Shown here: positions 1 through 50,837 of the stretch, piece by piece | How the letters are laid out: each line of letters opens with the position of its first letter | Numbering within the stretch: position 1 is the stretch's first letter | Assembly: GCA_900018345.1 (NCBI GenBank) | Contig: FCNA01000120.1 | Span: forward strand, 1-50,837 | DNA: 50,837 nt | Source of the DNA: Clostridiales bacterium CHKCI006 | GTDB taxonomy: Bacteria > Bacillota_I > Bacilli_A > Erysipelotrichales > Coprobacillaceae | Reading direction: 5' to 3' | Program-made: the position numbers and the translations under genes | The notes under the pieces: model-generated | Databases searched by the model: none | The model's input: only the letters and a program-made list of their open reading frames with translations | Told to the model about the DNA's origin: nothing

Positions 1-319
1 ACTATATAGTATATTATACCATTAAACAACAAAAAAATCGAGGAATATGTAGCATTTGTATAGCTAATTTATTCCTCGATTTTACTATCTTTTTTCTTTA
101 TTTCAATTTCTTCATGAAACAACCCTGAAGCAGAGGGGGAAATCACGTCAGGATTTTTCCCTCTGTGGGCCGAGTGTATTAACACCGGCATTGCTTGCCA
201 CTTTTGTTCGCAAACAATATCCGTATCCTTTACACGATGATTTACTTTTATTATCATAGTCGTAATAAGTATATAAACTACTTACATATAAGCACCTAAA
301 ATATGAAAGGGCTGATAAA
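1..319. other. Left-edge stretch without a convincing gene
   Basis: No reading frame here has both a ribosome site and recognisable protein features. A 62-codon minus-strand frame (257 down to 69) lacks a Shine-Dalgarno sequence. Two hairpins are visible: a terminator-like one at 34-83 and a second at 131-165 with CAGAGGG/CCCTCTG arms. The stretch is probably the 3' side of a gene outside the window plus the promoter region of the gene starting at 320. Confidence 0.4.
34..83. terminator. Bidirectional hairpin terminator
   Basis: A perfect 14-bp inverted repeat (AAAATCGAGGAATA at 34-47 and its complement at 70-83) is flanked by A-rich and T-rich runs. It fits a Rho-independent terminator usable from either side. 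Confidence 0.6.
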
Positions 320-616
320 ATGATGACCTTTGAAAAGGTTTTAGAAGTATTCAACGATTACCTAAATAAAGATAGTGTTTTGGAGGTGGTGAACACTAAG
401 CGAGGATACACCGTTATGATTTGGGATGAAAAAGATGAGCAATGGTTTGGTGTGGAACATTGCAAAGCCCCCGAGCTTTTACGGGATGCCTTACTTGATG
501 GCTATCGTGATTTTTTAGAGCAACAACTTACTCATAACCGCAGGAGTTTAACCGAAACAGAAATCTTAGATATTCAAAACCGATGTGAACAGCTTTATGA
601 TTTGTGTGGAGAATAA
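320..616 (+). CDS. Small hypothetical protein (98 aa)
   Basis: An acidic 98-residue protein with no signal peptide or membrane segment; no enzyme motif is visible. The start is supported by AAAGGG about 10 bases before tandem ATG codons at 320 and 323. A strong terminator follows at 628-665, so it looks monocistronic. It is convergent with the XRE gene at 697-1050. I do not recognise the family. Proteins of this size and composition are common as cargo of gut Firmicutes integrative elements, which fits the integrases found downstream, but no function can be given. Confidence 0.7.
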   Translation: MMTFEKVLEVFNDYLNKDSVLEVVNTKRGYTVMIWDEKDEQWFGVEHCKAPELLRDALLDGYRDFLEQQLTHNRRSLTETEILDIQNRCEQLYDLCGE

Positions 617-627
617 AAAAATAACCT

Positions 628-665
628 AAAAAGTGCGATAGCCTGTGTAGGTGTCGCACTTTTTT
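628..665. terminator. Terminator between convergent genes
   Basis: Arms AAAAAGTGCGA (628-638) and TCGCACTTTTTT (654-665) form a stem with T and A runs on both sides. It sits between the convergent genes ending at 616 and 697 and can serve both. Confidence 0.7.
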
Positions 666-696
666 CAGTTGGCTTGGCTTACGAAAACAGCGTTAA

Positions 697-1050
697 TTAT
701 TCCGCAGTTTCTCTTGCCTTTTTCAAGCCTTGAGCCGTAGCTTCCATCACGATAAGCTCCTTTTCTTCCATATCATTCAACAGTACATCAACTTGTTTGC
801 GGCGATTGTTGTCGCCATCTTCATTGCATGGAAAAAAGAACTGGTCTACAGAGATGTCAAGCAAGGTAGTAATGAGATAAAATTTGTTAAGCCTTGGGTG
901 CTGCCCCCTGTTCTCTATATACATAATAGAGCGTGGCGTAAGGTCTACCAGTTGGGCAAGATATTCCTGTGTCCACCCTTTTGCTTCCCGAGCTTTTTTT
1001 ATCGCTATACCTAACGGCTTAAAATCAAGTTTTCTTTCATCTTGGTACAT
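697..1050 (-). CDS. XRE-family transcriptional regulator
   Basis: A 117-residue protein with a Cro/C1-type helix-turn-helix at about residues 14-70 (KKAREAKGWTQEYLAQLVDL, then an SIMYIENRGQHP recognition region). The C-terminal 45 residues are charged and probably helical. It is transcribed away from the helix-turn-helix gene at 1216 and may control the shared intergenic region at 1051-1215. The family is DNA-binding; the actual target is not visible. It is likely an element-borne regulator and is clearly distinct in sequence from the interrupted bcrR nearby. Confidence 0.8.
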   Translation of the reverse strand: MYQDERKLDFKPLGIAIKKAREAKGWTQEYLAQLVDLTPRSIMYIENRGQHPRLNKFYLITTLLDISVDQFFFPCNEDGDNNRRKQVDVLLNDMEEKELIVMEATAQGLKKARETAE

Positions 1051-1215
1051 TTTAATATCATCCTATATCATTGTACATTTCGGGTGATGATATTTGAACG
1101 AAGTATGATTTTATGTTTAGTAGTGTATAATTTCGTATTAGTGGAGAGAAACTTGCTATTATTCGTCATTCCGTATATAATAATTATATACTCTTTGCGA
1201 AAGGAAGTTGATATT

Positions 1216-1413
1216 ATGAATTACATTTCTGTGAAAGCCGCTTCTGAAAAATGGGGCATATCGGAAAGACGGATACAAAAATTATGTGAGGAAAATCGCA
1301 TTGACGGAACTGAAAAATTTGGTCGTGCATGGATGATACCAAAAGATGCAGAAAAACCCGTTGATGGACGTATGAAAACAAGGAACAAACAGGAGGAGAA
1401 TCATGGAATTTAA
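1216..1413 (+). CDS. Small helix-turn-helix protein upstream of bcrR
   Basis: A 65-residue protein whose first 50 residues read as a MerR/excisionase-like winged helix (VKAASEKWGISERRIQKLCE, then FGRAWMIPKDAEKP). I chose ATG 1216 because AAAGGAAG lies 8 bases upstream; a longer frame back to 1042 lacks a ribosome site. Its end overlaps the start of bcrR (ATG 1403) by 11 bases, so the two were probably cotranscribed and translationally coupled. A role in DNA binding is inferred from the fold; the partner is unknown. Confidence 0.7.
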   Translation: MNYISVKAASEKWGISERRIQKLCEENRIDGTEKFGRAWMIPKDAEKPVDGRMKTRNKQEENHGI

Positions 1414-1531
1414 TGAAAAGCTACAACAGCTTAGGACTGGAAAGAACTTAACGCAGGAACAACTTGCGGAGCAATTATATGTATCAAGAACAGCCATTTC
1501 AAAATGGGAAAGCGGGGGTTCACTTAGATAA
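1403..1531 (+). pseudogene. bcrR: bcrR, 5' fragment (DNA-binding part)
   Basis: The first 38 codons encode the XRE helix-turn-helix start of BcrR (KLQQLRTGKNLTQEQLAEQL, then SRTAISKWESG). After codon 38 the frame runs into transposon DNA and stops at 1529-1531. The missing remainder resumes in frame at 12901 with GKGYPNIESLK, so joining 1403-1515 to 12901-13404 restores a protein of 204 residues. BcrR is known as a membrane-anchored one-component sensor-activator of bcrABD. The AGGAGGAG ribosome site is intact, so a 42-residue stump may still be made. Confidence 0.9.
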
Positions 1532-1536
1532 AGATA
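1517..1536 (+). repeat. Left terminal inverted repeat of the transposon
   Basis: The sequence GGTTCACTTAGATAAAGATA matches the complement of the right end (12880-12900) at about 17 positions if one base is gapped. Such short imperfect ends are where large serine recombinases of this family bind. Confidence 0.65.
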
Positions 1537-2051
1537 CCACATCAATCCCACGCTGACTTTTGCTCAACCGATACAGCCGGAGGGCTGGATAACAAGAAAA
1601 GGCGGTATGCGCCCCGTGGAGGGGTAGCGTACCGCCTTTTCTTGTGGGGGTTTCCAAAGGGGGCAACGCCCCCATTTGGCACACGACTTTGCGAAGCAAA
1701 GTGTAGTGTGTTATACGCTCTGTCGGCGTTGCCGTGAAAATGCCGTTGCCGCCGGGGAGGGCAAGGGCATTTGGAGCGGCAGGAAAACAGGGCTGTGCTT
1801 GCGTGGCGTAGAGCCGTAAGCACAGGTCTGGTTTCAACAGCAGACTGGGCGTATATGAAAGCCCCCGTCCCTCGTCCTACGCTCCGACTTGTGGACAAAG
1901 TGTCCCGAAGTTGTGGCTACACTCCCGGAAAAGTAACAGGACAGCGGGCAACCGTCAAGGCTGAAATGAACGGGCTTACACCCGGCCTTGACCGCCACCC
2001 GCCGTTCCGCTGAATGGGTGAACAAGGCGACCAATCCCTCAAAGTGCTTGG
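1537..2051. other. Non-coding left arm of the transposon
   Basis: GC-rich DNA without a convincing gene; the long frames on both strands have no ribosome site and are compositional. A perfect 14-bp hairpin lies at 1594-1607/1630-1643 (AAGAAAAGGCGGTA arm), which may end transcription entering from bcrR. The oriT-like site at 1679-1716 follows. A half-copy of the TGTCCCGAAGTTG motif seen as a full hairpin at 8710-8734 occurs at about 1900-1915. Confidence 0.6.
1679..1716 (+). other. oriT of the MobV / pMV158 type
   Basis: The site starts GCACACGACTTTGCGAAGCA and continues AAGTGTAGTGTG then TTATAC. From memory this follows the pMV158 nick region closely: the same GCACAC start, a hairpin with ACTTT/AAAGT arms, and TAGTGTG/TTATAC around the nick, with the same 32-base distance to the cut. 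The expected nick is between 1710 and 1711. The element encodes a matching MobV relaxase at 9934-10878. Confidence 0.8.
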
Positions 2052-2217
2052 CCGCTCTCTTTCTGATTTTGGAGTGTTTCTTTTCTCATAATTGAAATGG
2101 GCGGGAAGCCATTTTAGGGCTTTCCCGCCTTGATTGCCCATCAGCAAAGCCAGACGGAACGGTCAACGGCGGCGCATGAAATGCGCCGTTCATCTTGACC
2201 GTTAACTGGCTTTGCTA
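2052..2217. repeat. About 170-bp hairpin-rich repeat, copy 1
   Basis: Nearly the same sequence recurs at 4563-4736. Each copy holds the same order: CCGCTCTCTTTCTGATTTTG, a hairpin GGCGGGAAGCC/GGCTTTCCCGCC, and a long nested palindrome whose inner arms are GGCGCAT/ATGCGCC and outer arms CGGTCAA/TTGACCG and AGCAAAG/CTTTGCT. Read on the minus strand, it lies just after the kinase gene. It may act as a terminator, a recombination site, or both. Confidence 0.8.
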
Positions 2218-2255
2218 TTTCTCTGATAAATGAAATTTCGATTTTTAGAAATCGT

Positions 2256-2678
2256 TTAAGATAGCAATGCGGCTCCACTTGAAATTTTTTCTTTTACTGC
2301 AAAAACAGCCTCTTGGATAGAATAGGTTGTCGTTTCTATAACATTCGATTCATATATCCCCAAATTACAAAATTGCTCCCACATTGTTTCTACTAATTCA
2401 ACATTTGTTTTTCTGTCTAATTTTGAACGTTCCACAGCTCGTTTCATAGTTTCTTCTTTACTGGCTCTTAAAACAATATAGTGTACTTCATAATCTTCTC
2501 GAACAAGGGCTCTCCATGGTTCTAAAAACCACGGCCCGACAATTCCATCTACAATTACATCATATCCGCCGCGGGCATAGCGCTTTGCAGCTTCTAAAAA
2601 GGCTTCAATGACAACTAAATTTTGTTCGTTGGACTCTGGTAAATGCGGCGGTATTGCTCCTTTGCTTAAATAATGAAA
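2256..2678 (-). pseudogene. P-loop kinase-like gene, 3' part
   Basis: This is the C-terminal 140 codons of a gene cut by the MTnSag1-like unit at 2679-4403. Joined to 4412-4534, with one copy of the target duplication TAATGAAA removed, it gives an uninterrupted 181-residue protein. This part contains YDVIVDGIVGPWFLEPW and an arginine-rich lid region (RASKEETMKRAVERSKLD) typical of small AAA/chloramphenicol-phosphotransferase-like or adenylate-kinase-like P-loop proteins. The P-loop itself lies in the other fragment, so the product should be inactive unless the insertion excises. Substrate unknown. Confidence 0.85.
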
Positions 2679-2712
2679 GGCTATGTCACAACAAACAGTT
2701 GATAAATAGCCA

Positions 2713-2741
2713 TTTTTATAGGGGAGTATCAGAACTCCCCT
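2713..2741 (-). terminator. Terminator after lnu(C)
   Basis: On the minus strand the arms AGGGGAGT and ACTCCCCT (2741-2734 and 2727-2720) form a stem followed by an AT-rich tail, 19 bases after the lnu(C) stop codon. Confidence 0.6.
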
Positions 2742-2759
2742 ACAAACTGTTATTTGCAG

Positions 2760-3254
2760 TTATCTATACTCATTTGGAATTTCGATATGAAGTGTCTCAC
2801 ACAATAACTTCACATCATGTGCATCATTTTCATCAAACTCGTATCCCAGATGGAACATTACTTGACTATATGGTTCAATACAGGAAACCTCTATTTCCTC
2901 AATTCTTCCTTTACCCGAAAAAGTTTCTACCGGAAAACAATCCCCATCATAAAGAATTTCACCTTCGTCCGTATATTCAAAACAATGCAAATCAATAATT
3001 CTGTTTTTCAAATCTTCCCATACAGTATGGTTCAATGTTGTATATTCCATCTTAATCTCATAAAAGCCATTAGCTTTCATTATTTCTATAAAGTTCTGAT
3101 AATCGTTCTTTTCTACAAAAATGTCAATATCATTATGGGCTCTTGACTGATATCCAAGAAGAGCATCTACACCCCAGCCACCATCAAGAAAGACTTTAAT
3201 CTCCGCATCTATTGCAAATTGAAGAATCTGTTTTACATCTGTTATATTGACCAT
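2760..3254 (-). CDS. lnu(C): Lincosamide nucleotidyltransferase Lnu(C)
   Basis: A 164-residue protein that I recognise as Lnu(C), which inactivates lincomycin and clindamycin by nucleotidylation. The nucleotidyltransferase signature is GGWGVDALLG (residues 25-34), followed by HNDIDIFV (40-47) with the metal-binding Asp pair. I use the ATG at 3254, giving the usual length; a frame extended to 3323 overlaps the transposase gene. It starts 23 bases after the transposase stop and is probably cotranscribed with it. Full length, with no visible damage. Its presence beside an IS1595-type transposase is the known context. Confidence 0.95.
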   Translation of the reverse strand: MVNITDVKQILQFAIDAEIKVFLDGGWGVDALLGYQSRAHNDIDIFVEKNDYQNFIEIMKANGFYEIKMEYTTLNHTVWEDLKNRIIDLHCFEYTDEGEILYDGDCFPVETFSGKGRIEEIEVSCIEPYSQVMFHLGYEFDENDAHDVKLLCETLHIEIPNEYR

Positions 3255-3277
3255 CTTATCATCTCCACAAATTCTAA

Positions 3278-4315
3278 TTAGGCGACCAGAGGAACTGCTG
3301 GTCTGTTTGATAAATCTCTGCATTTAGCAGTTTTCAATGTTGCCAAAACGAAAGTTAAGAAGATGTTCCTTTTCTCCATGTCGCTTTCTTTGGCGTAATT
3401 TACAAGGTTATTCCACACAAGATAGTTGTTCAGATACTTGGTAGAAACACCGTTAAAGCCACGCATAAACCTCTTTAGCTGGCTATGGTAGCTATTGATA
3501 TGTTGGATATTATAAATGCCTTTCTTGGCTTTGCCAGTCTTTAACTGCACAAGGTCAATGCCATTGGCATTTGTAAATCTCACATAGGAGTTCATCTTGT
3601 CCGTAACAAGAGTGGAATTGGTCTTAATCCTACCATCATAAATATGATGTAAATCTATTGTAGAAACTCTACCAGTATTCGTAATCTTGGAGATAGACAA
3701 GCCATTCCTATTAACCGCACAAGGAACACATACCTTTTCTTGGGACAAGCCTCTGATATGTGTAGAATGACCACGCTTATGAGCCTTGCGTGGCATAGCA
3801 AATGTCTTACTCTTGCTATGATTGCCCTTGTACGAGATGGCGAAAAAAGTTTCGTCAGCCTCAATAATGCCGTCAAGGGTAACATCGTCTGCCATATTCT
3901 GAAGTGCATCCAAAATCTTGTGTCTCCAAAGGAATGCGGTGTTTCTGTGAATCCCACAAGCAACAGCAGTCTTACGAATGGATAAGCCATTCATCATACA
4001 ATCAATGTACTGCTCCCACACGGACAAGTCTTTTCTTGTACCAGACACAATGGAGTTCGTAGCAATCACGAAGGACTTGCCACAATCCTTACATACATAT
4101 CGCTGTGTGCCATCTTTACGATGACCATTGCGAACCACATGGATACAGCCACAAAGAGGGCATACACGACCATTTGCAAAGCGTTCCTTTGCTACGAAAT
4201 CTTCAATATTCAAAGACTTTACAAAGGCAGGACTTAAAAGCATTGTTTTAAGGCTTTCCTGCTCTGCGACAGTCAACTTACCGATAATATCTAATGCGTC
4301 TTTGATAGTAGGCAT
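3278..4315 (-). CDS. IS1595-family transposase
   Basis: A 345-residue transposase. The N-terminal zinc ribbon has Cys at about 52, 55, 75 and 78 (CPLCG, CKDCGKSF). A DDE-type core of the ISXO2-like kind follows, with EADETFF near residue 150, VTDKMNSY near 240, and the conserved late region HSQLKRFMRGFNGVSTKYL. ATG 4315 is preferred to an upstream TTG at 4321 because AAGGAGG lies 9 bases before it. It should move the 1.7 kb unit that includes lnu(C). The gene appears intact. Confidence 0.9.
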   Translation of the reverse strand: MPTIKDALDIIGKLTVAEQESLKTMLLSPAFVKSLNIEDFVAKERFANGRVCPLCGCIHVVRNGHRKDGTQRYVCKDCGKSFVIATNSIVSGTRKDLSVWEQYIDCMMNGLSIRKTAVACGIHRNTAFLWRHKILDALQNMADDVTLDGIIEADETFFAISYKGNHSKSKTFAMPRKAHKRGHSTHIRGLSQEKVCVPCAVNRNGLSISKITNTGRVSTIDLHHIYDGRIKTNSTLVTDKMNSYVRFTNANGIDLVQLKTGKAKKGIYNIQHINSYHSQLKRFMRGFNGVSTKYLNNYLVWNNLVNYAKESDMEKRNIFLTFVLATLKTAKCRDLSNRPAVPLVA

Positions 4316-4403
4316 ATCCAATTACCTCCTTCGGTGGTACTGTTTCTTACTATTATTATACGCTATTTCTCGTCAAAAATCAACCATTTGTTGTGACAGA
4401 GCC

Positions 4404-4534
4404 TAATGAAAAAAGTCGTCTGTGTGCATATGCACAGATTTATCCATGTTCGATTCTTTTGCGACAATCGACGCAGTTGTTGTCTTTCCTGTTCCCGGCG
4501 AACCTGTAATCACAATAATTCTTCCTTGATTCAT
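4404..4534 (-). pseudogene. P-loop kinase-like gene, 5' part
   Basis: The fragment starts at ATG 4534, preceded by GAGGGAGAAT. It encodes MNQGRIIVITGSPGTGKTTT: a beta strand followed by a perfect Walker A loop (GSPGTGKT), then HMHTDDFFHY, where the lnu(C) unit interrupts. Bases 4404-4411 are the second copy of the target duplication. The rest of the gene is at 2256-2678. The family includes chloramphenicol 3-O-phosphotransferase-like and other small P-loop kinases; association with ant(9) suggests resistance-type cargo, but that is inference. Confidence 0.85.
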
Positions 4535-4562
4535 CTACATTCTCCCTCGCAATTCAGATTTA

Positions 4563-4736
4563 CCGCTCTCTTTCTGATTTTGGAGCGTTTCTTCTCTCAA
4601 GATTGAAATGGGCGGGAAGCCATTTTAGGGCTTTCCCGCCTTGATTGCCCATCAGCAAAGACGGGCGGGACTGTCAACGGCGGCGCATTTATGCGCCGTT
4701 CATCTTGACCGTTGATTGGCCCCGCTAACTTTGCTA
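4563..4736. repeat. About 170-bp hairpin-rich repeat, copy 2
   Basis: This copy matches 2052-2217 along its length with scattered substitutions concentrated in the outer arms of the long palindrome. It follows ant(9) on the minus strand (overlapping its stop) and precedes the kinase gene. The layout on the minus strand is therefore gene, repeat, gene, repeat. Confidence 0.8.
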
Positions 4737-5510
4737 CTCTGTTCTAAGTAATTCCTCAATTTGTTTTTTCATATATTCTACAAGTGCCATCGCTTCCTTT
4801 TCTACTGTCTCCCATTCATCAGACAAATTTCCCAAATAAGCTTCCTTTGCCGTTGTTAGCAGGGGGGAAAATCTCTCCGGCAATTTTAAAATTACCCATT
4901 TTGCGGCAACATCTTTTGTCGTGATTTCTTCTGTTACTAAAGTAAACCACATTCGTGATAAGGTTAATAACACATTTCTTTCATCACCCTTAAAGCTGGA
5001 AATCAAACCAGGTAAAGAAAACCGAATTGCTTTTTTAATTTCGTGAAATGGGATAGCGGGAATAAGCTCTTTGCTTTCCGCCCCCTTCAAAGTTATGCTA
5101 TTTTTTCTTGCTTGCCATAATAAAATCATTATATCTGGGTCATTGCAGGCTTGCGGATATTCTCCTGCTTCCATCTCTCCCCTTAGCCATTCACCATACA
5201 TATACTGACATTTTGGCGGAAATTGCAACGGAACAATATCAGATTGATTGATAATAGTTACCTCTAAAGGTCTTTTTTCAATACAGCCTACGGAGCCAGA
5301 AATTTTCAATAATTGCTTTGTTAGATCTGCTCTGATTGAATTACTCAATTCTTGTTTAGTAATTATCAGTATATCTATATCACTATCTGGACGCAGCCCA
5401 TTCATTGTTGCTGAACCATATAAATATATCCCCAATATTTGACCTTGTAATATGGTTTCTGCTATTGAAATAACTTGATTTACTTGTTGTGGAAATTCAT
5501 TTATATTCAT
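4734..5510 (-). CDS. ant(9): Spectinomycin nucleotidyltransferase, ANT(9) family
   Basis: A 258-residue protein, close to the usual ANT(9) length. The nucleotide-binding signature is YGSATMNGLRPDSDIDILI (residues 31-49), with the catalytic Asp pair in DSDID. The family motifs RPLEVTIIN, YGEWLRGE and KGDERNVLLTLSRMW follow. ANT(9) enzymes adenylylate spectinomycin at the 9-hydroxyl; AadA-type ANT(3'')(9) is the alternative, but the Firmicutes-style sequence favours ANT(9). It lies 24 bases after the nucleoside phosphorylase gene and is probably cotranscribed. It appears intact. The exact allele cannot be named without a search. Confidence 0.85.
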   Translation of the reverse strand: MNINEFPQQVNQVISIAETILQGQILGIYLYGSATMNGLRPDSDIDILIITKQELSNSIRADLTKQLLKISGSVGCIEKRPLEVTIINQSDIVPLQFPPKCQYMYGEWLRGEMEAGEYPQACNDPDIMILLWQARKNSITLKGAESKELIPAIPFHEIKKAIRFSLPGLISSFKGDERNVLLTLSRMWFTLVTEEITTKDVAAKWVILKLPERFSPLLTTAKEAYLGNLSDEWETVEKEAMALVEYMKKQIEELLRTE

Positions 5511-5534
5511 TGTAACTCCTATATGTATTTATTT

Positions 5535-6305
5535 TTACTCCTCAACAACTGATAAAACAGCGTCTAAGGCTAATTCTAAGGCTATGGATATACTTGTTTT
5601 TCCCCATTCTCTTTCTTGGTATTTATGAGGGTCTGCAAGAGTATCGGCTGAGAAAAGCAGCATAGCCCATGTAACTTTTCTAAATTTTGCACACGCCGCC
5701 AATGCGGAACATTCCATTTCTACTACTTGACATCCCTCTTCTTTCCGATACTGAACCATTTCTACTGTTTCTCGATAAAAACCGTCTGTTGTCCATGTTT
5801 TAACTTCCCAATATGGTATATTCTTTTGGCTTAAAGCAGATTCAATCGCATTTATACCAGCCTTTGAAATCTCTACTTCTCGGGAGGGAAGAAGATAATG
5901 GTAAGATGTTCCCTCATCTCTCAATGCAGAAACAGGTATCAAAAATCTATTTTCCGGGATGTCTTCCAATACGCCGCAGGAGCCGACGGAAATAATCTTT
6001 GTTACACCCCCTGCAATTAAATATTCTAAAACTTGGACGGCAGCAGCACTTCCCACAGGAGCCGGACATAGACATATTTTCTCCTGATTATAAAGACATT
6101 CATAAATAGGATATCGTCTTGTTGCACTTTCAAATTCATCTATCTGTATTCCATCATGGGTATGTGCATAATTTTCAACCTCGTCTCCTAAAAAAGCAAA
6201 CACTGCTTTTGCAGGAAAACATTTTTTCCCATTTCCCGGCTGAAAAACAGCTTTTGATGCGGTATCGTACTCTAAAACAGGGTAGTCATGCTTTACTAAT
6301 GGCAT
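5535..6305 (-). CDS. Nucleoside phosphorylase family protein
   Basis: A 256-residue member of the PNP/UDP-type phosphorylase fold. Visible motifs are the phosphate-binding-type loop APVGSAAAV (82-90), VGSCG (107-111), VEMECSAL (195-202), which binds the ribose in this family, and the purine-site Asp in FSAD (218-221). The family cleaves nucleosides with phosphate to a base and ribose-1-phosphate. It heads the cargo operon before ant(9). Whether it salvages nucleosides or modifies a nucleoside-like antibiotic is unknown. The start codon directly follows the end of the XRE regulator gene (stop at 6330), which suggests insertion into that gene's 3' flank. Confidence 0.8.
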   Translation of the reverse strand: MPLVKHDYPVLEYDTASKAVFQPGNGKKCFPAKAVFAFLGDEVENYAHTHDGIQIDEFESATRRYPIYECLYNQEKICLCPAPVGSAAAVQVLEYLIAGGVTKIISVGSCGVLEDIPENRFLIPVSALRDEGTSYHYLLPSREVEISKAGINAIESALSQKNIPYWEVKTWTTDGFYRETVEMVQYRKEEGCQVVEMECSALAACAKFRKVTWAMLLFSADTLADPHKYQEREWGKTSISIALELALDAVLSVVEE

Positions 6306-6329
6306 ATTATTATCTCGAATAACAGGCTA

Positions 6330-6521
6330 TTATTCTATTCCTTTCATCATCTTTTTTGCCAACTGCTTGAACAGGTCGGCAGTTTCTTCATCCATCGGCG
6401 TAAGCTGTCCGATCTGTCCGGCAACCATCGCCGCTACATCGTCAATGGAAAGCGGGTTTTGCTTCTGTTCCGCCAATGCGTCCCGCATGGCTTGGAACAT
6501 CGCGGCGGTCACAGCTTCTCC
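6330..6521 (-). pseudogene. Element XRE regulator, 3' part
   Basis: This encodes the last 63 codons of the regulator whose first part is at 7883-8491. Joining across the IS after removing one TCC duplication gives the continuous stretch EQPGEAVTAAMFQAM and a protein of 265 residues. The fragment has an acidic helical C-terminus (LTPMDEETADLFKQLAKKMM). It has no own ribosome site and is probably not translated. Confidence 0.85.
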
Positions 6522-6635
6522 TATAGTGGCTCAGTTGTCAAGACAAAAATCTAAGATTTTTATAATGAACTGATACGGTGGATAAGTTACAGGGATGAGG
6601 TATAGGACGGTGGAATACTCCCATTCCCATATATG

Positions 6636-7454
6636 CTAAGCTACATATGGCAACAACATTGCCGGATAGTAGCATTCAGCCGGTGTCTGGTAGTCGAGTG
6701 CGGAATGACGGCGCTCAAAGTTGTAAGTATGGATATACTTCCCGATGGCACTCCTTGCCTCACGGATGTTGTTATATTGCGTCAGATAAGCTTCTTCATA
6801 CTTGAAGCTGCGGAACCAGCGCTCAATCATGATGTTATCTGCCCACCTGCTTTTCCCGTCCATGCTCTGGCGGATCCCATTTTCCTTTACGAAGTCAATG
6901 TATTGCTGACTTGTGAATTGACATCCCTGGTCAGAATTCAGGATCTGCGGTTTCGCTACTTTGAAGGCCTTTTTCAGGGCGTTGATCACCATCCTTGTAT
7001 CAAGAGTATCATCTACTTCCCAACCGACAATACAGCGGCTGTACCAGTCGATCACGGCTGTCAGATACAGGAACCCTCTCCGAATGGGAACATAGGTAAT
7101 ATCAATGGACCATGCCTGGTTTGGCCTGTCTATCACCGCATTACGCAGGAGATAGGGACATACCTTGGCCTGCTGCATCCGCTTAGAAAGATTCATTTTC
7201 GGATAAATGGGATAAATGTCCATCTCATTCATATAACGCCTTGCTTTGCGTCGGCCGACCTGATATCCACGGGCTTTCAGCTGCGCAGACATTTGCCTGG
7301 CACCCCAGGTGGGATTATCTGTATGCAGATGGTCAATGATCTCCTTACAGGCCAATTCTTCTTCAGAAACAGGCGTGCTTTTATAATAAATGCTGGTACG
7401 ATTAATACCAAGAAGCCGGGCACCAACAGAAGCGGGGAGTTCTTTAGTCGTCAA
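6636..7454 (-). CDS. IS3-family transposase OrfB
   Basis: A 272-residue integrase-core protein. It has an HTH_21-like region near residue 60 (TWGARQMSAQLKARG) and DDE residues in SIDITYVP, NSDQGCQF and DNIMIERWFRSFK. Its frame is +1 relative to orfA and stays open upstream to a run of nine T (7507-7515, nine A on the coding strand), so product could come from slippage there or from the TTG at 7454 overlapping orfA's end. The catalytic residues look complete. Confidence 0.9.
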   Translation of the reverse strand: MTTKELPASVGARLLGINRTSIYYKSTPVSEEELACKEIIDHLHTDNPTWGARQMSAQLKARGYQVGRRKARRYMNEMDIYPIYPKMNLSKRMQQAKVCPYLLRNAVIDRPNQAWSIDITYVPIRRGFLYLTAVIDWYSRCIVGWEVDDTLDTRMVINALKKAFKVAKPQILNSDQGCQFTSQQYIDFVKENGIRQSMDGKSRWADNIMIERWFRSFKYEEAYLTQYNNIREARSAIGKYIHTYNFERRHSALDYQTPAECYYPAMLLPYVA

Positions 7455-7791
7455 AAGGTTTTGGACTAAATTTACTCTCGTAGTCAGGTCCGCAAATTTC
7501 TTCAGATTTTTTTTTGAGCCAGTCCACCTGCATGGTTAACTGACCGACTTTCTTAGCATACGCCGCTTTCTCTTTCCGTTCTTCGGCAAGTTTCTCTTTG
7601 AGGTTTTCCTCACGCTTGTCATCGAACACAAGGGAAGCATTGTTAAGGAACTCTTTTTTCCAGTTCCGCAACAGGTTTGGCTGGATGTTATTTTCCGCGG
7701 CAAGGGTATTGAGATCTTTCTCACCCTTTAACAGTTCAATCACAAGGTCTGATTTAAATTTGGCGCTAAAACTTCTTCTTTGTCTGGACAT
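7444..7791 (-). CDS. IS3-family OrfA (DNA-binding)
   Basis: A 115-residue protein with an IS3-type helix-turn-helix (SAKFKSDLVIELLKGEKDLN, then NNIQPNLLRNWKKEFL) and a C-terminal leucine-rich coiled segment (KKVGQLTMQVDWLKKK). OrfA binds the IS ends and forms the active transposase as a fusion with OrfB. It overlaps orfB by 11 bases. Confidence 0.88.
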   Translation of the reverse strand: MSRQRRSFSAKFKSDLVIELLKGEKDLNTLAAENNIQPNLLRNWKKEFLNNASLVFDDKREENLKEKLAEERKEKAAYAKKVGQLTMQVDWLKKKSEEICGPDYESKFSPKPFDD

Positions 7792-7882
7792 AGTAATGAA
7801 TCCTCTCTTTCGTATTGATTTTAGTATATCAGATTCATTAAAAATTGTCCGAAAAAGTGTCTTAATTTATGAGACCATTATA

Positions 7883-8491
7883 TCCCGGCTGTTCCCCGTT
7901 GTCAATGTCTTTCTTAATATCCCGCAGGATAGCAAGGAACACATTTTTGATTTTCTCAATCTCCGCCTCATGTTCCCCCATCTTCTGGGCGTTCAAAAGC
8001 TGTAAATCCTGCTTTGCTTCCGCCCGGTGTTCCGGGTGTTCTTTCATCAGGTCGGACAGGGAAGCCGTTGCTATCTCGATAAGCTGGTTTCTTGCTGTTA
8101 TGCCTTTTGCCGCTGTGTCCTGAAAATAAATCCGTATCAAATCTATCAGCTTAGGAAAATTCCTGTGTTCCAACAGGCGGTTGAGGATTTGCACATCAAC
8201 AGCACCCGTCACGAGCCCCCTCACGGCTCCCTCGGACAAGCCTAATTCAGAAATATCGTAGCTTTTACGGACGCTCACGGTGGATAAGCCCAGTATGTAG
8301 TCTGTCGATACCTTAAATTCCTTTGCTACACCTATGAGAATATCACTGCTGACCGTTCTTGTTTCGCCGCTGACAATGCGGCTCAACTGGGAAGCGGAAA
8401 CGCCTATCTTCTCCGCAAGTTCCTTTTGTGTGATGTGGTTCCCGTTGCATAAATCGGAAATCCGCTGTCCGGGTGTTCCGGGTAAAGCCAT
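7883..8491 (-). pseudogene. Element XRE regulator, 5' part
   Basis: The gene starts at ATG 8491, seven codons inside the longest frame, because GGAGGAGGTG lies about 8 bases upstream. Residues 8-65 form a Cro/C1 helix-turn-helix (ITQKELAEKIGVSASQLSRI), followed by a long helical region. The IS3 element cuts it after EQPG; the stump reads 7 codons into the IS. It faces away from the Cys-rich VLP, rep and mob genes and probably repressed one or both directions from the promoter region 8492-8829. Loss of its C-terminus may deregulate mobilization or cargo genes (inference). Confidence 0.85.
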
Positions 8492-8536
8492 AGATACGCA
8501 CCTCCTCCGCATACTTCCATTATACAGAATGATTGC

Positions 8537-8606
8537 AAAAATGCAATTTCCAAAGTGTAAACTTCATCAAAATGCAATTCTCGCAATATTCCGGGAATTG
8601 CATTTT
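8537..8606. promoter_or_regulatory. Repeated TGCAATT sites in the divergent promoter
   Basis: AAATGCAATTTC at 8539-8550 and AAAATGCAATTC at 8569-8580 are direct copies. GAATTGCATTTT at 8595-8606 is the perfect inverse of the second. Three spaced copies in front of an XRE gene suggest its autoregulatory operators. Confidence 0.5.
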
Positions 8607-8709
8607 TTTCGTGTAGACTTAGGGTAGTTCATCGATGGACGGCACCTTGAAAACAGAATGACCGTCCGAAAAGGAATACCCAGGCTGGGGAAGCACCGCA
8701 AGGAGTCGG

Positions 8710-8734
8710 ACTTCGGGACAAAATGTCCCGAAGT
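8710..8734 (+). other. Perfect 11-bp stem hairpin
   Basis: Arms ACTTCGGGACA and TGTCCCGAAGT flank a 3-base loop in the leader of the Cys-rich VLP gene. There is no T run, so it is more likely a leader structure or protein site than a terminator. Its right half recurs near 1900-1915. Confidence 0.45.
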
Positions 8735-8829
8735 TGCGGGGAGCGTGCCAACGCCGGAACACGCCGCAGGAATGGGGCAGGAAATCCTTTCGGGGAAAAC
8801 GGCAACGGAAAACAAGATGGAGGGAACGC

Positions 8830-9243
8830 ATGATAGATAACCCCTATAAAGACTTGCCGCCACTGGAACGCAGGCCGGACGGTTCCCTTTACCGCATGAC
8901 ACCGGCGCAGAGAAAACAGGCGGCCAGCCTGATACGCCGGGAGTGTTGTTGCTGTGAGGACGGCAACTGCATTGCCCTTGACGATGGGGACACCTGCACC
9001 TGCCCGCAGACGGTTTCTTTCTCGGTCTGCTGTAAGTGGTTCCGCTGGGCGGTCTTGCCGCTGGACGGGACGCTGGAAGCGGAGATTTTCCGGGATAAGG
9101 ACTTGAAACGCTGTGCGGTCTGCGGCGGCGTGTTCGTCCCCAAATCCAACCGGGCAAAATACTGCCCAGACTGCGCCGCCAGAGTTCACAGGCGGCAGAA
9201 AACAGAAAGTGAACGGAAAAGGAGGTCTGCTGTGGACAGTTAG
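8830..9243 (+). CDS. Cysteine-rich VLP domain protein
   Basis: A 137-residue protein with many Cys pairs (RRECCCC, CTCPQ, SVCCKWFRW, CAVCGG, YCPDC), which form likely zinc-binding knuckles, and the WAVLPLDGTLEAEIF segment that gives the Cys_rich_VLP family its name. ATG 8830 has GGAGGG 8 bases upstream; the frame extends back to 8734 without a ribosome site. In similar Firmicutes elements this gene stands before replication or mobilization genes, as here. Function unknown; a DNA-binding or regulatory role is only a guess. Confidence 0.75.
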   Translation: MIDNPYKDLPPLERRPDGSLYRMTPAQRKQAASLIRRECCCCEDGNCIALDDGDTCTCPQTVSFSVCCKWFRWAVLPLDGTLEAEIFRDKDLKRCAVCGGVFVPKSNRAKYCPDCAARVHRRQKTESERKRRSAVDS

Positions 9244-9354
9244 GAGCGGAAAAAGCCTTGATTTATCAGGCTCCGCAAGCCCCAAGCCGGGGCGGGTGGT
9301 ATAAACTATCACAAGCCCCGGAAAACGGGCTTCTAACCGTCCACAAAACACGCT

Positions 9355-9750
9355 ATGACAAACACGATTTACATTCACCAGCCAGAAAAGGCGTTCAGCT
9401 TCACCCGGCTCCCGAATTTTCTCTTTGAAGCCCCCACATTCAAGCCTCTGTCCAACGAGGCAAAGGTTCTGTACGCCTTTATCCTGCGCCGGACAGAGTT
9501 ATCCCGCAAGAATGGGTGGGCGGATGACTGCGGCCGGATTTACCTGTACTATCCCATCTGCGAGGTGGTTGACCTGCTCCACTGTGGGCGGCAAAAGGCG
9601 GTCAATACCTTGCGGGAATTGCAGTATGCCGGACTGGTGGAGATTCAGAAACAAGGCTGTGGAAAACCCAACCGCATTTTCCCCAAATCCTATGAAGCGG
9701 TTTCAAACACCGACTTCAAGAAATCCGGTTATGGTACGCCGGAGGGCTGA
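9355..9750 (+). CDS. RepA-type replication initiator, C-terminally truncated
   Basis: The 131 residues match the N-terminal domain of replication initiator protein A (FTRLPNFLFEAPTFKPLSNE, LLHCGRQKAVNTLRELQYAG), a winged helix that binds DNA. The frame ends at TGA 9748, but the same frame, past a second TGA at 9763, continues with plausible coding sequence (STEITPEKYENRTVYRNTKI) to TAG 9907. Both TGAs could be CGA to TGA changes. The intact protein would be about 184 residues. The product made now lacks the tail, so autonomous replication of the circular form is doubtful. Confidence 0.65.
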   Translation: MTNTIYIHQPEKAFSFTRLPNFLFEAPTFKPLSNEAKVLYAFILRRTELSRKNGWADDCGRIYLYYPICEVVDLLHCGRQKAVNTLRELQYAGLVEIQKQGCGKPNRIFPKSYEAVSNTDFKKSGYGTPEG

Positions 9751-9933
9751 AAACCGTACCCATGAAGTACGGAAATCACTCCTGAGAAGTACGAAAACCG
9801 GACGGTATATAGAAATACAAAGATTAAAAAGATTGATTTATATTCTATCCATTCCAATCCTATCCGAGCTATTTTCTGCGGGATTTTCCCTGTGGAAAAC
9901 CCCGGATAGGAAAGGAATGGGGAAAGGAGTAGA

Positions 9934-10878
9934 ATGGCACAACACGCAATTTTGCGGTTTGAGAAGCACAAGGGCAACCCGGCAAGGCCGCTGGAAGCCC
10001 ATCACGAAAGACAGAAAGAACAATACGCCAGTAACCCCGACATTGATACAAGCCGGAGTAAATACAACTTCCATATCGTCAAGCCGGAGGGACGCTATTA
10101 CCACTTCATTCAGAGCCGTATCGAGCAGGCCGGGTGCCGAACACGCAAGGACAGCACACGGTTTGTCGATACGCTGATAACCGCCAGCCCGGAGTTTTTC
10201 AAGGGGAAATCCCCAAAGGAGATACAGGCGTTTTTCCAGCGGGCGGCGGACTTCCTCATTGGCCGGGTAGGACGGGAAAATATCGTGTCGGCGGTGGTAC
10301 ACATGGACGAGAAAACGCCCCACCTGCATTTGACCTTTGTTCCGCTGACAAAGGACAACCGCCTGTGTGCAAAGGAGATTATCGGCAACCGGGCAAACCT
10401 GACGAAGTGGCAGGACGATTTTCACGCCTACATGGTGGAGAAATATCCCGACTTGGAGCGTGGGGAGAGCGCCAGCAAGACAGGCCGGAAGCATATCCCC
10501 ACCCGGCTTTTCAAACAGGCGGTTTCCCTCTCCCGGCAGGCCAGAGCCATTGAAGCCACGCTGGACGGCATTAACCCGCTGAACGCCGGAAAGAAAAAAG
10601 AGGAAGCCCTCTCTATGCTGAAAAAGTGGTTCCCGCAGATGGAGAACTTCTCCGGGCAACTGAAAAAGTACAAGGTCACAATCAATGACCTGCTGGAAGA
10701 AAACAAAAAGCTGGAAGCAAGGGCAAAGGCCAGTGAGCAAGGCAAGATGAAAGACCGCATGGAACGGGCAACGCTGGAAAGCGAATTACACAATCTCCGC
10801 AATTTCGTTGACCGTATCCCGCCGGAAGTGCTGGCGCAGGTGAAACGGCAACAACGGTACACGACAAAGGACAGGTGA
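9934..10878 (+). CDS. MobV-family relaxase (Mob/Pre)
   Basis: A 314-residue plasmid mobilization relaxase. N-terminal conserved residues lie in HHERQKEQYASNPDID (23-38). The metal-binding motif HMDEKTPHLH is at 123-132. The C-terminus is a long charged coiled coil (about 220-290), as in Mob/Pre proteins. The relaxase nicks oriT and pilots the strand through a helper conjugation channel. A pMV158-like oriT is present at 1679-1716, next to it in the circular form across the joined ends. AAAGGAGTAGA precedes the ATG. TnpZ of Tn4451 is the functional counterpart. Confidence 0.9.
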   Translation: MAQHAILRFEKHKGNPARPLEAHHERQKEQYASNPDIDTSRSKYNFHIVKPEGRYYHFIQSRIEQAGCRTRKDSTRFVDTLITASPEFFKGKSPKEIQAFFQRAADFLIGRVGRENIVSAVVHMDEKTPHLHLTFVPLTKDNRLCAKEIIGNRANLTKWQDDFHAYMVEKYPDLERGESASKTGRKHIPTRLFKQAVSLSRQARAIEATLDGINPLNAGKKKEEALSMLKKWFPQMENFSGQLKKYKVTINDLLEENKKLEARAKASEQGKMKDRMERATLESELHNLRNFVDRIPPEVLAQVKRQQRYTTKDR

Positions 10879-10950
10879 TAGATATAAGCAGAAATTTTCG
10901 CCGCCCCTGTGCGGCATTGTACCTTGAAAACTGAATATGGAGGACACTGG

Positions 10951-11145
10951 ATGGCAAAAAGCGAAAGCGATATTTTTACACCCCGGACAGGGCAGGTCAT
11001 ACAAACAGAGAACGGCACGCAGTATTTTGTATGTGGGAACAACCGTATAAAAATCTCCGAACACTTCGCCGCAGGCGGGAAGCCCCTCGGTGATCTGATT
11101 GTAGATGTGGTGCGGCATACCGCAGAAAAAGCCGCTTCAACCTGA
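10951..11145 (+). CDS. TnpW-like small transposon protein
   Basis: A 64-residue protein (QYFVCGNNRIKISEHFAAGG, then KPLGDLIVDVVRHTAEK) that resembles the small TnpW proteins encoded just upstream of the serine recombinase in Tn4451-like elements. ATG 10951 has GGAGG 8 bases upstream; the frame back to 10909 has none. No catalytic motif. The known role of TnpW is unclear; position suggests help in recombination or its control. Confidence 0.6.
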   Translation: MAKSESDIFTPRTGQVIQTENGTQYFVCGNNRIKISEHFAAGGKPLGDLIVDVVRHTAEKAAST

Positions 11146-11166
11146 TAGCCCATCATTGATAACACG

Positions 11167-11216
11167 CCCACGCTTATGATATAATTGCCATAGAGCAAAA
11201 GTATTGTAAGCGTGGG
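11167..11216. repeat. 10-bp inverted repeat around the recombinase promoter
   Basis: CCCACGCTTA (11167-11176) and its perfect complement TAAGCGTGGG (11207-11216) flank a TATGATATAAT segment, 30 bases apart and 31 bases before the recombinase start. It could be an operator that controls excision, or a hairpin in the leader RNA. Confidence 0.55.
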
Positions 11217-11246
11217 TTGTTTCTTTAAGAAGGAGGATTTTTAACG

Positions 11247-12869
11247 GTGAAACAACCTTACAATACTACGATTTACAACACGGCGCTTTATATGAGATTG
11301 AGCTGGGACGATGAAAACTATGGTGACAGCGTAAGCATTGAAACACAGCGGACAATCCTGCAACAGTACGCAAAGGAACAGGGGCTTCATGTAGTCGGTG
11401 AGTATGTGGACGATGGCTGGTCGGGGACAAACTTTGAACGCCCGGATTTTCAGCGCATGATGGACGATATGGAAGCTGGAAAAGTAAACTGCATTGTTAC
11501 GAAAGACCTGTCCCGTTTCGGGCGGGAACATGTGATGATGGACTACTATCTGGAATTTTTGTTCCCAGAGAAACGGGTGCGCTACATCGCCGTTGCGGAG
11601 AATGAGGACACAGAGAAAGGGCTTTCTGATTTTGTCCCGTTCAAAAACCTGTTCAATGAATGGTTTGCAAAAGATACAAGCCGCAAGGTAAAGGCCGCTT
11701 TCAAAGCAAAGTTTGCCACAGGACAGCGTATCGGCGCCTATGCTCCCATCGGGTACAGGAAACACCCGGAAATCAAAAACAAGCTGATAATCGACGAGGA
11801 AACCCGATGGATAGTGGAGAAGATTTTTGACCTTGCCATTCATGGCAGAGGGGCGGCAAGTATCACAAGAATACTGATTGCGGAAAAGGTTCCCACGCCG
11901 GGATTTATCAACTTCCAGCGTGACGGGACTTTCGCAAACATCTATGCGGGTGCGCCGGAGGAAAAAAGCTACGCATGGACGATAGCGCAGGTCAAGAGCA
12001 TTATGAAAGATGAAACCTATATCGGCCATACCATCCACTACCGGGAAACAAACATTTCCTTTAAGAACAAGCGGAGGATACGCAAGCCCCAAAGTGAATG
12101 GGTGCGGGTGGAAAACACGCAGGAGCCGATTATCAGCGAACATGTTTTCCGGCAGGTACAGGAGCAGATAGCAAGCCGCCGGCGGGAACGCAAAAACGGT
12201 ACGACACAGATTTTTGCGGGACTGATAAAGTGTGCGGATTGCGGCTGGTCGCTGGCCTACGGAGAGAACAGGCAGAACAGCAAGCCCTATGGTTACTATC
12301 ATTGTAGCAAGAACGGTCAAGGCACACGCCAATGTTCAATGCACTATATTCGCTATGATGTGCTTTACGCCTATGTTCTCTCCCGTTTGCAATACTGGTC
12401 AGGATTGGTACAGCATGATGAAGAACAGCTCTTGAAGCAGCTGTTAAATGCCACTGATAAGGGACAAGCCGCTGCAAGAAAGAAGCAGGCCGCAGAGTTG
12501 AACAAAGCGGAGAAGCGGAAAGCCGAAGTCGATACCCTGTTTGTCCGGATGTATGAGGACTGGGCGGCGGGGCGTATCACGGAATACAACTTCTCTATGC
12601 TGTCTGGGAAGTACCAAAGTGAACAGGCTGAACTGGACGAAAAGATTGAACGGCTTCAATCCACTATCGCCACTGAAAGCCAGAACGCCGTAGACGCAGA
12701 AAAATGGATTGCCTTGATGAAAGAGTGTGTCAATCCAACGGAACTGACTGCCGAACTTTTGAATACGCTGATTGAAAAAATCGTTGTCCATGAAGCGGTC
12801 AAAGGTGAGGACGGAAGCCGGGAACAGGAGGTAGAAATCTTCTACCGCTTTATCGGCAAAATTGATTGA
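11247..12869 (+). CDS. Large serine recombinase (TnpX/TndX type)
   Basis: A 540-residue recombinase. The resolvase domain covers about residues 10-160: YMRLSWDDE with catalytic Ser19, the IVTKDLSRFGRE motif and the SIETQRTIL segment. A recombinase domain follows to about 300. A zinc ribbon (CADCGWSLAYG, YYHCSKNG, CSMHYI) and a long coiled coil (about 390-480) complete the typical large-serine layout. It should excise the element as a circle and insert it at a short dinucleotide core. GTG 11247 is preceded by AAGGAGG. Its stop lies only 31 bases from the right end of the element. Length fits TndX (about 530) better than TnpX (about 700). Confidence 0.93.
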   Translation: MKQPYNTTIYNTALYMRLSWDDENYGDSVSIETQRTILQQYAKEQGLHVVGEYVDDGWSGTNFERPDFQRMMDDMEAGKVNCIVTKDLSRFGREHVMMDYYLEFLFPEKRVRYIAVAENEDTEKGLSDFVPFKNLFNEWFAKDTSRKVKAAFKAKFATGQRIGAYAPIGYRKHPEIKNKLIIDEETRWIVEKIFDLAIHGRGAASITRILIAEKVPTPGFINFQRDGTFANIYAGAPEEKSYAWTIAQVKSIMKDETYIGHTIHYRETNISFKNKRRIRKPQSEWVRVENTQEPIISEHVFRQVQEQIASRRRERKNGTTQIFAGLIKCADCGWSLAYGENRQNSKPYGYYHCSKNGQGTRQCSMHYIRYDVLYAYVLSRLQYWSGLVQHDEEQLLKQLLNATDKGQAAARKKQAAELNKAEKRKAEVDTLFVRMYEDWAAGRITEYNFSMLSGKYQSEQAELDEKIERLQSTIATESQNAVDAEKWIALMKECVNPTELTAELLNTLIEKIVVHEAVKGEDGSREQEVEIFYRFIGKID

Positions 12870-12879
12870 ATGACACCAA

Positions 12880-12900
12880 TATCTTTAACTATGTGATACC
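12880..12900 (-). repeat. Right terminal inverted repeat of the transposon
   Basis: In complement this reads GGTATCACATAGTTAAAGATA and pairs with the left end (1517-1536) with one gapped base and few mismatches. It directly abuts the GG at 12901-12902 where bcrR resumes. Confidence 0.65.
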
Positions 12901-13404
12901 GGCAAGGGTTACCCTAACATTGAGTCGCTCAAGTGTATTTCTAAATTCTTTTCTGTGACCATAGATGAACTGCTATCGGGCGAAGAACTGATTACACTTG
13001 CCGAAACTGAAAATCGTTCCAACTTGAAAAAAATTTACAGTTTCATTTATGGAATATTAGATATGATGGCGGTTACTTTTATACTTTTGCCGTTGTATGG
13101 TAACCTTGTTGACGGATATATTTATTCTGTCAATCTACTTTCATTTACAGACACTACCCCAATATATCTTGCAATCTATTGGATTGTTTTTATTGTTTTG
13201 ATTGCACTTGGGATAGCGAAACTGATGTGTGTTTGTTTTGAAAAGGAATCATGGAGCAACATAATCACAAAATGCTCTCTCGTGCTGAGTACGCTTTTTA
13301 TCTGCTTCTTCGCTGCGGCAAGACAACCCTATGTAACCGCCCTTATGTTTCTGCTATTTGTTGCTAAAATATTTGTCTGGATAAAGCAAACCCAAACAAA
13401 GTAA
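12901..13404 (+). pseudogene. bcrR: bcrR, 3' fragment (membrane sensor part)
   Basis: Codons 38-204 of bcrR, starting GKGYPNIESLKCISKFFSV. They encode the end of the XRE domain followed by four hydrophobic segments (around MMAVTFILLPLYG, PIYLAIYWIVFIVLIALGI, CSLVLSTLFICFF and VTALMFLLFVAKIFVW). In BcrR the membrane part senses bacitracin and the cytoplasmic domain activates bcrABD. The fragment has no natural ribosome site; a GTG at 12955 is open but unsupported. Since BcrR is an activator, bcrABD may be poorly expressed while the transposon is in place. Confidence 0.9.
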
Positions 13405-13428
13405 AATGCCATAAACCCTTTAAAATAG

Positions 13429-13459
13429 GCTCTGACACGATAAGTGTCGGAGCTTTTTT
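13429..13459 (+). terminator. Terminator after bcrR
   Basis: Stem GCTCTGACAC/GTGTCGGAGC (13429-13438 and 13444-13453) followed by six T. The first BcrR-type operator lies within the stem, so one sequence may serve as both terminator and binding site. Confidence 0.75.
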
Positions 13460-13480
13460 CGTGCTGACATCTATTGTGTC
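13434..13480. promoter_or_regulatory. Two BcrR-type operators upstream of bcrA
   Basis: Both sites match GACA-N7-TGTC exactly: 13434-13448 and 13466-13480, with centres 32 bp apart (about three helical turns). This is the inverted repeat described for BcrR binding at the Enterococcus faecalis bcrABD promoter. The operators are intact although bcrR is broken. Confidence 0.85.
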
Positions 13481-13584
13481 GGCATTGTGACGGTAGATTT
13501 CTTGGCTTCTATGCAATACTCGTGGATAATAAGATTGTGGTCAGCGAAAACAAGAACAGCAACCCACGGAAAGGAGAATCAAAT

Positions 13585-14502
13585 ATGGATTATATCATTG
13601 AAACAGAAAATCTTACGAAGCGATACGGAACAGCCACCGTTGTCGATAAGGTAAATCTTCATGTGCCAAAGGGCAAAATTTATGGTTTGCTCGGCAGAAA
13701 CGGAGCAGGCAAAACCACAGCAATGAAAATGATGTTGCAGCTTGCTTTCCCAACGGAGGGAACGGTACGCTTGTTTGGCACAAACTATAAGGAAAATATC
13801 CATACCCTTTATAGCAAAGTAGGCTCTATTATCGAAACACCGGGATTTTACAGTAATTTAACAGGGTATGAGAATTTGCAAATTCTCGCTAAACTGCGAG
13901 GGGGAGTATCTAAAAGTGGAGTAGAAAAAGCTCTTGAAGTTGTGGGGCTGCATAAGGAGAAAAGAAAAGTCTTTTCCGATTATTCCCTCGGAATGAAGCA
14001 ACGGCTTGGTATTGCCGCCGCCATTATGCACGAGCCGGAGCTTTTAATACTTGACGAACCGATTAACGGACTTGACCCCATTGGAATAGTTGAAATACGC
14101 TCATTTTTATCTGAACTTAGTCACAATCATGGCATTACCATTTTTATCTCAAGCCATGTTTTAAGCGAGATTGAACAGATAGCAGATATTATCGGCGTTA
14201 TGCACGAGGGGCATTTAGTAGAGGAAGTGAATATATCCGAGCTTCACAAAAGGAATCGAAAATACATTCAATTTGATTTATCTGACAGTGAGATAGCCGG
14301 AAAGATTTTAGAAAACCACTACCACATGACGGATTTTACAGTGCAGGACGGTACGGTGAGAATTTATGACTTTAGCCAAAGTGTTGGAGAAATCAATCGA
14401 GAATTTGCACGAAATGGACTGCTCGTGACAAGGATAAATGATAGTGAGGAAAACTTAGAGGACTACTTTTCTAAACTGATTGGAGGTGGCGGTATTGCTT
14501 AA
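13585..14502 (+). CDS. bcrA: Bacitracin ABC transporter ATP-binding protein BcrA
   Basis: A 305-residue ABC ATPase. Walker A is GRNGAGKTT (37-45), the signature is YSLGMKQR (133-140), Walker B with catalytic Glu is LLILDEP (153-159), and the switch His is in ISSHVL (191). The C-terminal 80 residues match the BcrA-type accessory domain. With BcrB it forms a transporter that protects the cell wall lipid cycle from bacitracin. ATG 13585 has GGAAAGGAG 8 bases upstream, and an upstream extension to 13474 is leader sequence. First gene of the bcrABD operon. Confidence 0.9.
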
Positions 14503-15244
14503 TCTTATTTCTTGTGAATTATTAAAACTAAAGCGTTCAAAAATGGTGCTAATTAGTGTGGCAGGGGTATTATCTACCCCACTTTTGATGTTAATAGAAG
14601 CCTTGCAAACACATTTTGATAAGCCGGAGATTATCTTTACCTTGTCTGACATATACAGCGACAGTGTACTGTATATCATGCTGCTGGTAAACATTATGAT
14701 ATATGTGGCAATTGCAGCTTACTTGTTTAGCAGAGAGTACACAGAAAGCACCCTCAAAACCATATTGCCCATACCCATTTCAAGGACAAAACTATTAATT
14801 GGAAAATTTTGCACCCTGCTTCTTTGGATTGTTATGCTAACCCTTGTAACATGGGCAGGTATATTTATCGTTTGTGGGCTATATGACGCTGTCTTTACAT
14901 TGGAGGGATATAGCTTACTAGTGGCAATAGTATGGCTCCCCAAGTTTTTGTTTGGCAGTATCCTGATGTTTTTAACAGTTTCTCCTTTTGTGTTTGTTGC
15001 TATGAAAACAAAAGGATTTGTCGCCCCGATGATTGGCTCTGCCGTGATTGTCATGGGAAGTGCCGCACTTTCAAATCAAGAATGGGGAGCGTTGTATCCG
15101 TGGACAGCCACCTATTTCTTGGTGCAGGGTAAACTTCAGAGTACCGGCTATCCTACACTGCTGTCTGTATCTATTATTATTCTTGTATCAGCAGTTGGTT
15201 TTCTTATGACCTTTCATCATTTTAAAAAGGAGGATTTGAAATAA
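14495..15244 (+). CDS. bcrB: Bacitracin ABC transporter permease BcrB
   Basis: A 249-residue integral membrane protein with six hydrophobic segments in the ABC-2/BcrB layout, starting [20 protein letters not shown] 14495 is preferred because GGAGGTGG at 14482-14489 gives normal spacing; earlier TTG/GTG codons overlap that site. It overlaps the end of bcrA by 8 bases, so translation is coupled. It forms the membrane channel for BcrA. No damage is visible. Confidence 0.88.
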
Positions 15245-16071
15245 TGGTACTTGATTTTATAGAAATTTTAAAAGTTATTTTTCTTGGAATTGTTGAGGGT
15301 ATTACTGAGTGGCTACCTATCAGCAGCACAGGACATATGATTCTTGTGGACGAATTTATCACACTTAATATGAGCGAAGCATTTAAAGAAATGTTTTTTG
15401 TTGTTATTCAACTTGGAGCTATACTCGCAGTGGTTGTAATGTTTTGGAACAAGATGTTTCCCTTTCAATTTAAGAACAAAGCACAGTCAATTGTTAAAAA
15501 GGATACTTTCTCGTTGTGGTTCAAGGTTGCGGTAGCTTGTGTACCGTCAGCTATTATGGGGATTCTATTTGATGATTATTTGGATGCTTACCTCCAAACC
15601 CCCATTGTGATTTCAATCATGTTAATCTTTTATGGTTTGTTATTCATTCTCATAGAAAATTGGAATAAAAAGCGTACTCCTACTACTATGGCACTTTCTG
15701 ACATCAGCTATAAAACAGCAATCTTGATAGGGGCATTTCAAGTGTTATCACTTATACCCGGCACATCACGGTCGGGAGCAACGATTATAGGTGCTTTACT
15801 CATAGGAGTTTCACGAGTGGCAGCAGCAGAGTTTACTTTTTTCCTCGCAGTACCTACTATGCTTGGAGCAAGTGCTTTTAAGCTGTTAAAATTCGGGTTT
15901 GAATTTACAAGTGCAGAACTGCTCGCTCTTGTTCTCGGTATGGCTGTGGCATTTGCGGTATCTGTCTTAGTAATTAAATTCCTAATGAACTTTATCAAAA
16001 AACATGATTTTAAGGTGTTTGGTTGGTATCGAATTGTGCTTGGTATACTTGTTGTACTTATAAAATCTTAA
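15244..16071 (+). CDS. bcrD: Undecaprenyl-diphosphatase BcrD (UppP family)
   Basis: A 275-residue membrane enzyme. The two catalytic signatures are [17 protein letters not shown] (15-31) and [10 protein letters not shown] (171-180), with about eight membrane spans. It dephosphorylates undecaprenyl pyrophosphate, the target of bacitracin, and so complements the BcrAB pump. The start overlaps the bcrB stop (TAATG), and a terminator follows at 16096-16135, so it is the last gene of the operon. An uppP housekeeping role is possible but the context is clearly bcr. Confidence 0.92.
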
Positions 16072-16095
16072 TAATGCGTTTTCTTTGTGCGCGAA

Positions 16096-16135
16096 TAAAA
16101 ATGCCAGTTGGTCCTTAAGATCAGCTGGCATTTTT
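16096..16135 (+). terminator. Terminator of bcrABD
   Basis: Arms AAAAATGCCAGTTG and CAGCTGGCATTTTT form a stable stem with a T run, 25 bases after the bcrD stop codon. Confidence 0.85.
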
Positions 16136-16238
16136 GTTTCTGGGGATGGAAAACAACCCAGAGATTCTCGTTGTCGATCTCCTCCTGATTTTAGTTTGCA
16201 TGGTGAATTTTGCAAATTGAATCTACAGGAGGTTAATA

Positions 16239-16709
16239 ATGGGATTTAATTATGGATATGAGAAAAAGAAGTTTGATAGTAGATGGAAGCGTTTAGAAGT
16301 TGAGTATTGTGATGCAGGGATGAGCGAAGAACAGATTGCTGCCATGAAAGAATATGACTGGGCATGGTTTTGCAGTCAAAGGGTTTTTCAAAACCATACG
16401 CAACCAATACCTTGTGAACAATATGATGAAGTATGTGGTCAATCACAGCTGTTCCGAAAGTTTGCATCGTTATCTTATCAATGGGATGTTGATAAGATTG
16501 ATCAAACGCGATATGGATGGTTGGCTTCGGTGGAAAACGAACAACTACTGTTGAGATTGAAGAAGCTGTCGAAGAAAGATTTGGAGCTATTGACATTACT
16601 TTTTGTGGATGGTTATCGTCAAATTGATGTAGCACGTCTTTGGCATTGTTCCAGAAGTGCTGTTGCACAAAGATTTAAAAAAATAAAAAAATTTTTGAAT
16701 AACACTTAA
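16239..16709 (+). CDS. Sigma-70-like regulatory protein of an integrative element
   Basis: A 156-residue protein ending in a sigma region-4-like helix-turn-helix (about residues 114-153: LTLLFVDGYRQIDVARLWHC then SRSAVAQRFKKIKKFL). The N-terminal half has no sigma-2 features. Similar small sigma-like proteins (the Tn916 orf7 class) lie just before xis-int in Tn916-like elements, where they help switch on excision or transfer. AGGAGGTTAATA precedes ATG 16239. The same layout follows here, with xis-like and int genes next. Confidence 0.75.
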   Translation: MGFNYGYEKKKFDSRWKRLEVEYCDAGMSEEQIAAMKEYDWAWFCSQRVFQNHTQPIPCEQYDEVCGQSQLFRKFASLSYQWDVDKIDQTRYGWLASVENEQLLLRLKKLSKKDLELLTLLFVDGYRQIDVARLWHCSRSAVAQRFKKIKKFLNNT

Positions 16710-17185
16710 CAAATGAAGCGTATCAGTGCCTACCCATTGAGGGAAGAACATTCTCCCAATGTGGAGCTTGACAATTTCATAGACGGCATTTCCGGTACAT
16801 AACCTATGTACGAGCGAATCAGGCACGCCGCGAAGATGGACAGCCCCAGGAGGTGATGAATAGGACTGTTCCGAGCGATCCACGTCAGCCTGATACCCGA
16901 AAGTGGCATTTCAGGGCGCGATGACTGCATAGGGGTTAAAGATACTTCCTCACGGCCTCCTAAAGACTTGGGGGGAACTCTGCGGCGCACGAGTAAAACG
17001 ACGCTGTGGAGTTATGACAGCCGCGCCAGCGGAGACCGGAATGTCCCCATCGCCAGGGGTGCGTGGCAAATGTGGCGAGTAAATTTTTCAAAGTCAGATA
17101 CCATGCGCTGGCAGCTTCGGTTGCCAGCGCATTCATGTGATTTTGAAAGCAACAACCACATCTTTGACAGAAAGGGGGACCACCT
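16710..17185. other. Gene-free stretch before xis
   Basis: No convincing gene in 476 bases. Short frames lack ribosome sites or are broken. A strong hairpin at 17103-17132 (ATGCGCTGGCA/TGCCAGCGCAT) stands 54 bases before the excisionase gene; with no T run it may be a leader structure or recombinase-related site. Confidence 0.5.
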
Positions 17186-17416
17186 ATGGAAAAATTGATT
17201 TCGCGGAAAGAGGCTGCCAAATTACTGGGGATTAGCATTGCCACTTTGGATGCAGCTCGAAACAGTGGGCTAATTTCCTATGTTCAGTATGTGCAAAATG
17301 GTTGCGTGTACTTTACAGATGCTGGCCTTCAGGAGTATATCGCAAAATGCACCCATCGTGCAAAGCCAGTGGAAAAAAGCGCTACATACCGCAAGCTGCG
17401 AAGTGTCCGAGCTTGA
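17186..17416 (+). CDS. Excisionase-like helix-turn-helix protein
   Basis: A 76-residue basic protein with an excisionase/MerR-like winged helix at residues 4-52 (SRKEAAKLLGISIATLDAAR, then QNGCVYFTDAGLQEYI). AAAGGGGGACC precedes ATG 17186. It lies directly upstream of the first tyrosine integrase gene, the usual xis position. It likely bends DNA at the element ends to favour excision. Confidence 0.75.
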   Translation: MEKLISRKEAAKLLGISIATLDAARNSGLISYVQYVQNGCVYFTDAGLQEYIAKCTHRAKPVEKSATYRKLRSVRA

Positions 17417-17500
17417 GCTGTTCCGTATCCTTGCTGGAACCTAATATGTCTGATAAAACAAAGGTACAGCGCTGGACATTATTCTTAGGAGGTGACGGAA

Positions 17501-18712
17501 TTGGCAAAAAGAAAAAGGGCAATTCCTCAATATGGTACGGTCGTGCTTAACGGCATTGAATATTATAGAACCAGAGTCGAAGATTCGGATGGAAACAGAG
17601 TGGCGCTTTATGCAAAGACGCCCGAAAAGCTTTATGACAAGGAACTGGAGGCGTTAGAGCAGATTGACAGTACTACGTTTCGTCGAAGATCGCCTACGGT
17701 TGCTGAGTACTGTGAGAAGTGGCTGCTGATGCAGTCCGTCCATGTTCGGGCCACCACCTTGACAGATTATACCTCTAAGGTGCGGCGGCACATTATTGGA
17801 GGGCTGGGAGACAAGAGAATGGCTGATGTATCCCTGGATGACATCCAACTTGCCCTCGTACCTGTTTCCAAGAAGTCGGCTTCGGTTTATAAGTCTGTGG
17901 TGATTCTCTGCAAGTCCATTTTCCGGGCGGCCAAGGAGAGCCATGTGATTGACGAGGACCCGACCATATACCTGGATGCAAAGGGAGGAGTTCCCCAGGA
18001 AGAAAGACAGGCATTGACGGATGAACAGGTTGAGCGGCTTTTGGACACGATCCGGGATTTGCCGCCCTATGTATTTGTGATGATCGGTTTATATGCCGGT
18101 CTGCGCCGGGAAGAAATCCTGGCGCTGCAATGGGATTCTGTGTATCTGGATGCAGAGGCTCCGTACTTAACGGTACGGCGGGCATGGCACACAGAACATA
18201 ACAGGCCGGTCATTCTTACCGAGCTAAAGACCAAAGCGGCACAAAGAAACATTCCTCTCCCGGTCTGTCTGGTTGAATGTCTGAAAGATGCAAAGAAAAA
18301 ATCCACTTCGGATTATGTGATTGCCAATCGGGACGGTGATCCGCTATCCTATACACAGTTTAAGCGGCTGTGGCAGTATATTGTGACGCGGACTGCAAAG
18401 CCGAGAATGGCCAGAAAACTTGTGGACGGAAAGTATGTAAAATATATGCTTTACCCGAAACTTGGAGAAAAAGCCAGGAATAACGGCCATGTGGTATATA
18501 GCCTGGATTTTGAAGTGACACCGCATCAGCTGCGGCACACCTACATCACCAATCTGATTCATTCTTCGGTGGACCCCAAAACGGTACAATATTTGGCGGG
18601 CCATGAAAGCAGCAAAATCACGATGGACATTTACGCAAAGGTCAAATACAACAGGCCGGATGATCTTGTCAAAGCAATGGGCTGTGCCTTTGACTTATGG
18701 GACGCTGTGTAA
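17501..18712 (+). CDS. Tyrosine integrase, copy 1
   Basis: A 403-residue phage/ICE integrase with three domains: an N-terminal arm-binding region (IPQYGTVVLNGIEYYRTRVE), a core-binding SAM-like region (VAEYCEKWLLMQS onward), and the catalytic domain. The catalytic residues are visible: R in AGLRREEIL, H and R in HQLRHTYI, H in AGHESS, and the nucleophile Y in TMDIYAKV. The TTG at 17501 is preferred since AGGAGG (17487-17492) gives normal spacing and the GTG at 17492 overlaps it. A terminator at 18739-18773 separates it from the second integrase. It looks intact. Confidence 0.88.
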   Translation: MAKRKRAIPQYGTVVLNGIEYYRTRVEDSDGNRVALYAKTPEKLYDKELEALEQIDSTTFRRRSPTVAEYCEKWLLMQSVHVRATTLTDYTSKVRRHIIGGLGDKRMADVSLDDIQLALVPVSKKSASVYKSVVILCKSIFRAAKESHVIDEDPTIYLDAKGGVPQEERQALTDEQVERLLDTIRDLPPYVFVMIGLYAGLRREEILALQWDSVYLDAEAPYLTVRRAWHTEHNRPVILTELKTKAAQRNIPLPVCLVECLKDAKKKSTSDYVIANRDGDPLSYTQFKRLWQYIVTRTAKPRMARKLVDGKYVKYMLYPKLGEKARNNGHVVYSLDFEVTPHQLRHTYITNLIHSSVDPKTVQYLAGHESSKITMDIYAKVKYNRPDDLVKAMGCAFDLWDAV

Positions 18713-18738
18713 GTTCCGAACAATTCAGAAAATGAAGT

Positions 18739-18773
18739 AAGAGCGAGACAAGGATGTCTCGCTCTTAGTTTTT
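18739..18773 (+). terminator. Terminator between the two integrase genes
   Basis: A perfect 12-bp stem (AAGAGCGAGACA/TGTCTCGCTCTT) with a 4-base loop and a T-rich tail, 26 bases after integrase 1. Confidence 0.85.
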
Positions 18774-18857
18774 CCTTGGCCGTATCTTTGATTCAATTTG
18801 AAATCTCTGATAAAAAGGAGGTGTAGATACATCACCACGCGAGAAAGGAAATTAATT

Positions 18858-20069
18858 ATGGCAAAGAAGAAAAAAAACATACCTCAATATGGAACCGTCA
18901 CACGAAAGGGTGTCCTGTATTACAGAACCCGGATTCTGGACGCAGACGGCAAGCAGGTGAGCTTGTATGGGACTACCTGCGAGGAACTGTACGATAAAGA
19001 GCAGGAGGCGAGACGCCAGGTAGCGGAGATCATCTTCCACCGGGAGCATCCTACTGTGGCCGAGTATTGTGAGAAGTGGCTGTTGATGCAATCCGCAAAA
19101 GTGTCGCCGGCTACACTGAAGGGCTACGCCTCCAATATGAAGAACTACATTATCAAGCCTTTGGGAGATATGTATATGGAGGAAGTAACAGCGGATGATA
19201 TTCGTCTGGCGCTGATCCCATTGTCCAATAAGTCCGAGAGCCTGCACAATACGGTGAATATGCTCCTCAAGTGCATTTTTTACTCGGCAGAGCGGAGCCA
19301 GTTGCTGGAATACAATCCGTGTGAGGGGATTTCGGCAAAAGGAGGGAAACCGACCCAAAAGAAAGATTCGCTGACAGACCAGCAGGTGGAAGTGCTGCTG
19401 GAAACCGTCAAAGGACTTCCGCCGTATCTGTTTACCATGATCGGCTTATATGCCGGTCTGCGCCGAGAAGAAGCTCTCGCCTTGCAATGGGATTGTGTGT
19501 TCCTCGATGCACCCACTCCATATATCTCTGTGCGGCGCGCATGGCGATCAGAGCATAACAGACCGGTTATCTCTACAACGCTTAAGACGAAAGCAGCAAG
19601 AAGGGATATTCCCATTCCCAAATGCCTTGTGAATTGTCTGCGGGAAGCCAAGGCTGCCTCCAAATCGGAATATGTGATTGCCGATAGTGAGGGACAGCCC
19701 TTGTCATATTCGCAGTTCAAACGTGTCTGGCAGTACATCGTTGTTCGGTCTACCAAGGAGCGTACCTATTATAAGTATGTGAACGGACAGAGCATCAAGT
19801 ACACTGTTCAGCCGAGTCTGGGAGGACATCAGAAAAACAATCCCAACATTGTGTATAGCCTGGACTTCGATGTGACACCGCACCTGCTGCGGCATACCTA
19901 CATCACCAATCTTCTGTATGCAGGTGTTGACCCCAAGACGGTCCAGTACCTTGCCGGACATGAGAACAGCAAGACAACTATGGACATCTATGCAAGAGTA
20001 AAGTATAATAAACCAGAACAGCTATTCGATGTAGTAAATTCTGCATTTCATCAAGCTGTCCCCTCGTAA
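18858..20069 (+). CDS. Tyrosine integrase, copy 2
   Basis: A 403-residue paralogue of the preceding integrase with the same length and domain order, diverged throughout but sharing long stretches (PTVAEYCEKWLLMQSA, YAGLRREE, TVQYLAGHE). Catalytic residues are R202, H342, R345, H368 and Y378. ATG 18858 follows GAAAGGAA; the frame back to 18798 has no support. Independent transcription is likely because of the terminator upstream. Either one integrase recombines each end, or two elements sit in tandem and share this junction. Both look functional. Confidence 0.88.
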   Translation: MAKKKKNIPQYGTVTRKGVLYYRTRILDADGKQVSLYGTTCEELYDKEQEARRQVAEIIFHREHPTVAEYCEKWLLMQSAKVSPATLKGYASNMKNYIIKPLGDMYMEEVTADDIRLALIPLSNKSESLHNTVNMLLKCIFYSAERSQLLEYNPCEGISAKGGKPTQKKDSLTDQQVEVLLETVKGLPPYLFTMIGLYAGLRREEALALQWDCVFLDAPTPYISVRRAWRSEHNRPVISTTLKTKAARRDIPIPKCLVNCLREAKAASKSEYVIADSEGQPLSYSQFKRVWQYIVVRSTKERTYYKYVNGQSIKYTVQPSLGGHQKNNPNIVYSLDFDVTPHLLRHTYITNLLYAGVDPKTVQYLAGHENSKTTMDIYARVKYNKPEQLFDVVNSAFHQAVPS

Positions 20070-20259
20070 AAGTGGCCTGTTTTTTGGTTAAGGAATAGGA
20101 CAACCGAGGGGCCGAGGCTCAAAAAAGCCCGGAATATCAAGGAAAATCATCGCTCAGACGATTGAAATACGGTTTAAAAGCTGCAAGACGTGCGCCTCAG
20201 TTCTCAAAACGATAGTATTAAATTGTGGTCTGAGAACATCAGTAAAAATCAAATTATGC

Positions 20260-20288
20260 AAAAAACCCTCTATTTACGAGGGTTTTTT
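20260..20288 (+). terminator. Terminator downstream of integrase 2
   Basis: Stem AAAAAACCCTC/GAGGGTTTTTT (20260-20270 and 20278-20288), a classic Rho-independent form that could work in both directions. Confidence 0.75.
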
Positions 20289-20372
20289 CATTTTCTTAAT
20301 TGCTTTTGAAGACCGTGAATTTCTGATAAAAAGTGCTGAGAATTGCTAAAAAGCCATCTATTGACGGAAATT

Positions 20373-20436
20373 ATGCAGCAAATATGCAGCAAACTGGCGT
20401 AATTTCTGCGTAAAATCCGGCGTAATTCTGGCGTAA
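20373..20436 (+). repeat. Phased short direct repeats near the element end
   Basis: ATGCAGCAA occurs at 20373 and 20384. GGCGTAA occurs at 20396, 20419 and 20430, with the variant TGCGTAA at 20407. All steps are 11-12 bases, about one helical turn. Such arrays fit integrase arm-type sites or other phased protein binding. Confidence 0.5.
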
Positions 20437-20478
20437 GATTATGTGATGGAGCCTTTTGTATCATCTCGATATTTATCT

Positions 20479-20500
20479 AGATGTTCAAATTTGAACATCT
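20479..20500. repeat. Palindrome copy 1 (TGTTCAAATTTGAACA core)
   Basis: A perfect palindrome with GATGTTCAAATTTGAACATC at its centre. The same core recurs at 38963-38986, 41741-41760 and 42826-42849. Confidence 0.85.
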
Positions 20501-20554
20501 TCTTTTGCATTATGAAACGGCCTACTGTCATATTGAAACATATCATAGATTTAT

Positions 20555-21160
20555 TTAATTTTTGTTATATCTAAAATCGCAATACTCGGCTCCATCAGCT
20601 ATGGTTTGGGTGCGTTTAAGTGTCATCCCCATCATATCTGCCAGTACAAAATCCAATTGACATATATGCTTAGCTAACTCAGGACAGTTTTCATCTGCAC
20701 AAAGTTTGCATACACCACACTGGAAGTAATTATATCCTAATTCAAATTCATCTGTTTTTTCTAAAACATCTACAATCCAGTCATTTTCATATCTTCTAAG
20801 ATGAGACTGAGCTTCCCATATTTTTCTCTTTTTCATTTTACGAGGACTCAGATATGAATCTGCATTACCCATAGCTATATGAAAGAGTCTGTTTGCATAG
20901 AGTCCGTTTTTTAAGATTTCGTAATTCTCTTCTGGAGAAAGTGTATTTGCTCTGTTCATTGCTATAAAATATGCTCCCATGCAGTATGCATTTAAAAGTC
21001 GGGAATGTCCTATGTCTTTTGCACGGTGAATAATGGATACATATTCATTTTTAATTTTCTCTATATCTGCCTTATTTTCGATATGCATTCTTTTGATTTC
21101 ATGCTTACAGGCAGTATGATAAAACCAGCCATACAATCTTACACTGAACCCATATCTCAT
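20555..21160 (-). CDS. L-2-amino-thiazoline-4-carboxylate hydrolase-like protein
   Basis: A 201-residue soluble protein. Its second half has the clustered cysteines and ending seen in the ATC-hydrolase family: FQCGVCKLCADENCPEL, then a helical stretch and EYCDFRY at the end. ATC hydrolase opens the thiazoline ring of 2-amino-thiazoline-4-carboxylate, but many family members have no tested substrate. It is divergent from the transglutaminase-like gene, and two GTTAG-N6-CTAAC-type boxes lie in the shared promoter. With metallophore-type ABC genes nearby, action on a thiazoline-containing metallophore is an attractive but unproven idea. Confidence 0.65.
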   Translation of the reverse strand: MRYGFSVRLYGWFYHTACKHEIKRMHIENKADIEKIKNEYVSIIHRAKDIGHSRLLNAYCMGAYFIAMNRANTLSPEENYEILKNGLYANRLFHIAMGNADSYLSPRKMKKRKIWEAQSHLRRYENDWIVDVLEKTDEFELGYNYFQCGVCKLCADENCPELAKHICQLDFVLADMMGMTLKRTQTIADGAEYCDFRYNKN

Positions 21161-21195
21161 AGTATCATCTCCTAAATATCATAATAATCTAAATG

Positions 21196-21256
21196 TTTAG
21201 CTTAGGCTAACCAAATTATAGCATTTCTCTATAATATAAAGTAAGCTCAAACTAAC
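21196..21256. promoter_or_regulatory. Two GTTAG-N6-CTAAC-type boxes in a divergent promoter
   Basis: TTTAG-CTTAGG-CTAAC at 21196-21211 and GTAAG-CTCAAA-CTAAC at 21241-21256 each differ from the box by one base. The first also aligns with the DtxR/IdeR consensus (TTAGGTTAGCCTAACCTAA) with three differences over 19 bases. They lie 35 bases before the minus-strand gene and 81 before the plus-strand gene. Confidence 0.65.
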
Positions 21257-21337
21257 TAAATTTATTATTTATTTTTTTATTGTTTATGTAACTTTGTAGA
21301 GATATAATTAAATTACAAAATGAGATTTTGAAGGGCG

Positions 21338-22051
21338 ATGAAAAGTGTGGAGCAATATCTAAAAGAAACATTATTATTAGATTATTCATGTCCAAATATA
21401 CAAGAATTAATCATTGAAAGACAATGGAAAGATATGGATGCATATAGTCGCATGAAGCAGATATATGATTTCATTCGAGATGAAATTCTATTTGGCTATA
21501 ATGTTGATGATTATATTCCCGCCTCAAAAGTTTTGACCGACGGATATGGACAATGCAATACCAAAGGCATTCTTTTTATGGCATTGTTGCGAGGTGTTGG
21601 TATTCCTTGTCGAATACATGGGTTTACGATTGACAAAAAGTTACAGAAGGGAGCCATGACGGGGATTGTATATAAAAACGCACCAATAAATATATTACAC
21701 AGCTGGGTTGAAGTATATTTAGATAATGTATGGTATGAGCTTGAAGGTTTTATCCTTGATAAGAGTTATCTTATGCAGCTGCAAAAAATAAACCAGACCT
21801 GTCAAGGCAGTTTTTGTGGATACGGTGTTGCAGTTAAGGATTTACATAATCCAATCATTGATTTCGATCGAAACAATACTTACATTCAAAGCGAAGGAAT
21901 CAATCATGATTTGGGAATTTATGATAGTCCTGATGATTTGCTTCAGGAGCATCATCAGGGACTATCAGCTATGAAAAAGTTTCTATATAGAAATTTAGGC
22001 AGACATTTAATGAATAATAATATCCAAAAAATAAGAAATGGTAAAAGATAA
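21338..22051 (+). CDS. Transglutaminase-like protein
   Basis: A 237-residue protein with a transglutaminase-like core: nucleophile Cys73 in YGQCNTKG, His121 in ILHSWVEVYL, and the acidic residue in the following VWYELEG strand. No signal peptide, so it is cytoplasmic. The fold includes proteases and peptide-modifying enzymes, and the substrate is not evident. GAAGGGCG precedes ATG 21338. The next gene (BAAT-like hydrolase) starts 24 bases after it, so they form an operon with the membrane protein that follows, probably under the metal-type boxes at 21196-21256. Confidence 0.7.
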   Translation: MKSVEQYLKETLLLDYSCPNIQELIIERQWKDMDAYSRMKQIYDFIRDEILFGYNVDDYIPASKVLTDGYGQCNTKGILFMALLRGVGIPCRIHGFTIDKKLQKGAMTGIVYKNAPINILHSWVEVYLDNVWYELEGFILDKSYLMQLQKINQTCQGSFCGYGVAVKDLHNPIIDFDRNNTYIQSEGINHDLGIYDSPDDLLQEHHQGLSAMKKFLYRNLGRHLMNNNIQKIRNGKR

Positions 22052-22075
22052 ATTGAAAACAAATAGGAGAAAACC

Positions 22076-22939
22076 ATGAAAAAGAATGTTATTGAAAATA
22101 TAACAGTAACACTACGTAAAGGTGACGGTGTTCTATATCCAGTCAAAGATAGAAAAGATAAGGTTATGATTGTATTATCAGGTAGTGAAGGCGGGCTGGC
22201 GCATGCAAAGAAACTTGCAAAATATTTGCAGACTAATGGAATACCAGCATTGGCTCTTGGATATTTTAAAACAGCTAATTCTGTCAAATCATTAAGTAAA
22301 ATTGAACTTGAAAACATTAAAGAGGCAATAGACTGGCTAAAACAAATGGGATATAAAAGAATAGGAATTGAAGGATATTCAAAAGGTGCTGAATATGCAG
22401 CAGCTGCTGCAATAGCATTTCATGAATTGAGCTGTGTCATTTTGAAGACACCTTCATGGTTTTATAGTGAGGGGATGAACAGAAAAACACCATCCAAAAC
22501 GAGCTGCTGGTCTTATAAGGGAAGGGAACTCCCATATACACCCTATAAAACAAGAAAATTACCAATCATTAAGGAAATCATCAAAAACAGGGAATATAAT
22601 ATTCTTGCTATAAACATGAATAAAAAAATCAATCCTGATTCAATCATATCGATTGAAAAAATCAAAGCACCTATTTTGATGTTTTCAACAAAGATGGATA
22701 CCATCTGGCCGTCAAAGGAAAGCTGTGAAAAACTGGAAGAACGCCTGATTAGTTACAATTTTTTCTATCCATATAAGCATATATGTTTTGAGCATATGAG
22801 CCACATGATGTTAGAAGACTGTGGAGATTCAATAAAGTATTTTATTAAATCAGAAAAACGATATCCAAAGGAATGTGCTAGAGAACGATCTGTGATGGGC
22901 CAGGAATGCATAAGGTGGATAGAGGAAGTATGGCAATAA
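22076..22939 (+). CDS. Alpha/beta hydrolase, BAAT C-terminal type
   Basis: A 287-residue protein resembling the acyl-CoA thioesterase/BAAT C-terminal domain: oxyanion region IVLSGSEGGL (32-41), nucleophile Ser102 in GYSKGAEYAA, acid Asp in TKMDTIWPS, and His in HMSHMM. Members hydrolyse or transfer acyl groups. AGGAGAAAACC precedes the ATG. It probably forms an operon with the transglutaminase-like gene upstream and the membrane protein downstream. Hydrolysis of an imported ester or thioester is possible, but no substrate is indicated by the sequence. Confidence 0.7.
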   Translation: MKKNVIENITVTLRKGDGVLYPVKDRKDKVMIVLSGSEGGLAHAKKLAKYLQTNGIPALALGYFKTANSVKSLSKIELENIKEAIDWLKQMGYKRIGIEGYSKGAEYAAAAAIAFHELSCVILKTPSWFYSEGMNRKTPSKTSCWSYKGRELPYTPYKTRKLPIIKEIIKNREYNILAINMNKKINPDSIISIEKIKAPILMFSTKMDTIWPSKESCEKLEERLISYNFFYPYKHICFEHMSHMMLEDCGDSIKYFIKSEKRYPKECARERSVMGQECIRWIEEVWQ

Positions 22940-22992
22940 AAAAATTCAAGATATAAAAAATGACCTTTATATAGTGAGGAGTATGGAGCAGG

Positions 22993-23475
22993 ATGAACGT
23001 AATTATAGAAACAGTTATTTTGTGCAGTGTGTTTTTTCTTATATGTTTTCTGGAAACTGGAACTGATGAAAAGAATCTTTTGGGATTAAGATCCTATCCA
23101 ACAGATGTACAGAATATCATAAGAAGCGATGAAAAATATAAAGATAAAACGAAAGAAACGAATATACCTAAAGTTTTTATAGCGAATTTAGTAATGTTTA
23201 TGATAGTGTTGCTTGTTTTTGGGATTTTTATTAAATCAGATGATTTTAAGGTAAATTTTATAAACATCTTGATATTAGGCGAAGCGTTGAATTTATTTGA
23301 TTTGGTCATTATTGACCTTTTATGGTGGAGAAATTCGAAAAGGATACGATTTAGCGAAATTCCTGATAAAAAGATGTATCAAAATCCAAAGAAGCATATA
23401 GATTCATTTTTAAGAGGAATTATTATGTATGGCATCATTGCAGTCATTGATGGATTTATATTGACTATATTATAG
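22993..23475 (+). CDS. Four-span membrane protein of unknown function
   Basis: A 160-residue protein with hydrophobic segments at about 4-21, 62-82, 89-110 and 139-159 and a charged cytoplasmic-type loop at 22-60. No transporter or enzyme motif is recognised. It follows the BAAT-type hydrolase by 53 bases in the same direction and may belong to that operon. The region after it (23476-23671) has no intact gene. Confidence 0.65.
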   Translation: MNVIIETVILCSVFFLICFLETGTDEKNLLGLRSYPTDVQNIIRSDEKYKDKTKETNIPKVFIANLVMFMIVLLVFGIFIKSDDFKVNFINILILGEALNLFDLVIIDLLWWRNSKRIRFSEIPDKKMYQNPKKHIDSFLRGIIMYGIIAVIDGFILTIL

Positions 23476-23671
23476 TGAATAAAAGAGATGAGGCACGATG
23501 TGAAAAAATCATCTTCCGTTTATGAGAGTTGTTCCAATTATTATCATACTGCAGCTCGTCGTTAAAGCTTTGTCCATTATATTATCTGAAAGGGGCAGAC
23601 TGTATTCTGTTCAGTTAGCAGGATTGCAGAGCAAAGCCCGATTATATATTTGAATGAGGAGGCACATAAAT

Positions 23672-24541
23672 ATGATGAGCATAGAGGAATTTAATCAAAA
23701 ATATCCAAAGCATACTGTTATTTTACCTATGGGAAAGGAATTTTCCTATCGCTATTACAGGAATCCCGATGCAAAATCCACCGTCTTGCTTCTAAGTGGA
23801 GGGATTGGCTTATCGGACTTATTCTATCTGCATTTTGATAGATTTGCGAAATATTTTTCCGTACTGACTTTTGATTATCAGATACAATTTAAGAATAATA
23901 TGGAATTTGCTTTGGCTGTATCACAGCTTCTTCAAAATCTAGATGAAAAGGTATGGCTGGTAGGTCAATCATTAGGCGGAATAGTATCTCAGATCATTGC
24001 ATCTTATTATCCGGAATGTGTAGAAGGAATGATACTATCTAATACCTGTTCTCTTGCAAAAGATATGGGTGAGGATGCCTATCAGTTTTTGCTAAATATG
24101 ATAGAAGGGCAGAAGAAAGCTAAAAAACTCTTATCTTTCATACCTTTTGCTTTGTATAAATGGCTGATAAAATGGGCAGTATTGAAAAAGAAAACGGATG
24201 GCTTCACACAACAGGAAAAAATGCAGATGAAAAATCTGTGCAATGTCATGATGAAACTGTTAGATAAATCTTATGAATATCATATGATTGATTTTCTGGT
24301 CGATGCTCAGAATCATTTTGGCATGACGGAGAATGATTTCAGAAAATTTGATGACAGAGTTCTGCTGATCCTATCGGAAGACGATCATACATTCAATCAG
24401 GCATGTAAGGATTCACTGGTTAATATCATGACTAACCCAACGCTTATTACCAATCTGCATGGTGGACATCTGGCCTTGATGGTACAACTTGATGAATATG
24501 CTAGAAAAGTCAGCGAATACATTTTGAAAAGAGAAAAATAA
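23672..24541 (+). CDS. Alpha/beta hydrolase
   Basis: A 289-residue alpha/beta-hydrolase: LLLSGGIGLSD oxyanion loop, nucleophile Ser100 in VGQSLGGIVS, acid in SEDDHTF and catalytic His in HGGHLAL near the end. Start: tandem ATG at 23672, with GAGGAGG about 9 bases upstream; the ATG at 23654 overlaps that ribosome site. It is distinct from the BAAT-type hydrolase nearby. Such enzymes can release metal from an imported ester siderophore, which would fit the ABC genes, but substrate is not shown. It converges on the methyltransferase pseudogene with a shared terminator. Confidence 0.75.
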   Translation: MMSIEEFNQKYPKHTVILPMGKEFSYRYYRNPDAKSTVLLLSGGIGLSDLFYLHFDRFAKYFSVLTFDYQIQFKNNMEFALAVSQLLQNLDEKVWLVGQSLGGIVSQIIASYYPECVEGMILSNTCSLAKDMGEDAYQFLLNMIEGQKKAKKLLSFIPFALYKWLIKWAVLKKKTDGFTQQEKMQMKNLCNVMMKLLDKSYEYHMIDFLVDAQNHFGMTENDFRKFDDRVLLILSEDDHTFNQACKDSLVNIMTNPTLITNLHGGHLALMVQLDEYARKVSEYILKREK

Positions 24542-24552
24542 ACAATTAAAGA

Positions 24553-24604
24553 TAAAAAAAATGAAACGATTCTTTTTATAGAATTGAGAACGTTTCATTT
24601 TTTT
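24553..24604. terminator. Bidirectional terminator between convergent genes
   Basis: Stem AAATGAAACG/CGTTTCATTT with long A and T runs on the two sides, between genes ending at 24541 (+) and 24625 (-). Confidence 0.8.
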
Positions 24605-24624
24605 CTGCTTTAAGCATAGATGCT

Positions 24625-25455
24625 TTAAAACTCCATCTTTATAATTGACATCTTCATCATTCTATCTCCCAGTCTTGCGAGCAGACGATGAGATGGATGG
24701 ATGCCGGGACTTTTCATGTCATAATAGCCCAGCATATATCCTTTTGAACTCACGTTGATTGTATCTGACCAGTTTAATTCTTTAAGCGGATCAGAAACAC
24801 AGAAATAGCCTTTCACATCCTGTATTCCCATGTTTTTAAGAATTTTGCTCATCATGAGTCTGAGTCCTGCTTTTCCAATCGTATCAAAAATCAGACATCC
24901 GTTTGGATAATGCTGTGAGAGTCTTAAAACCAGTGCTTTGACTTCTTCTGTTTTAAAATAATGAAAGACACCTGAAGCAAACAGAATGATTCCCCTGCTT
25001 CCATCTATCTGATCCATCCATGAATCATTTCTTATATCTGCCGCGATATTCTCTTCTCTTTCATGTACTGGCATCCAAAGATTACGAATCTTAATAATGT
25101 CAGGAAAATCAATGTTGACAATATGGCATGTACCGTTATCACATGCAAGCCCGGTCTGATCCAATCCACAGCCTAAGTTTACAACGGTTGCATTAGGGTG
25201 CTTTTTGAGATAATTCTTTATTTCCTACATCATATCCAGCTGTCGCATAGCTGCTTCCAATGCACCAAACTCGTAGAAAAAGGTATCCTGCTTCTTTTCC
25301 AGCTCGCTAAAATCATAATCCAGCTTTTCACAGAATGCTTTTGCAGATGTATCGGTATATAATTCAGGAAATTTCTCAGCACACATTTTTCTTCCAAACA
25401 GAGGTACGATCAGCGTTTCCTGAACCGAATTCTTTTCAATATGTATTTTATTCAT
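24625..25455 (-). pseudogene. Class I methyltransferase interrupted by an amber codon
   Basis: The gene reads as one frame of 276 codons but has a TAG at 25225-25227 between LEAAMRQLDMM and EIKNYLKKHPNATVVNLGCG. The second part has the SAM motif VVNLGCGLDQTG and the later HIVNIDFPD and FASGVFHYF segments typical of leucine carboxyl methyltransferase/TcmP-like enzymes. The N-terminus (QETLIVPLFGRKMCAEKFPE) is also family-like. No frameshift is needed; one base change explains the break. A possible re-start is a TTG at 25164, which would lose the SAM motif. A metal-type box lies 24 bases before the ATG. Confidence 0.75.
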
Positions 25456-25479
25456 TGTTAAATACGCCTCCTTTTTTTA

Positions 25480-25495
25480 GTTAGCCTTGTATAAC
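25480..25495 (-). promoter_or_regulatory. Metal-type box before the methyltransferase
   Basis: GTTAG-CCTTGT-ATAAC differs from GTTAG-N6-CTAAC by one base and lies 24 bases before the start codon at 25455. Confidence 0.55.
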
Positions 25496-25526
25496 TATTA
25501 TATCAGATGAGAATCCCTTTTCATAG

Positions 25527-25555
25527 ATAAAAAGCCAAGCTTCATTAGCCTGGCT
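25527..25555 (-). terminator. Terminator after ABC module 1
   Basis: On the minus strand, arms AGCCAGGC and GCTTGGCT enclose a short loop and lead into TTTTTAT. The stem begins within the last codons of the ABC gene. Confidence 0.65.
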
Positions 25556-27290
25556 GATTGGTAAGTTTATAGACTGAGTCACTCTTATTCACCAGTTTCT
25601 GGTATAATCCCTTCTCTTTTAGAAGTTCTTCATGAGTGCCTGACTGTACAATGCTTCCCTGATCAATGACAAGTATTTGATTGGCTTTTTCAATAGTATG
25701 CAATCGGTGAGCAATTACAATCAGTGTTTTTCCCTTGCATAGTTCCATGATGGCTTCCTGAATGTAGCTTTCATTATCAGCATCAACATTAGCGGTTGCT
25801 TCATCCAGAATGATAATTGGCGAATCTTTTAGAATACAGCGGGCTATGGATATGCGCTGCTTTTCACCGCCTGATAGACTGGCTCCGCCTTCTCCAATAA
25901 GAGTATCAAAGCCATTTTCCAGTTCCATGATAAAGTCATAGCAGCGAGCTTTTTTAGCTGCTTCAATCACTTCTTCTTTTGTCGCATCAGGTTTTGCCAT
26001 GGCGATATTATTGTAAATGGTATCTTGAAAAAGATACACTCTCTGGAATACCATGGAGATCTGATTCATCAAGCTTGCCAGCTGAACATCCTTGACATTT
26101 CTGCCATGAATGCAGACTTCCCCTTGCGAAACATCCCAGAATCGTGTCAGAAGGGAAGCAATGGTGCTTTTTCCAGAACCGCTTGGCCCAGCCAATGCCA
26201 GCATTTCACCTTTTTTTAGATGAAAGTTTACATGATGCAGCACTTCCTTCTTTCCATAGGCAAAGCTGACATCCTTCATTTCAATTTCATATTCAGAAGA
26301 AACAGGAAACTCCTCTTTTCCGCTATCATTCAGTTCGCTTTCACGGAAAACATCTTCGATGCGATCCAGACAGCTGCTCATTACCGTAAAACGAGAACTT
26401 TCACTGTAAAGTGCTTTTGTAGGAGCGTAAAGATCAAATACGAAGAGTATCATGCCAATCAGATAAGGAACATCTAACATGGACTGTTTATAGAGTATGA
26501 ATGCCAGCAGCAGCATGATACTGGATCCAACTCCAAAGGCAATATTCAACAGTCGAGTATAAGGTGCAACAGCATATTCAAAATCTAGCGCAACCTTCAT
26601 AGTGTGATCAAAATTATCTGTCAGCTGTTTTGACTGTCTTCCCATCAGATTATAGGTTTTGATGATGCCTATACCTTCTGTGAAATCCAGAACCGCATTG
26701 GTCAGCTGTTCACTTTGCTGCTGACGGATGGCAGAATGGTATAATGCTTTTTTATCAAGCAGATGTCCTACATAGACCAGACAGAGAATAATAAGCAGGG
26801 ATAGCATTCCGATATAGGGGTTAAGGTAGAATAGAAAGGCTATCATGATGAACTGCGAAAAGATATAATTCATGGTATTCGCGACGACAGTCATGCAGTT
26901 TTCTTCAATAAATACCATATCCGTTGACAGGACAGAACTGATTTTTCCCAGATTGCCTTCGGTAAAGTAGCCCATCGGCATCTTTCTAAGATGATTTCCT
27001 AAACGAATGCGCATATCTGAAAAAATGTAATAGCCGGAAGCACTCTGCAGACGATCGGAAATATACTGACATAGTGTTTCCAGCAGAACGCTGATAAGCA
27101 GTGCCAAGCCATATAGCCAGCATTTTTCTACGGTCATCGTCTGATTATAAAATTCCATGAATACAAGGAATGCAATGCATAGAGGTGCTTTTGACAGCAT
27201 TGATTTCAGAAAGGCAAAGATAAATGCAATCTGAATACGTGATTTATATTTGCCAGAAATTTTAATGATTCTGGATAGCAGTTTCAGCAT
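25545..27290 (-). CDS. ABC module 1, subunit B (fused permease-ATPase)
   Basis: 581 residues: six membrane spans (about 15-300) followed by an ABC ATPase. Walker A GPSGSGKST, Q-loop region ISMVFQRVYLF, signature LSGGEKQR, Walker B IIILDEATANVD and switch His in IAHRLH are all present, so the site is not degenerate. Overall layout and pairing resemble YbtQ/IrtB-type half-transporters, which import metal-metallophore complexes despite an exporter fold; a drug exporter is the alternative. Start at 27290 follows AAAGGAGGTAAACTCTT and overlaps the upstream partner by 29 bases, so the two are coupled. Confidence 0.8.
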   Translation of the reverse strand: MLKLLSRIIKISGKYKSRIQIAFIFAFLKSMLSKAPLCIAFLVFMEFYNQTMTVEKCWLYGLALLISVLLETLCQYISDRLQSASGYYIFSDMRIRLGNHLRKMPMGYFTEGNLGKISSVLSTDMVFIEENCMTVVANTMNYIFSQFIMIAFLFYLNPYIGMLSLLIILCLVYVGHLLDKKALYHSAIRQQQSEQLTNAVLDFTEGIGIIKTYNLMGRQSKQLTDNFDHTMKVALDFEYAVAPYTRLLNIAFGVGSSIMLLLAFILYKQSMLDVPYLIGMILFVFDLYAPTKALYSESSRFTVMSSCLDRIEDVFRESELNDSGKEEFPVSSEYEIEMKDVSFAYGKKEVLHHVNFHLKKGEMLALAGPSGSGKSTIASLLTRFWDVSQGEVCIHGRNVKDVQLASLMNQISMVFQRVYLFQDTIYNNIAMAKPDATKEEVIEAAKKARCYDFIMELENGFDTLIGEGGASLSGGEKQRISIARCILKDSPIIILDEATANVDADNESYIQEAIMELCKGKTLIVIAHRLHTIEKANQILVIDQGSIVQSGTHEELLKEKGLYQKLVNKSDSVYKLTNQPG

Positions 27291-29034
27291 AAGAGTTTAC
27301 CTCCTTTGTTTTGATTTTCCAAGTATGAGAAGCCGTTGCAGCGTTCCATAGCTTCTGATATTCGGCATTATTCTTTAATAAATCCTCATGCTTTCCAATA
27401 CCGTCAATCTTGCCTTTTTTCATAACGATAATCTGATCAGCATTGACAATGGAAGGCAGGCGGTGTGCGATGATGAGAACTGTCTTATTCTGAATAATCT
27501 GTGAAATAGCCTTGTTCATCTTGTCTTCGTTTTCGCTGTCAATGAAAGCAGTCGCTTCATCTAGAATAATGATTGGTGCATCTTTTAGGATTGCTCTGGC
27601 CAGTGAGATTCTCTGTCTTTCACCTCCGGACAATTGCTTTCCTCCATCTCCGGCAGGCGTATCAATTCCTTTTTCAAGACGTGATAGAAAGTCATTGCAC
27701 TGTGCCTGCTTAGCTGCCTGAAGAACTTCTTCATCGGTAGCCTCCAGATTTCCATATCGGATATTTTCCTTTAGGGTTGTGTTGAATAGAAACTGTTCCT
27801 GTGAAACATAAGAAATCTGTTTATTTAACTGTTCGATGCTCATATCACAGATATTCTGTCCGCCTATGCTGATTTTTCCGCTTTGTACATCATAGAAATG
27901 GACAAGCAGCTTAGCTAAGGTACTTTTTCCTGAACCTGATTCTCCGACAAAGGCAACCATCTGTCCCTGTGGAATATTAAGTGACACGTCATGGATTACC
28001 TCGTCTTTGTCATAGCTAAAGCAGACATGATCATATTTGATAGAGAAATCTTCTCCCATAAAAGCCTTGCTGTTTTGTTTCAAAGGTTCACTTGCCATGA
28101 GCTTTTCCAATGATTCGATTTTATAGTTGAGCTGAGGAAAGGTGGACATGAAGTTCAGTGCTTTCAAAATGGGAACTCCCATGCCAAAGGATAAGCACAA
28201 GATAAGAATAAAGTCTGTCAGCGTACTATATCCCTGTAAAACCAGATAAGATCCAATCGGCAATGCGAACAAGGCAATGCATGGCAAAATGCTGCTGTAA
28301 AGAGCCATCCATGGCCATGATGCCTGATACCATTTTAAGGTAAAATCACGATAGGCTGTGACATCATCCTTTAATCGCTTATAAGAAGCTGCATCATGAT
28401 TAAAAACCTTGACGACTTCCATTCCCTGAACATATTCAATGATGGTATTGTTCATTTTGCCGGCAGAGGCATAATAATTTGCCATTTCCTTCATGCCTAC
28501 ACGGTACATGATCATCATAGAAATGATGCCGAAAGGCAGCGAGCATAGGGATAAAAGAGCCAGCTTCCAGTCAATAAAGAACATGGCAATTAGAATAATA
28601 ACCGGTATGGAAACATTTGCAATTCCTTCCGGAACTGCATGAGCAAGCAACAGTTCAATGCTGTCGATGTCATCAATGAACATTTTTTTGAGAACACCGT
28701 TTCCTTTTTCCTGAATAACACCTAAAGGAAGTTTTTCAAGACAGTCCTGCAGATAGGTTCGGATATTCTTCAAGGTATGATAGGCGCTTTCGTGGGATAA
28801 TGCCAGTCCTTTCACATATAAGATACCGTGCATGATCATACATAAGACTATGACGGCGATATGAAGCAGGCAGTAAGACATGGAAATGTCCTGTCGATTG
28901 AGCAACGGATTGATCAGTCGGTAGATCATAAAATAAGGAATAATGCTGAAAATAACAGCAATAATCAATACTATGATGGATTGATATGTTTTCTTTTTAT
29001 ATTCATGAGCGTATTGAAAGACTTTTTTAAACAT
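27262..29034 (-). CDS. ABC module 1, subunit A (fused permease-ATPase)
   Basis: 590 residues with six spans and a complete ATPase (GESGSGKST, LSGGERQR, ILDEATAFID, IAHRLP). Residues 125-136 read SIELLLAHAVPE. An E-x-x-x-AH-x-x-P-E/D motif in this place recurs in the first subunits of modules 2 and 3 and partly in module 4; to my knowledge it is typical of YbtP/IrtA-like importers. AGGAGGGAATCT precedes ATG 29034, and a GTTAG-N6-CTAAC box stands 17 bases upstream. It forms a heterodimer with the 25545-27290 product (inferred from pairing). Confidence 0.8.
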   Translation of the reverse strand: MFKKVFQYAHEYKKKTYQSIIVLIIAVIFSIIPYFMIYRLINPLLNRQDISMSYCLLHIAVIVLCMIMHGILYVKGLALSHESAYHTLKNIRTYLQDCLEKLPLGVIQEKGNGVLKKMFIDDIDSIELLLAHAVPEGIANVSIPVIILIAMFFIDWKLALLSLCSLPFGIISMMIMYRVGMKEMANYYASAGKMNNTIIEYVQGMEVVKVFNHDAASYKRLKDDVTAYRDFTLKWYQASWPWMALYSSILPCIALFALPIGSYLVLQGYSTLTDFILILCLSFGMGVPILKALNFMSTFPQLNYKIESLEKLMASEPLKQNSKAFMGEDFSIKYDHVCFSYDKDEVIHDVSLNIPQGQMVAFVGESGSGKSTLAKLLVHFYDVQSGKISIGGQNICDMSIEQLNKQISYVSQEQFLFNTTLKENIRYGNLEATDEEVLQAAKQAQCNDFLSRLEKGIDTPAGDGGKQLSGGERQRISLARAILKDAPIIILDEATAFIDSENEDKMNKAISQIIQNKTVLIIAHRLPSIVNADQIIVMKKGKIDGIGKHEDLLKNNAEYQKLWNAATASHTWKIKTKEVNSYAETAIQNH

Positions 29035-29051
29035 AGATTCCCTCCTTGTGT

Positions 29052-29067
29052 GTTAGTCTAAGCTAAC
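29052..29067 (-). promoter_or_regulatory. Metal-type box before ABC module 1
   Basis: A perfect GTTAG-TCTAAG-CTAAC, 17 bases before the start codon at 29034. Confidence 0.75.
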
Positions 29068-29075
29068 TGATAGTT

Positions 29076-29104
29076 AATTTTTTTAGCTCCCGGTAGAGAG
29101 CTAA
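29076..29104 (-). terminator. Terminator after TetR 1
   Basis: Minus-strand stem TTAGCTC/GAGCTAA (29104-29098 and 29089-29083) followed by AAAAAATT. It includes the tetR stop codon and separates the gene from ABC module 1. Confidence 0.55.
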
Positions 29105-29718
29105 TGTTTAAATCCTAAAACCTTATACCAGTCAAACAGATTGCAGACAAGCTGATTGTATCTTATGATTTCTTCCCAGCTGAAATCATGAACGAAAGGT
29201 TCATAAATGGTTTCCCAGAAAGCAGATAGAAGTACGTGCATTTCTCTGCGGGAAACCTGTACCTCCGTCAGATGTCTTCGATAGGCTTCCTCGTAGTATT
29301 CATATGTGTAATCAGACATTTTCTGTACCCAGTCATGGCTGAAGTTTGAAAATTTTGAACCTTCACTTCTGCATAGAAGAAGCTTAAAGCATTCCTTTCT
29401 CTGATATAGAAATTCAAACCACCAGAGCATATAACTTTCATCCATATCCCAGCTTCTGATTAGTGCTTCATCAGATACGGTATCGGGATCAGTCAGCTTT
29501 TTTTGATTGATGATATCATCCAAGTCATCCAGCAGAGGCTGAACGACAGCAAGAAACAGTTCCTCTTTGCCTTTATATCTTTTATATAAAGCTCCGGTTG
29601 TGACTTCAGCATTTCCGCATATGGATTTTAAAGAGGCATTCAGGAAACCTTCCTTCAGAAACTCCTGCTTGGCACTGTCTAAAATCTTAGGATCCAGTGT
29701 AGTATCTCTTTTTGACAA
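29101..29718 (-). CDS. TetR-family regulator 1
   Basis: A 205-residue protein. The TetR helix-turn-helix spans about residues 8-55 (ILDSAKQEFLKEGFLNASLK, then AEVTTGALYKRYKGKEELF). The C-terminal ligand domain is rich in Trp, Tyr and Phe. It precedes ABC module 1 on the same strand and has a near-perfect 30-bp palindrome (29736-29765) downstream of its own TTGACA/TATAAT promoter, so autorepression is likely. The family responds to small ligands; the ligand here may be the transported compound (inference). It is divergent from TetR 2. Confidence 0.85.
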   Translation of the reverse strand: MSKRDTTLDPKILDSAKQEFLKEGFLNASLKSICGNAEVTTGALYKRYKGKEELFLAVVQPLLDDLDDIINQKKLTDPDTVSDEALIRSWDMDESYMLWWFEFLYQRKECFKLLLCRSEGSKFSNFSHDWVQKMSDYTYEYYEEAYRRHLTEVQVSRREMHVLLSAFWETIYEPFVHDFSWEEIIRYNQLVCNLFDWYKVLGFKH

Positions 29719-29735
29719 ATGATCACTCCTTTACT

Positions 29736-29765
29736 GATAACTTAATTATCGATAATTACATTATC
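29736..29765. promoter_or_regulatory. Operator of TetR 1
   Basis: The 16-bp perfect core TAATTATCGATAATTA (29743-29758) is extended by GATAA/TTATC arms to 30 bases. On the minus strand a TTGACA, 16 bases, TATAAT promoter lies directly before it, so binding would block transcription start. Confidence 0.75.
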
Positions 29766-29854
29766 ATTATATCTTATTGTATACAGTTGTCAATCATTTA
29801 CTGATATTTTTAAATTTTCAATAATTTTTGAAGCCAAAAAATTTCCTGAATCCA

Positions 29855-29913
29855 TTGACAAAAGGCGAAAGATGTTTTATATTTAAAACAGTGTTACGTA
29901 ACACTGTTTTAAA
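29855..29913 (+). promoter_or_regulatory. Promoter and operator of TetR 2
   Basis: TTGACA (29855-29860), 17 bases, TATATT (29878-29883). A perfect 32-bp palindrome follows at 29882-29913, centred on GTGTTACGTAACAC. It overlaps the end of the -10 box and the start site. Confidence 0.85.
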
Positions 29914-29929
29914 AGTTTGGAGGTGAGCC

Positions 29930-30541
29930 ATGCCAAAGAGAAAAGAAGGCGTTTATGAGAAAATCCTGGACGCCGCAAAAAAGGAGTTTCTGTCTAAGGG
30001 ATTTCGTGATGCATCGCTTCGAGTGATTGCCAGAGAAGCAGATACCAGCACAAGTTCAATTTACACAAGATTTAAAGATAAGCAGGGACTTTTTGATGCT
30101 ATCATTCAGCCTGTTGGAGATGAATATGTGGAGATGTTTACAAAGATTCAGGAACAGTTCTGGCAGATGGAATACTATGATGATTATGACTATATGCTGG
30201 AATACAGCGAGAACGGACAGAAAATGCTGCTGGATTATATCTATGAACACTTTGATGAATTTCAGCTGCTGTTATGTCAGGCGGATGAAACGCAGAAGGA
30301 TCGTTTCATGAATACCCTGATTGATATAGAAACGAAGGGATCACTGGAATATCTGGATGTCATGCAGCCAAAGCAGCGTGTTGATGAAGAATTTATGCAT
30401 ATTGTCAATACAGCTTTTTTCAACGGCTTTTTTGAAATCGTTCATCATAAGATGGACAGGGAAAAAGCTTATCAGTATATTACAAGACTGAGAGCATTTT
30501 ATAACGCCGGATATGCGACTGTTTATGATGCGGAGTTCTAA
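29930..30541 (+). CDS. TetR-family regulator 2
   Basis: A 203-residue protein with a TetR helix-turn-helix at about 8-55 (ILDAAKKEFLSKGFRDASLR, then ADTSTSSIYTRFKDKQGLF). The ligand domain is acidic, with a DDYDYMLEYSENG segment. GGAGGTGAGCC precedes ATG 29930. It lies upstream of ABC module 2 in the same direction, and its own promoter carries a perfect 32-bp palindrome. It is divergent from TetR 1, so the two regulators and their ABC pairs form a mirror arrangement. Confidence 0.87.
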   Translation: MPKRKEGVYEKILDAAKKEFLSKGFRDASLRVIAREADTSTSSIYTRFKDKQGLFDAIIQPVGDEYVEMFTKIQEQFWQMEYYDDYDYMLEYSENGQKMLLDYIYEHFDEFQLLLCQADETQKDRFMNTLIDIETKGSLEYLDVMQPKQRVDEEFMHIVNTAFFNGFFEIVHHKMDREKAYQYITRLRAFYNAGYATVYDAEF

Positions 30542-30566
30542 GGAACTCTTTCTTTTAAAGAATTTG

Positions 30567-30582
30567 GTTAGCTAAAACTAAC
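30567..30582 (+). promoter_or_regulatory. Metal-type box, distal, before ABC module 2
   Basis: A perfect GTTAG-CTAAAA-CTAAC, 94 bases upstream of a second box at 30661. It stands just after TetR 2. Confidence 0.7.
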
Positions 30583-30660
30583 TTCTGAAAGTGAGATGAT
30601 AGGAATAGATAAAATAATAGTGAGAAGGGTTCACAGGAACTCATTTATTTAAAACATTAA

Positions 30661-30676
30661 GTTAGCTTAGCCTAAC
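30661..30676 (+). promoter_or_regulatory. Metal-type box, proximal, before ABC module 2
   Basis: A perfect GTTAG-CTTAGC-CTAAC, only 14 bases before ATG 30691 and touching the ribosome site. It is the closest match in the window to the inner part of the DtxR/IdeR consensus. Confidence 0.8.
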
Positions 30677-30690
30677 AGAAGGGAGAAGTT

Positions 30691-32436
30691 ATGGAAACAA
30701 AGAAAAAATCCCCACTCCTACGTCTATGGGATATGGGGGAGGAAGAACATGGAAAACTTATATTGGCAATCGTACTGGCTGTGATTGGCGTATCCTGCAG
30801 CATGGCTGCCTATTACAGTGCAGCACAGATGATCATCGGACTGCTTCATGGCAATCAGAATATCAGCTTTTATCTGACATGGTGTGCTATTGCATTCGCA
30901 GGATATGTTATCAAGGCGGTCCTGTATACGCTGGCATTGTCAAAGTCACATCAGGCAGCATTCTCGATTATGAAAAACATCCGCATTCAGTGTATGCACA
31001 AGCTTACCAGAGTACCGATGGGAAATCTGCTGGATGTATCAAGCGGGCAGATGAAGCAGCTCATTGTCGATCAGGTAGAAAGCATGGAAACTCCTTTAGC
31101 ACATCTTTTGCCTGAAATGACCAGCAATGTGCTTGCACCGCTCTTTGTCTTTATTTATCTATTGATTCTTGACTGGCGTATGGCACTCATTACTTTGATT
31201 TCGCTGCCGATCGGATTATTCTTCATGTCTTTTATGATGAAGGATTATGCGAAAAAATATCAGGGTTCCGTTGAAACTGCACAGAAGATGAATACTGCCA
31301 TTGTAGAATATATCAATGGCATTGAAGTCATCAAGGCATTTAATCAGGGCAAGAATTCTTATCAGAAATATGCGGATGCGGTAAAGGCCAATGCTGAATA
31401 TTTTTATCAGTGGATGAAAAGCTGTCAGCTTCCTTCGTCTGCAAGCCGTATCGTAACGCCTTCAACAATGATTACGGTTCTTCCGTTTGGATTATGGTTT
31501 GTCATGAACGGAAGCCTTTCCGTTGAAAGCTTTATTGTGATTATGATTCTTGCATTTGGAATCATCGATCCTTTGATTGCGGCAATGTCTTTTACAGACA
31601 GTCTGGCTGTGGTGGGAACAATCGTAGATCTTGTGGAAGGTCTGATTTATGCTCCGGAACAGAATCATGGAAATATACCCGTTCAGTTTGAAGATACAGC
31701 TATCACAATGAAGGATGTATCCTTTGGCTATCATGAAGGTCAGGAGGTTCTGCATCATATTGATCTCAATATTATGCCAAATGAGGTCTGTGCATTTGTC
31801 GGACCAAGCGGCAGTGGAAAATCAACGATTACCAAGCTGATTGCAGGCTTCTGGGACATTGAAAAGGGAGATATTACGATTGGAAATTATTCTCTTAAGC
31901 AGATTCCGCTTTCTCAGCTGAATCAAAAGATTGCCTATGTATCACAGGACAACTATCTGTTTAATGATACGATCATGGAAAACATAAGAATGGGAAATCC
32001 TGATGCAGATGATGCTGAAGTCATGGAAGCTGCCAAGAAGGCTGGCTGTCATGAGTTTATTCAGTCGCTGGAAAATGGATACCAGACAATCTGCGGCAGC
32101 AGCGGAACACATTTATCAGGAGGGGAACGACAGAGAATTGCTATCGCAAGAGCGATGCTGAAGGATGCCCAGATTATCATATTGGACGAAGCAACGGCCT
32201 ATATCGATCCGGAAAATGAAGCAATCGTGCAAAAGGCAGTATCTTCTTTGGTCAAGGATAAGACACTGATTGTCGTGGCGCATCGTCTGTCAACGATTAC
32301 GGAGGCATCAAAGATCGTTGTAGTAAATAAAGGAAGAATAGAAGCCATTGGCAGACATGAAGAACTGCTTGCAAACAATGCATTATATAAGCAGATGTGG
32401 CAGGCGCATATAGGAACAAGGGAGGAAGCATTATGA
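30691..32436 (+). CDS. ABC module 2, subunit A (fused permease-ATPase)
   Basis: 581 residues: six spans followed by a complete ATPase (GPSGSGKST, YVSQDNYLFNDT Q-loop region, LSGGERQR, ILDEATAYID, VAHRLS). The importer-like motif reads SMETPLAHLLPE, as in subunit A of module 1. AAGGGAGAAGTT precedes ATG 30691. The stop overlaps the start of subunit B (ATGA), so translation is coupled. Preceded by TetR 2 and two metal-type boxes. A YbtP/IrtA-like role in uptake of a metal complex is the favoured reading; export cannot be excluded from sequence alone. Confidence 0.8.
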   Translation: METKKKSPLLRLWDMGEEEHGKLILAIVLAVIGVSCSMAAYYSAAQMIIGLLHGNQNISFYLTWCAIAFAGYVIKAVLYTLALSKSHQAAFSIMKNIRIQCMHKLTRVPMGNLLDVSSGQMKQLIVDQVESMETPLAHLLPEMTSNVLAPLFVFIYLLILDWRMALITLISLPIGLFFMSFMMKDYAKKYQGSVETAQKMNTAIVEYINGIEVIKAFNQGKNSYQKYADAVKANAEYFYQWMKSCQLPSSASRIVTPSTMITVLPFGLWFVMNGSLSVESFIVIMILAFGIIDPLIAAMSFTDSLAVVGTIVDLVEGLIYAPEQNHGNIPVQFEDTAITMKDVSFGYHEGQEVLHHIDLNIMPNEVCAFVGPSGSGKSTITKLIAGFWDIEKGDITIGNYSLKQIPLSQLNQKIAYVSQDNYLFNDTIMENIRMGNPDADDAEVMEAAKKAGCHEFIQSLENGYQTICGSSGTHLSGGERQRIAIARAMLKDAQIIILDEATAYIDPENEAIVQKAVSSLVKDKTLIVVAHRLSTITEASKIVVVNKGRIEAIGRHEELLANNALYKQMWQAHIGTREEAL

Positions 32437-34163
32437 TCAAGGTTTTAAAGAAAATATGGGATTTTGCTGGCGTTGAGCAGAAACACATAAAAAAATCTAT
32501 TATTATCGGTATTTTCTATGCTATCTTTCATATGTTCATGATTGGTGCCATTTTCTTTGCGGTAGAGGCAGTTGTCAATGAAAGTCATGATGTTCGCTAT
32601 ATTTTCATGACATTCTTCATGGTTCTATTAAGCATAGTAGGACGAATTGCCTGCAACTACTCAACTCAGCTTCATCAGACACATGCAGGATACTACATGT
32701 CGGCATGGAAAAGAATTGACATAGGAAATCGCTTGAAGACAATTCCAATGGGATTTTTCAATGAAAACAGCTTAGGAGAAATTACCGGGATTGCGACAAC
32801 CGTTTTGCAGGAAGTGGAAACAACCGTTCCAATGGTACTGGTCATTACCCTGACTGGCATCATCAATGCACTGATTTTTATCGTGTATATCTTTTTCTTT
32901 GATTATCGTATCGGCTTCATTGTTCTGCTGGGAACGATCTGTTATTTTTTCATCACTTCCAAAATGGAAAAGAAATCCAGCATGATTGCTCCAAAACGCC
33001 AAAGATCAACAGCAAAGCTGGTAGAGGCGGTTTTAGAGAATATCAAAGGAATGTTTATTGTTCGCTCATTTAATCTTTCAGAAAATGATCATCAGAATAT
33101 AGATGAAGCAATTGAAAATAATCGTGCCAGCAATCTGGCAATGGAAAGACTGTTCACACCATATACGATTGCTCAGGAAATAGTCTTAAAGCTGTTTAGT
33201 ATTCTGATTATCCTTGCGGCGATACAGTTTTATTGGAATCAGACAATGTCTTTGACTTACTGTCTGATGATGATTATTGTATCATTTCTGATATTTGCAC
33301 AGATTCAATCTGCAGGCAGCGGTCTGGCAATTTTAAGACTGGCAGGAAGCTCCATTGATCATGCCAATAAGGTAGATGAAACTCCGATACTTGATGAACA
33401 TGGAAAAGAAATCAAGCCTGAGAATCAGGAAATTGTATTTAACGATGTCAGCTTTTCCTATGACAAGAGAGAAATTCTTCACCATGTTCAGCTGACGATT
33501 CCGCACCATTCTTCATTGGCTATTGTCGGACCTAGCGGAAGCGGAAAGACAACATTGTGTCATCTGATTTCCAGATTCTGGGATGTCAATCAGGGAAGTA
33601 TTTCTATTGGCGGACATGATATCAGGGACTATACACTGGAATCTTTGATGGATCAGATCAGCATGGTCTTTCAGAATGTTTATCTGTTTAATGATACGAT
33701 AGAAAACAACATTAAATTCGGCAGACCGGAAGCAACTTTGGAAGATGTGAAACTGGCTGCCCAGAAAGCATGCTGTGATGAATTTATTGAATCGTTGCCA
33801 GAAGGGTATCAGACAGTCATTGGTGAGGGCGGATCTTCGTTATCAGGCGGTGAAAAGCAAAGAATTTCTATTGCCAGAGCCATTTTAAAAGATGCGCCAA
33901 TCATTATCTTTGATGAAGCGACAGCCAATGTAGATCCGGAAAACGAAGATAAGCTGCAAAGGGCGATGGAAGAACTGATGAAGGATAAGACAGTTATTAT
34001 GATAGCTCACCGCTTGAAAACAGTGAAACATGCATCAAAGATTATAGTAATCAATAATGGTCAAATCGTTCAGCAGGGAACGCATCAGCAGCTGATAAAG
34101 GAAGATGGCCTGTATAAAAAATTTGTTGAACAGAAAAATGAAACCGGTTCTTGGAAGTTGTAA
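32433..34163 (+). CDS. ABC module 2, subunit B (fused permease-ATPase)
   Basis: 576 residues from ATG 32433, chosen for GGGAGGAAGC upstream and the ATGA overlap with subunit A; the frame back to 32397 lies inside subunit A. Six spans, then GPSGSGKTT, SMVFQNVYLF, LSGGEKQR, IIIFDEATANVD (Phe in place of the usual Leu before the Asp) and IAHRLK. The charged EKKSSM segment lies in a cytoplasmic loop. It pairs with the 30691-32436 product as a heterodimer. A weak terminator at 34178-34210 ends the operon. Confidence 0.8.
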   Translation: MIKVLKKIWDFAGVEQKHIKKSIIIGIFYAIFHMFMIGAIFFAVEAVVNESHDVRYIFMTFFMVLLSIVGRIACNYSTQLHQTHAGYYMSAWKRIDIGNRLKTIPMGFFNENSLGEITGIATTVLQEVETTVPMVLVITLTGIINALIFIVYIFFFDYRIGFIVLLGTICYFFITSKMEKKSSMIAPKRQRSTAKLVEAVLENIKGMFIVRSFNLSENDHQNIDEAIENNRASNLAMERLFTPYTIAQEIVLKLFSILIILAAIQFYWNQTMSLTYCLMMIIVSFLIFAQIQSAGSGLAILRLAGSSIDHANKVDETPILDEHGKEIKPENQEIVFNDVSFSYDKREILHHVQLTIPHHSSLAIVGPSGSGKTTLCHLISRFWDVNQGSISIGGHDIRDYTLESLMDQISMVFQNVYLFNDTIENNIKFGRPEATLEDVKLAAQKACCDEFIESLPEGYQTVIGEGGSSLSGGEKQRISIARAILKDAPIIIFDEATANVDPENEDKLQRAMEELMKDKTVIMIAHRLKTVKHASKIIVINNGQIVQQGTHQQLIKEDGLYKKFVEQKNETGSWKL

Positions 34164-34177
34164 TCATATATATAAAG

Positions 34178-34210
34178 TCACATGCCTATCAAAAAGGGTG
34201 TGTGATTTTT
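34178..34210 (+). terminator. Possible terminator after ABC module 2
   Basis: An imperfect stem, TCACATGCC/GGGTGTGTGA, is followed by a five-T run. Moderate support only. Confidence 0.4.
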
Positions 34211-34246
34211 CTATTGTACATATATTATGTATGTGGTAGTATTTTG

Positions 34247-34262
34247 GTTAGAATCAACTAAC
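34247..34262 (+). promoter_or_regulatory. Metal-type box before the AraC gene
   Basis: A perfect GTTAG-AATCAA-CTAAC, 19 bases before ATG 34282. Confidence 0.72.
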
Positions 34263-34281
34263 TTTAGGGGTGTATATTGAA

Positions 34282-35226
34282 ATGAAATTAAATGAATCAT
34301 GGTATGGAAATAAGGCAAAGATCATTAAACAAGGAAAAGATTATGCGGTTATAGAATATGGCTGTAGCGGAAAGGGAATTGTGTCAACCTATCAGCTCTT
34401 TGACGGGATTTCCCTTTGTTTTCTGGATTTTGATACTGAAGATATCATGCCTTCTCAGCAATTTAATCCAAATATTATTTCAATTGTATGCTGCTATAGC
34501 GGACGCTATGAATGCGAGTTTTCCAATCATCAAGTGTTTTACCTTTCTGAAGGATCTTTTGCTGTTATGGGAACAAAATATCTGCCTTCATTCTTTTCTT
34601 TTCCATTGAAAAAGTGCTTTGCATTTAGCTTAGTCATCGACATACAGTCACTAAGCAGCAATTCTATTCAGCTTTTAGATTCATTTGATCTGAATATAAA
34701 CAAAATTAGTGAGCATCTTAGACTTGACGAGAATGGATACCTATGTCATGCAGGAAAAGAACTTGGACATATATTTTCGGAAATTTATGAAGCAAAGGAT
34801 ATAAATGATATTTCATATTTTCGCATAAAGGCGATAGAATTCTTGTTCCGTATCAATAAGTTTTCACATGATGAGAATCAGTCATTTCAGTACTATGACA
34901 AGAAGTATATACAGAAGGCAAAAGAAATATGTAATTATATGATTGAACATCTAGACGAAAAAGTTTCGTTAAGGCAATTAACTGCTGAAAAGGATTTTAA
35001 TTTATCTTTATTCCACAAGGTTTTTACTCAAATATATGGCGATACTCCGTATGCTTATATAAAAAAATACAAAATGAATATCGCCGCTAATGAGCTAAAA
35101 AATACCGACAGGAAAATAAATGATATAGCTTTAAGCTTGGGCTATAATAACGCAAGCAAATTTTCAATAGCGTTTCATTCAGTATATGATATATTGCCAA
35201 AAGATTATCGAAAACAAAATAATTAG
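34282..35226 (+). CDS. AraC-family transcriptional regulator
   Basis: A 314-residue regulator. The C-terminal 100 residues carry the double helix-turn-helix: VSLRQLTAEKDFNLSLFHKV with FTQIYGDTPYAYIKKYKM, then INDIALSLGYNNASKFSIAF. The N-terminal 200 residues are a ligand or sensor domain with a cupin-like strand pattern. ATG 34282 fits AGGGGTG upstream; an in-frame GTG at 34270 overlaps it. It sits between ABC modules 2 and 3 with its own metal-type box. YbtA, which activates yersiniabactin genes, is a family parallel. It is probably an activator triggered by the imported complex (inference). Confidence 0.82.
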   Translation: MKLNESWYGNKAKIIKQGKDYAVIEYGCSGKGIVSTYQLFDGISLCFLDFDTEDIMPSQQFNPNIISIVCCYSGRYECEFSNHQVFYLSEGSFAVMGTKYLPSFFSFPLKKCFAFSLVIDIQSLSSNSIQLLDSFDLNINKISEHLRLDENGYLCHAGKELGHIFSEIYEAKDINDISYFRIKAIEFLFRINKFSHDENQSFQYYDKKYIQKAKEICNYMIEHLDEKVSLRQLTAEKDFNLSLFHKVFTQIYGDTPYAYIKKYKMNIAANELKNTDRKINDIALSLGYNNASKFSIAFHSVYDILPKDYRKQNN

Positions 35227-35303
35227 CATTTTTGGGCTATTTTAAGGCGATATATATAGTTATGGGGTAGAAAGAAATATGGAAAGTAATTAAAATGGTG
35301 TAT

Positions 35304-35319
35304 GTTAGCTATGACTAAC
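35304..35319 (+). promoter_or_regulatory. Metal-type box before ABC module 3
   Basis: A perfect GTTAG-CTATGA-CTAAC, 31 bases before ATG 35351. Confidence 0.75.
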
Positions 35320-35350
35320 TACATCATTCTATTTAGGAGGAATTATACTT

Positions 35351-37168
35351 ATGGCAAAAAAATCGCCAAAACAACAAAAACCAAAAACTGGTTTAGCTCG
35401 CTGTTTGGAACTGGCTTCAAACAAGAAAGGATTAGTCTTTTTATCAGCAATTCTTTCATCATTAGCGTCTATCGCTTCATTTGTTCCTTATATAGCAGTT
35501 TATTTTATCATCGTTTCCATTATTCAAGTCTATCCTGATTTAGACGGATTAAATATGAGTGAAGTTATGGGATATGGCTGGCTTGCTTTAGGAGGCATAA
35601 TAGCCAATATATTACTATACTTTTTGGCTATTTTCTGTTCTCATATTGCGGCTTTTGGAACACTATATGAATTGAAAATAAAATTTTCTGAACATATCAC
35701 GAAAATACCTTTAGGTTATCATTTAACTATTGGTAGTGGACGATTCAGAAAGATAATGGACGATAATATAGAAAGTGTTGAAGGTTTTATTGCACACCAG
35801 TTTCCTGATTTTGTCGCTTCTGTAACCGCACCTGTTGTTATGGTTATTTTATTGTTTGCGATAGACTGGCGTTTTGGTTTGGCTTCTTTAGTAGGAATTA
35901 TATTAGCTTTTATTGTACAGTTCATGGGCTATGGTAGCGGAGCCATGAAAGAAAATATGGAAAAATATCAAGTTGCACTGGAAGATATGAATAATGCTTC
36001 TGTTGAATATGTGCGTGGTATGCCTGTGGTAAAAGCATTTAATCAAACAGCTAATTCGTTTGAAAGATTGAAACATGCAATCACTGAATACACACAATGG
36101 GTATTAAAATTTTCGTTGGGGTGGCAGAACTGTATGCCTGCATTTACAACTATTATCAATAACATCTATCTTGTGTTAATTCCAGTAGGTATACTTATAG
36201 GTTCTAATACGTCGGATTTTAAAACTTTTTTGATGACTTTTGTTTTTTATTTGCTATTTGTACCTGCCGTTGCGGGAGTATTAAACAAAATCATGTATGT
36301 GTCAGAGTCATTTATGCAAATAAATGGTAATGTAGCAAGAATGGATGAGATATTTAATATTCCCGTATTACCAGAAACTAAAAATCCTAAAAAGTCAGAA
36401 AACAATGATATTGTTTTTGATAAGGTGAGCTTTTCTTATACTGGAAAGGAAAACGACTTGGCAATTCAGAATGTTTCTTTTAAGGCTAAGCAGGGAGAAA
36501 TTACAGCGATTGTCGGTCCATCTGGCGGTGGAAAAAGTACAATAGCAAATTTGATTTCCAGATTTTGGGATGTCACTACTGGTAGCATTAAAATAGGTAA
36601 TGTGGATATTAGAGATATAGCTATGAATGATTTAATGAAACATGTCAGTTTTGTATTTCAGGATATTTTCCTGTTTAAGCAGAGCATATATGACAATATT
36701 GGTATGGGAAATCCTAATGCAACAAAAGAGCAGATTATTCAAGCGTCAAAAGCGGCTCAATGCCATGATTTTATTATGAAGCTGCCTAACGGCTATGATA
36801 CTGTGATAGGTACAAAAGGTATACATCTCTCTGGTGGAGAACGTCAAAGAATTGCTATTGCAAGGGCAATTATTAAAGACGCCCCTATCATCGTATTGGA
36901 CGAAGCAACGGCGTTCAGTGACCCAGAGAACGAATACTTGATACAAAAGGCTTTTGAAAAGCTCATGCAGAATAAAACAGTTATCATTATTGCACACCGT
37001 TTATCAACAATCCGTAATGCTGACAAAATTCTTGTAATGGAAAAAGGGCATTTAGTTGAATGTGGAAATCACGATAGTTTAATACAGAGAAATGGACGTT
37101 ATTTCCAAATGTGGCAACACTACACAGAAGCAATAGACTGGAAAATCAATGGAAAGGCGGTGCAGTAA
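35351..37168 (+). CDS. ABC module 3, subunit A (fused permease-ATPase)
   Basis: 605 residues, the longest of the eight. A basic N-terminus (MAKKSPKQQKPKTG) is followed by six spans and a complete ATPase (GPSGGGKST, VFQDIFLF, LSGGERQR, VLDEATAFSD, IAHRLS). The motif SVEGFIAHQFPD corresponds to the AH-PE motif of modules 1 and 2. TTAGGAGGAATTATACTT precedes ATG 35351. Sequence is closer to module 4 subunit A than to modules 1 and 2 (KKGLVFLSAIL, IAVYFIIVSIIQV and the GSGRFRKIMDDN region are comparable). Separated from subunit B by one base. Confidence 0.8.
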   Translation: MAKKSPKQQKPKTGLARCLELASNKKGLVFLSAILSSLASIASFVPYIAVYFIIVSIIQVYPDLDGLNMSEVMGYGWLALGGIIANILLYFLAIFCSHIAAFGTLYELKIKFSEHITKIPLGYHLTIGSGRFRKIMDDNIESVEGFIAHQFPDFVASVTAPVVMVILLFAIDWRFGLASLVGIILAFIVQFMGYGSGAMKENMEKYQVALEDMNNASVEYVRGMPVVKAFNQTANSFERLKHAITEYTQWVLKFSLGWQNCMPAFTTIINNIYLVLIPVGILIGSNTSDFKTFLMTFVFYLLFVPAVAGVLNKIMYVSESFMQINGNVARMDEIFNIPVLPETKNPKKSENNDIVFDKVSFSYTGKENDLAIQNVSFKAKQGEITAIVGPSGGGKSTIANLISRFWDVTTGSIKIGNVDIRDIAMNDLMKHVSFVFQDIFLFKQSIYDNIGMGNPNATKEQIIQASKAAQCHDFIMKLPNGYDTVIGTKGIHLSGGERQRIAIARAIIKDAPIIVLDEATAFSDPENEYLIQKAFEKLMQNKTVIIIAHRLSTIRNADKILVMEKGHLVECGNHDSLIQRNGRYFQMWQHYTEAIDWKINGKAVQ

Positions 37169-37169
37169 T

Positions 37170-38903
37170 ATGAAAAAATTAAAAGAAGCGTTATTTTTAT
37201 CTGATAAAGGATATTCTGATTTGAAAAAGGCAATCTTCGCTTGTACATTAACTAATATAACAATGTTGCTTCCATTTTGCATAACAGTAATGATTTTCAG
37301 CGAATTGTTAAATCCGTTTGTTGGGAAAGAGCTTGTATGGGAACATATTTGGTTGCTATGGGGAGCTGGTGTCATTTCGGCAATTTTAGTCTTTTTTGCG
37401 GCGAAAAATGATTATAGAAAAACATATATAGCGTCATATAAAGAGTCAAATGTTACTAGACTTCGTATTGCAGAACATCTTAGAAAGCTTCCTATGAGTT
37501 TCTTTAATACAAAGGATTTATCAGAATTAACAACCAATATGATGTCCGATTGTAGTAGTATGGAGTCCATGCTAAGCAGTACCATACCACCTCTTATTGC
37601 AAACATAATTTCTGCAACTATTACTTGTATCTTGCTTGCTTTTTTTGATTGGCGTTTAGCTATTTGTGTGTTCATAACTATGCCATTTGCATTTTTGATT
37701 ATATGGCTCAGCAGAAAGTATCAGCAAAAATTATTTGAACGACAAGTTGACGCTAAATTACAGGCTTCAAGTCAGGTACAGGAATACTTAGAAGGAATGA
37801 AAATCATTAAATCCTGTAATTTAAGTGGCTCTCAATTTTCAACATTAAATAAAGCACTTCTGACTATGAAAAAAATTGCGGTCAAAGTTGAAATGGCAGT
37901 CGGAGTTTTTATGTCCAGCGCAAGCATGATTTTGCAAGCTGGTGTAGGCATAACAATCTTTGTAGGGACTTTATTGTTGCTTGACGGACAGATTGAATTG
38001 TTACCTATGTTGATGTTTTTCTTAATCGTGACAAAAATTTATGGTCCGATTCTGGCTATATTATCACAGCTAACTACATTATTAAATCTAAATGTAGTTA
38101 CAGAAAGAATGAGAACACTTTTAACAACTTCTGTGATGAGTGGCAAAGAGGAAACACCAAAAAACTATGATATTGAATTGAACCATGTTTCTTTTGCTTA
38201 TAATGAAGAAGAAGTTATCCATGATGTTTCATGCAAAATCCCACAAGGCTATGTTACAGCTTTGGTTGGGACTTCTGGAAGCGGGAAAAGTACGATTGCC
38301 AAATTAATTGCAAGATTTTGGGATATACAAAAAGGGACTATAACCATTGGGAATAAAGATATTAAATCAATAAATCCAGAAAATCTTATGCAGAAAATGT
38401 CATTCGTTTTTCAAGATGTTACTTTGTTCAATGATACAATATTTAACAATATTCAAATGGGAAATCCAAACGCAACTAAAGAACAGGTATTTGCGGCAGC
38501 TAAAGCGGCTTATTGTGACGAATTTGTTCGTAATATGCCTGACGGCTACAATACCTTGTTGGGCGAAAATGGAAGTACACTTTCTGGCGGAGAACGTCAA
38601 AGGATTTCTATTGCTCGTGCCTTGCTGAAAGATTCGCCAATCATTCTTTTAGATGAAGCAACAGCGTCCTTAGATCCGGAAAATGAAGTGTTCGTACAGA
38701 AAGCCATTGCAAAATTAGTTGAAAATAAAACTGTCATTATAATTGCTCACCGTTTAAGAACCGTTGCTGACGCTGACCAAATTCTAGTTTTGGATAACGG
38801 AAAACTTGTAGAGAGTGGAACACATAGTGAACTTATGAAAAAGAATGGCTTATATTACAAGCTGTATCATATCCAGCTGGAAAGTTTAGGCTGGACAGTT
38901 TAA
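37170..38903 (+). CDS. ABC module 3, subunit B (fused permease-ATPase)
   Basis: 577 residues from ATG 37170, chosen for GGAAAGGCGG upstream; the frame back to 37149 lies inside subunit A. The N-terminus ALFLSDKGYSDLKKAIFACT matches the module 4 partner (ALTDQGVQNIKKGTF), a B-subunit feature. The ATPase is complete: GTSGSGKST, SFVFQDVTLF, LSGGERQR, LLDEATASLD, IAHRLR. The loop FFNTKDLSELTTNMMSD is shared with module 4. A terminator follows at 38914-38955. It forms a heterodimer with the 35351 product. Confidence 0.8.
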   Translation: MKKLKEALFLSDKGYSDLKKAIFACTLTNITMLLPFCITVMIFSELLNPFVGKELVWEHIWLLWGAGVISAILVFFAAKNDYRKTYIASYKESNVTRLRIAEHLRKLPMSFFNTKDLSELTTNMMSDCSSMESMLSSTIPPLIANIISATITCILLAFFDWRLAICVFITMPFAFLIIWLSRKYQQKLFERQVDAKLQASSQVQEYLEGMKIIKSCNLSGSQFSTLNKALLTMKKIAVKVEMAVGVFMSSASMILQAGVGITIFVGTLLLLDGQIELLPMLMFFLIVTKIYGPILAILSQLTTLLNLNVVTERMRTLLTTSVMSGKEETPKNYDIELNHVSFAYNEEEVIHDVSCKIPQGYVTALVGTSGSGKSTIAKLIARFWDIQKGTITIGNKDIKSINPENLMQKMSFVFQDVTLFNDTIFNNIQMGNPNATKEQVFAAAKAAYCDEFVRNMPDGYNTLLGENGSTLSGGERQRISIARALLKDSPIILLDEATASLDPENEVFVQKAIAKLVENKTVIIIAHRLRTVADADQILVLDNGKLVESGTHSELMKKNGLYYKLYHIQLESLGWTV

Positions 38904-38913
38904 ATTAAGAATG

Positions 38914-38955
38914 CACATACATAAGTCAGGAACATTAATGTATGTGTATTTTTTT
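38914..38955 (+). terminator. Terminator after ABC module 3
   Basis: Perfect arms CACATACAT/ATGTATGTG followed by TATTTTTTTG, 11 bases after the stop codon. Confidence 0.75.
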
Positions 38956-38962
38956 GTTTATT

Positions 38963-38986
38963 AACATGTTCAAATTTGAACATGTT
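38963..38986. repeat. Palindrome copy 2 (TGTTCAAATTTGAACA core)
   Basis: A perfect 24-bp palindrome with ATGTTCAAATTTGAACAT at its centre, about 70 bases before the TetR 3 promoter. Confidence 0.85.
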
Positions 38987-39033
38987 TAGCTATGATAAGG
39001 AAGCTATAGTTTTCTTGATCATTATCTTTATGC

Positions 39034-39087
39034 TTGACATTTTCATGTACAAGGATATAATATAACTAAGTTATATAACTTAGTTAT
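39034..39087 (+). promoter_or_regulatory. Promoter and operator of TetR 3
   Basis: TTGACA (39034-39039), 16 bases, TATAAT (39056-39061). A perfect 26-bp palindrome follows at once (39062-39087), centred on AAGTTATATAACTT. It would block transcription start when bound. Confidence 0.85.
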
Positions 39088-39101
39088 GGCGGTGATATGT
39101 T

Positions 39102-39725
39102 GTGGAGAAATCTGATACACAGGAACGTATTCTTGCCTGTGGAAAAGAATATTTTTTAAAATATGGATTTAAAAGTGCACCATTAAGAAAAATAGTAGCG
39201 AAGGCCGGAGTGACGACGGGAGCTTTTTATGGATATTATGCCAATAAGGAAGAACTTTTCTATGCACTGACGGATGATGCAGCGAAAGGGTTTATGGATG
39301 TTCTTCATCATGTACTTAGCGAAATGAACAGCATTGCAGAAGAAGAAAGAATTTTTAAGATGTGTGATGTCTATATCAAAAGAATACCGGAGATAGCAGA
39401 ATATCTCCTTGCTCATCACGATGAGATGCTTTTGATCCTTGAATGTTCTCAGGGAACTAAGTATGAGAATTTTTTTGAATCTCTTCAGCGTTCCAATACA
39501 GAGAATATTGATGAGTCCTCCAGACATTCAAAAAATAAATTAAATTTGATTTCATTGGATACTATGGAACTGCTGATGAGCGGCTACTTTTCCATTTTAA
39601 AAAGGATTATCATAGAGGAAACAGATCATGAGAAAATGATTCGCAGCATGAGTGAAGTAGCCAGAGTCTATGAAGCAGGCATTTTAACCTTGATGCAGAA
39701 AAGCAACAACTATAGGATAATTTGA
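39102..39725 (+). CDS. TetR-family regulator 3
   Basis: A 207-residue protein. The TetR helix-turn-helix is at about 7-54 (ILACGKEYFLKYGFKSAPLR, then AGVTTGAFYGYYANKEELF); the recognition helix resembles that of TetR 4 (VTTGAFYGYFSSKEALF). The GTG start at 39102 follows GGCGGTGA. The operator lies directly upstream, so it is autoregulated. It stands between ABC module 3 and the methyltransferase at 39802, both with metal-type boxes. A short hairpin (GACGGTA/TACCGTC, 39724-39745) overlaps its end. Confidence 0.85.
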   Translation: MEKSDTQERILACGKEYFLKYGFKSAPLRKIVAKAGVTTGAFYGYYANKEELFYALTDDAAKGFMDVLHHVLSEMNSIAEEERIFKMCDVYIKRIPEIAEYLLAHHDEMLLILECSQGTKYENFFESLQRSNTENIDESSRHSKNKLNLISLDTMELLMSGYFSILKRIIIEETDHEKMIRSMSEVARVYEAGILTLMQKSNNYRII

Positions 39726-39762
39726 CGGTATGAAACAGTACCGTCTAATTATAAAATTATCA

Positions 39763-39778
39763 GTTAGCCAAATCTAAC
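39763..39778 (+). promoter_or_regulatory. Metal-type box before the O-methyltransferase
   Basis: A perfect GTTAG-CCAAAT-CTAAC, 23 bases before ATG 39802. Confidence 0.75.
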
Positions 39779-39801
39779 TAAAGAAGAAAGGAGAATCACA
39801 A

Positions 39802-40803
39802 ATGAATAAAAAAAGTGTATTTGATCAGTTAGCTCAGTTATCTTTCCTACCGCTTTATACAAAGGTATTGACAGCATCCTTGCAGCTGGATGTATATTCA
39901 CATTTAAGTGCAGATATCAGTGCAAAGGATCTGGCTGCCAAGCTAGGGTGGAATGAAAGCAATACTGCTTATTTTTTGGAAGGACTGACTTCAATAGGAT
40001 TTGTAGTGAAGAACGACGAGATGTTCAGAAACAGCGATGAGGCAGAAACCTATCTTGTCAAAGGCAAACCGGAATATTTGGGAGGCTTTATCCAATATTA
40101 CATCATGAATGAAGGATCCATGCCATTTGATATTGTCAAACTTGTAACGGAAGGACCTCAGCCTATGCAGCAGCAGACTAATGATCAGTCATTGGATTTT
40201 GCAGCAATGGGCGCAATGATGCGTCAGGCTCAGGAAGGATATCGTCAGAAGGAACTGCTGGACATTATTCGTTCGTTGCCTGAAAATAAAACAATAAACA
40301 GTATTCTGGATCTAGGATGCGGAACCGGTCTTCTTGGAATGTCAGTAGTAAAGGATAGTGAAAATCGTCAAGGGACATTTGTTGATCTGATGCCTGCCTC
40401 CATTATAGAAGAATCGGCAAATCAGATGGGATTGTCCAATAGAATAGAAGTAATCAATGGAAATTTCCTTACAGATGATATTGGAAAGGGTTATGATTTA
40501 ATTCTTGCAGTATCCGTGGCATTGTTTGCAAAGGAAAATATGGATGCGTTTTTGAAGAAGTGCTATGATGCTTTGAATCCGGGAGGAGTCATGCTGGTTA
40601 TATCAGAAGCAATCGCAAAAGATCATACTTCACCTTGGGACATGGTCATGGGATATCTTCCGTATTATATGCAGGGAATGGATATGGGTGTTCTAAAGAA
40701 TGAGGTTAGTGAATCCGCTAAACGTATCGGATTTACGAATTGTGAAAAGCGTACAGAATTATTATGCTCCGGAATACAGGATATTGATATCTTAAGAAAA
40801 TAA
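39802..40803 (+). CDS. SAM-dependent O-methyltransferase-like protein
   Basis: A 333-residue protein with an N-terminal winged-helix dimerisation domain (LPLYTKVLTASLQLDVYSHL, AKDLAAKLGWNESNTAYFLE) and a C-terminal class I domain (SAM motif SILDLGCGTGLLG, residues 167-179; FVDLMPASI acidic loop; YDLILAVSVALF). This is the layout of the acetylserotonin/polyketide O-methyltransferase family; the substrate is unknown. AAAGGAGAATCAC precedes the ATG. With its box it belongs to the same presumed regulon as the ABC pairs. A role in modifying a small molecule moved by them is inferred. A terminator follows. Confidence 0.8.
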   Translation: MNKKSVFDQLAQLSFLPLYTKVLTASLQLDVYSHLSADISAKDLAAKLGWNESNTAYFLEGLTSIGFVVKNDEMFRNSDEAETYLVKGKPEYLGGFIQYYIMNEGSMPFDIVKLVTEGPQPMQQQTNDQSLDFAAMGAMMRQAQEGYRQKELLDIIRSLPENKTINSILDLGCGTGLLGMSVVKDSENRQGTFVDLMPASIIEESANQMGLSNRIEVINGNFLTDDIGKGYDLILAVSVALFAKENMDAFLKKCYDALNPGGVMLVISEAIAKDHTSPWDMVMGYLPYYMQGMDMGVLKNEVSESAKRIGFTNCEKRTELLCSGIQDIDILRK

Positions 40804-40817
40804 ACAATGAATTTGTA

Positions 40818-40854
40818 AAGAACAGGTGAGATTATAATCCGCCTGTTCTTTTTT
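40818..40854 (+). terminator. Terminator after the O-methyltransferase
   Basis: Perfect arms AAGAACAGG/CCTGTTCTT followed by a T run; it separates the methyltransferase from the replicon-like block. Confidence 0.8.
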
Positions 40855-40875
40855 AAAAAACTAAAAATATTATCA

Positions 40876-40904
40876 CTGACATCTTTTAAGATACGCGATA
40901 AAAT
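40876..40904 (+). promoter_or_regulatory. Promoter of the first XRE pair
   Basis: CTGACA (40876-40881), 17 bases, TAAAAT (40899-40904), similar to the promoters at 41780 and 42854. Confidence 0.5.
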
Positions 40905-40930
40905 GAAATTACAGAAAGGGGTCGAAAGTC

Positions 40931-41197
40931 ATGGCGAAGATCAGTTTGACTGCACAGGCAGCAGGAAAAAGAATAAGAGAATACAGGGAAGAAAAGAAAT
41001 GGACTATCAATAAGATGGCAGCATTTACTGGCATGGATGCGAAGCATTTAAAGAAACTGGAAGATGGTCTTTCTGAGGGAACATTTCTTGCATATATACA
41101 TCTGATAGAATGTATGGAGAAGAATATCAGTGATCTGTTTGATCAGAGATTTATGGATATTCTCTATTCATTAGAAACAGGTGAAGTGCTTTCATGA
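40931..41197 (+). CDS. Small XRE-type protein
   Basis: An 88-residue protein that is mostly one Cro/C1-type helix-turn-helix (about 10-70: AGKRIREYREEKKWTINKMA, then MDAKHLKKLEDGLSEGT). AGAAAGGGGTCGAAAGTC precedes ATG 40931. Its stop overlaps the next start (ATGA), so the two are translationally coupled and may form a pair. Probable DNA-binding regulator of the XRE-ParAB block. No target is proven. Confidence 0.75.
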   Translation: MAKISLTAQAAGKRIREYREEKKWTINKMAAFTGMDAKHLKKLEDGLSEGTFLAYIHLIECMEKNISDLFDQRFMDILYSLETGEVLS

Positions 41198-41742
41198 GAG
41201 TGAAATCAACGTTGTCTGATCATGATCATATTCATCTGAAGACATTATCCAGACTTCTTGTGAGATACAGGGAACAAAAAGGGTGGTCTGTTGCTGATCT
41301 TTGTAAAATGGCACATATAGACCGTGACAGCTATACAAAAGTGGAAAGAGGAGAACGCAATCCTACGATTGGGGTTCTGGAAAGTATCATATCAGTTTAT
41401 GGTATCGATATACATACATTTTTTTCTACTGACTATCAGCAGATTTATAATGAAGAACAAGCTGAATGGAAAATAGATCAAATGCTTAATGACAATCTTT
41501 GCAGAATGATCGACAGACAGAAAGTGATTCAGCTGATTAAAAGATTCAGAAAATCTCGTAAAATCAGTCAAAGCCTGTTGGCAATGGAAATGGGTATTCA
41601 AAGAAATTATATCAACAACTTTGAATATAGTCGTTCTAAAGTTACGCCTGAATTATTGAAAGGCATATTGACAATAATGGAAATTGATATAGAAACACTT
41701 TTAGATATGCTGGAGGTTCCTGAATATTTACGTAAATTTTGA
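41194..41742 (+). CDS. Protein with two XRE helix-turn-helix domains
   Basis: A 182-residue protein with two tandem XRE domains: residues 14-72 (LVRYREQKGWSVADLCKMAH, SYTKVERGERNPTIGVLE) and 108-170 (FRKSRKISQSLLAMEMGIQR, YINNFEYSRSKVTPE). A double domain in one chain suits binding of a palindrome without dimerisation; the four-copy palindrome family, one copy of which begins in this gene's last codon (41741), is a natural candidate target. Coupled to the gene before. Confidence 0.78.
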   Translation: MRVKSTLSDHDHIHLKTLSRLLVRYREQKGWSVADLCKMAHIDRDSYTKVERGERNPTIGVLESIISVYGIDIHTFFSTDYQQIYNEEQAEWKIDQMLNDNLCRMIDRQKVIQLIKRFRKSRKISQSLLAMEMGIQRNYINNFEYSRSKVTPELLKGILTIMEIDIETLLDMLEVPEYLRKF

Positions 41743-41760
41743 TGTTCAAATTTGAACATC
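41741..41760. repeat. Palindrome copy 3 (TGTTCAAATTTGAACA core)
   Basis: Exactly GATGTTCAAATTTGAACATC. It overlaps the stop codon of the double-XRE gene and ends 19 bases before the next promoter (41780). A T run follows, so it might also end transcription. Confidence 0.85.
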
Positions 41761-41779
41761 ATTTTTTGTTTGTTCTATA

Positions 41780-41808
41780 CTGACAGTTTCAGCCATGCAC
41801 GACATAAT
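41780..41808 (+). promoter_or_regulatory. Promoter of the third XRE gene
   Basis: CTGACA (41780-41785), 17 bases, CATAAT (41803-41808). The -10 region reads GCACGACATAATG, identical to that of the parA promoter at 42854-42882. Confidence 0.7.
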
Positions 41809-41831
41809 GAATTTGGAGGTGAAGGTAATAT

Positions 41832-42062
41832 ATGGAAAATAATTTAGATAATAGCATGATTCTAACTCTATTTGGTGAGCAGGTAAAAAATTTCAGGACC
41901 AAGCAATATCTGACACAGGCGGAACTGGCTGAGAAATCACATCTGCATAGAAACTCCATTGTTCTTATTGAGAATGGAAAACAGAACCCAACATTGACAT
42001 TGATGTATAAGCTGTCCTTTGCATTGAATGTAAAGATGAAAGATCTGGTGGATGATTTATGA
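41832..42062 (+). CDS. Small XRE regulator
   Basis: A 76-residue single-domain Cro/C1 protein (about 12-72: FGEQVKNFRTKQYLTQAELA, then HRNSIVLIENGKQNPTLTLM). GGAGGTGAAGG precedes ATG 41832. It overlaps the next gene by 4 bases (ATGA) and heads a three-gene operon with two small acidic proteins. It is transcribed from a promoter that nearly duplicates that of parA and is likely its repressor or its own (inference). Confidence 0.8.
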   Translation: MENNLDNSMILTLFGEQVKNFRTKQYLTQAELAEKSHLHRNSIVLIENGKQNPTLTLMYKLSFALNVKMKDLVDDL

Positions 42063-42385
42063 GACAATCAAAAGACGAAATCATAGAAATGTACTTAAGA
42101 GCAGAACTATATGAAAGGCTGGATTGTTATGAGAATGAGGATTATAAAGCAAAGATCGATCGTCTAACTGAAATGATAGAGGAAATGAAAAAACTGCTTC
42201 CATCAGAACAACATGGACTGCTGCATGAGTTTGAGGATATCTATATAGATCTGCTTTCCTATTCTGATCCATACGAATTTGAAAACGGGTTCTGCTATGG
42301 AGTATCATTATTGCTAAGTGTCATGGAAAAGGAAAGAGAATTTAATAAAAACTGGAAGGAAAGGAGAAATATAGGCAATGAATAG
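42059..42385 (+). CDS. Small acidic helical protein 1
   Basis: A 108-residue, highly charged and mostly helical protein (EIIEMYLRAELYERLDCYEN, EEMKKLLPSEQ), ending in a YEFENGFCYGVSLLLSVM segment. The following gene has a comparable plan (YGFLDGLMIGMLM), so the two may be diverged paralogues. No signal peptide or motif. It is translationally coupled to the XRE gene upstream and overlaps the gene downstream by 8 bases. Function unknown. Confidence 0.65.
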   Translation: MRQSKDEIIEMYLRAELYERLDCYENEDYKAKIDRLTEMIEEMKKLLPSEQHGLLHEFEDIYIDLLSYSDPYEFENGFCYGVSLLLSVMEKEREFNKNWKERRNIGNE

Positions 42386-42737
42386 AAAAAACACTGCTTG
42401 TAATGATTCAAACTTTGATAAGATTATGAAAATCTATATGGAGGCATTGGTTTATCTTCAAAATGATGATTATATGCTGAAAAGTCAGGAATATCTAGAA
42501 ATTGATAACAAATTAGAGGAACAGAAGGATTACATTAAAGTAGAAGCTAATGATATACGATTAGAAGATAAAATAGGAAAATTATTAGACAGATATGATG
42601 ATACTTGGCAAAGGATGAACTTCATCTATAGATCCTATGGTTTTTTAGACGGATTAATGATTGGAATGTTGATGAAGAATAATTCACAAGAAGATTATTA
42701 TCAAAAACTTTTTGAATTAATCATAAATAGAATATAA
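42378..42737 (+). CDS. Small acidic helical protein 2
   Basis: A 119-residue acidic protein related in layout to its upstream neighbour: N-terminal helix (KIMKIYMEALVYLQNDDYML), central helix pair and a hydrophobic ending SYGFLDGLMIGMLMKN. AAGGAGAAATATAGGC precedes ATG 42378. It is the last gene of the operon. Its close link with ParA and ParB downstream may mean a role in element maintenance, but there is no direct evidence. Confidence 0.65.
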   Translation: MNRKNTACNDSNFDKIMKIYMEALVYLQNDDYMLKSQEYLEIDNKLEEQKDYIKVEANDIRLEDKIGKLLDRYDDTWQRMNFIYRSYGFLDGLMIGMLMKNNSQEDYYQKLFELIINRI

Positions 42738-42825
42738 AAGTGTATCTTTCTAAAACCAATTTCTGATACTAGATACTAGATATATGTAGACTGTTGGATA
42801 AAAAATTCTGATAGTCTTTTTTTCT

Positions 42826-42849
42826 AAGATGTTCAAATTTGAACATCTT
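42826..42849. repeat. Palindrome copy 4 (TGTTCAAATTTGAACA core)
   Basis: A perfect 24-bp palindrome with the 20-bp centre GATGTTCAAATTTGAACATC. It lies directly before the parA promoter, 52 bases upstream of the parA start. Confidence 0.88.
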
Positions 42850-42853
42850 GGCG

Positions 42854-42882
42854 CTGACAAATATATAAAAGCACGACATAAT
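42854..42882 (+). promoter_or_regulatory. Promoter of parA-parB
   Basis: CTGACA (42854-42859), 17 bases, CATAAT (42877-42882). The GCACGACATAATG segment is identical to that at 41780-41808, and the palindrome ends 4 bases before the -35. Confidence 0.7.
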
Positions 42883-42901
42883 GTGTATCGAGGTGATACA
42901 C

Positions 42902-43720
42902 ATGAAAAAAACAAAGAATATAGAAAGAAAAGGACATATTATTGCGGTAACCAATCAGAAAGGCGGAACAGGCAAGACGACAGTAACCATCAATGTAGGG
43001 GTTGGATTATCTAAAATGGGATATAAGGTTCTGGTATTGGATAATGATGAACAGACAAATCTAACAACTGGCTTAATTGTAGACAATCAGTTATATAAGG
43101 AGAAGAATTTAGGAAATCTTCTTGATGATGTACTGGATGAAAAGAAGATTAGATTAAATAGATATATTATCCGTTTACGTTATGTAGATATCATAGCAGG
43201 TTGCAGAAATCTTTTTACCTATAAGGAAGAATTCAGAAACAGAGAGAATCGCAATACGATTTATAGGGATGTCTTGGAGCAAGCAAGGTATAAATATGAT
43301 TTTATTATGATTGACTGCCCACCTGTGGCAGGTATCGAAAATGCACAGGCATATACAGCTGCTGACAGCATCTTAGTAGTATCAGAACCTTCCATGTACA
43401 GTATGGATGGTATCGTGGACGCTGTTAGAATTGTAGGGGAAGCAAGAATCACTGAAAATCCAAAGCTAAGAGTATTGGGCGTAGTGGTCAATAAGATGCA
43501 TTTTATGAGAAGAGAAGATAAAGGATATGTGCAAGAGATACGTTCCATGTGCAATGGGAAGGTACATGTATTCGATAGCATTATTCCTGAAAGTGCAGCT
43601 ATCGCAAGATGTGCTTCATTAGGAAAAAGCATTCTTCAGCATAGAAGCACATCGAAAGCATCATATGCCTTTCTTGATTTGGCACAGGAAATCGTAAAGG
43701 AGGTGTCATTAGATGCGTAG
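42902..43720 (+). CDS. parA: ParA-family partition ATPase
   Basis: A 272-residue ATPase with the deviant Walker A NQKGGTGKTT (18-27, including the signature Lys20), Walker A' VLDNDEQTNLT, and the Walker B-type FIMIDCPP. ATG 42902 has AGGTGATACA upstream; a frame back to 42881 includes the ribosome site. The N-terminus is short, so DNA binding comes from the C-terminal surface. It works with the ParB-like protein, whose ATG overlaps the parA stop. It would keep an episome or excised element stably inherited. A Soj-like chromosomal protein is less likely given the setting. Confidence 0.9.
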   Translation: MKKTKNIERKGHIIAVTNQKGGTGKTTVTINVGVGLSKMGYKVLVLDNDEQTNLTTGLIVDNQLYKEKNLGNLLDDVLDEKKIRLNRYIIRLRYVDIIAGCRNLFTYKEEFRNRENRNTIYRDVLEQARYKYDFIMIDCPPVAGIENAQAYTAADSILVVSEPSMYSMDGIVDAVRIVGEARITENPKLRVLGVVVNKMHFMRREDKGYVQEIRSMCNGKVHVFDSIIPESAAIARCASLGKSILQHRSTSKASYAFLDLAQEIVKEVSLDA

Positions 43721-44690
43721 ACCTAGGGAAATACAGAATATTTTTGGCAATGATGGAGCAATCAGATTTGAGAGAGAAGAATATACTTATCTTGATTCTG
43801 ATTGTCTGGAAACACATCCTGATCATAAGTTTAGACTTCATACGGGTGTTCGCATGGAAAAGCTGATTGAGTCTATTGAATGTGCAGGTGTCATGCAGGC
43901 AATTCTGGTCAGCGAAAGAGATGGAAAGCGATTTTTGCTGGCAGGATATAATCGAGTATATGCAAGCAGGAAAGCAAACAAAAAGATGGTTCCTGCCATC
44001 ATCAAAAGAGATTTATCAAGAATACAGGAAGTTCAGATTATTAATTTTACTAACTTCTTTTCCAAAGGAACAAATGATTATTCATATCTTGAAAGAGTTA
44101 GAGCAATGAAGGCTGAATATAATCAGCTAGTAAACAGTCGAAAAAGGTCAGATGAAAGCTATGAAAAACAGTCAACCAGGGAATATTTTGCCAGTCTTTA
44201 TGAAATGACAGATTCTACAATGAATAGATTTTTAACACTTGATAAGCTATGTGATGAACTTCTGGAATGTCTTGACGATAAAAAAATCAACATTTCTGTT
44301 GCATTAAAATTCGCAGAGTTGGATTATCAAAAACAGGAAAAGATTTATCATTTTCTATTGGTAAACAAAAGAAAAATCAGTATAAAAGAGAGTCTGCTTT
44401 TAATTGAGCAATTACATAATAATGAAGAACCAAGATTAGAGGTATCACAAGATGAAAATAAAATGACAAAACTTAACTACAAGATTGATGAAACAATTTT
44501 GGAAAATATTCCGTCTGGAAAACAGCGACAGGAAGCTATAGAACAGTCATTGAAGTTCTCACAAAAAAGCCTACCAGATTGGTTTAAAAATCATGATATA
44601 GTAATTGCTGAAAAGGATATGTATAACTATGTTTTGAGTATTTTTGAAAGGGTGTATCTGAAATATCCTGAACTTTTGAAAGAGAAGTAG
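43713..44690 (+). CDS. parB: ParB-like partition protein
   Basis: A 325-residue protein. The ParB/Srx-type N-terminal domain covers about 40-120, with a variant box GYNRVYASRKA in place of the usual GERRxxA. A helical DNA-binding middle part follows (YEMTDSTMNRFLTLDKLCDE, KINISVALKFAELDYQKQEK) and a C-terminal dimer region. AAGGAGGTGTCATTAG precedes ATG 43713 and overlaps parA by 8 bases. ParB proteins bind palindromic parS sites; the four TGTTCAAATTTGAACA palindromes are candidates. There is no visible CTPase-type full GERRxR motif, so it belongs to a plasmid-like branch. Confidence 0.8.
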   Translation: MRRPREIQNIFGNDGAIRFEREEYTYLDSDCLETHPDHKFRLHTGVRMEKLIESIECAGVMQAILVSERDGKRFLLAGYNRVYASRKANKKMVPAIIKRDLSRIQEVQIINFTNFFSKGTNDYSYLERVRAMKAEYNQLVNSRKRSDESYEKQSTREYFASLYEMTDSTMNRFLTLDKLCDELLECLDDKKINISVALKFAELDYQKQEKIYHFLLVNKRKISIKESLLLIEQLHNNEEPRLEVSQDENKMTKLNYKIDETILENIPSGKQRQEAIEQSLKFSQKSLPDWFKNHDIVIAEKDMYNYVLSIFERVYLKYPELLKEK

Positions 44691-44731
44691 ATTTGGTGAG
44701 TGAAATAGTTTATTTTATACTTTTTTTATTC

Positions 44732-44786
44732 TTGACAGGAAGGGAGATAAAGGTGTATTATAACAGTGTTATATATCGCTGTTATA
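44732..44786 (+). promoter_or_regulatory. Promoter and operator of TetR 4
   Basis: TTGACA (44732-44737) is followed at 18 bases by TATTAT. A near-perfect 28-bp palindrome with TATAACAG/CTGTTATA arms spans 44759-44786, just after the -10 box and 13 bases before the start codon. Confidence 0.78.
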
Positions 44787-44799
44787 TGGAGGTGCGAAG

Positions 44800-45417
44800 A
44801 TGCAGGAAACGTCAAGTCCAACATTGGAAAAGATTCAACAGGCGGCTCTTGATGAATTTTTGGATAAAGGATTTAATGGCTCTTCTTTACGCCAGATTGT
44901 TAAAAATGCTGGTGTAACAACTGGTGCTTTTTATGGATACTTTTCTAGTAAGGAAGCTTTATTTGCGTCAATTGTTGAACCGCATGCGAAAGCTTTGTTG
45001 TCAAGGTTTATGGATGCCCAGCTTTCTTTTGCAGGATTGCCTGAAAAAGAAAAAATAGAACATGTTGGAGTAGAGTCTGGATCTTGCCTTCGATGGATGG
45101 TGGATTACATTTGTGAACATAAAGAACCGGTCAAATTGTTGATATGTGGCGCTGCAGGTACGGATTATGAAAACTTTGTCCACAATATGGTTGAAGTTGA
45201 GGTGGAAAGCACGATGCAGTATGTAGAAACACTTCGAGTTTTAGGGTATGAAGGACTTGAATTGAGTCGTTCGCTCTGCCATATTATTGCCAGTGGCATG
45301 CTGGGTGGTATCTTTGAGATTGTGATCCATGATATGCCAAAAGAAGAAGCTATGCGTGATGTCGAACAGTTACGAGAATTTTATACTGCTGGATGGCTAA
45401 AACTGTTTCCAATATAA
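44800..45417 (+). CDS. TetR-family regulator 4
   Basis: A 205-residue protein. The TetR helix-turn-helix is at about 9-55 (IQQAALDEFLDKGFNGSSLR, then AGVTTGAFYGYFSSKEALF); the ligand domain has the family-like IASGMLGGIFEIVIHDM segment. GGAGGTGCGAAG precedes ATG 44800. The recognition helix is nearly that of TetR 3, but the operator differs (TATAACAG against ATAACTAAG), so cross-talk is uncertain. It precedes ABC module 4. Confidence 0.87.
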   Translation: MQETSSPTLEKIQQAALDEFLDKGFNGSSLRQIVKNAGVTTGAFYGYFSSKEALFASIVEPHAKALLSRFMDAQLSFAGLPEKEKIEHVGVESGSCLRWMVDYICEHKEPVKLLICGAAGTDYENFVHNMVEVEVESTMQYVETLRVLGYEGLELSRSLCHIIASGMLGGIFEIVIHDMPKEEAMRDVEQLREFYTAGWLKLFPI

Positions 45418-45508
45418 CGTAGAGAATCTGCTGAAAAATGATATATAATGGCTTTCTTGCTTTGTCATGAGTGGAAAGCCTAAAAATCTTCTTTTTTTTA
45501 AAATTTAA

Positions 45509-45524
45509 GTTAGCTTTAACTAAC
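45509..45524 (+). promoter_or_regulatory. Metal-type box before ABC module 4
   Basis: A perfect GTTAG-CTTTAA-CTAAC, 19 bases before ATG 45544. Confidence 0.76.
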
Positions 45525-45543
45525 TAGTTAAGGAGGGGTTGTC

Positions 45544-47346
45544 ATGAAAGAAAAGAAGAAAAGTGATGTCGCTGTTTTGTTAGAATATGCAGGGAACCGA
45601 AAGGCTTTGACTTTCTTAGGATTAGCCTTGTCAGCTGTATCGATGCTTTTAAGTATGGTGCCTTACATTTGTATCTGGTTGGTAGCCCGTGATCTCATTG
45701 CGGTAGCACCGAATTGGACACAGGCACAAGGTATTTCTCAATATGGCTGGATAGCCTTTGGTTTCGCAGTTGGTGGCATTATCATATACTTTATAGGCTT
45801 GATGTGTACGCATCTTGCTGCATTTCGTACTGCTGCAAATATTCGCAAACAGGGTGTTGCTCATATGATGAAAGTGCCTCTTGGCTATTTTGATTCCAAT
45901 GCTTCCGGATTGATTCGTGGACGATTGGACGCGGCAGCGGCTGACACTGAACAGCTTATGGCTCATAACTTAGCTGATATTGTAGGTACAATTGTACTTT
46001 TTGTATCAATGATAGTTATGATGTTTATTTTTGACTGGCGCATGGGTTTGGCGTGTTTGATGGCTGTGGTAATTTCGGTGATTGCGATGTTTTCAATGAT
46101 GGGTGGAAAAAATGCACAAATTGTCGGGGAATATCAAGCGGCTCAAGATCGCATGACAAAGGTGGGAACAGAATATGTTCGTGGTATTCCAGTCGTCAAA
46201 ATTTTCCAGCAGACAGTATATTCTTTTAAGGCTTTTAAAGAAGCGATAGAAGCTTATAGCAATAAGGCTGAATATTATCAGGCGGATGTCTGCCAAGTTC
46301 CTCAAACTGTCAACTTGACTTTTACAGAAGGTGCATTTATTTTTCTGGTACCCGTTGCCCTGTTTTTAGCACCTAGTGCTTTAGCAAACGGACAGTTTGC
46401 AGAGTTTGTCACTGATTTTGTTTTCTATGCTGTTTTTTCAGCTATCATTTCTACGGCTCTTGCGAAAATCATGTTTGCTTCTTCAGGAATGATGTTGGCG
46501 GGTACAGCATTGGATCGTATTCGTCAGGTCATAGAAGCACCAACTCTCAAGAAACCAGATCATCCACAAATGCCTCAAAATAATAAAGTGGAATTTAAGG
46601 ATGTCAGTTTTACTTATAGTGGAGCCACAAAACCAGCACTTTCACATGTATCCTTTATAGCAGAATCAGGACAGACAATAGCGTTGGTTGGACCTTCTGG
46701 TGGAGGTAAAACAACAGCGGCGAGTCTAATTCCAAGATTTTGGGATGTCAGTTCAGGTGCCGTAGAAGTTGGCGGTGTGAATGTTACACAAATGGATTCT
46801 CATGTTCTTATGGATCAAGTCGCTTTTGTTTTTCAAAACAACCGTTTATTCAAAGCGTCTATTTTAGAAAATGTACGCGCTGCACGTCCACAGGCATCAA
46901 GAGAACAAGTCATGGAAGCGTTAATGGCAGCTCAGTGCAAAGATATTATTGATAAGTTACCCGATGGTATTGATACACAGATTGGAACTGAAGGAACTTA
47001 TCTTTCTGGTGGTGAGCAACAGCGTATTGCACTAGCTAGAGCGATTTTGAAAGATGCACCTATTGTTGTATTGGATGAAGCAACAGCTTTTGCTGATCCA
47101 GAAAATGAAGCGCTCATTCAAAAAGCATTTGCTACACTTACAAAGGGACGTACTGTCATTATGATTGCCCATCGTCTTTCTACTGTTGTAGGTGCCGATA
47201 AAATTATCGTATTAGAAAAAGGAAAGCTTGTTGAACAGGGTACGCATGAAGAATTGGTAAATGCAAATGGTCTGTATGCTAGAATGTGGCAAGATTATAA
47301 CAAAGCTGTTCAATGGAAAATTACAAGTGATAAGGAGGCAAAGTAA
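45544..47346 (+). CDS. ABC module 4, subunit A (fused permease-ATPase)
   Basis: 600 residues: six spans then a complete ATPase (GPSGGGKTT, VFQNNRLF, LSGGEQQR with Gln for Arg, VLDEATAFAD, IAHRLS). The motif position reads DTEQLMAHNLAD, so the Pro of the AH-PE motif is replaced. AAGGAGGGGTTGTC precedes ATG 45544. The stop is directly followed by subunit B's ATG. It is closest to module 3 subunit A (both have GPSGGGK and a similar VLLEYAGNRKALTFLGLALS start). Probable heterodimer partner of the next gene. Confidence 0.8.
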   Translation: MKEKKKSDVAVLLEYAGNRKALTFLGLALSAVSMLLSMVPYICIWLVARDLIAVAPNWTQAQGISQYGWIAFGFAVGGIIIYFIGLMCTHLAAFRTAANIRKQGVAHMMKVPLGYFDSNASGLIRGRLDAAAADTEQLMAHNLADIVGTIVLFVSMIVMMFIFDWRMGLACLMAVVISVIAMFSMMGGKNAQIVGEYQAAQDRMTKVGTEYVRGIPVVKIFQQTVYSFKAFKEAIEAYSNKAEYYQADVCQVPQTVNLTFTEGAFIFLVPVALFLAPSALANGQFAEFVTDFVFYAVFSAIISTALAKIMFASSGMMLAGTALDRIRQVIEAPTLKKPDHPQMPQNNKVEFKDVSFTYSGATKPALSHVSFIAESGQTIALVGPSGGGKTTAASLIPRFWDVSSGAVEVGGVNVTQMDSHVLMDQVAFVFQNNRLFKASILENVRAARPQASREQVMEALMAAQCKDIIDKLPDGIDTQIGTEGTYLSGGEQQRIALARAILKDAPIVVLDEATAFADPENEALIQKAFATLTKGRTVIMIAHRLSTVVGADKIIVLEKGKLVEQGTHEELVNANGLYARMWQDYNKAVQWKITSDKEAK

Positions 47347-49095
47347 ATGTTTGGAGAAAAATTTAAACGCAAGTATGCTCTCACAGATCAAGGTGTACAG
47401 AATATAAAAAAAGGAACGTTTTGGACAGTTGCTGTTAACTTGGTCGTTATGATGGGGATGAGTATTCTCTACTTGATGATGGCTGATTTTATGGATGTTC
47501 TTATTGATGGAAGTCCGTTATCTCATACCGTGCTTATTCTTACTTTACTTGTCGTATTTGTGTTCTTGTCTTTTATAACACATTTACAGCAATATAAAGC
47601 CACTTATGGACTCGTGTATAATGAAGTGAAAGCAACGCGTTTGAGTCTTGCTGAACGACTTCGCAAGCTTCCACTTGGATATTTTGGCAAGCGTGATTTA
47701 GCTGATTTAACAGAAACGATTATGGGAGATGTCAATCGTATGGAACATGTCTGGTCACATGTCTTAGGCTATCTCTATGGTGCTTATATTTCTACGACAG
47801 TTATCGCAGTTTGTTTATTTATATATGATTGGCGACTTGCTGTGGCTTGTCTATGGGGTGTTCCGGTAGCTTTTGCTTTATTGTTTGGATCAAGAACATT
47901 GACTGCTCAAGCATCTCAAAGAACAAAAAGTTATGCTATTCGTGTTTCTGATGGTATTCAGGAAACATTAGAAAATATTAGAGAAATCCGTGCCACTAAT
48001 CAAGAAGAACGATATTTGGAAGAATTGTATCAAAAAATTGATGATCATGAACGTGTCATGATTCAGGGAGAACTGGGAACCGGACTTTTTGTCAATGCAG
48101 CGAGTGTTATTATGCGTCTTGGTGTCGCAACAACAATGCTTGTAGGAACTCACCTCATTTTATCTGGAAGTATTGACTTTATGCTTTTGTTCTTATTTTT
48201 GATGGTTATTACACGTATTTATGCTCCTTTCGATCAAAGTCTGGCTTTGATTGCGGAAATGTTTGTTTCACAAATATCAGCTAATCGCATGAATAAAATC
48301 TATGAAACATCTTTGGCAGGTGGTATAGAAAAATTTGAACCTCAAGGACATGATATTGTATTTGAACATGTCAGATTTGCTTATGATCAAAATGAAGTTT
48401 TACATGATATTAGCTTTACTGCCAAAGAGGGAGAAGTGACAGCACTGGTTGGTCCATCAGGTTCAGGAAAGAGTACTTGTGCAAGATTGGCAGCCAGATT
48501 ATGGGATATTTCTAAAGGTACAATCAAGGTAGGAGGTGTGGATATTTCCACAGTTGATCCAGAGATATTGTTAAGTGACTATTCAATGGTATTTCAAGAT
48601 GTTGTTTTATTTGATGATACTGTTATGGAAAATATTCGTCTTGGTAAGCGAGGAGCAACAGATGAAGAAGTACTGGCAGCTGCCAAAGCAGCAAACTGTG
48701 ATGAATTTGTAGATGTATTACCTCAAGGATATAATACATTTATTGGTGAAAATGGAGCTAAGCTTTCTGGTGGCGAAAGACAACGTATATCCATTGCCAG
48801 AGCTTTGTTGAAAGATGCACCAATCATTTTATTGGATGAAGCCACTGCAAGTCTTGATGTGGAAAATGAAACGAAAGTTCAAGAGGCTTTATCAAGACTC
48901 CTGAAAAATAAAACAGTATTGGTTATTGCACATCGCATGCGTACTGTTCAATCAGCTGATAAGATTGTTGTACTGGAAAATGGACGTGTCAAAGAGCAGG
49001 GGACACCGGCACAATTATATGCTAAAAAAGGACTATATCATCATATGGTTGAATTACAAAATGAAAGTTCTCATTGGCAGCTTGACAATGAATAG
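47347..49095 (+). CDS. ABC module 4, subunit B (fused permease-ATPase)
   Basis: 582 residues: an N-terminal segment YALTDQGVQNIKKGTFWTVA shared with module 3 subunit B, six spans, then GPSGSGKST, SMVFQDVVLF, LSGGERQR, LLDEATASLD and IAHRMR. AAGGAGGCAAAG precedes the ATG, which touches the upstream stop. The loop GKRDLADLTETIMGDVNRME matches module 3 closely. The operon ends at the hairpin 49100-49140. It completes the fourth transporter in 24 kb. Confidence 0.8.
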   Translation: MFGEKFKRKYALTDQGVQNIKKGTFWTVAVNLVVMMGMSILYLMMADFMDVLIDGSPLSHTVLILTLLVVFVFLSFITHLQQYKATYGLVYNEVKATRLSLAERLRKLPLGYFGKRDLADLTETIMGDVNRMEHVWSHVLGYLYGAYISTTVIAVCLFIYDWRLAVACLWGVPVAFALLFGSRTLTAQASQRTKSYAIRVSDGIQETLENIREIRATNQEERYLEELYQKIDDHERVMIQGELGTGLFVNAASVIMRLGVATTMLVGTHLILSGSIDFMLLFLFLMVITRIYAPFDQSLALIAEMFVSQISANRMNKIYETSLAGGIEKFEPQGHDIVFEHVRFAYDQNEVLHDISFTAKEGEVTALVGPSGSGKSTCARLAARLWDISKGTIKVGGVDISTVDPEILLSDYSMVFQDVVLFDDTVMENIRLGKRGATDEEVLAAAKAANCDEFVDVLPQGYNTFIGENGAKLSGGERQRISIARALLKDAPIILLDEATASLDVENETKVQEALSRLLKNKTVLVIAHRMRTVQSADKIVVLENGRVKEQGTPAQLYAKKGLYHHMVELQNESSHWQLDNE

Positions 49096-49099
49096 AAAA

Positions 49100-49140
49100 A
49101 AGAGTAACGGTAGGTAATAACTTATCGTCATTCTTTTTTT
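49100..49140 (+). terminator. Terminator after ABC module 4
   Basis: An imperfect stem (AAGAGTAACGGTA with TTATCGTCATTCTT) is followed by seven T, just after the stop codon at 49093-49095. Confidence 0.55.
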
Positions 49141-49641
49141 GATGTGAAACAGTTTTTAAGCTTTATTCTAATGTTTTTTACAACCATCTCTATATTTTTG
49201 GGACACACTGCTTAGAATAAATGAAAATGTGAAAACGTTGAACCAAATATGAATATAGAGAATAAATGTAAGTATCACTTATATGAATAGATTAATGAAG
49301 AAGATGTTTTGAATTAGCTAGAATTTATTTTTAATAAGAAGTTGTCTAAATTAGTAGAATGAGTAATGTAACTGATGATTATGAAATAAATAGAAAACTA
49401 TCAATTAGATATGAAAAAATCAATGAAAAAAAGGATTTTCTATAGATCTATCAATACTTGTAAGGAAGTTATAAGGATATTCCCGTCTTTAAAATGAGTA
49501 AAAAGATTATTTTCCTGATATATATTGAATTATATCAAATTATAAATGTAAAGATAAAAAAATTTTTTTGCACTGCGAAAATAAGTACATTCTAGTGATA
49601 ACATGATATTGATGATAAGTGAATATTAATGATGATTTTGT

Positions 49642-49671
49642 GCAAAGAGCTGTTGTTGACAGCTCTTTTTG
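49642..49671 (+). terminator. Terminator before the right-edge genes
   Basis: Stem CAAAGAGCTGT/ACAGCTCTTTTTG with a T run. It isolates the last three genes from transcription entering from the left. Confidence 0.75.
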
Positions 49672-49755
49672 CATTACAGGGAGTATAATGATTTCTTTAA
49701 TGATTCATTAGAGTATCTTATTATCTGACAGTTTGAAGGCGGGTGTTACTGATTG

Positions 49756-50109
49756 ATGAGATATACGAAAAAAGATGAAAGAAGACGTGCATTTTTAAGG
49801 GAACTGAAAAATTATAAGGGAAATAAGGAACTGATGAAATATTATCAGGAAATCATTGATAACCCACATGATTCAATTCCTCAGGTATATATAGAAAGAT
49901 GCAAAAAAGATCTAATCAGAGTCAAAGGAAATATGCAGTATGTATTGGAGCTCATTCAAAGACTTCCTGAAAAAGATCAGGAAATGCTGATGGATGTATT
50001 TGTATTGGATATGAATAGAAAGGAATTGCTGTCAAAATATAATATGTCAGGAAATCTCTTATATTATCACTACAACCAGATTGCTCGAAAGCTTGCTGAT
50101 ATGGATTAG
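49756..50109 (+). CDS. Small helical protein with C-terminal sigma-4-like helix-turn-helix
   Basis: A 117-residue protein. The last 45 residues (LPEKDQEMLMDVFVLDMNRK, then ELLSKYNMSGNLLYYHYNQI) fit a sigma region-4-like or ArpU-like helix-turn-helix. ATG 49756 follows a TTG at 49753; GGCGGGTG is the only upstream purine-rich stretch. It is 3 bases from the next gene. Proteins of this size, followed by another helical protein, are seen in phage late-control and ICE regulation; the assignment stays tentative. Confidence 0.6.
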   Translation: MRYTKKDERRRAFLRELKNYKGNKELMKYYQEIIDNPHDSIPQVYIERCKKDLIRVKGNMQYVLELIQRLPEKDQEMLMDVFVLDMNRKELLSKYNMSGNLLYYHYNQIARKLADMD

Positions 50110-50112
50110 AGA

Positions 50113-50607
50113 TTGGTTAAAACAGGGACTGTTCACACTGAAATCTTAAAGAGTCTTGTCAATGAATTTTTAAGCTACTCATACTGGCAGAGACAAAAAA
50201 GCGAGCTAGAAGAGGATCTGGCAATATTAGAGGAACGTATGTACGAATTGAGTGGTATTTCCTATGATGGTATTCCACAGAAAAATCGTAAACAGAATCA
50301 GGAAAGCAGACTTATTCAATTGATTACAGATAAAGAAAAAATAGAAGAACGTCTGCGTTTTATTCAAAGCAAAGAGGATTTTGTAAAAGAGATGATGGAT
50401 ATAATGTCTGAAAATGATCAGGAATTTATCATGAAATCTCTGATATATCGCAGTGCTTATGATACAAATGACAGCATTGGGATGAAAAGCAGCATTACAG
50501 AATCTGGTGTCAGATATAAGATAAATACTATCATCAGTAGAACTTTTGAAGAGTATTTGACAAAAGAAACTAAGAAAGGAGGCAAGGTTGAACAAACTGC
50601 AGGATGA
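50113..50607 (+). CDS. Coiled-coil protein of unknown function
   Basis: A 164-residue protein with a long coiled coil (about 25-100: KSELEEDLAILEERMYELSG, then LIQLITDKEKIEERLRFIQS) and a C-terminal helix-turn-helix-like region (MSENDQEFIMKSLIYRS, SSITESGVRYKINTII). The frame opens with TTG 50113 and no strong ribosome site, so the exact start is unsure. It follows the 49756 gene by 3 bases and is likely coupled to it. Phage-type small regulator is a guess. Confidence 0.55.
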   Translation: MVKTGTVHTEILKSLVNEFLSYSYWQRQKSELEEDLAILEERMYELSGISYDGIPQKNRKQNQESRLIQLITDKEKIEERLRFIQSKEDFVKEMMDIMSENDQEFIMKSLIYRSAYDTNDSIGMKSSITESGVRYKINTIISRTFEEYLTKETKKGGKVEQTAG

Positions 50608-50716
50608 AACCTTTGACAGCTTGTCACATGATGAATGGATTGTGATGAGCGAATTGCAGAAAACATTAAAGGAAAAGTTCAACCGAAATTACAAGCCCAG
50701 AAGACTAAGGTGTTGA
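50588..50716 (+). CDS. 42-residue basic protein
   Basis: A short gene opened by TTG 50588, with AAAGGAGG at 50575-50582 directly upstream, inside the end of the preceding gene. The product is MNKLQDETFDSLSHDEWIVM followed by a basic ending. The overlap and strong ribosome site suggest it is real and translated with the gene before. No family is recognised. From its stop codon to the window end nothing else is seen. Confidence 0.4.
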   Translation: MNKLQDETFDSLSHDEWIVMSELQKTLKEKFNRNYKPRRLRC

Positions 50717-50837
50717 ACCGCAGATTCTACCGTACAGGTAATCGCACTTTAAATTAGCCGATTATTCAATAATGTTTTAGAAGAACCGCAAATTATTTTA
50801 GATTGGTTATCATCTTAAAAGGCCAACGAACCATTGG

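Follow-up and report, generated by a model that had tools for sequence, protein, structure and literature searches.

A putative ParABS partition module and its dispersed palindromic sites within an ABC transporter region of Clostridiales bacterium CHKCI006

The block at positions 40931-44690 raises the question of what genes for ParA, a ParB-like protein and XRE regulators are doing inside a cluster of ABC transporter genes. The block lies in a stretch of 50,837 nucleotides from Clostridiales bacterium CHKCI006 (the window), and an earlier note on this DNA had placed it between ABC modules 3 and 4, described it as replicon-like, and proposed two origins for it: a large element, integrative or extrachromosomal, that includes the entire ABC region, or the insertion of a smaller element at this place. 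The analysis below favours the large element over the small insertion. We consider it probable that a single large integrative/conjugative element, with the ABC transporters as its cargo, is split in the draft assembly between the contig holding the window (C25) and a second contig (C56), and that the block supplies its ParABS partition module and some linked regulators.

Genes and transcription signals of the block

The features of the block are as follows (coordinates, strand, description).

40820-40853, plus: intrinsic terminator of the upstream methyltransferase gene, at the left edge of the block (hairpin 40820-40848 then T6, -15.7 kcal/mol, z -5.7)
40876-40904, plus: probable promoter of the HTH1-HTH2 operon, CTGACA-17-TAAAAT (scan, 10/12)
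40931-41197, plus: HTH1, XRE-like protein, 88 aa (HTH_19 28.3 bits, just under the Pfam cut-off of 30.2)
41194-41742, plus: HTH2, 182 aa, two HTH_3 stretches (HTH_3 78.9 bits)
41780-41808, plus: shared promoter copy 1, CTGACA-N11-GCACGACATAAT, HTH3-DUF6809-DUF6809 operon
41832-42062, plus: HTH3, XRE protein, 76 aa (HTH_3 48.3 bits)
42059-42385, plus: DUF6809 protein a, 108 aa (PF20648 37 bits, cut-off 27)
42378-42737, plus: DUF6809-like protein b, 119 aa (PF20648 17.6 bits, under the cut-off of 27)
42788-42817, plus: intrinsic terminator of the HTH3-DUF operon, inside the block (scan and folding)
42854-42882, plus: shared promoter copy 2, CTGACA-N11-GCACGACATAAT, parAB
42902-43720, plus: ParA-type deviant Walker ATPase, 272 aa when read from the revised start (AAA_31 141 bits; phrog_164, ParA-like, 174.9 bits)
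43713-44690, plus: divergent ParB, 325 aa (ParB_N 29.8, cut-off 26.3)

The three XRE proteins, two coupled small acidic proteins, ParA and ParB-like protein named in the earlier note were thus recovered by Pfam, with HTH1 just below its cut-off and protein b below that of PF20648. The absence of a Rep gene from the block also held, with no Rep family among the block proteins, and because no Rep gene was identified the replicon-like label was not kept. Terminators had been claimed on both sides; the left one stands, whereas on the right none was seen between the end of parB (44690) and tetR (44800), where the scan returned nothing and folding gave hairpins lacking a T-run (z -2.1). The terminator scan is weak evidence when taken alone, because the left terminator escaped it too.

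ParA keeps the sequence KGGTGKTT. Its start was placed at 42902 in preference to the mechanically assigned 42881, because the ATG at 42881 overlaps the -10 box and a Shine-Dalgarno sequence precedes 42902. The parB gene follows directly, its start overlapping the parA end, and ParB residues 34-226 align to the ParB structure 4umk (E 5.4e-6), so that the predicted gene content is that of a type I (Walker) ParA and a ParB encoded in tandem. At the canonical CTP-binding motifs of ParB, GERRxRA and ENLQR, the alignment gave GYNR in place of GERR (G and last R kept), while ENLQR keeps its N and not its R, a departure that counts against the partition reading. Structure prediction for ParB had a mean pLDDT of 37 and adds nothing to the assignment. 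Matches to this ParB occurred in 77 of 147 related genomes (own genome excluded), all of them distant (best 4.5e-13 at 25% identity); a related-locus search gave no close relatives in genome_contigs or viral_contigs, and only three weak plasmid records and six weak phage records were matched. The case that would have spoken against mobility, a block at fixed chromosomal sites in all relatives, was therefore not seen.

The regulator genes are tightly packed, the start of HTH2 overlapping the end of HTH1, and the DUF6809 pair is acidic (pI 4.67 and 4.78) and translationally coupled. A single-sequence model of protein a is helical and of low confidence (mean pLDDT 66.3), and this low-confidence model had no match in the PDB at E<=0.001; the protein itself matched nothing among the collected plasmids at E 0.01, and DUF6809 was not found in the literature searched. 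Reading the genes as toxin-antitoxin or defence genes was rejected. The DUF pair matched no toxin family in Pfam, NCBIfam or PADLOC; the HTH domain of the HTH proteins accounts for their matches to PADLOC regulator models (2.6e-19 for the best, HTH_VI), and their NCBIfam antitoxin matches fall under the curated cut-offs; and ParA had a single weak PADLOC match (5.9e-4).

A palindrome restricted to two contigs of the draft genome

A perfect palindrome with the core TGTTCAAATTTGAACA was found at 20479, 38963, 41740 and 42826 of the window and at C56:44441. The four window copies are listed below.

20479-20500, no strand: site 1, perfect over 22 bp, flanked by convergent genes and adjoining the resistance-bearing left part
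38963-38986, no strand: site 2, perfect over 24 bp, located past the terminator of ABC module 3 and ahead of a tetR gene
41740-41761, no strand: site 3, perfect over 22 bp (core of 16 bp at 41743-41758), overlapping the HTH2 stop codon
42826-42849, no strand: site 4, perfect over 24 bp, upstream of the parAB promoter and 4 bp away from its -35 box

All five are single, perfect copies of 20-24 bp in intergenic positions, two of them overlapping a stop codon. Searching the window with a 20-mer at up to 3 mismatches gave 4 occurrences, where shuffled sequence leads one to expect 0.01. In the 3.33-Mb draft genome (<=1 mismatch) there are five, four on C25 and one on C56, with 0.0026 expected at an assumed GC of 0.41 and none for the reversed-pattern control. 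Elsewhere the palindrome occurred in 3 of 392 other related genomes and in 11 contigs of an 84,980-species collection, one site each, and in one of 2.9 million viral contigs; the string was not found in the literature searched. Neither the palindrome nor the shared promoter figures in the earlier note.

The palindrome has the length and the outer TGTT/AACA of canonical parS. A search with parS found five exact copies within 7 kb on contig C73 and one more with two mismatches on C100 (reversed control, 1), and none on C25 or C56. Judged from these sequence features, we infer that the palindrome is a candidate centromere bound by ParB. Palindrome families were also searched for in 24 stretches, namely the window, three other stretches of the same genome and 20 other ParB loci, and only in the window did a family exceed two copies. 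Since the 20 other ParB loci showed pairs at most, this comparison does not support the pairing of site with ParB.

Could these repeats be terminators, or a repeated structural element that has no protein partner? All five fold as hairpins (-9.3 to -11.3 kcal/mol), and three (site 1, site 3 and the one on C56) score as terminator-like in one orientation. However, sites 2 and 4 do not score and follow separate terminators, the score of the C56 copy is confined to the strand that does not encode its two neighbour genes, and site 1 lies past another terminator-like hairpin (20260-20288). Moreover, 18 bases including the loop are identical in all five copies, which structure alone does not require, and we regard this explanation as very unlikely.

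An unlikely alternative, though one deserving more weight, is that the palindrome is the operator of an XRE protein serving as the element's master repressor and is no centromere, ParAB using another, unseen site. Short palindromes are common targets of XRE proteins, three XRE genes are present in the block, two of the five palindromes lie 4 and 18 bp upstream of block promoters, and the C56 copy overlaps a weak promoter-like match (9/12). By contrast, site 1 sits between convergent genes, 54 bp past the end of one, and 20050-20700 holds nothing that resembles a promoter; the two promoters of the shared class on C56 have no adjoining palindrome, and the 16-bp length and the TGTT/AACA ends fit parS. 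Returning to the partition reading, ParB (43713-44690) would bind the palindrome copies scattered along the element, and ParA (42902-43720) would move the ParB-loaded DNA, so securing a circular or replicating form of the element for each daughter cell. Given that two palindromes are located just upstream of block promoters, ParB probably controls those operons too.

A shared promoter and the extent of the proposed element

The core of the shared promoter was spotted twice on C25 first and afterwards located twice on C56. The pattern CTGACA-N11-GCACGACATAAT occurs exactly four times genome-wide (<=2 mismatches; control 0): before the HTH3-DUF6809 operon and parAB on C25, and twice on C56 before tandem tyrosine recombinases, one of which matches PHROGs integrases and the other annotated tyrosine recombinases on plasmids. 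The HTH1-HTH2 promoter is absent from these matches at <=2 mismatches; by eye it is perhaps a degenerate relative. In other genomes, a copy with one mismatch precedes a serine recombinase in G143 with no par genes nearby, which counts against the main reading, and a one-mismatch match in G330 is followed merely by a 68-aa frame; the viral matches are one coding sequence in two contigs. Since the partition operon, the HTH3-DUF6809 operon and the C56 recombinases have one private promoter in common, the onset of partition would be expected to coincide with that of integration/excision, and the promoter is probably governed by one of the XRE proteins or an element-borne sigma-like factor.

Base composition and gene content bear on how far the element extends.

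20451-50837, no strand: stretch assigned to the putative parABS-bearing element, ABC modules as cargo (GC 0.363 against 0.441 for 1-20450; palindromes 20479-42849)

The left limit near 20451 is approximate. Within this stretch the palindromes bracket ABC modules 1-3 (20479 to 42849), and the palindrome recurs on C56 with recombinase and conjugation genes, which supports the first option of the earlier note, a large element that takes in the ABC region. The smaller inserted element was rejected, as no recombinase gene or repeat pair was seen at the block edges and the signals run over 22 kb and onto C56. The 38-81 kb part of C56 encodes T4SS-DNA_transf (VirD4-type), TraG P-loop and TrbL_4 proteins, an M23 peptidase, DnaG primase, a beta clamp and methylases. 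GC is similar in the window stretch and C56 (0.363 and 0.372), and along C56 it drops from 0.41-0.46 (3-30 kb) to 0.28-0.41 (30-81 kb); no tRNA was found on C56. Contig G067:C25, the best of the matches to the C56 VirD4, encodes VirD4-type and TraG-type proteins with 51% and 56% identity to their C56 counterparts; it had no match to the window ParA/ParB at E 1e-8 and no palindrome copy in its 30.8 kb, part of it masked. VirD4 relatives were found in 3 of 147 other genomes at E<=1e-60 and in 101 plasmid records, all at <60% identity, and none in viral_contigs.

That C25 and C56 form one element is our reading of these shared signals. The two contigs are unjoined in the assembly, their right ends stopping in repeats common to other contigs; contig-end linking gave no unique join, and they share no 19-mers except the palindrome. 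It could instead be argued that C25 is a separate replicon or element and that a parS-like copy on the conjugative element of C56 exploits the C25 ParAB, as SGI1 does with IncC plasmids (PMC10954446). In favour of this, C56 holds only one of the five palindromes and the contigs are unjoined, yet the two have similar GC, and the promoter common to the C56 recombinases and parAB links their regulation, which hijacking alone does not explain. We therefore hold a borrowed partition system to be decidedly unlikely.

Whether a single element spanning C25 and C56 is integrated at all is a question of state, either answer being compatible with ParABS. The partition, primase and clamp genes are plasmid-like, and an HTH_36 protein adjoining DnaG on C56 is a possible Rep candidate among the part of the C25/C56 genes that was scanned. 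Nevertheless, an extrachromosomal conjugative plasmid seems somewhat doubtful in view of the two tandem tyrosine recombinases with their shared promoter, the GC drop near 30 kb of C56, which resembles a chromosome-element border, the lack of an identified Rep gene, and the lack of a match between 20451-45400 and plasmid records (megablast). Against the conjugative reading, PF03432 relaxase was not found on C25 or C56, its matches being on C68, C18 and C133.

For the integrative/conjugative element we tentatively propose, as one possible scheme, a centromere on demand: parAB and the recombinases on one private promoter class, such that the element would be actively segregated only at excision, with a new parS (TGTTCAAATTTGAACA) dispersed over both its cargo and its transfer genes, and with a ParB that has diverged strongly and lost part of the CTP-binding motifs. 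A Walker-type ParABS sharing its promoter with recombinases would show directly how excision couples to faithful inheritance, and private dispersed sites are of practical use in suggesting which contigs of a fragmented genome form one mobile element.

Comparison with known systems

Two other par systems in the same genome serve as internal comparisons. The C23 ParA/ParB pair, chromosomal on our reading of its neighbour genes, is 28% (ParA) and 20% (ParB) identical to that of the block; its site, canonical parS on C73, has the same length and outer arms, whereas the site cores differ (CAAATTTG against TCACGTGA) and the contigs are others. C18, which also carries a relaxase, resembles the block in having a parA-parB pair, but its ParB is 19% identical to the block ParB, and in the 36 kb of it that were scanned no perfect palindrome reached 16 bp.

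A ParABS of a Gram-positive ICE was not found in the literature searched (titles and abstract openings). SXT/R391 ICEs are, like the proposed element, conjugative integrative elements with a partition system; according to PMC4489591 this is the active SrpMRC, related to actin-type parMRC, whereas the block combines a ParA of the Walker type with a ParB_N protein, and its sites are dispersed. ICEclc carries alpA-parA-shi-parB, in which ParA with Shi arrests growth, a partition role not being demonstrated in the excerpt of PMC6812849. Likeness lies in ICE-borne parA and parB, in the gene for a small protein that adjoins parA, and in regulation that has been suggested to involve the integrase; however, no dispersed sites appear in that excerpt and the block has no Shi-like gene between parA and parB. 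The ICEclc precedent, together with the small uncharacterised proteins adjoining parAB, could suggest that the block ParA/ParB now serve a different function, for instance a delay of host division while transfer takes place, with the DUF6809 proteins as a possible partner. This seems most improbable, given that a partition system requires just such dispersed, private parS-like sites and that the DUF6809 genes are in their own operon, separated from parAB by a terminator.

For a partition module with scattered sites, the IncC plasmid R55 offers a precedent. As described in PMC10954446, its ParABS uses a 22-bp inverted repeat at the parA promoter with 13 further copies over the backbone, and SGI1, a separate integrative element, carries two parS mimic copies. 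The block is alike in having scattered inverted-repeat sites, one at the parA promoter, with a copy also on a separate piece (SGI1 there, C56 here). By contrast, host group and site sequence are different, and the R55 repeat partly overlaps the -10 box while the block palindrome is upstream of the -35 box; five copies are known here, and here the promoter is common to parAB and the recombinases.

Genes of the block

Contig C25 of the draft genome (3.33 Mb, 164 contigs) makes up the entire window; in it, three same-direction operons are flanked by a methyltransferase gene on one side and tetR on the other.

40820-40848 plus T6: terminator before the block
40931-41742: operon HTH1-HTH2
41832-42737: operon HTH3-DUF6809a-DUF6809b
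42788-42817: terminator between the DUF operon and parAB
42902-44690: operon parA-parB

No terminator was seen downstream of parB. The family assignments of the block proteins were backed by domain searches, with HTH1 and the second DUF6809 protein not reaching the Pfam cut-offs, and the two small DUF6809 proteins are acidic (pI 4.67 and 4.78). The −10 box overlaps the preceding ATG at 42881, so the ParA start should be placed at 42902. Residues 34-226 of ParB align with the ParB structure 4umk, indicating that the protein has the N-terminal and DNA-binding regions, and its motifs depart from the usual form in having GYNR in place of GERR and in lacking the arginine of ENLQR. A close ParB homologue was not found in related genomes, genome contigs, viral contigs, plasmids or phages.

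A dispersed palindrome as candidate parS

A perfect palindrome with the core TGTTCAAATTTGAACA occurs four times in the window and once on C56, another contig of the same genome.

20479, 22 bp: site 1, between convergent genes
38963, 24 bp: site 2, between ABC module 3 and the tetR gene
41740, 22 bp: site 3, upstream of the HTH3 operon promoter, 18 bp from its −35 box
42826, 24 bp: site 4, upstream of the parAB promoter, 4 bp from its −35 box
C56:44443-44458: fifth copy, between two co-directional genes

These five were the only sites in the whole draft genome for the 16-mer with at most one mismatch, while the reversed-pattern control gave none and composition predicts 0.0026 copies per genome (GC assumed to be 0.41). 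For the 20-mer with up to three mismatches, 4 were observed in the window against a mean of 0.01 in shuffled windows. Beyond the source genome the palindrome is sporadic, with a single site in each of 3 of the 392 other relatives, in each of 11 contigs among a collection of 84,980 species, and presence in one viral contig out of 2.9 million. Near-perfect 16-bp palindromes were also scanned in 24 stretches, 20 of them other ParB loci, and a family of more than two members occurred in the window only; three of the 20 ParB loci held a pair, as did 2 of the 72 shuffles listed, and the 20 remaining stretches had no family. That the 20 distant ParB loci showed nothing beyond pairs is neutral on assigning the sites to ParB, because just 11-20 kb was read around each.

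Canonical parS is TGTTTCACGTGAAACA, to which the palindrome core is equal in length and alike in its outer arms. Five exact canonical copies lie within 7 kb on contig C73, apart from the palindrome sites and beside genes that we take to be recR, dnaX and serS; the sole further match, on contig C100, has two mismatches, and the reversed control also gave one. The same genome-wide search found no canonical parS on C25 or C56, and the element would therefore have a putative site of its own. The palindrome may instead be an operator of an XRE protein. It may also, less likely, be a terminator: three of the copies (sites 1, 3 and that on C56) give a terminator-like score in one orientation, which the other two (sites 2 and 4) do not. 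The scoring strand of the C56 copy is opposite to that of its neighbouring genes, and separate terminators precede sites 2 and 4. All 18 bases, loop included, are identical across the five copies, which speaks for a protein-binding duplex without proving one.

The window holds further operator-like palindromes. One of 26 bp (39062-39087, perfect) immediately follows the −10 box for tetR and is probably the TetR operator, and another perfect one of 32 bp (29882-29913) precedes the gene at 29930-30541. An inverted motif of the GTTAGCT-N4-CTAAC type is repeated at 21224-21256, 30550-30582, 30644-30676 and 45492-45524, near several gene starts, and the transporter cassettes may share it as their operator.

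A promoter common to partition and recombinase genes

Both palindrome-adjoining operons of the block, HTH3 and parAB, have one promoter in common, consisting of CTGACA, a 17-bp spacer ending in GCACGA, and CATAAT. Its core recurs twice on C56, where two tandem tyrosine recombinase genes each have a copy directly upstream. With up to two mismatches in the 18 fixed positions, the whole genome holds these four copies and no others, and the reversed pattern matches nowhere. A pattern one base shorter, with at most one mismatch, gave two single near-copies in the 392 other relatives, one of which (one mismatch; 9786-9814 of a stretch of related genome G143, contig C3) stands directly before a large serine recombinase, hinting at a wider recombinase promoter class; the window's ParA and ParB had no match in the 40 kb of G143 examined. 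The six invariant spacer bases suggest that this promoter is read by a regulator or by a special sigma factor. Two adjacent frames at 49753-50607 of the window, both weak matches to phrog_36 (transcriptional regulator), are possibly sigma-like and are candidate readers of this promoter.

Extent of the element and comparison with known systems

From 1 to about 20450 the window has a GC of 0.441 versus 0.363 in the rest. This left part matches, in two pieces, a bcr (bacitracin-resistance) region found on Enterococcus plasmids. The DNA between the pieces matches regions with aminoglycoside-resistance genes in plasmid records from Pusillibacter, Subdoligranulum and Campylobacter, and carries an IS1595-type transposase, a large serine recombinase and genes for aminoglycoside nucleotidyltransferases. 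Two tandem tyrosine recombinases close the left part, in which 17185-20203 has 72.5% identity to a Subdoligranulum plasmid record; this nested DNA is best read as a separate mobile element lodged beside site 1.

Mobility genes lie on C56.

C56, 38-81 kb: two recombinases, DNA methylases, a beta clamp
C56, 38-81 kb: VirD4-type coupling protein, TraG-type ATPase, TrbL, M23 peptidase, primase

GC on C56 is 0.41-0.46 at 3-30 kb, 0.28-0.32 at 30-39 kb and 0.35-0.41 beyond, and the change near 30 kb may be the border between chromosome and element. The element may also be a plasmid. Neither contig has a PF03432 relaxase. C25 and C56 have no 19-mer in common except at the palindromes, and their right ends stop inside repeats common to other contigs, so their join is putative. 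It may also be that C56 belongs to another element, one that exploits the palindrome sites. Separately, C56:1-18000 and 18001-35000 encode a cluster of FtsW/RodA-like, transpeptidase, JAB-ThiF and transglutaminase proteins and a second VirD4-like protein, followed by a 2830-aa protein; this is perhaps a secretion or cell-envelope system.

With the palindrome as parS, ParB would most likely load at the dispersed sites and ParA would move the ParB-bearing DNA over the nucleoid, as ParABS systems elsewhere do, most likely stabilising the element during excision or replication. Because parAB and the recombinases have one promoter in common, partition would be timed with excision. ParAB may serve another task: on ICEclc a parA-parB locus can also act in growth arrest, and a link of the locus regulator to the integrase is suggested by the authors (PMC6812849). 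That ICEs can use active partition is described for SXT/R391, through a parMRC-like system (PMC4489591). The closest published architecture to this ParABS arrangement is that of IncC plasmids, for which PMC10954446 describes an inverted repeat located at the promoter of parA with 13 further backbone copies, two copies in the parasitic element SGI1, and ParB binding to three probes (two IncC plasmid sites and one SGI1 repeat).
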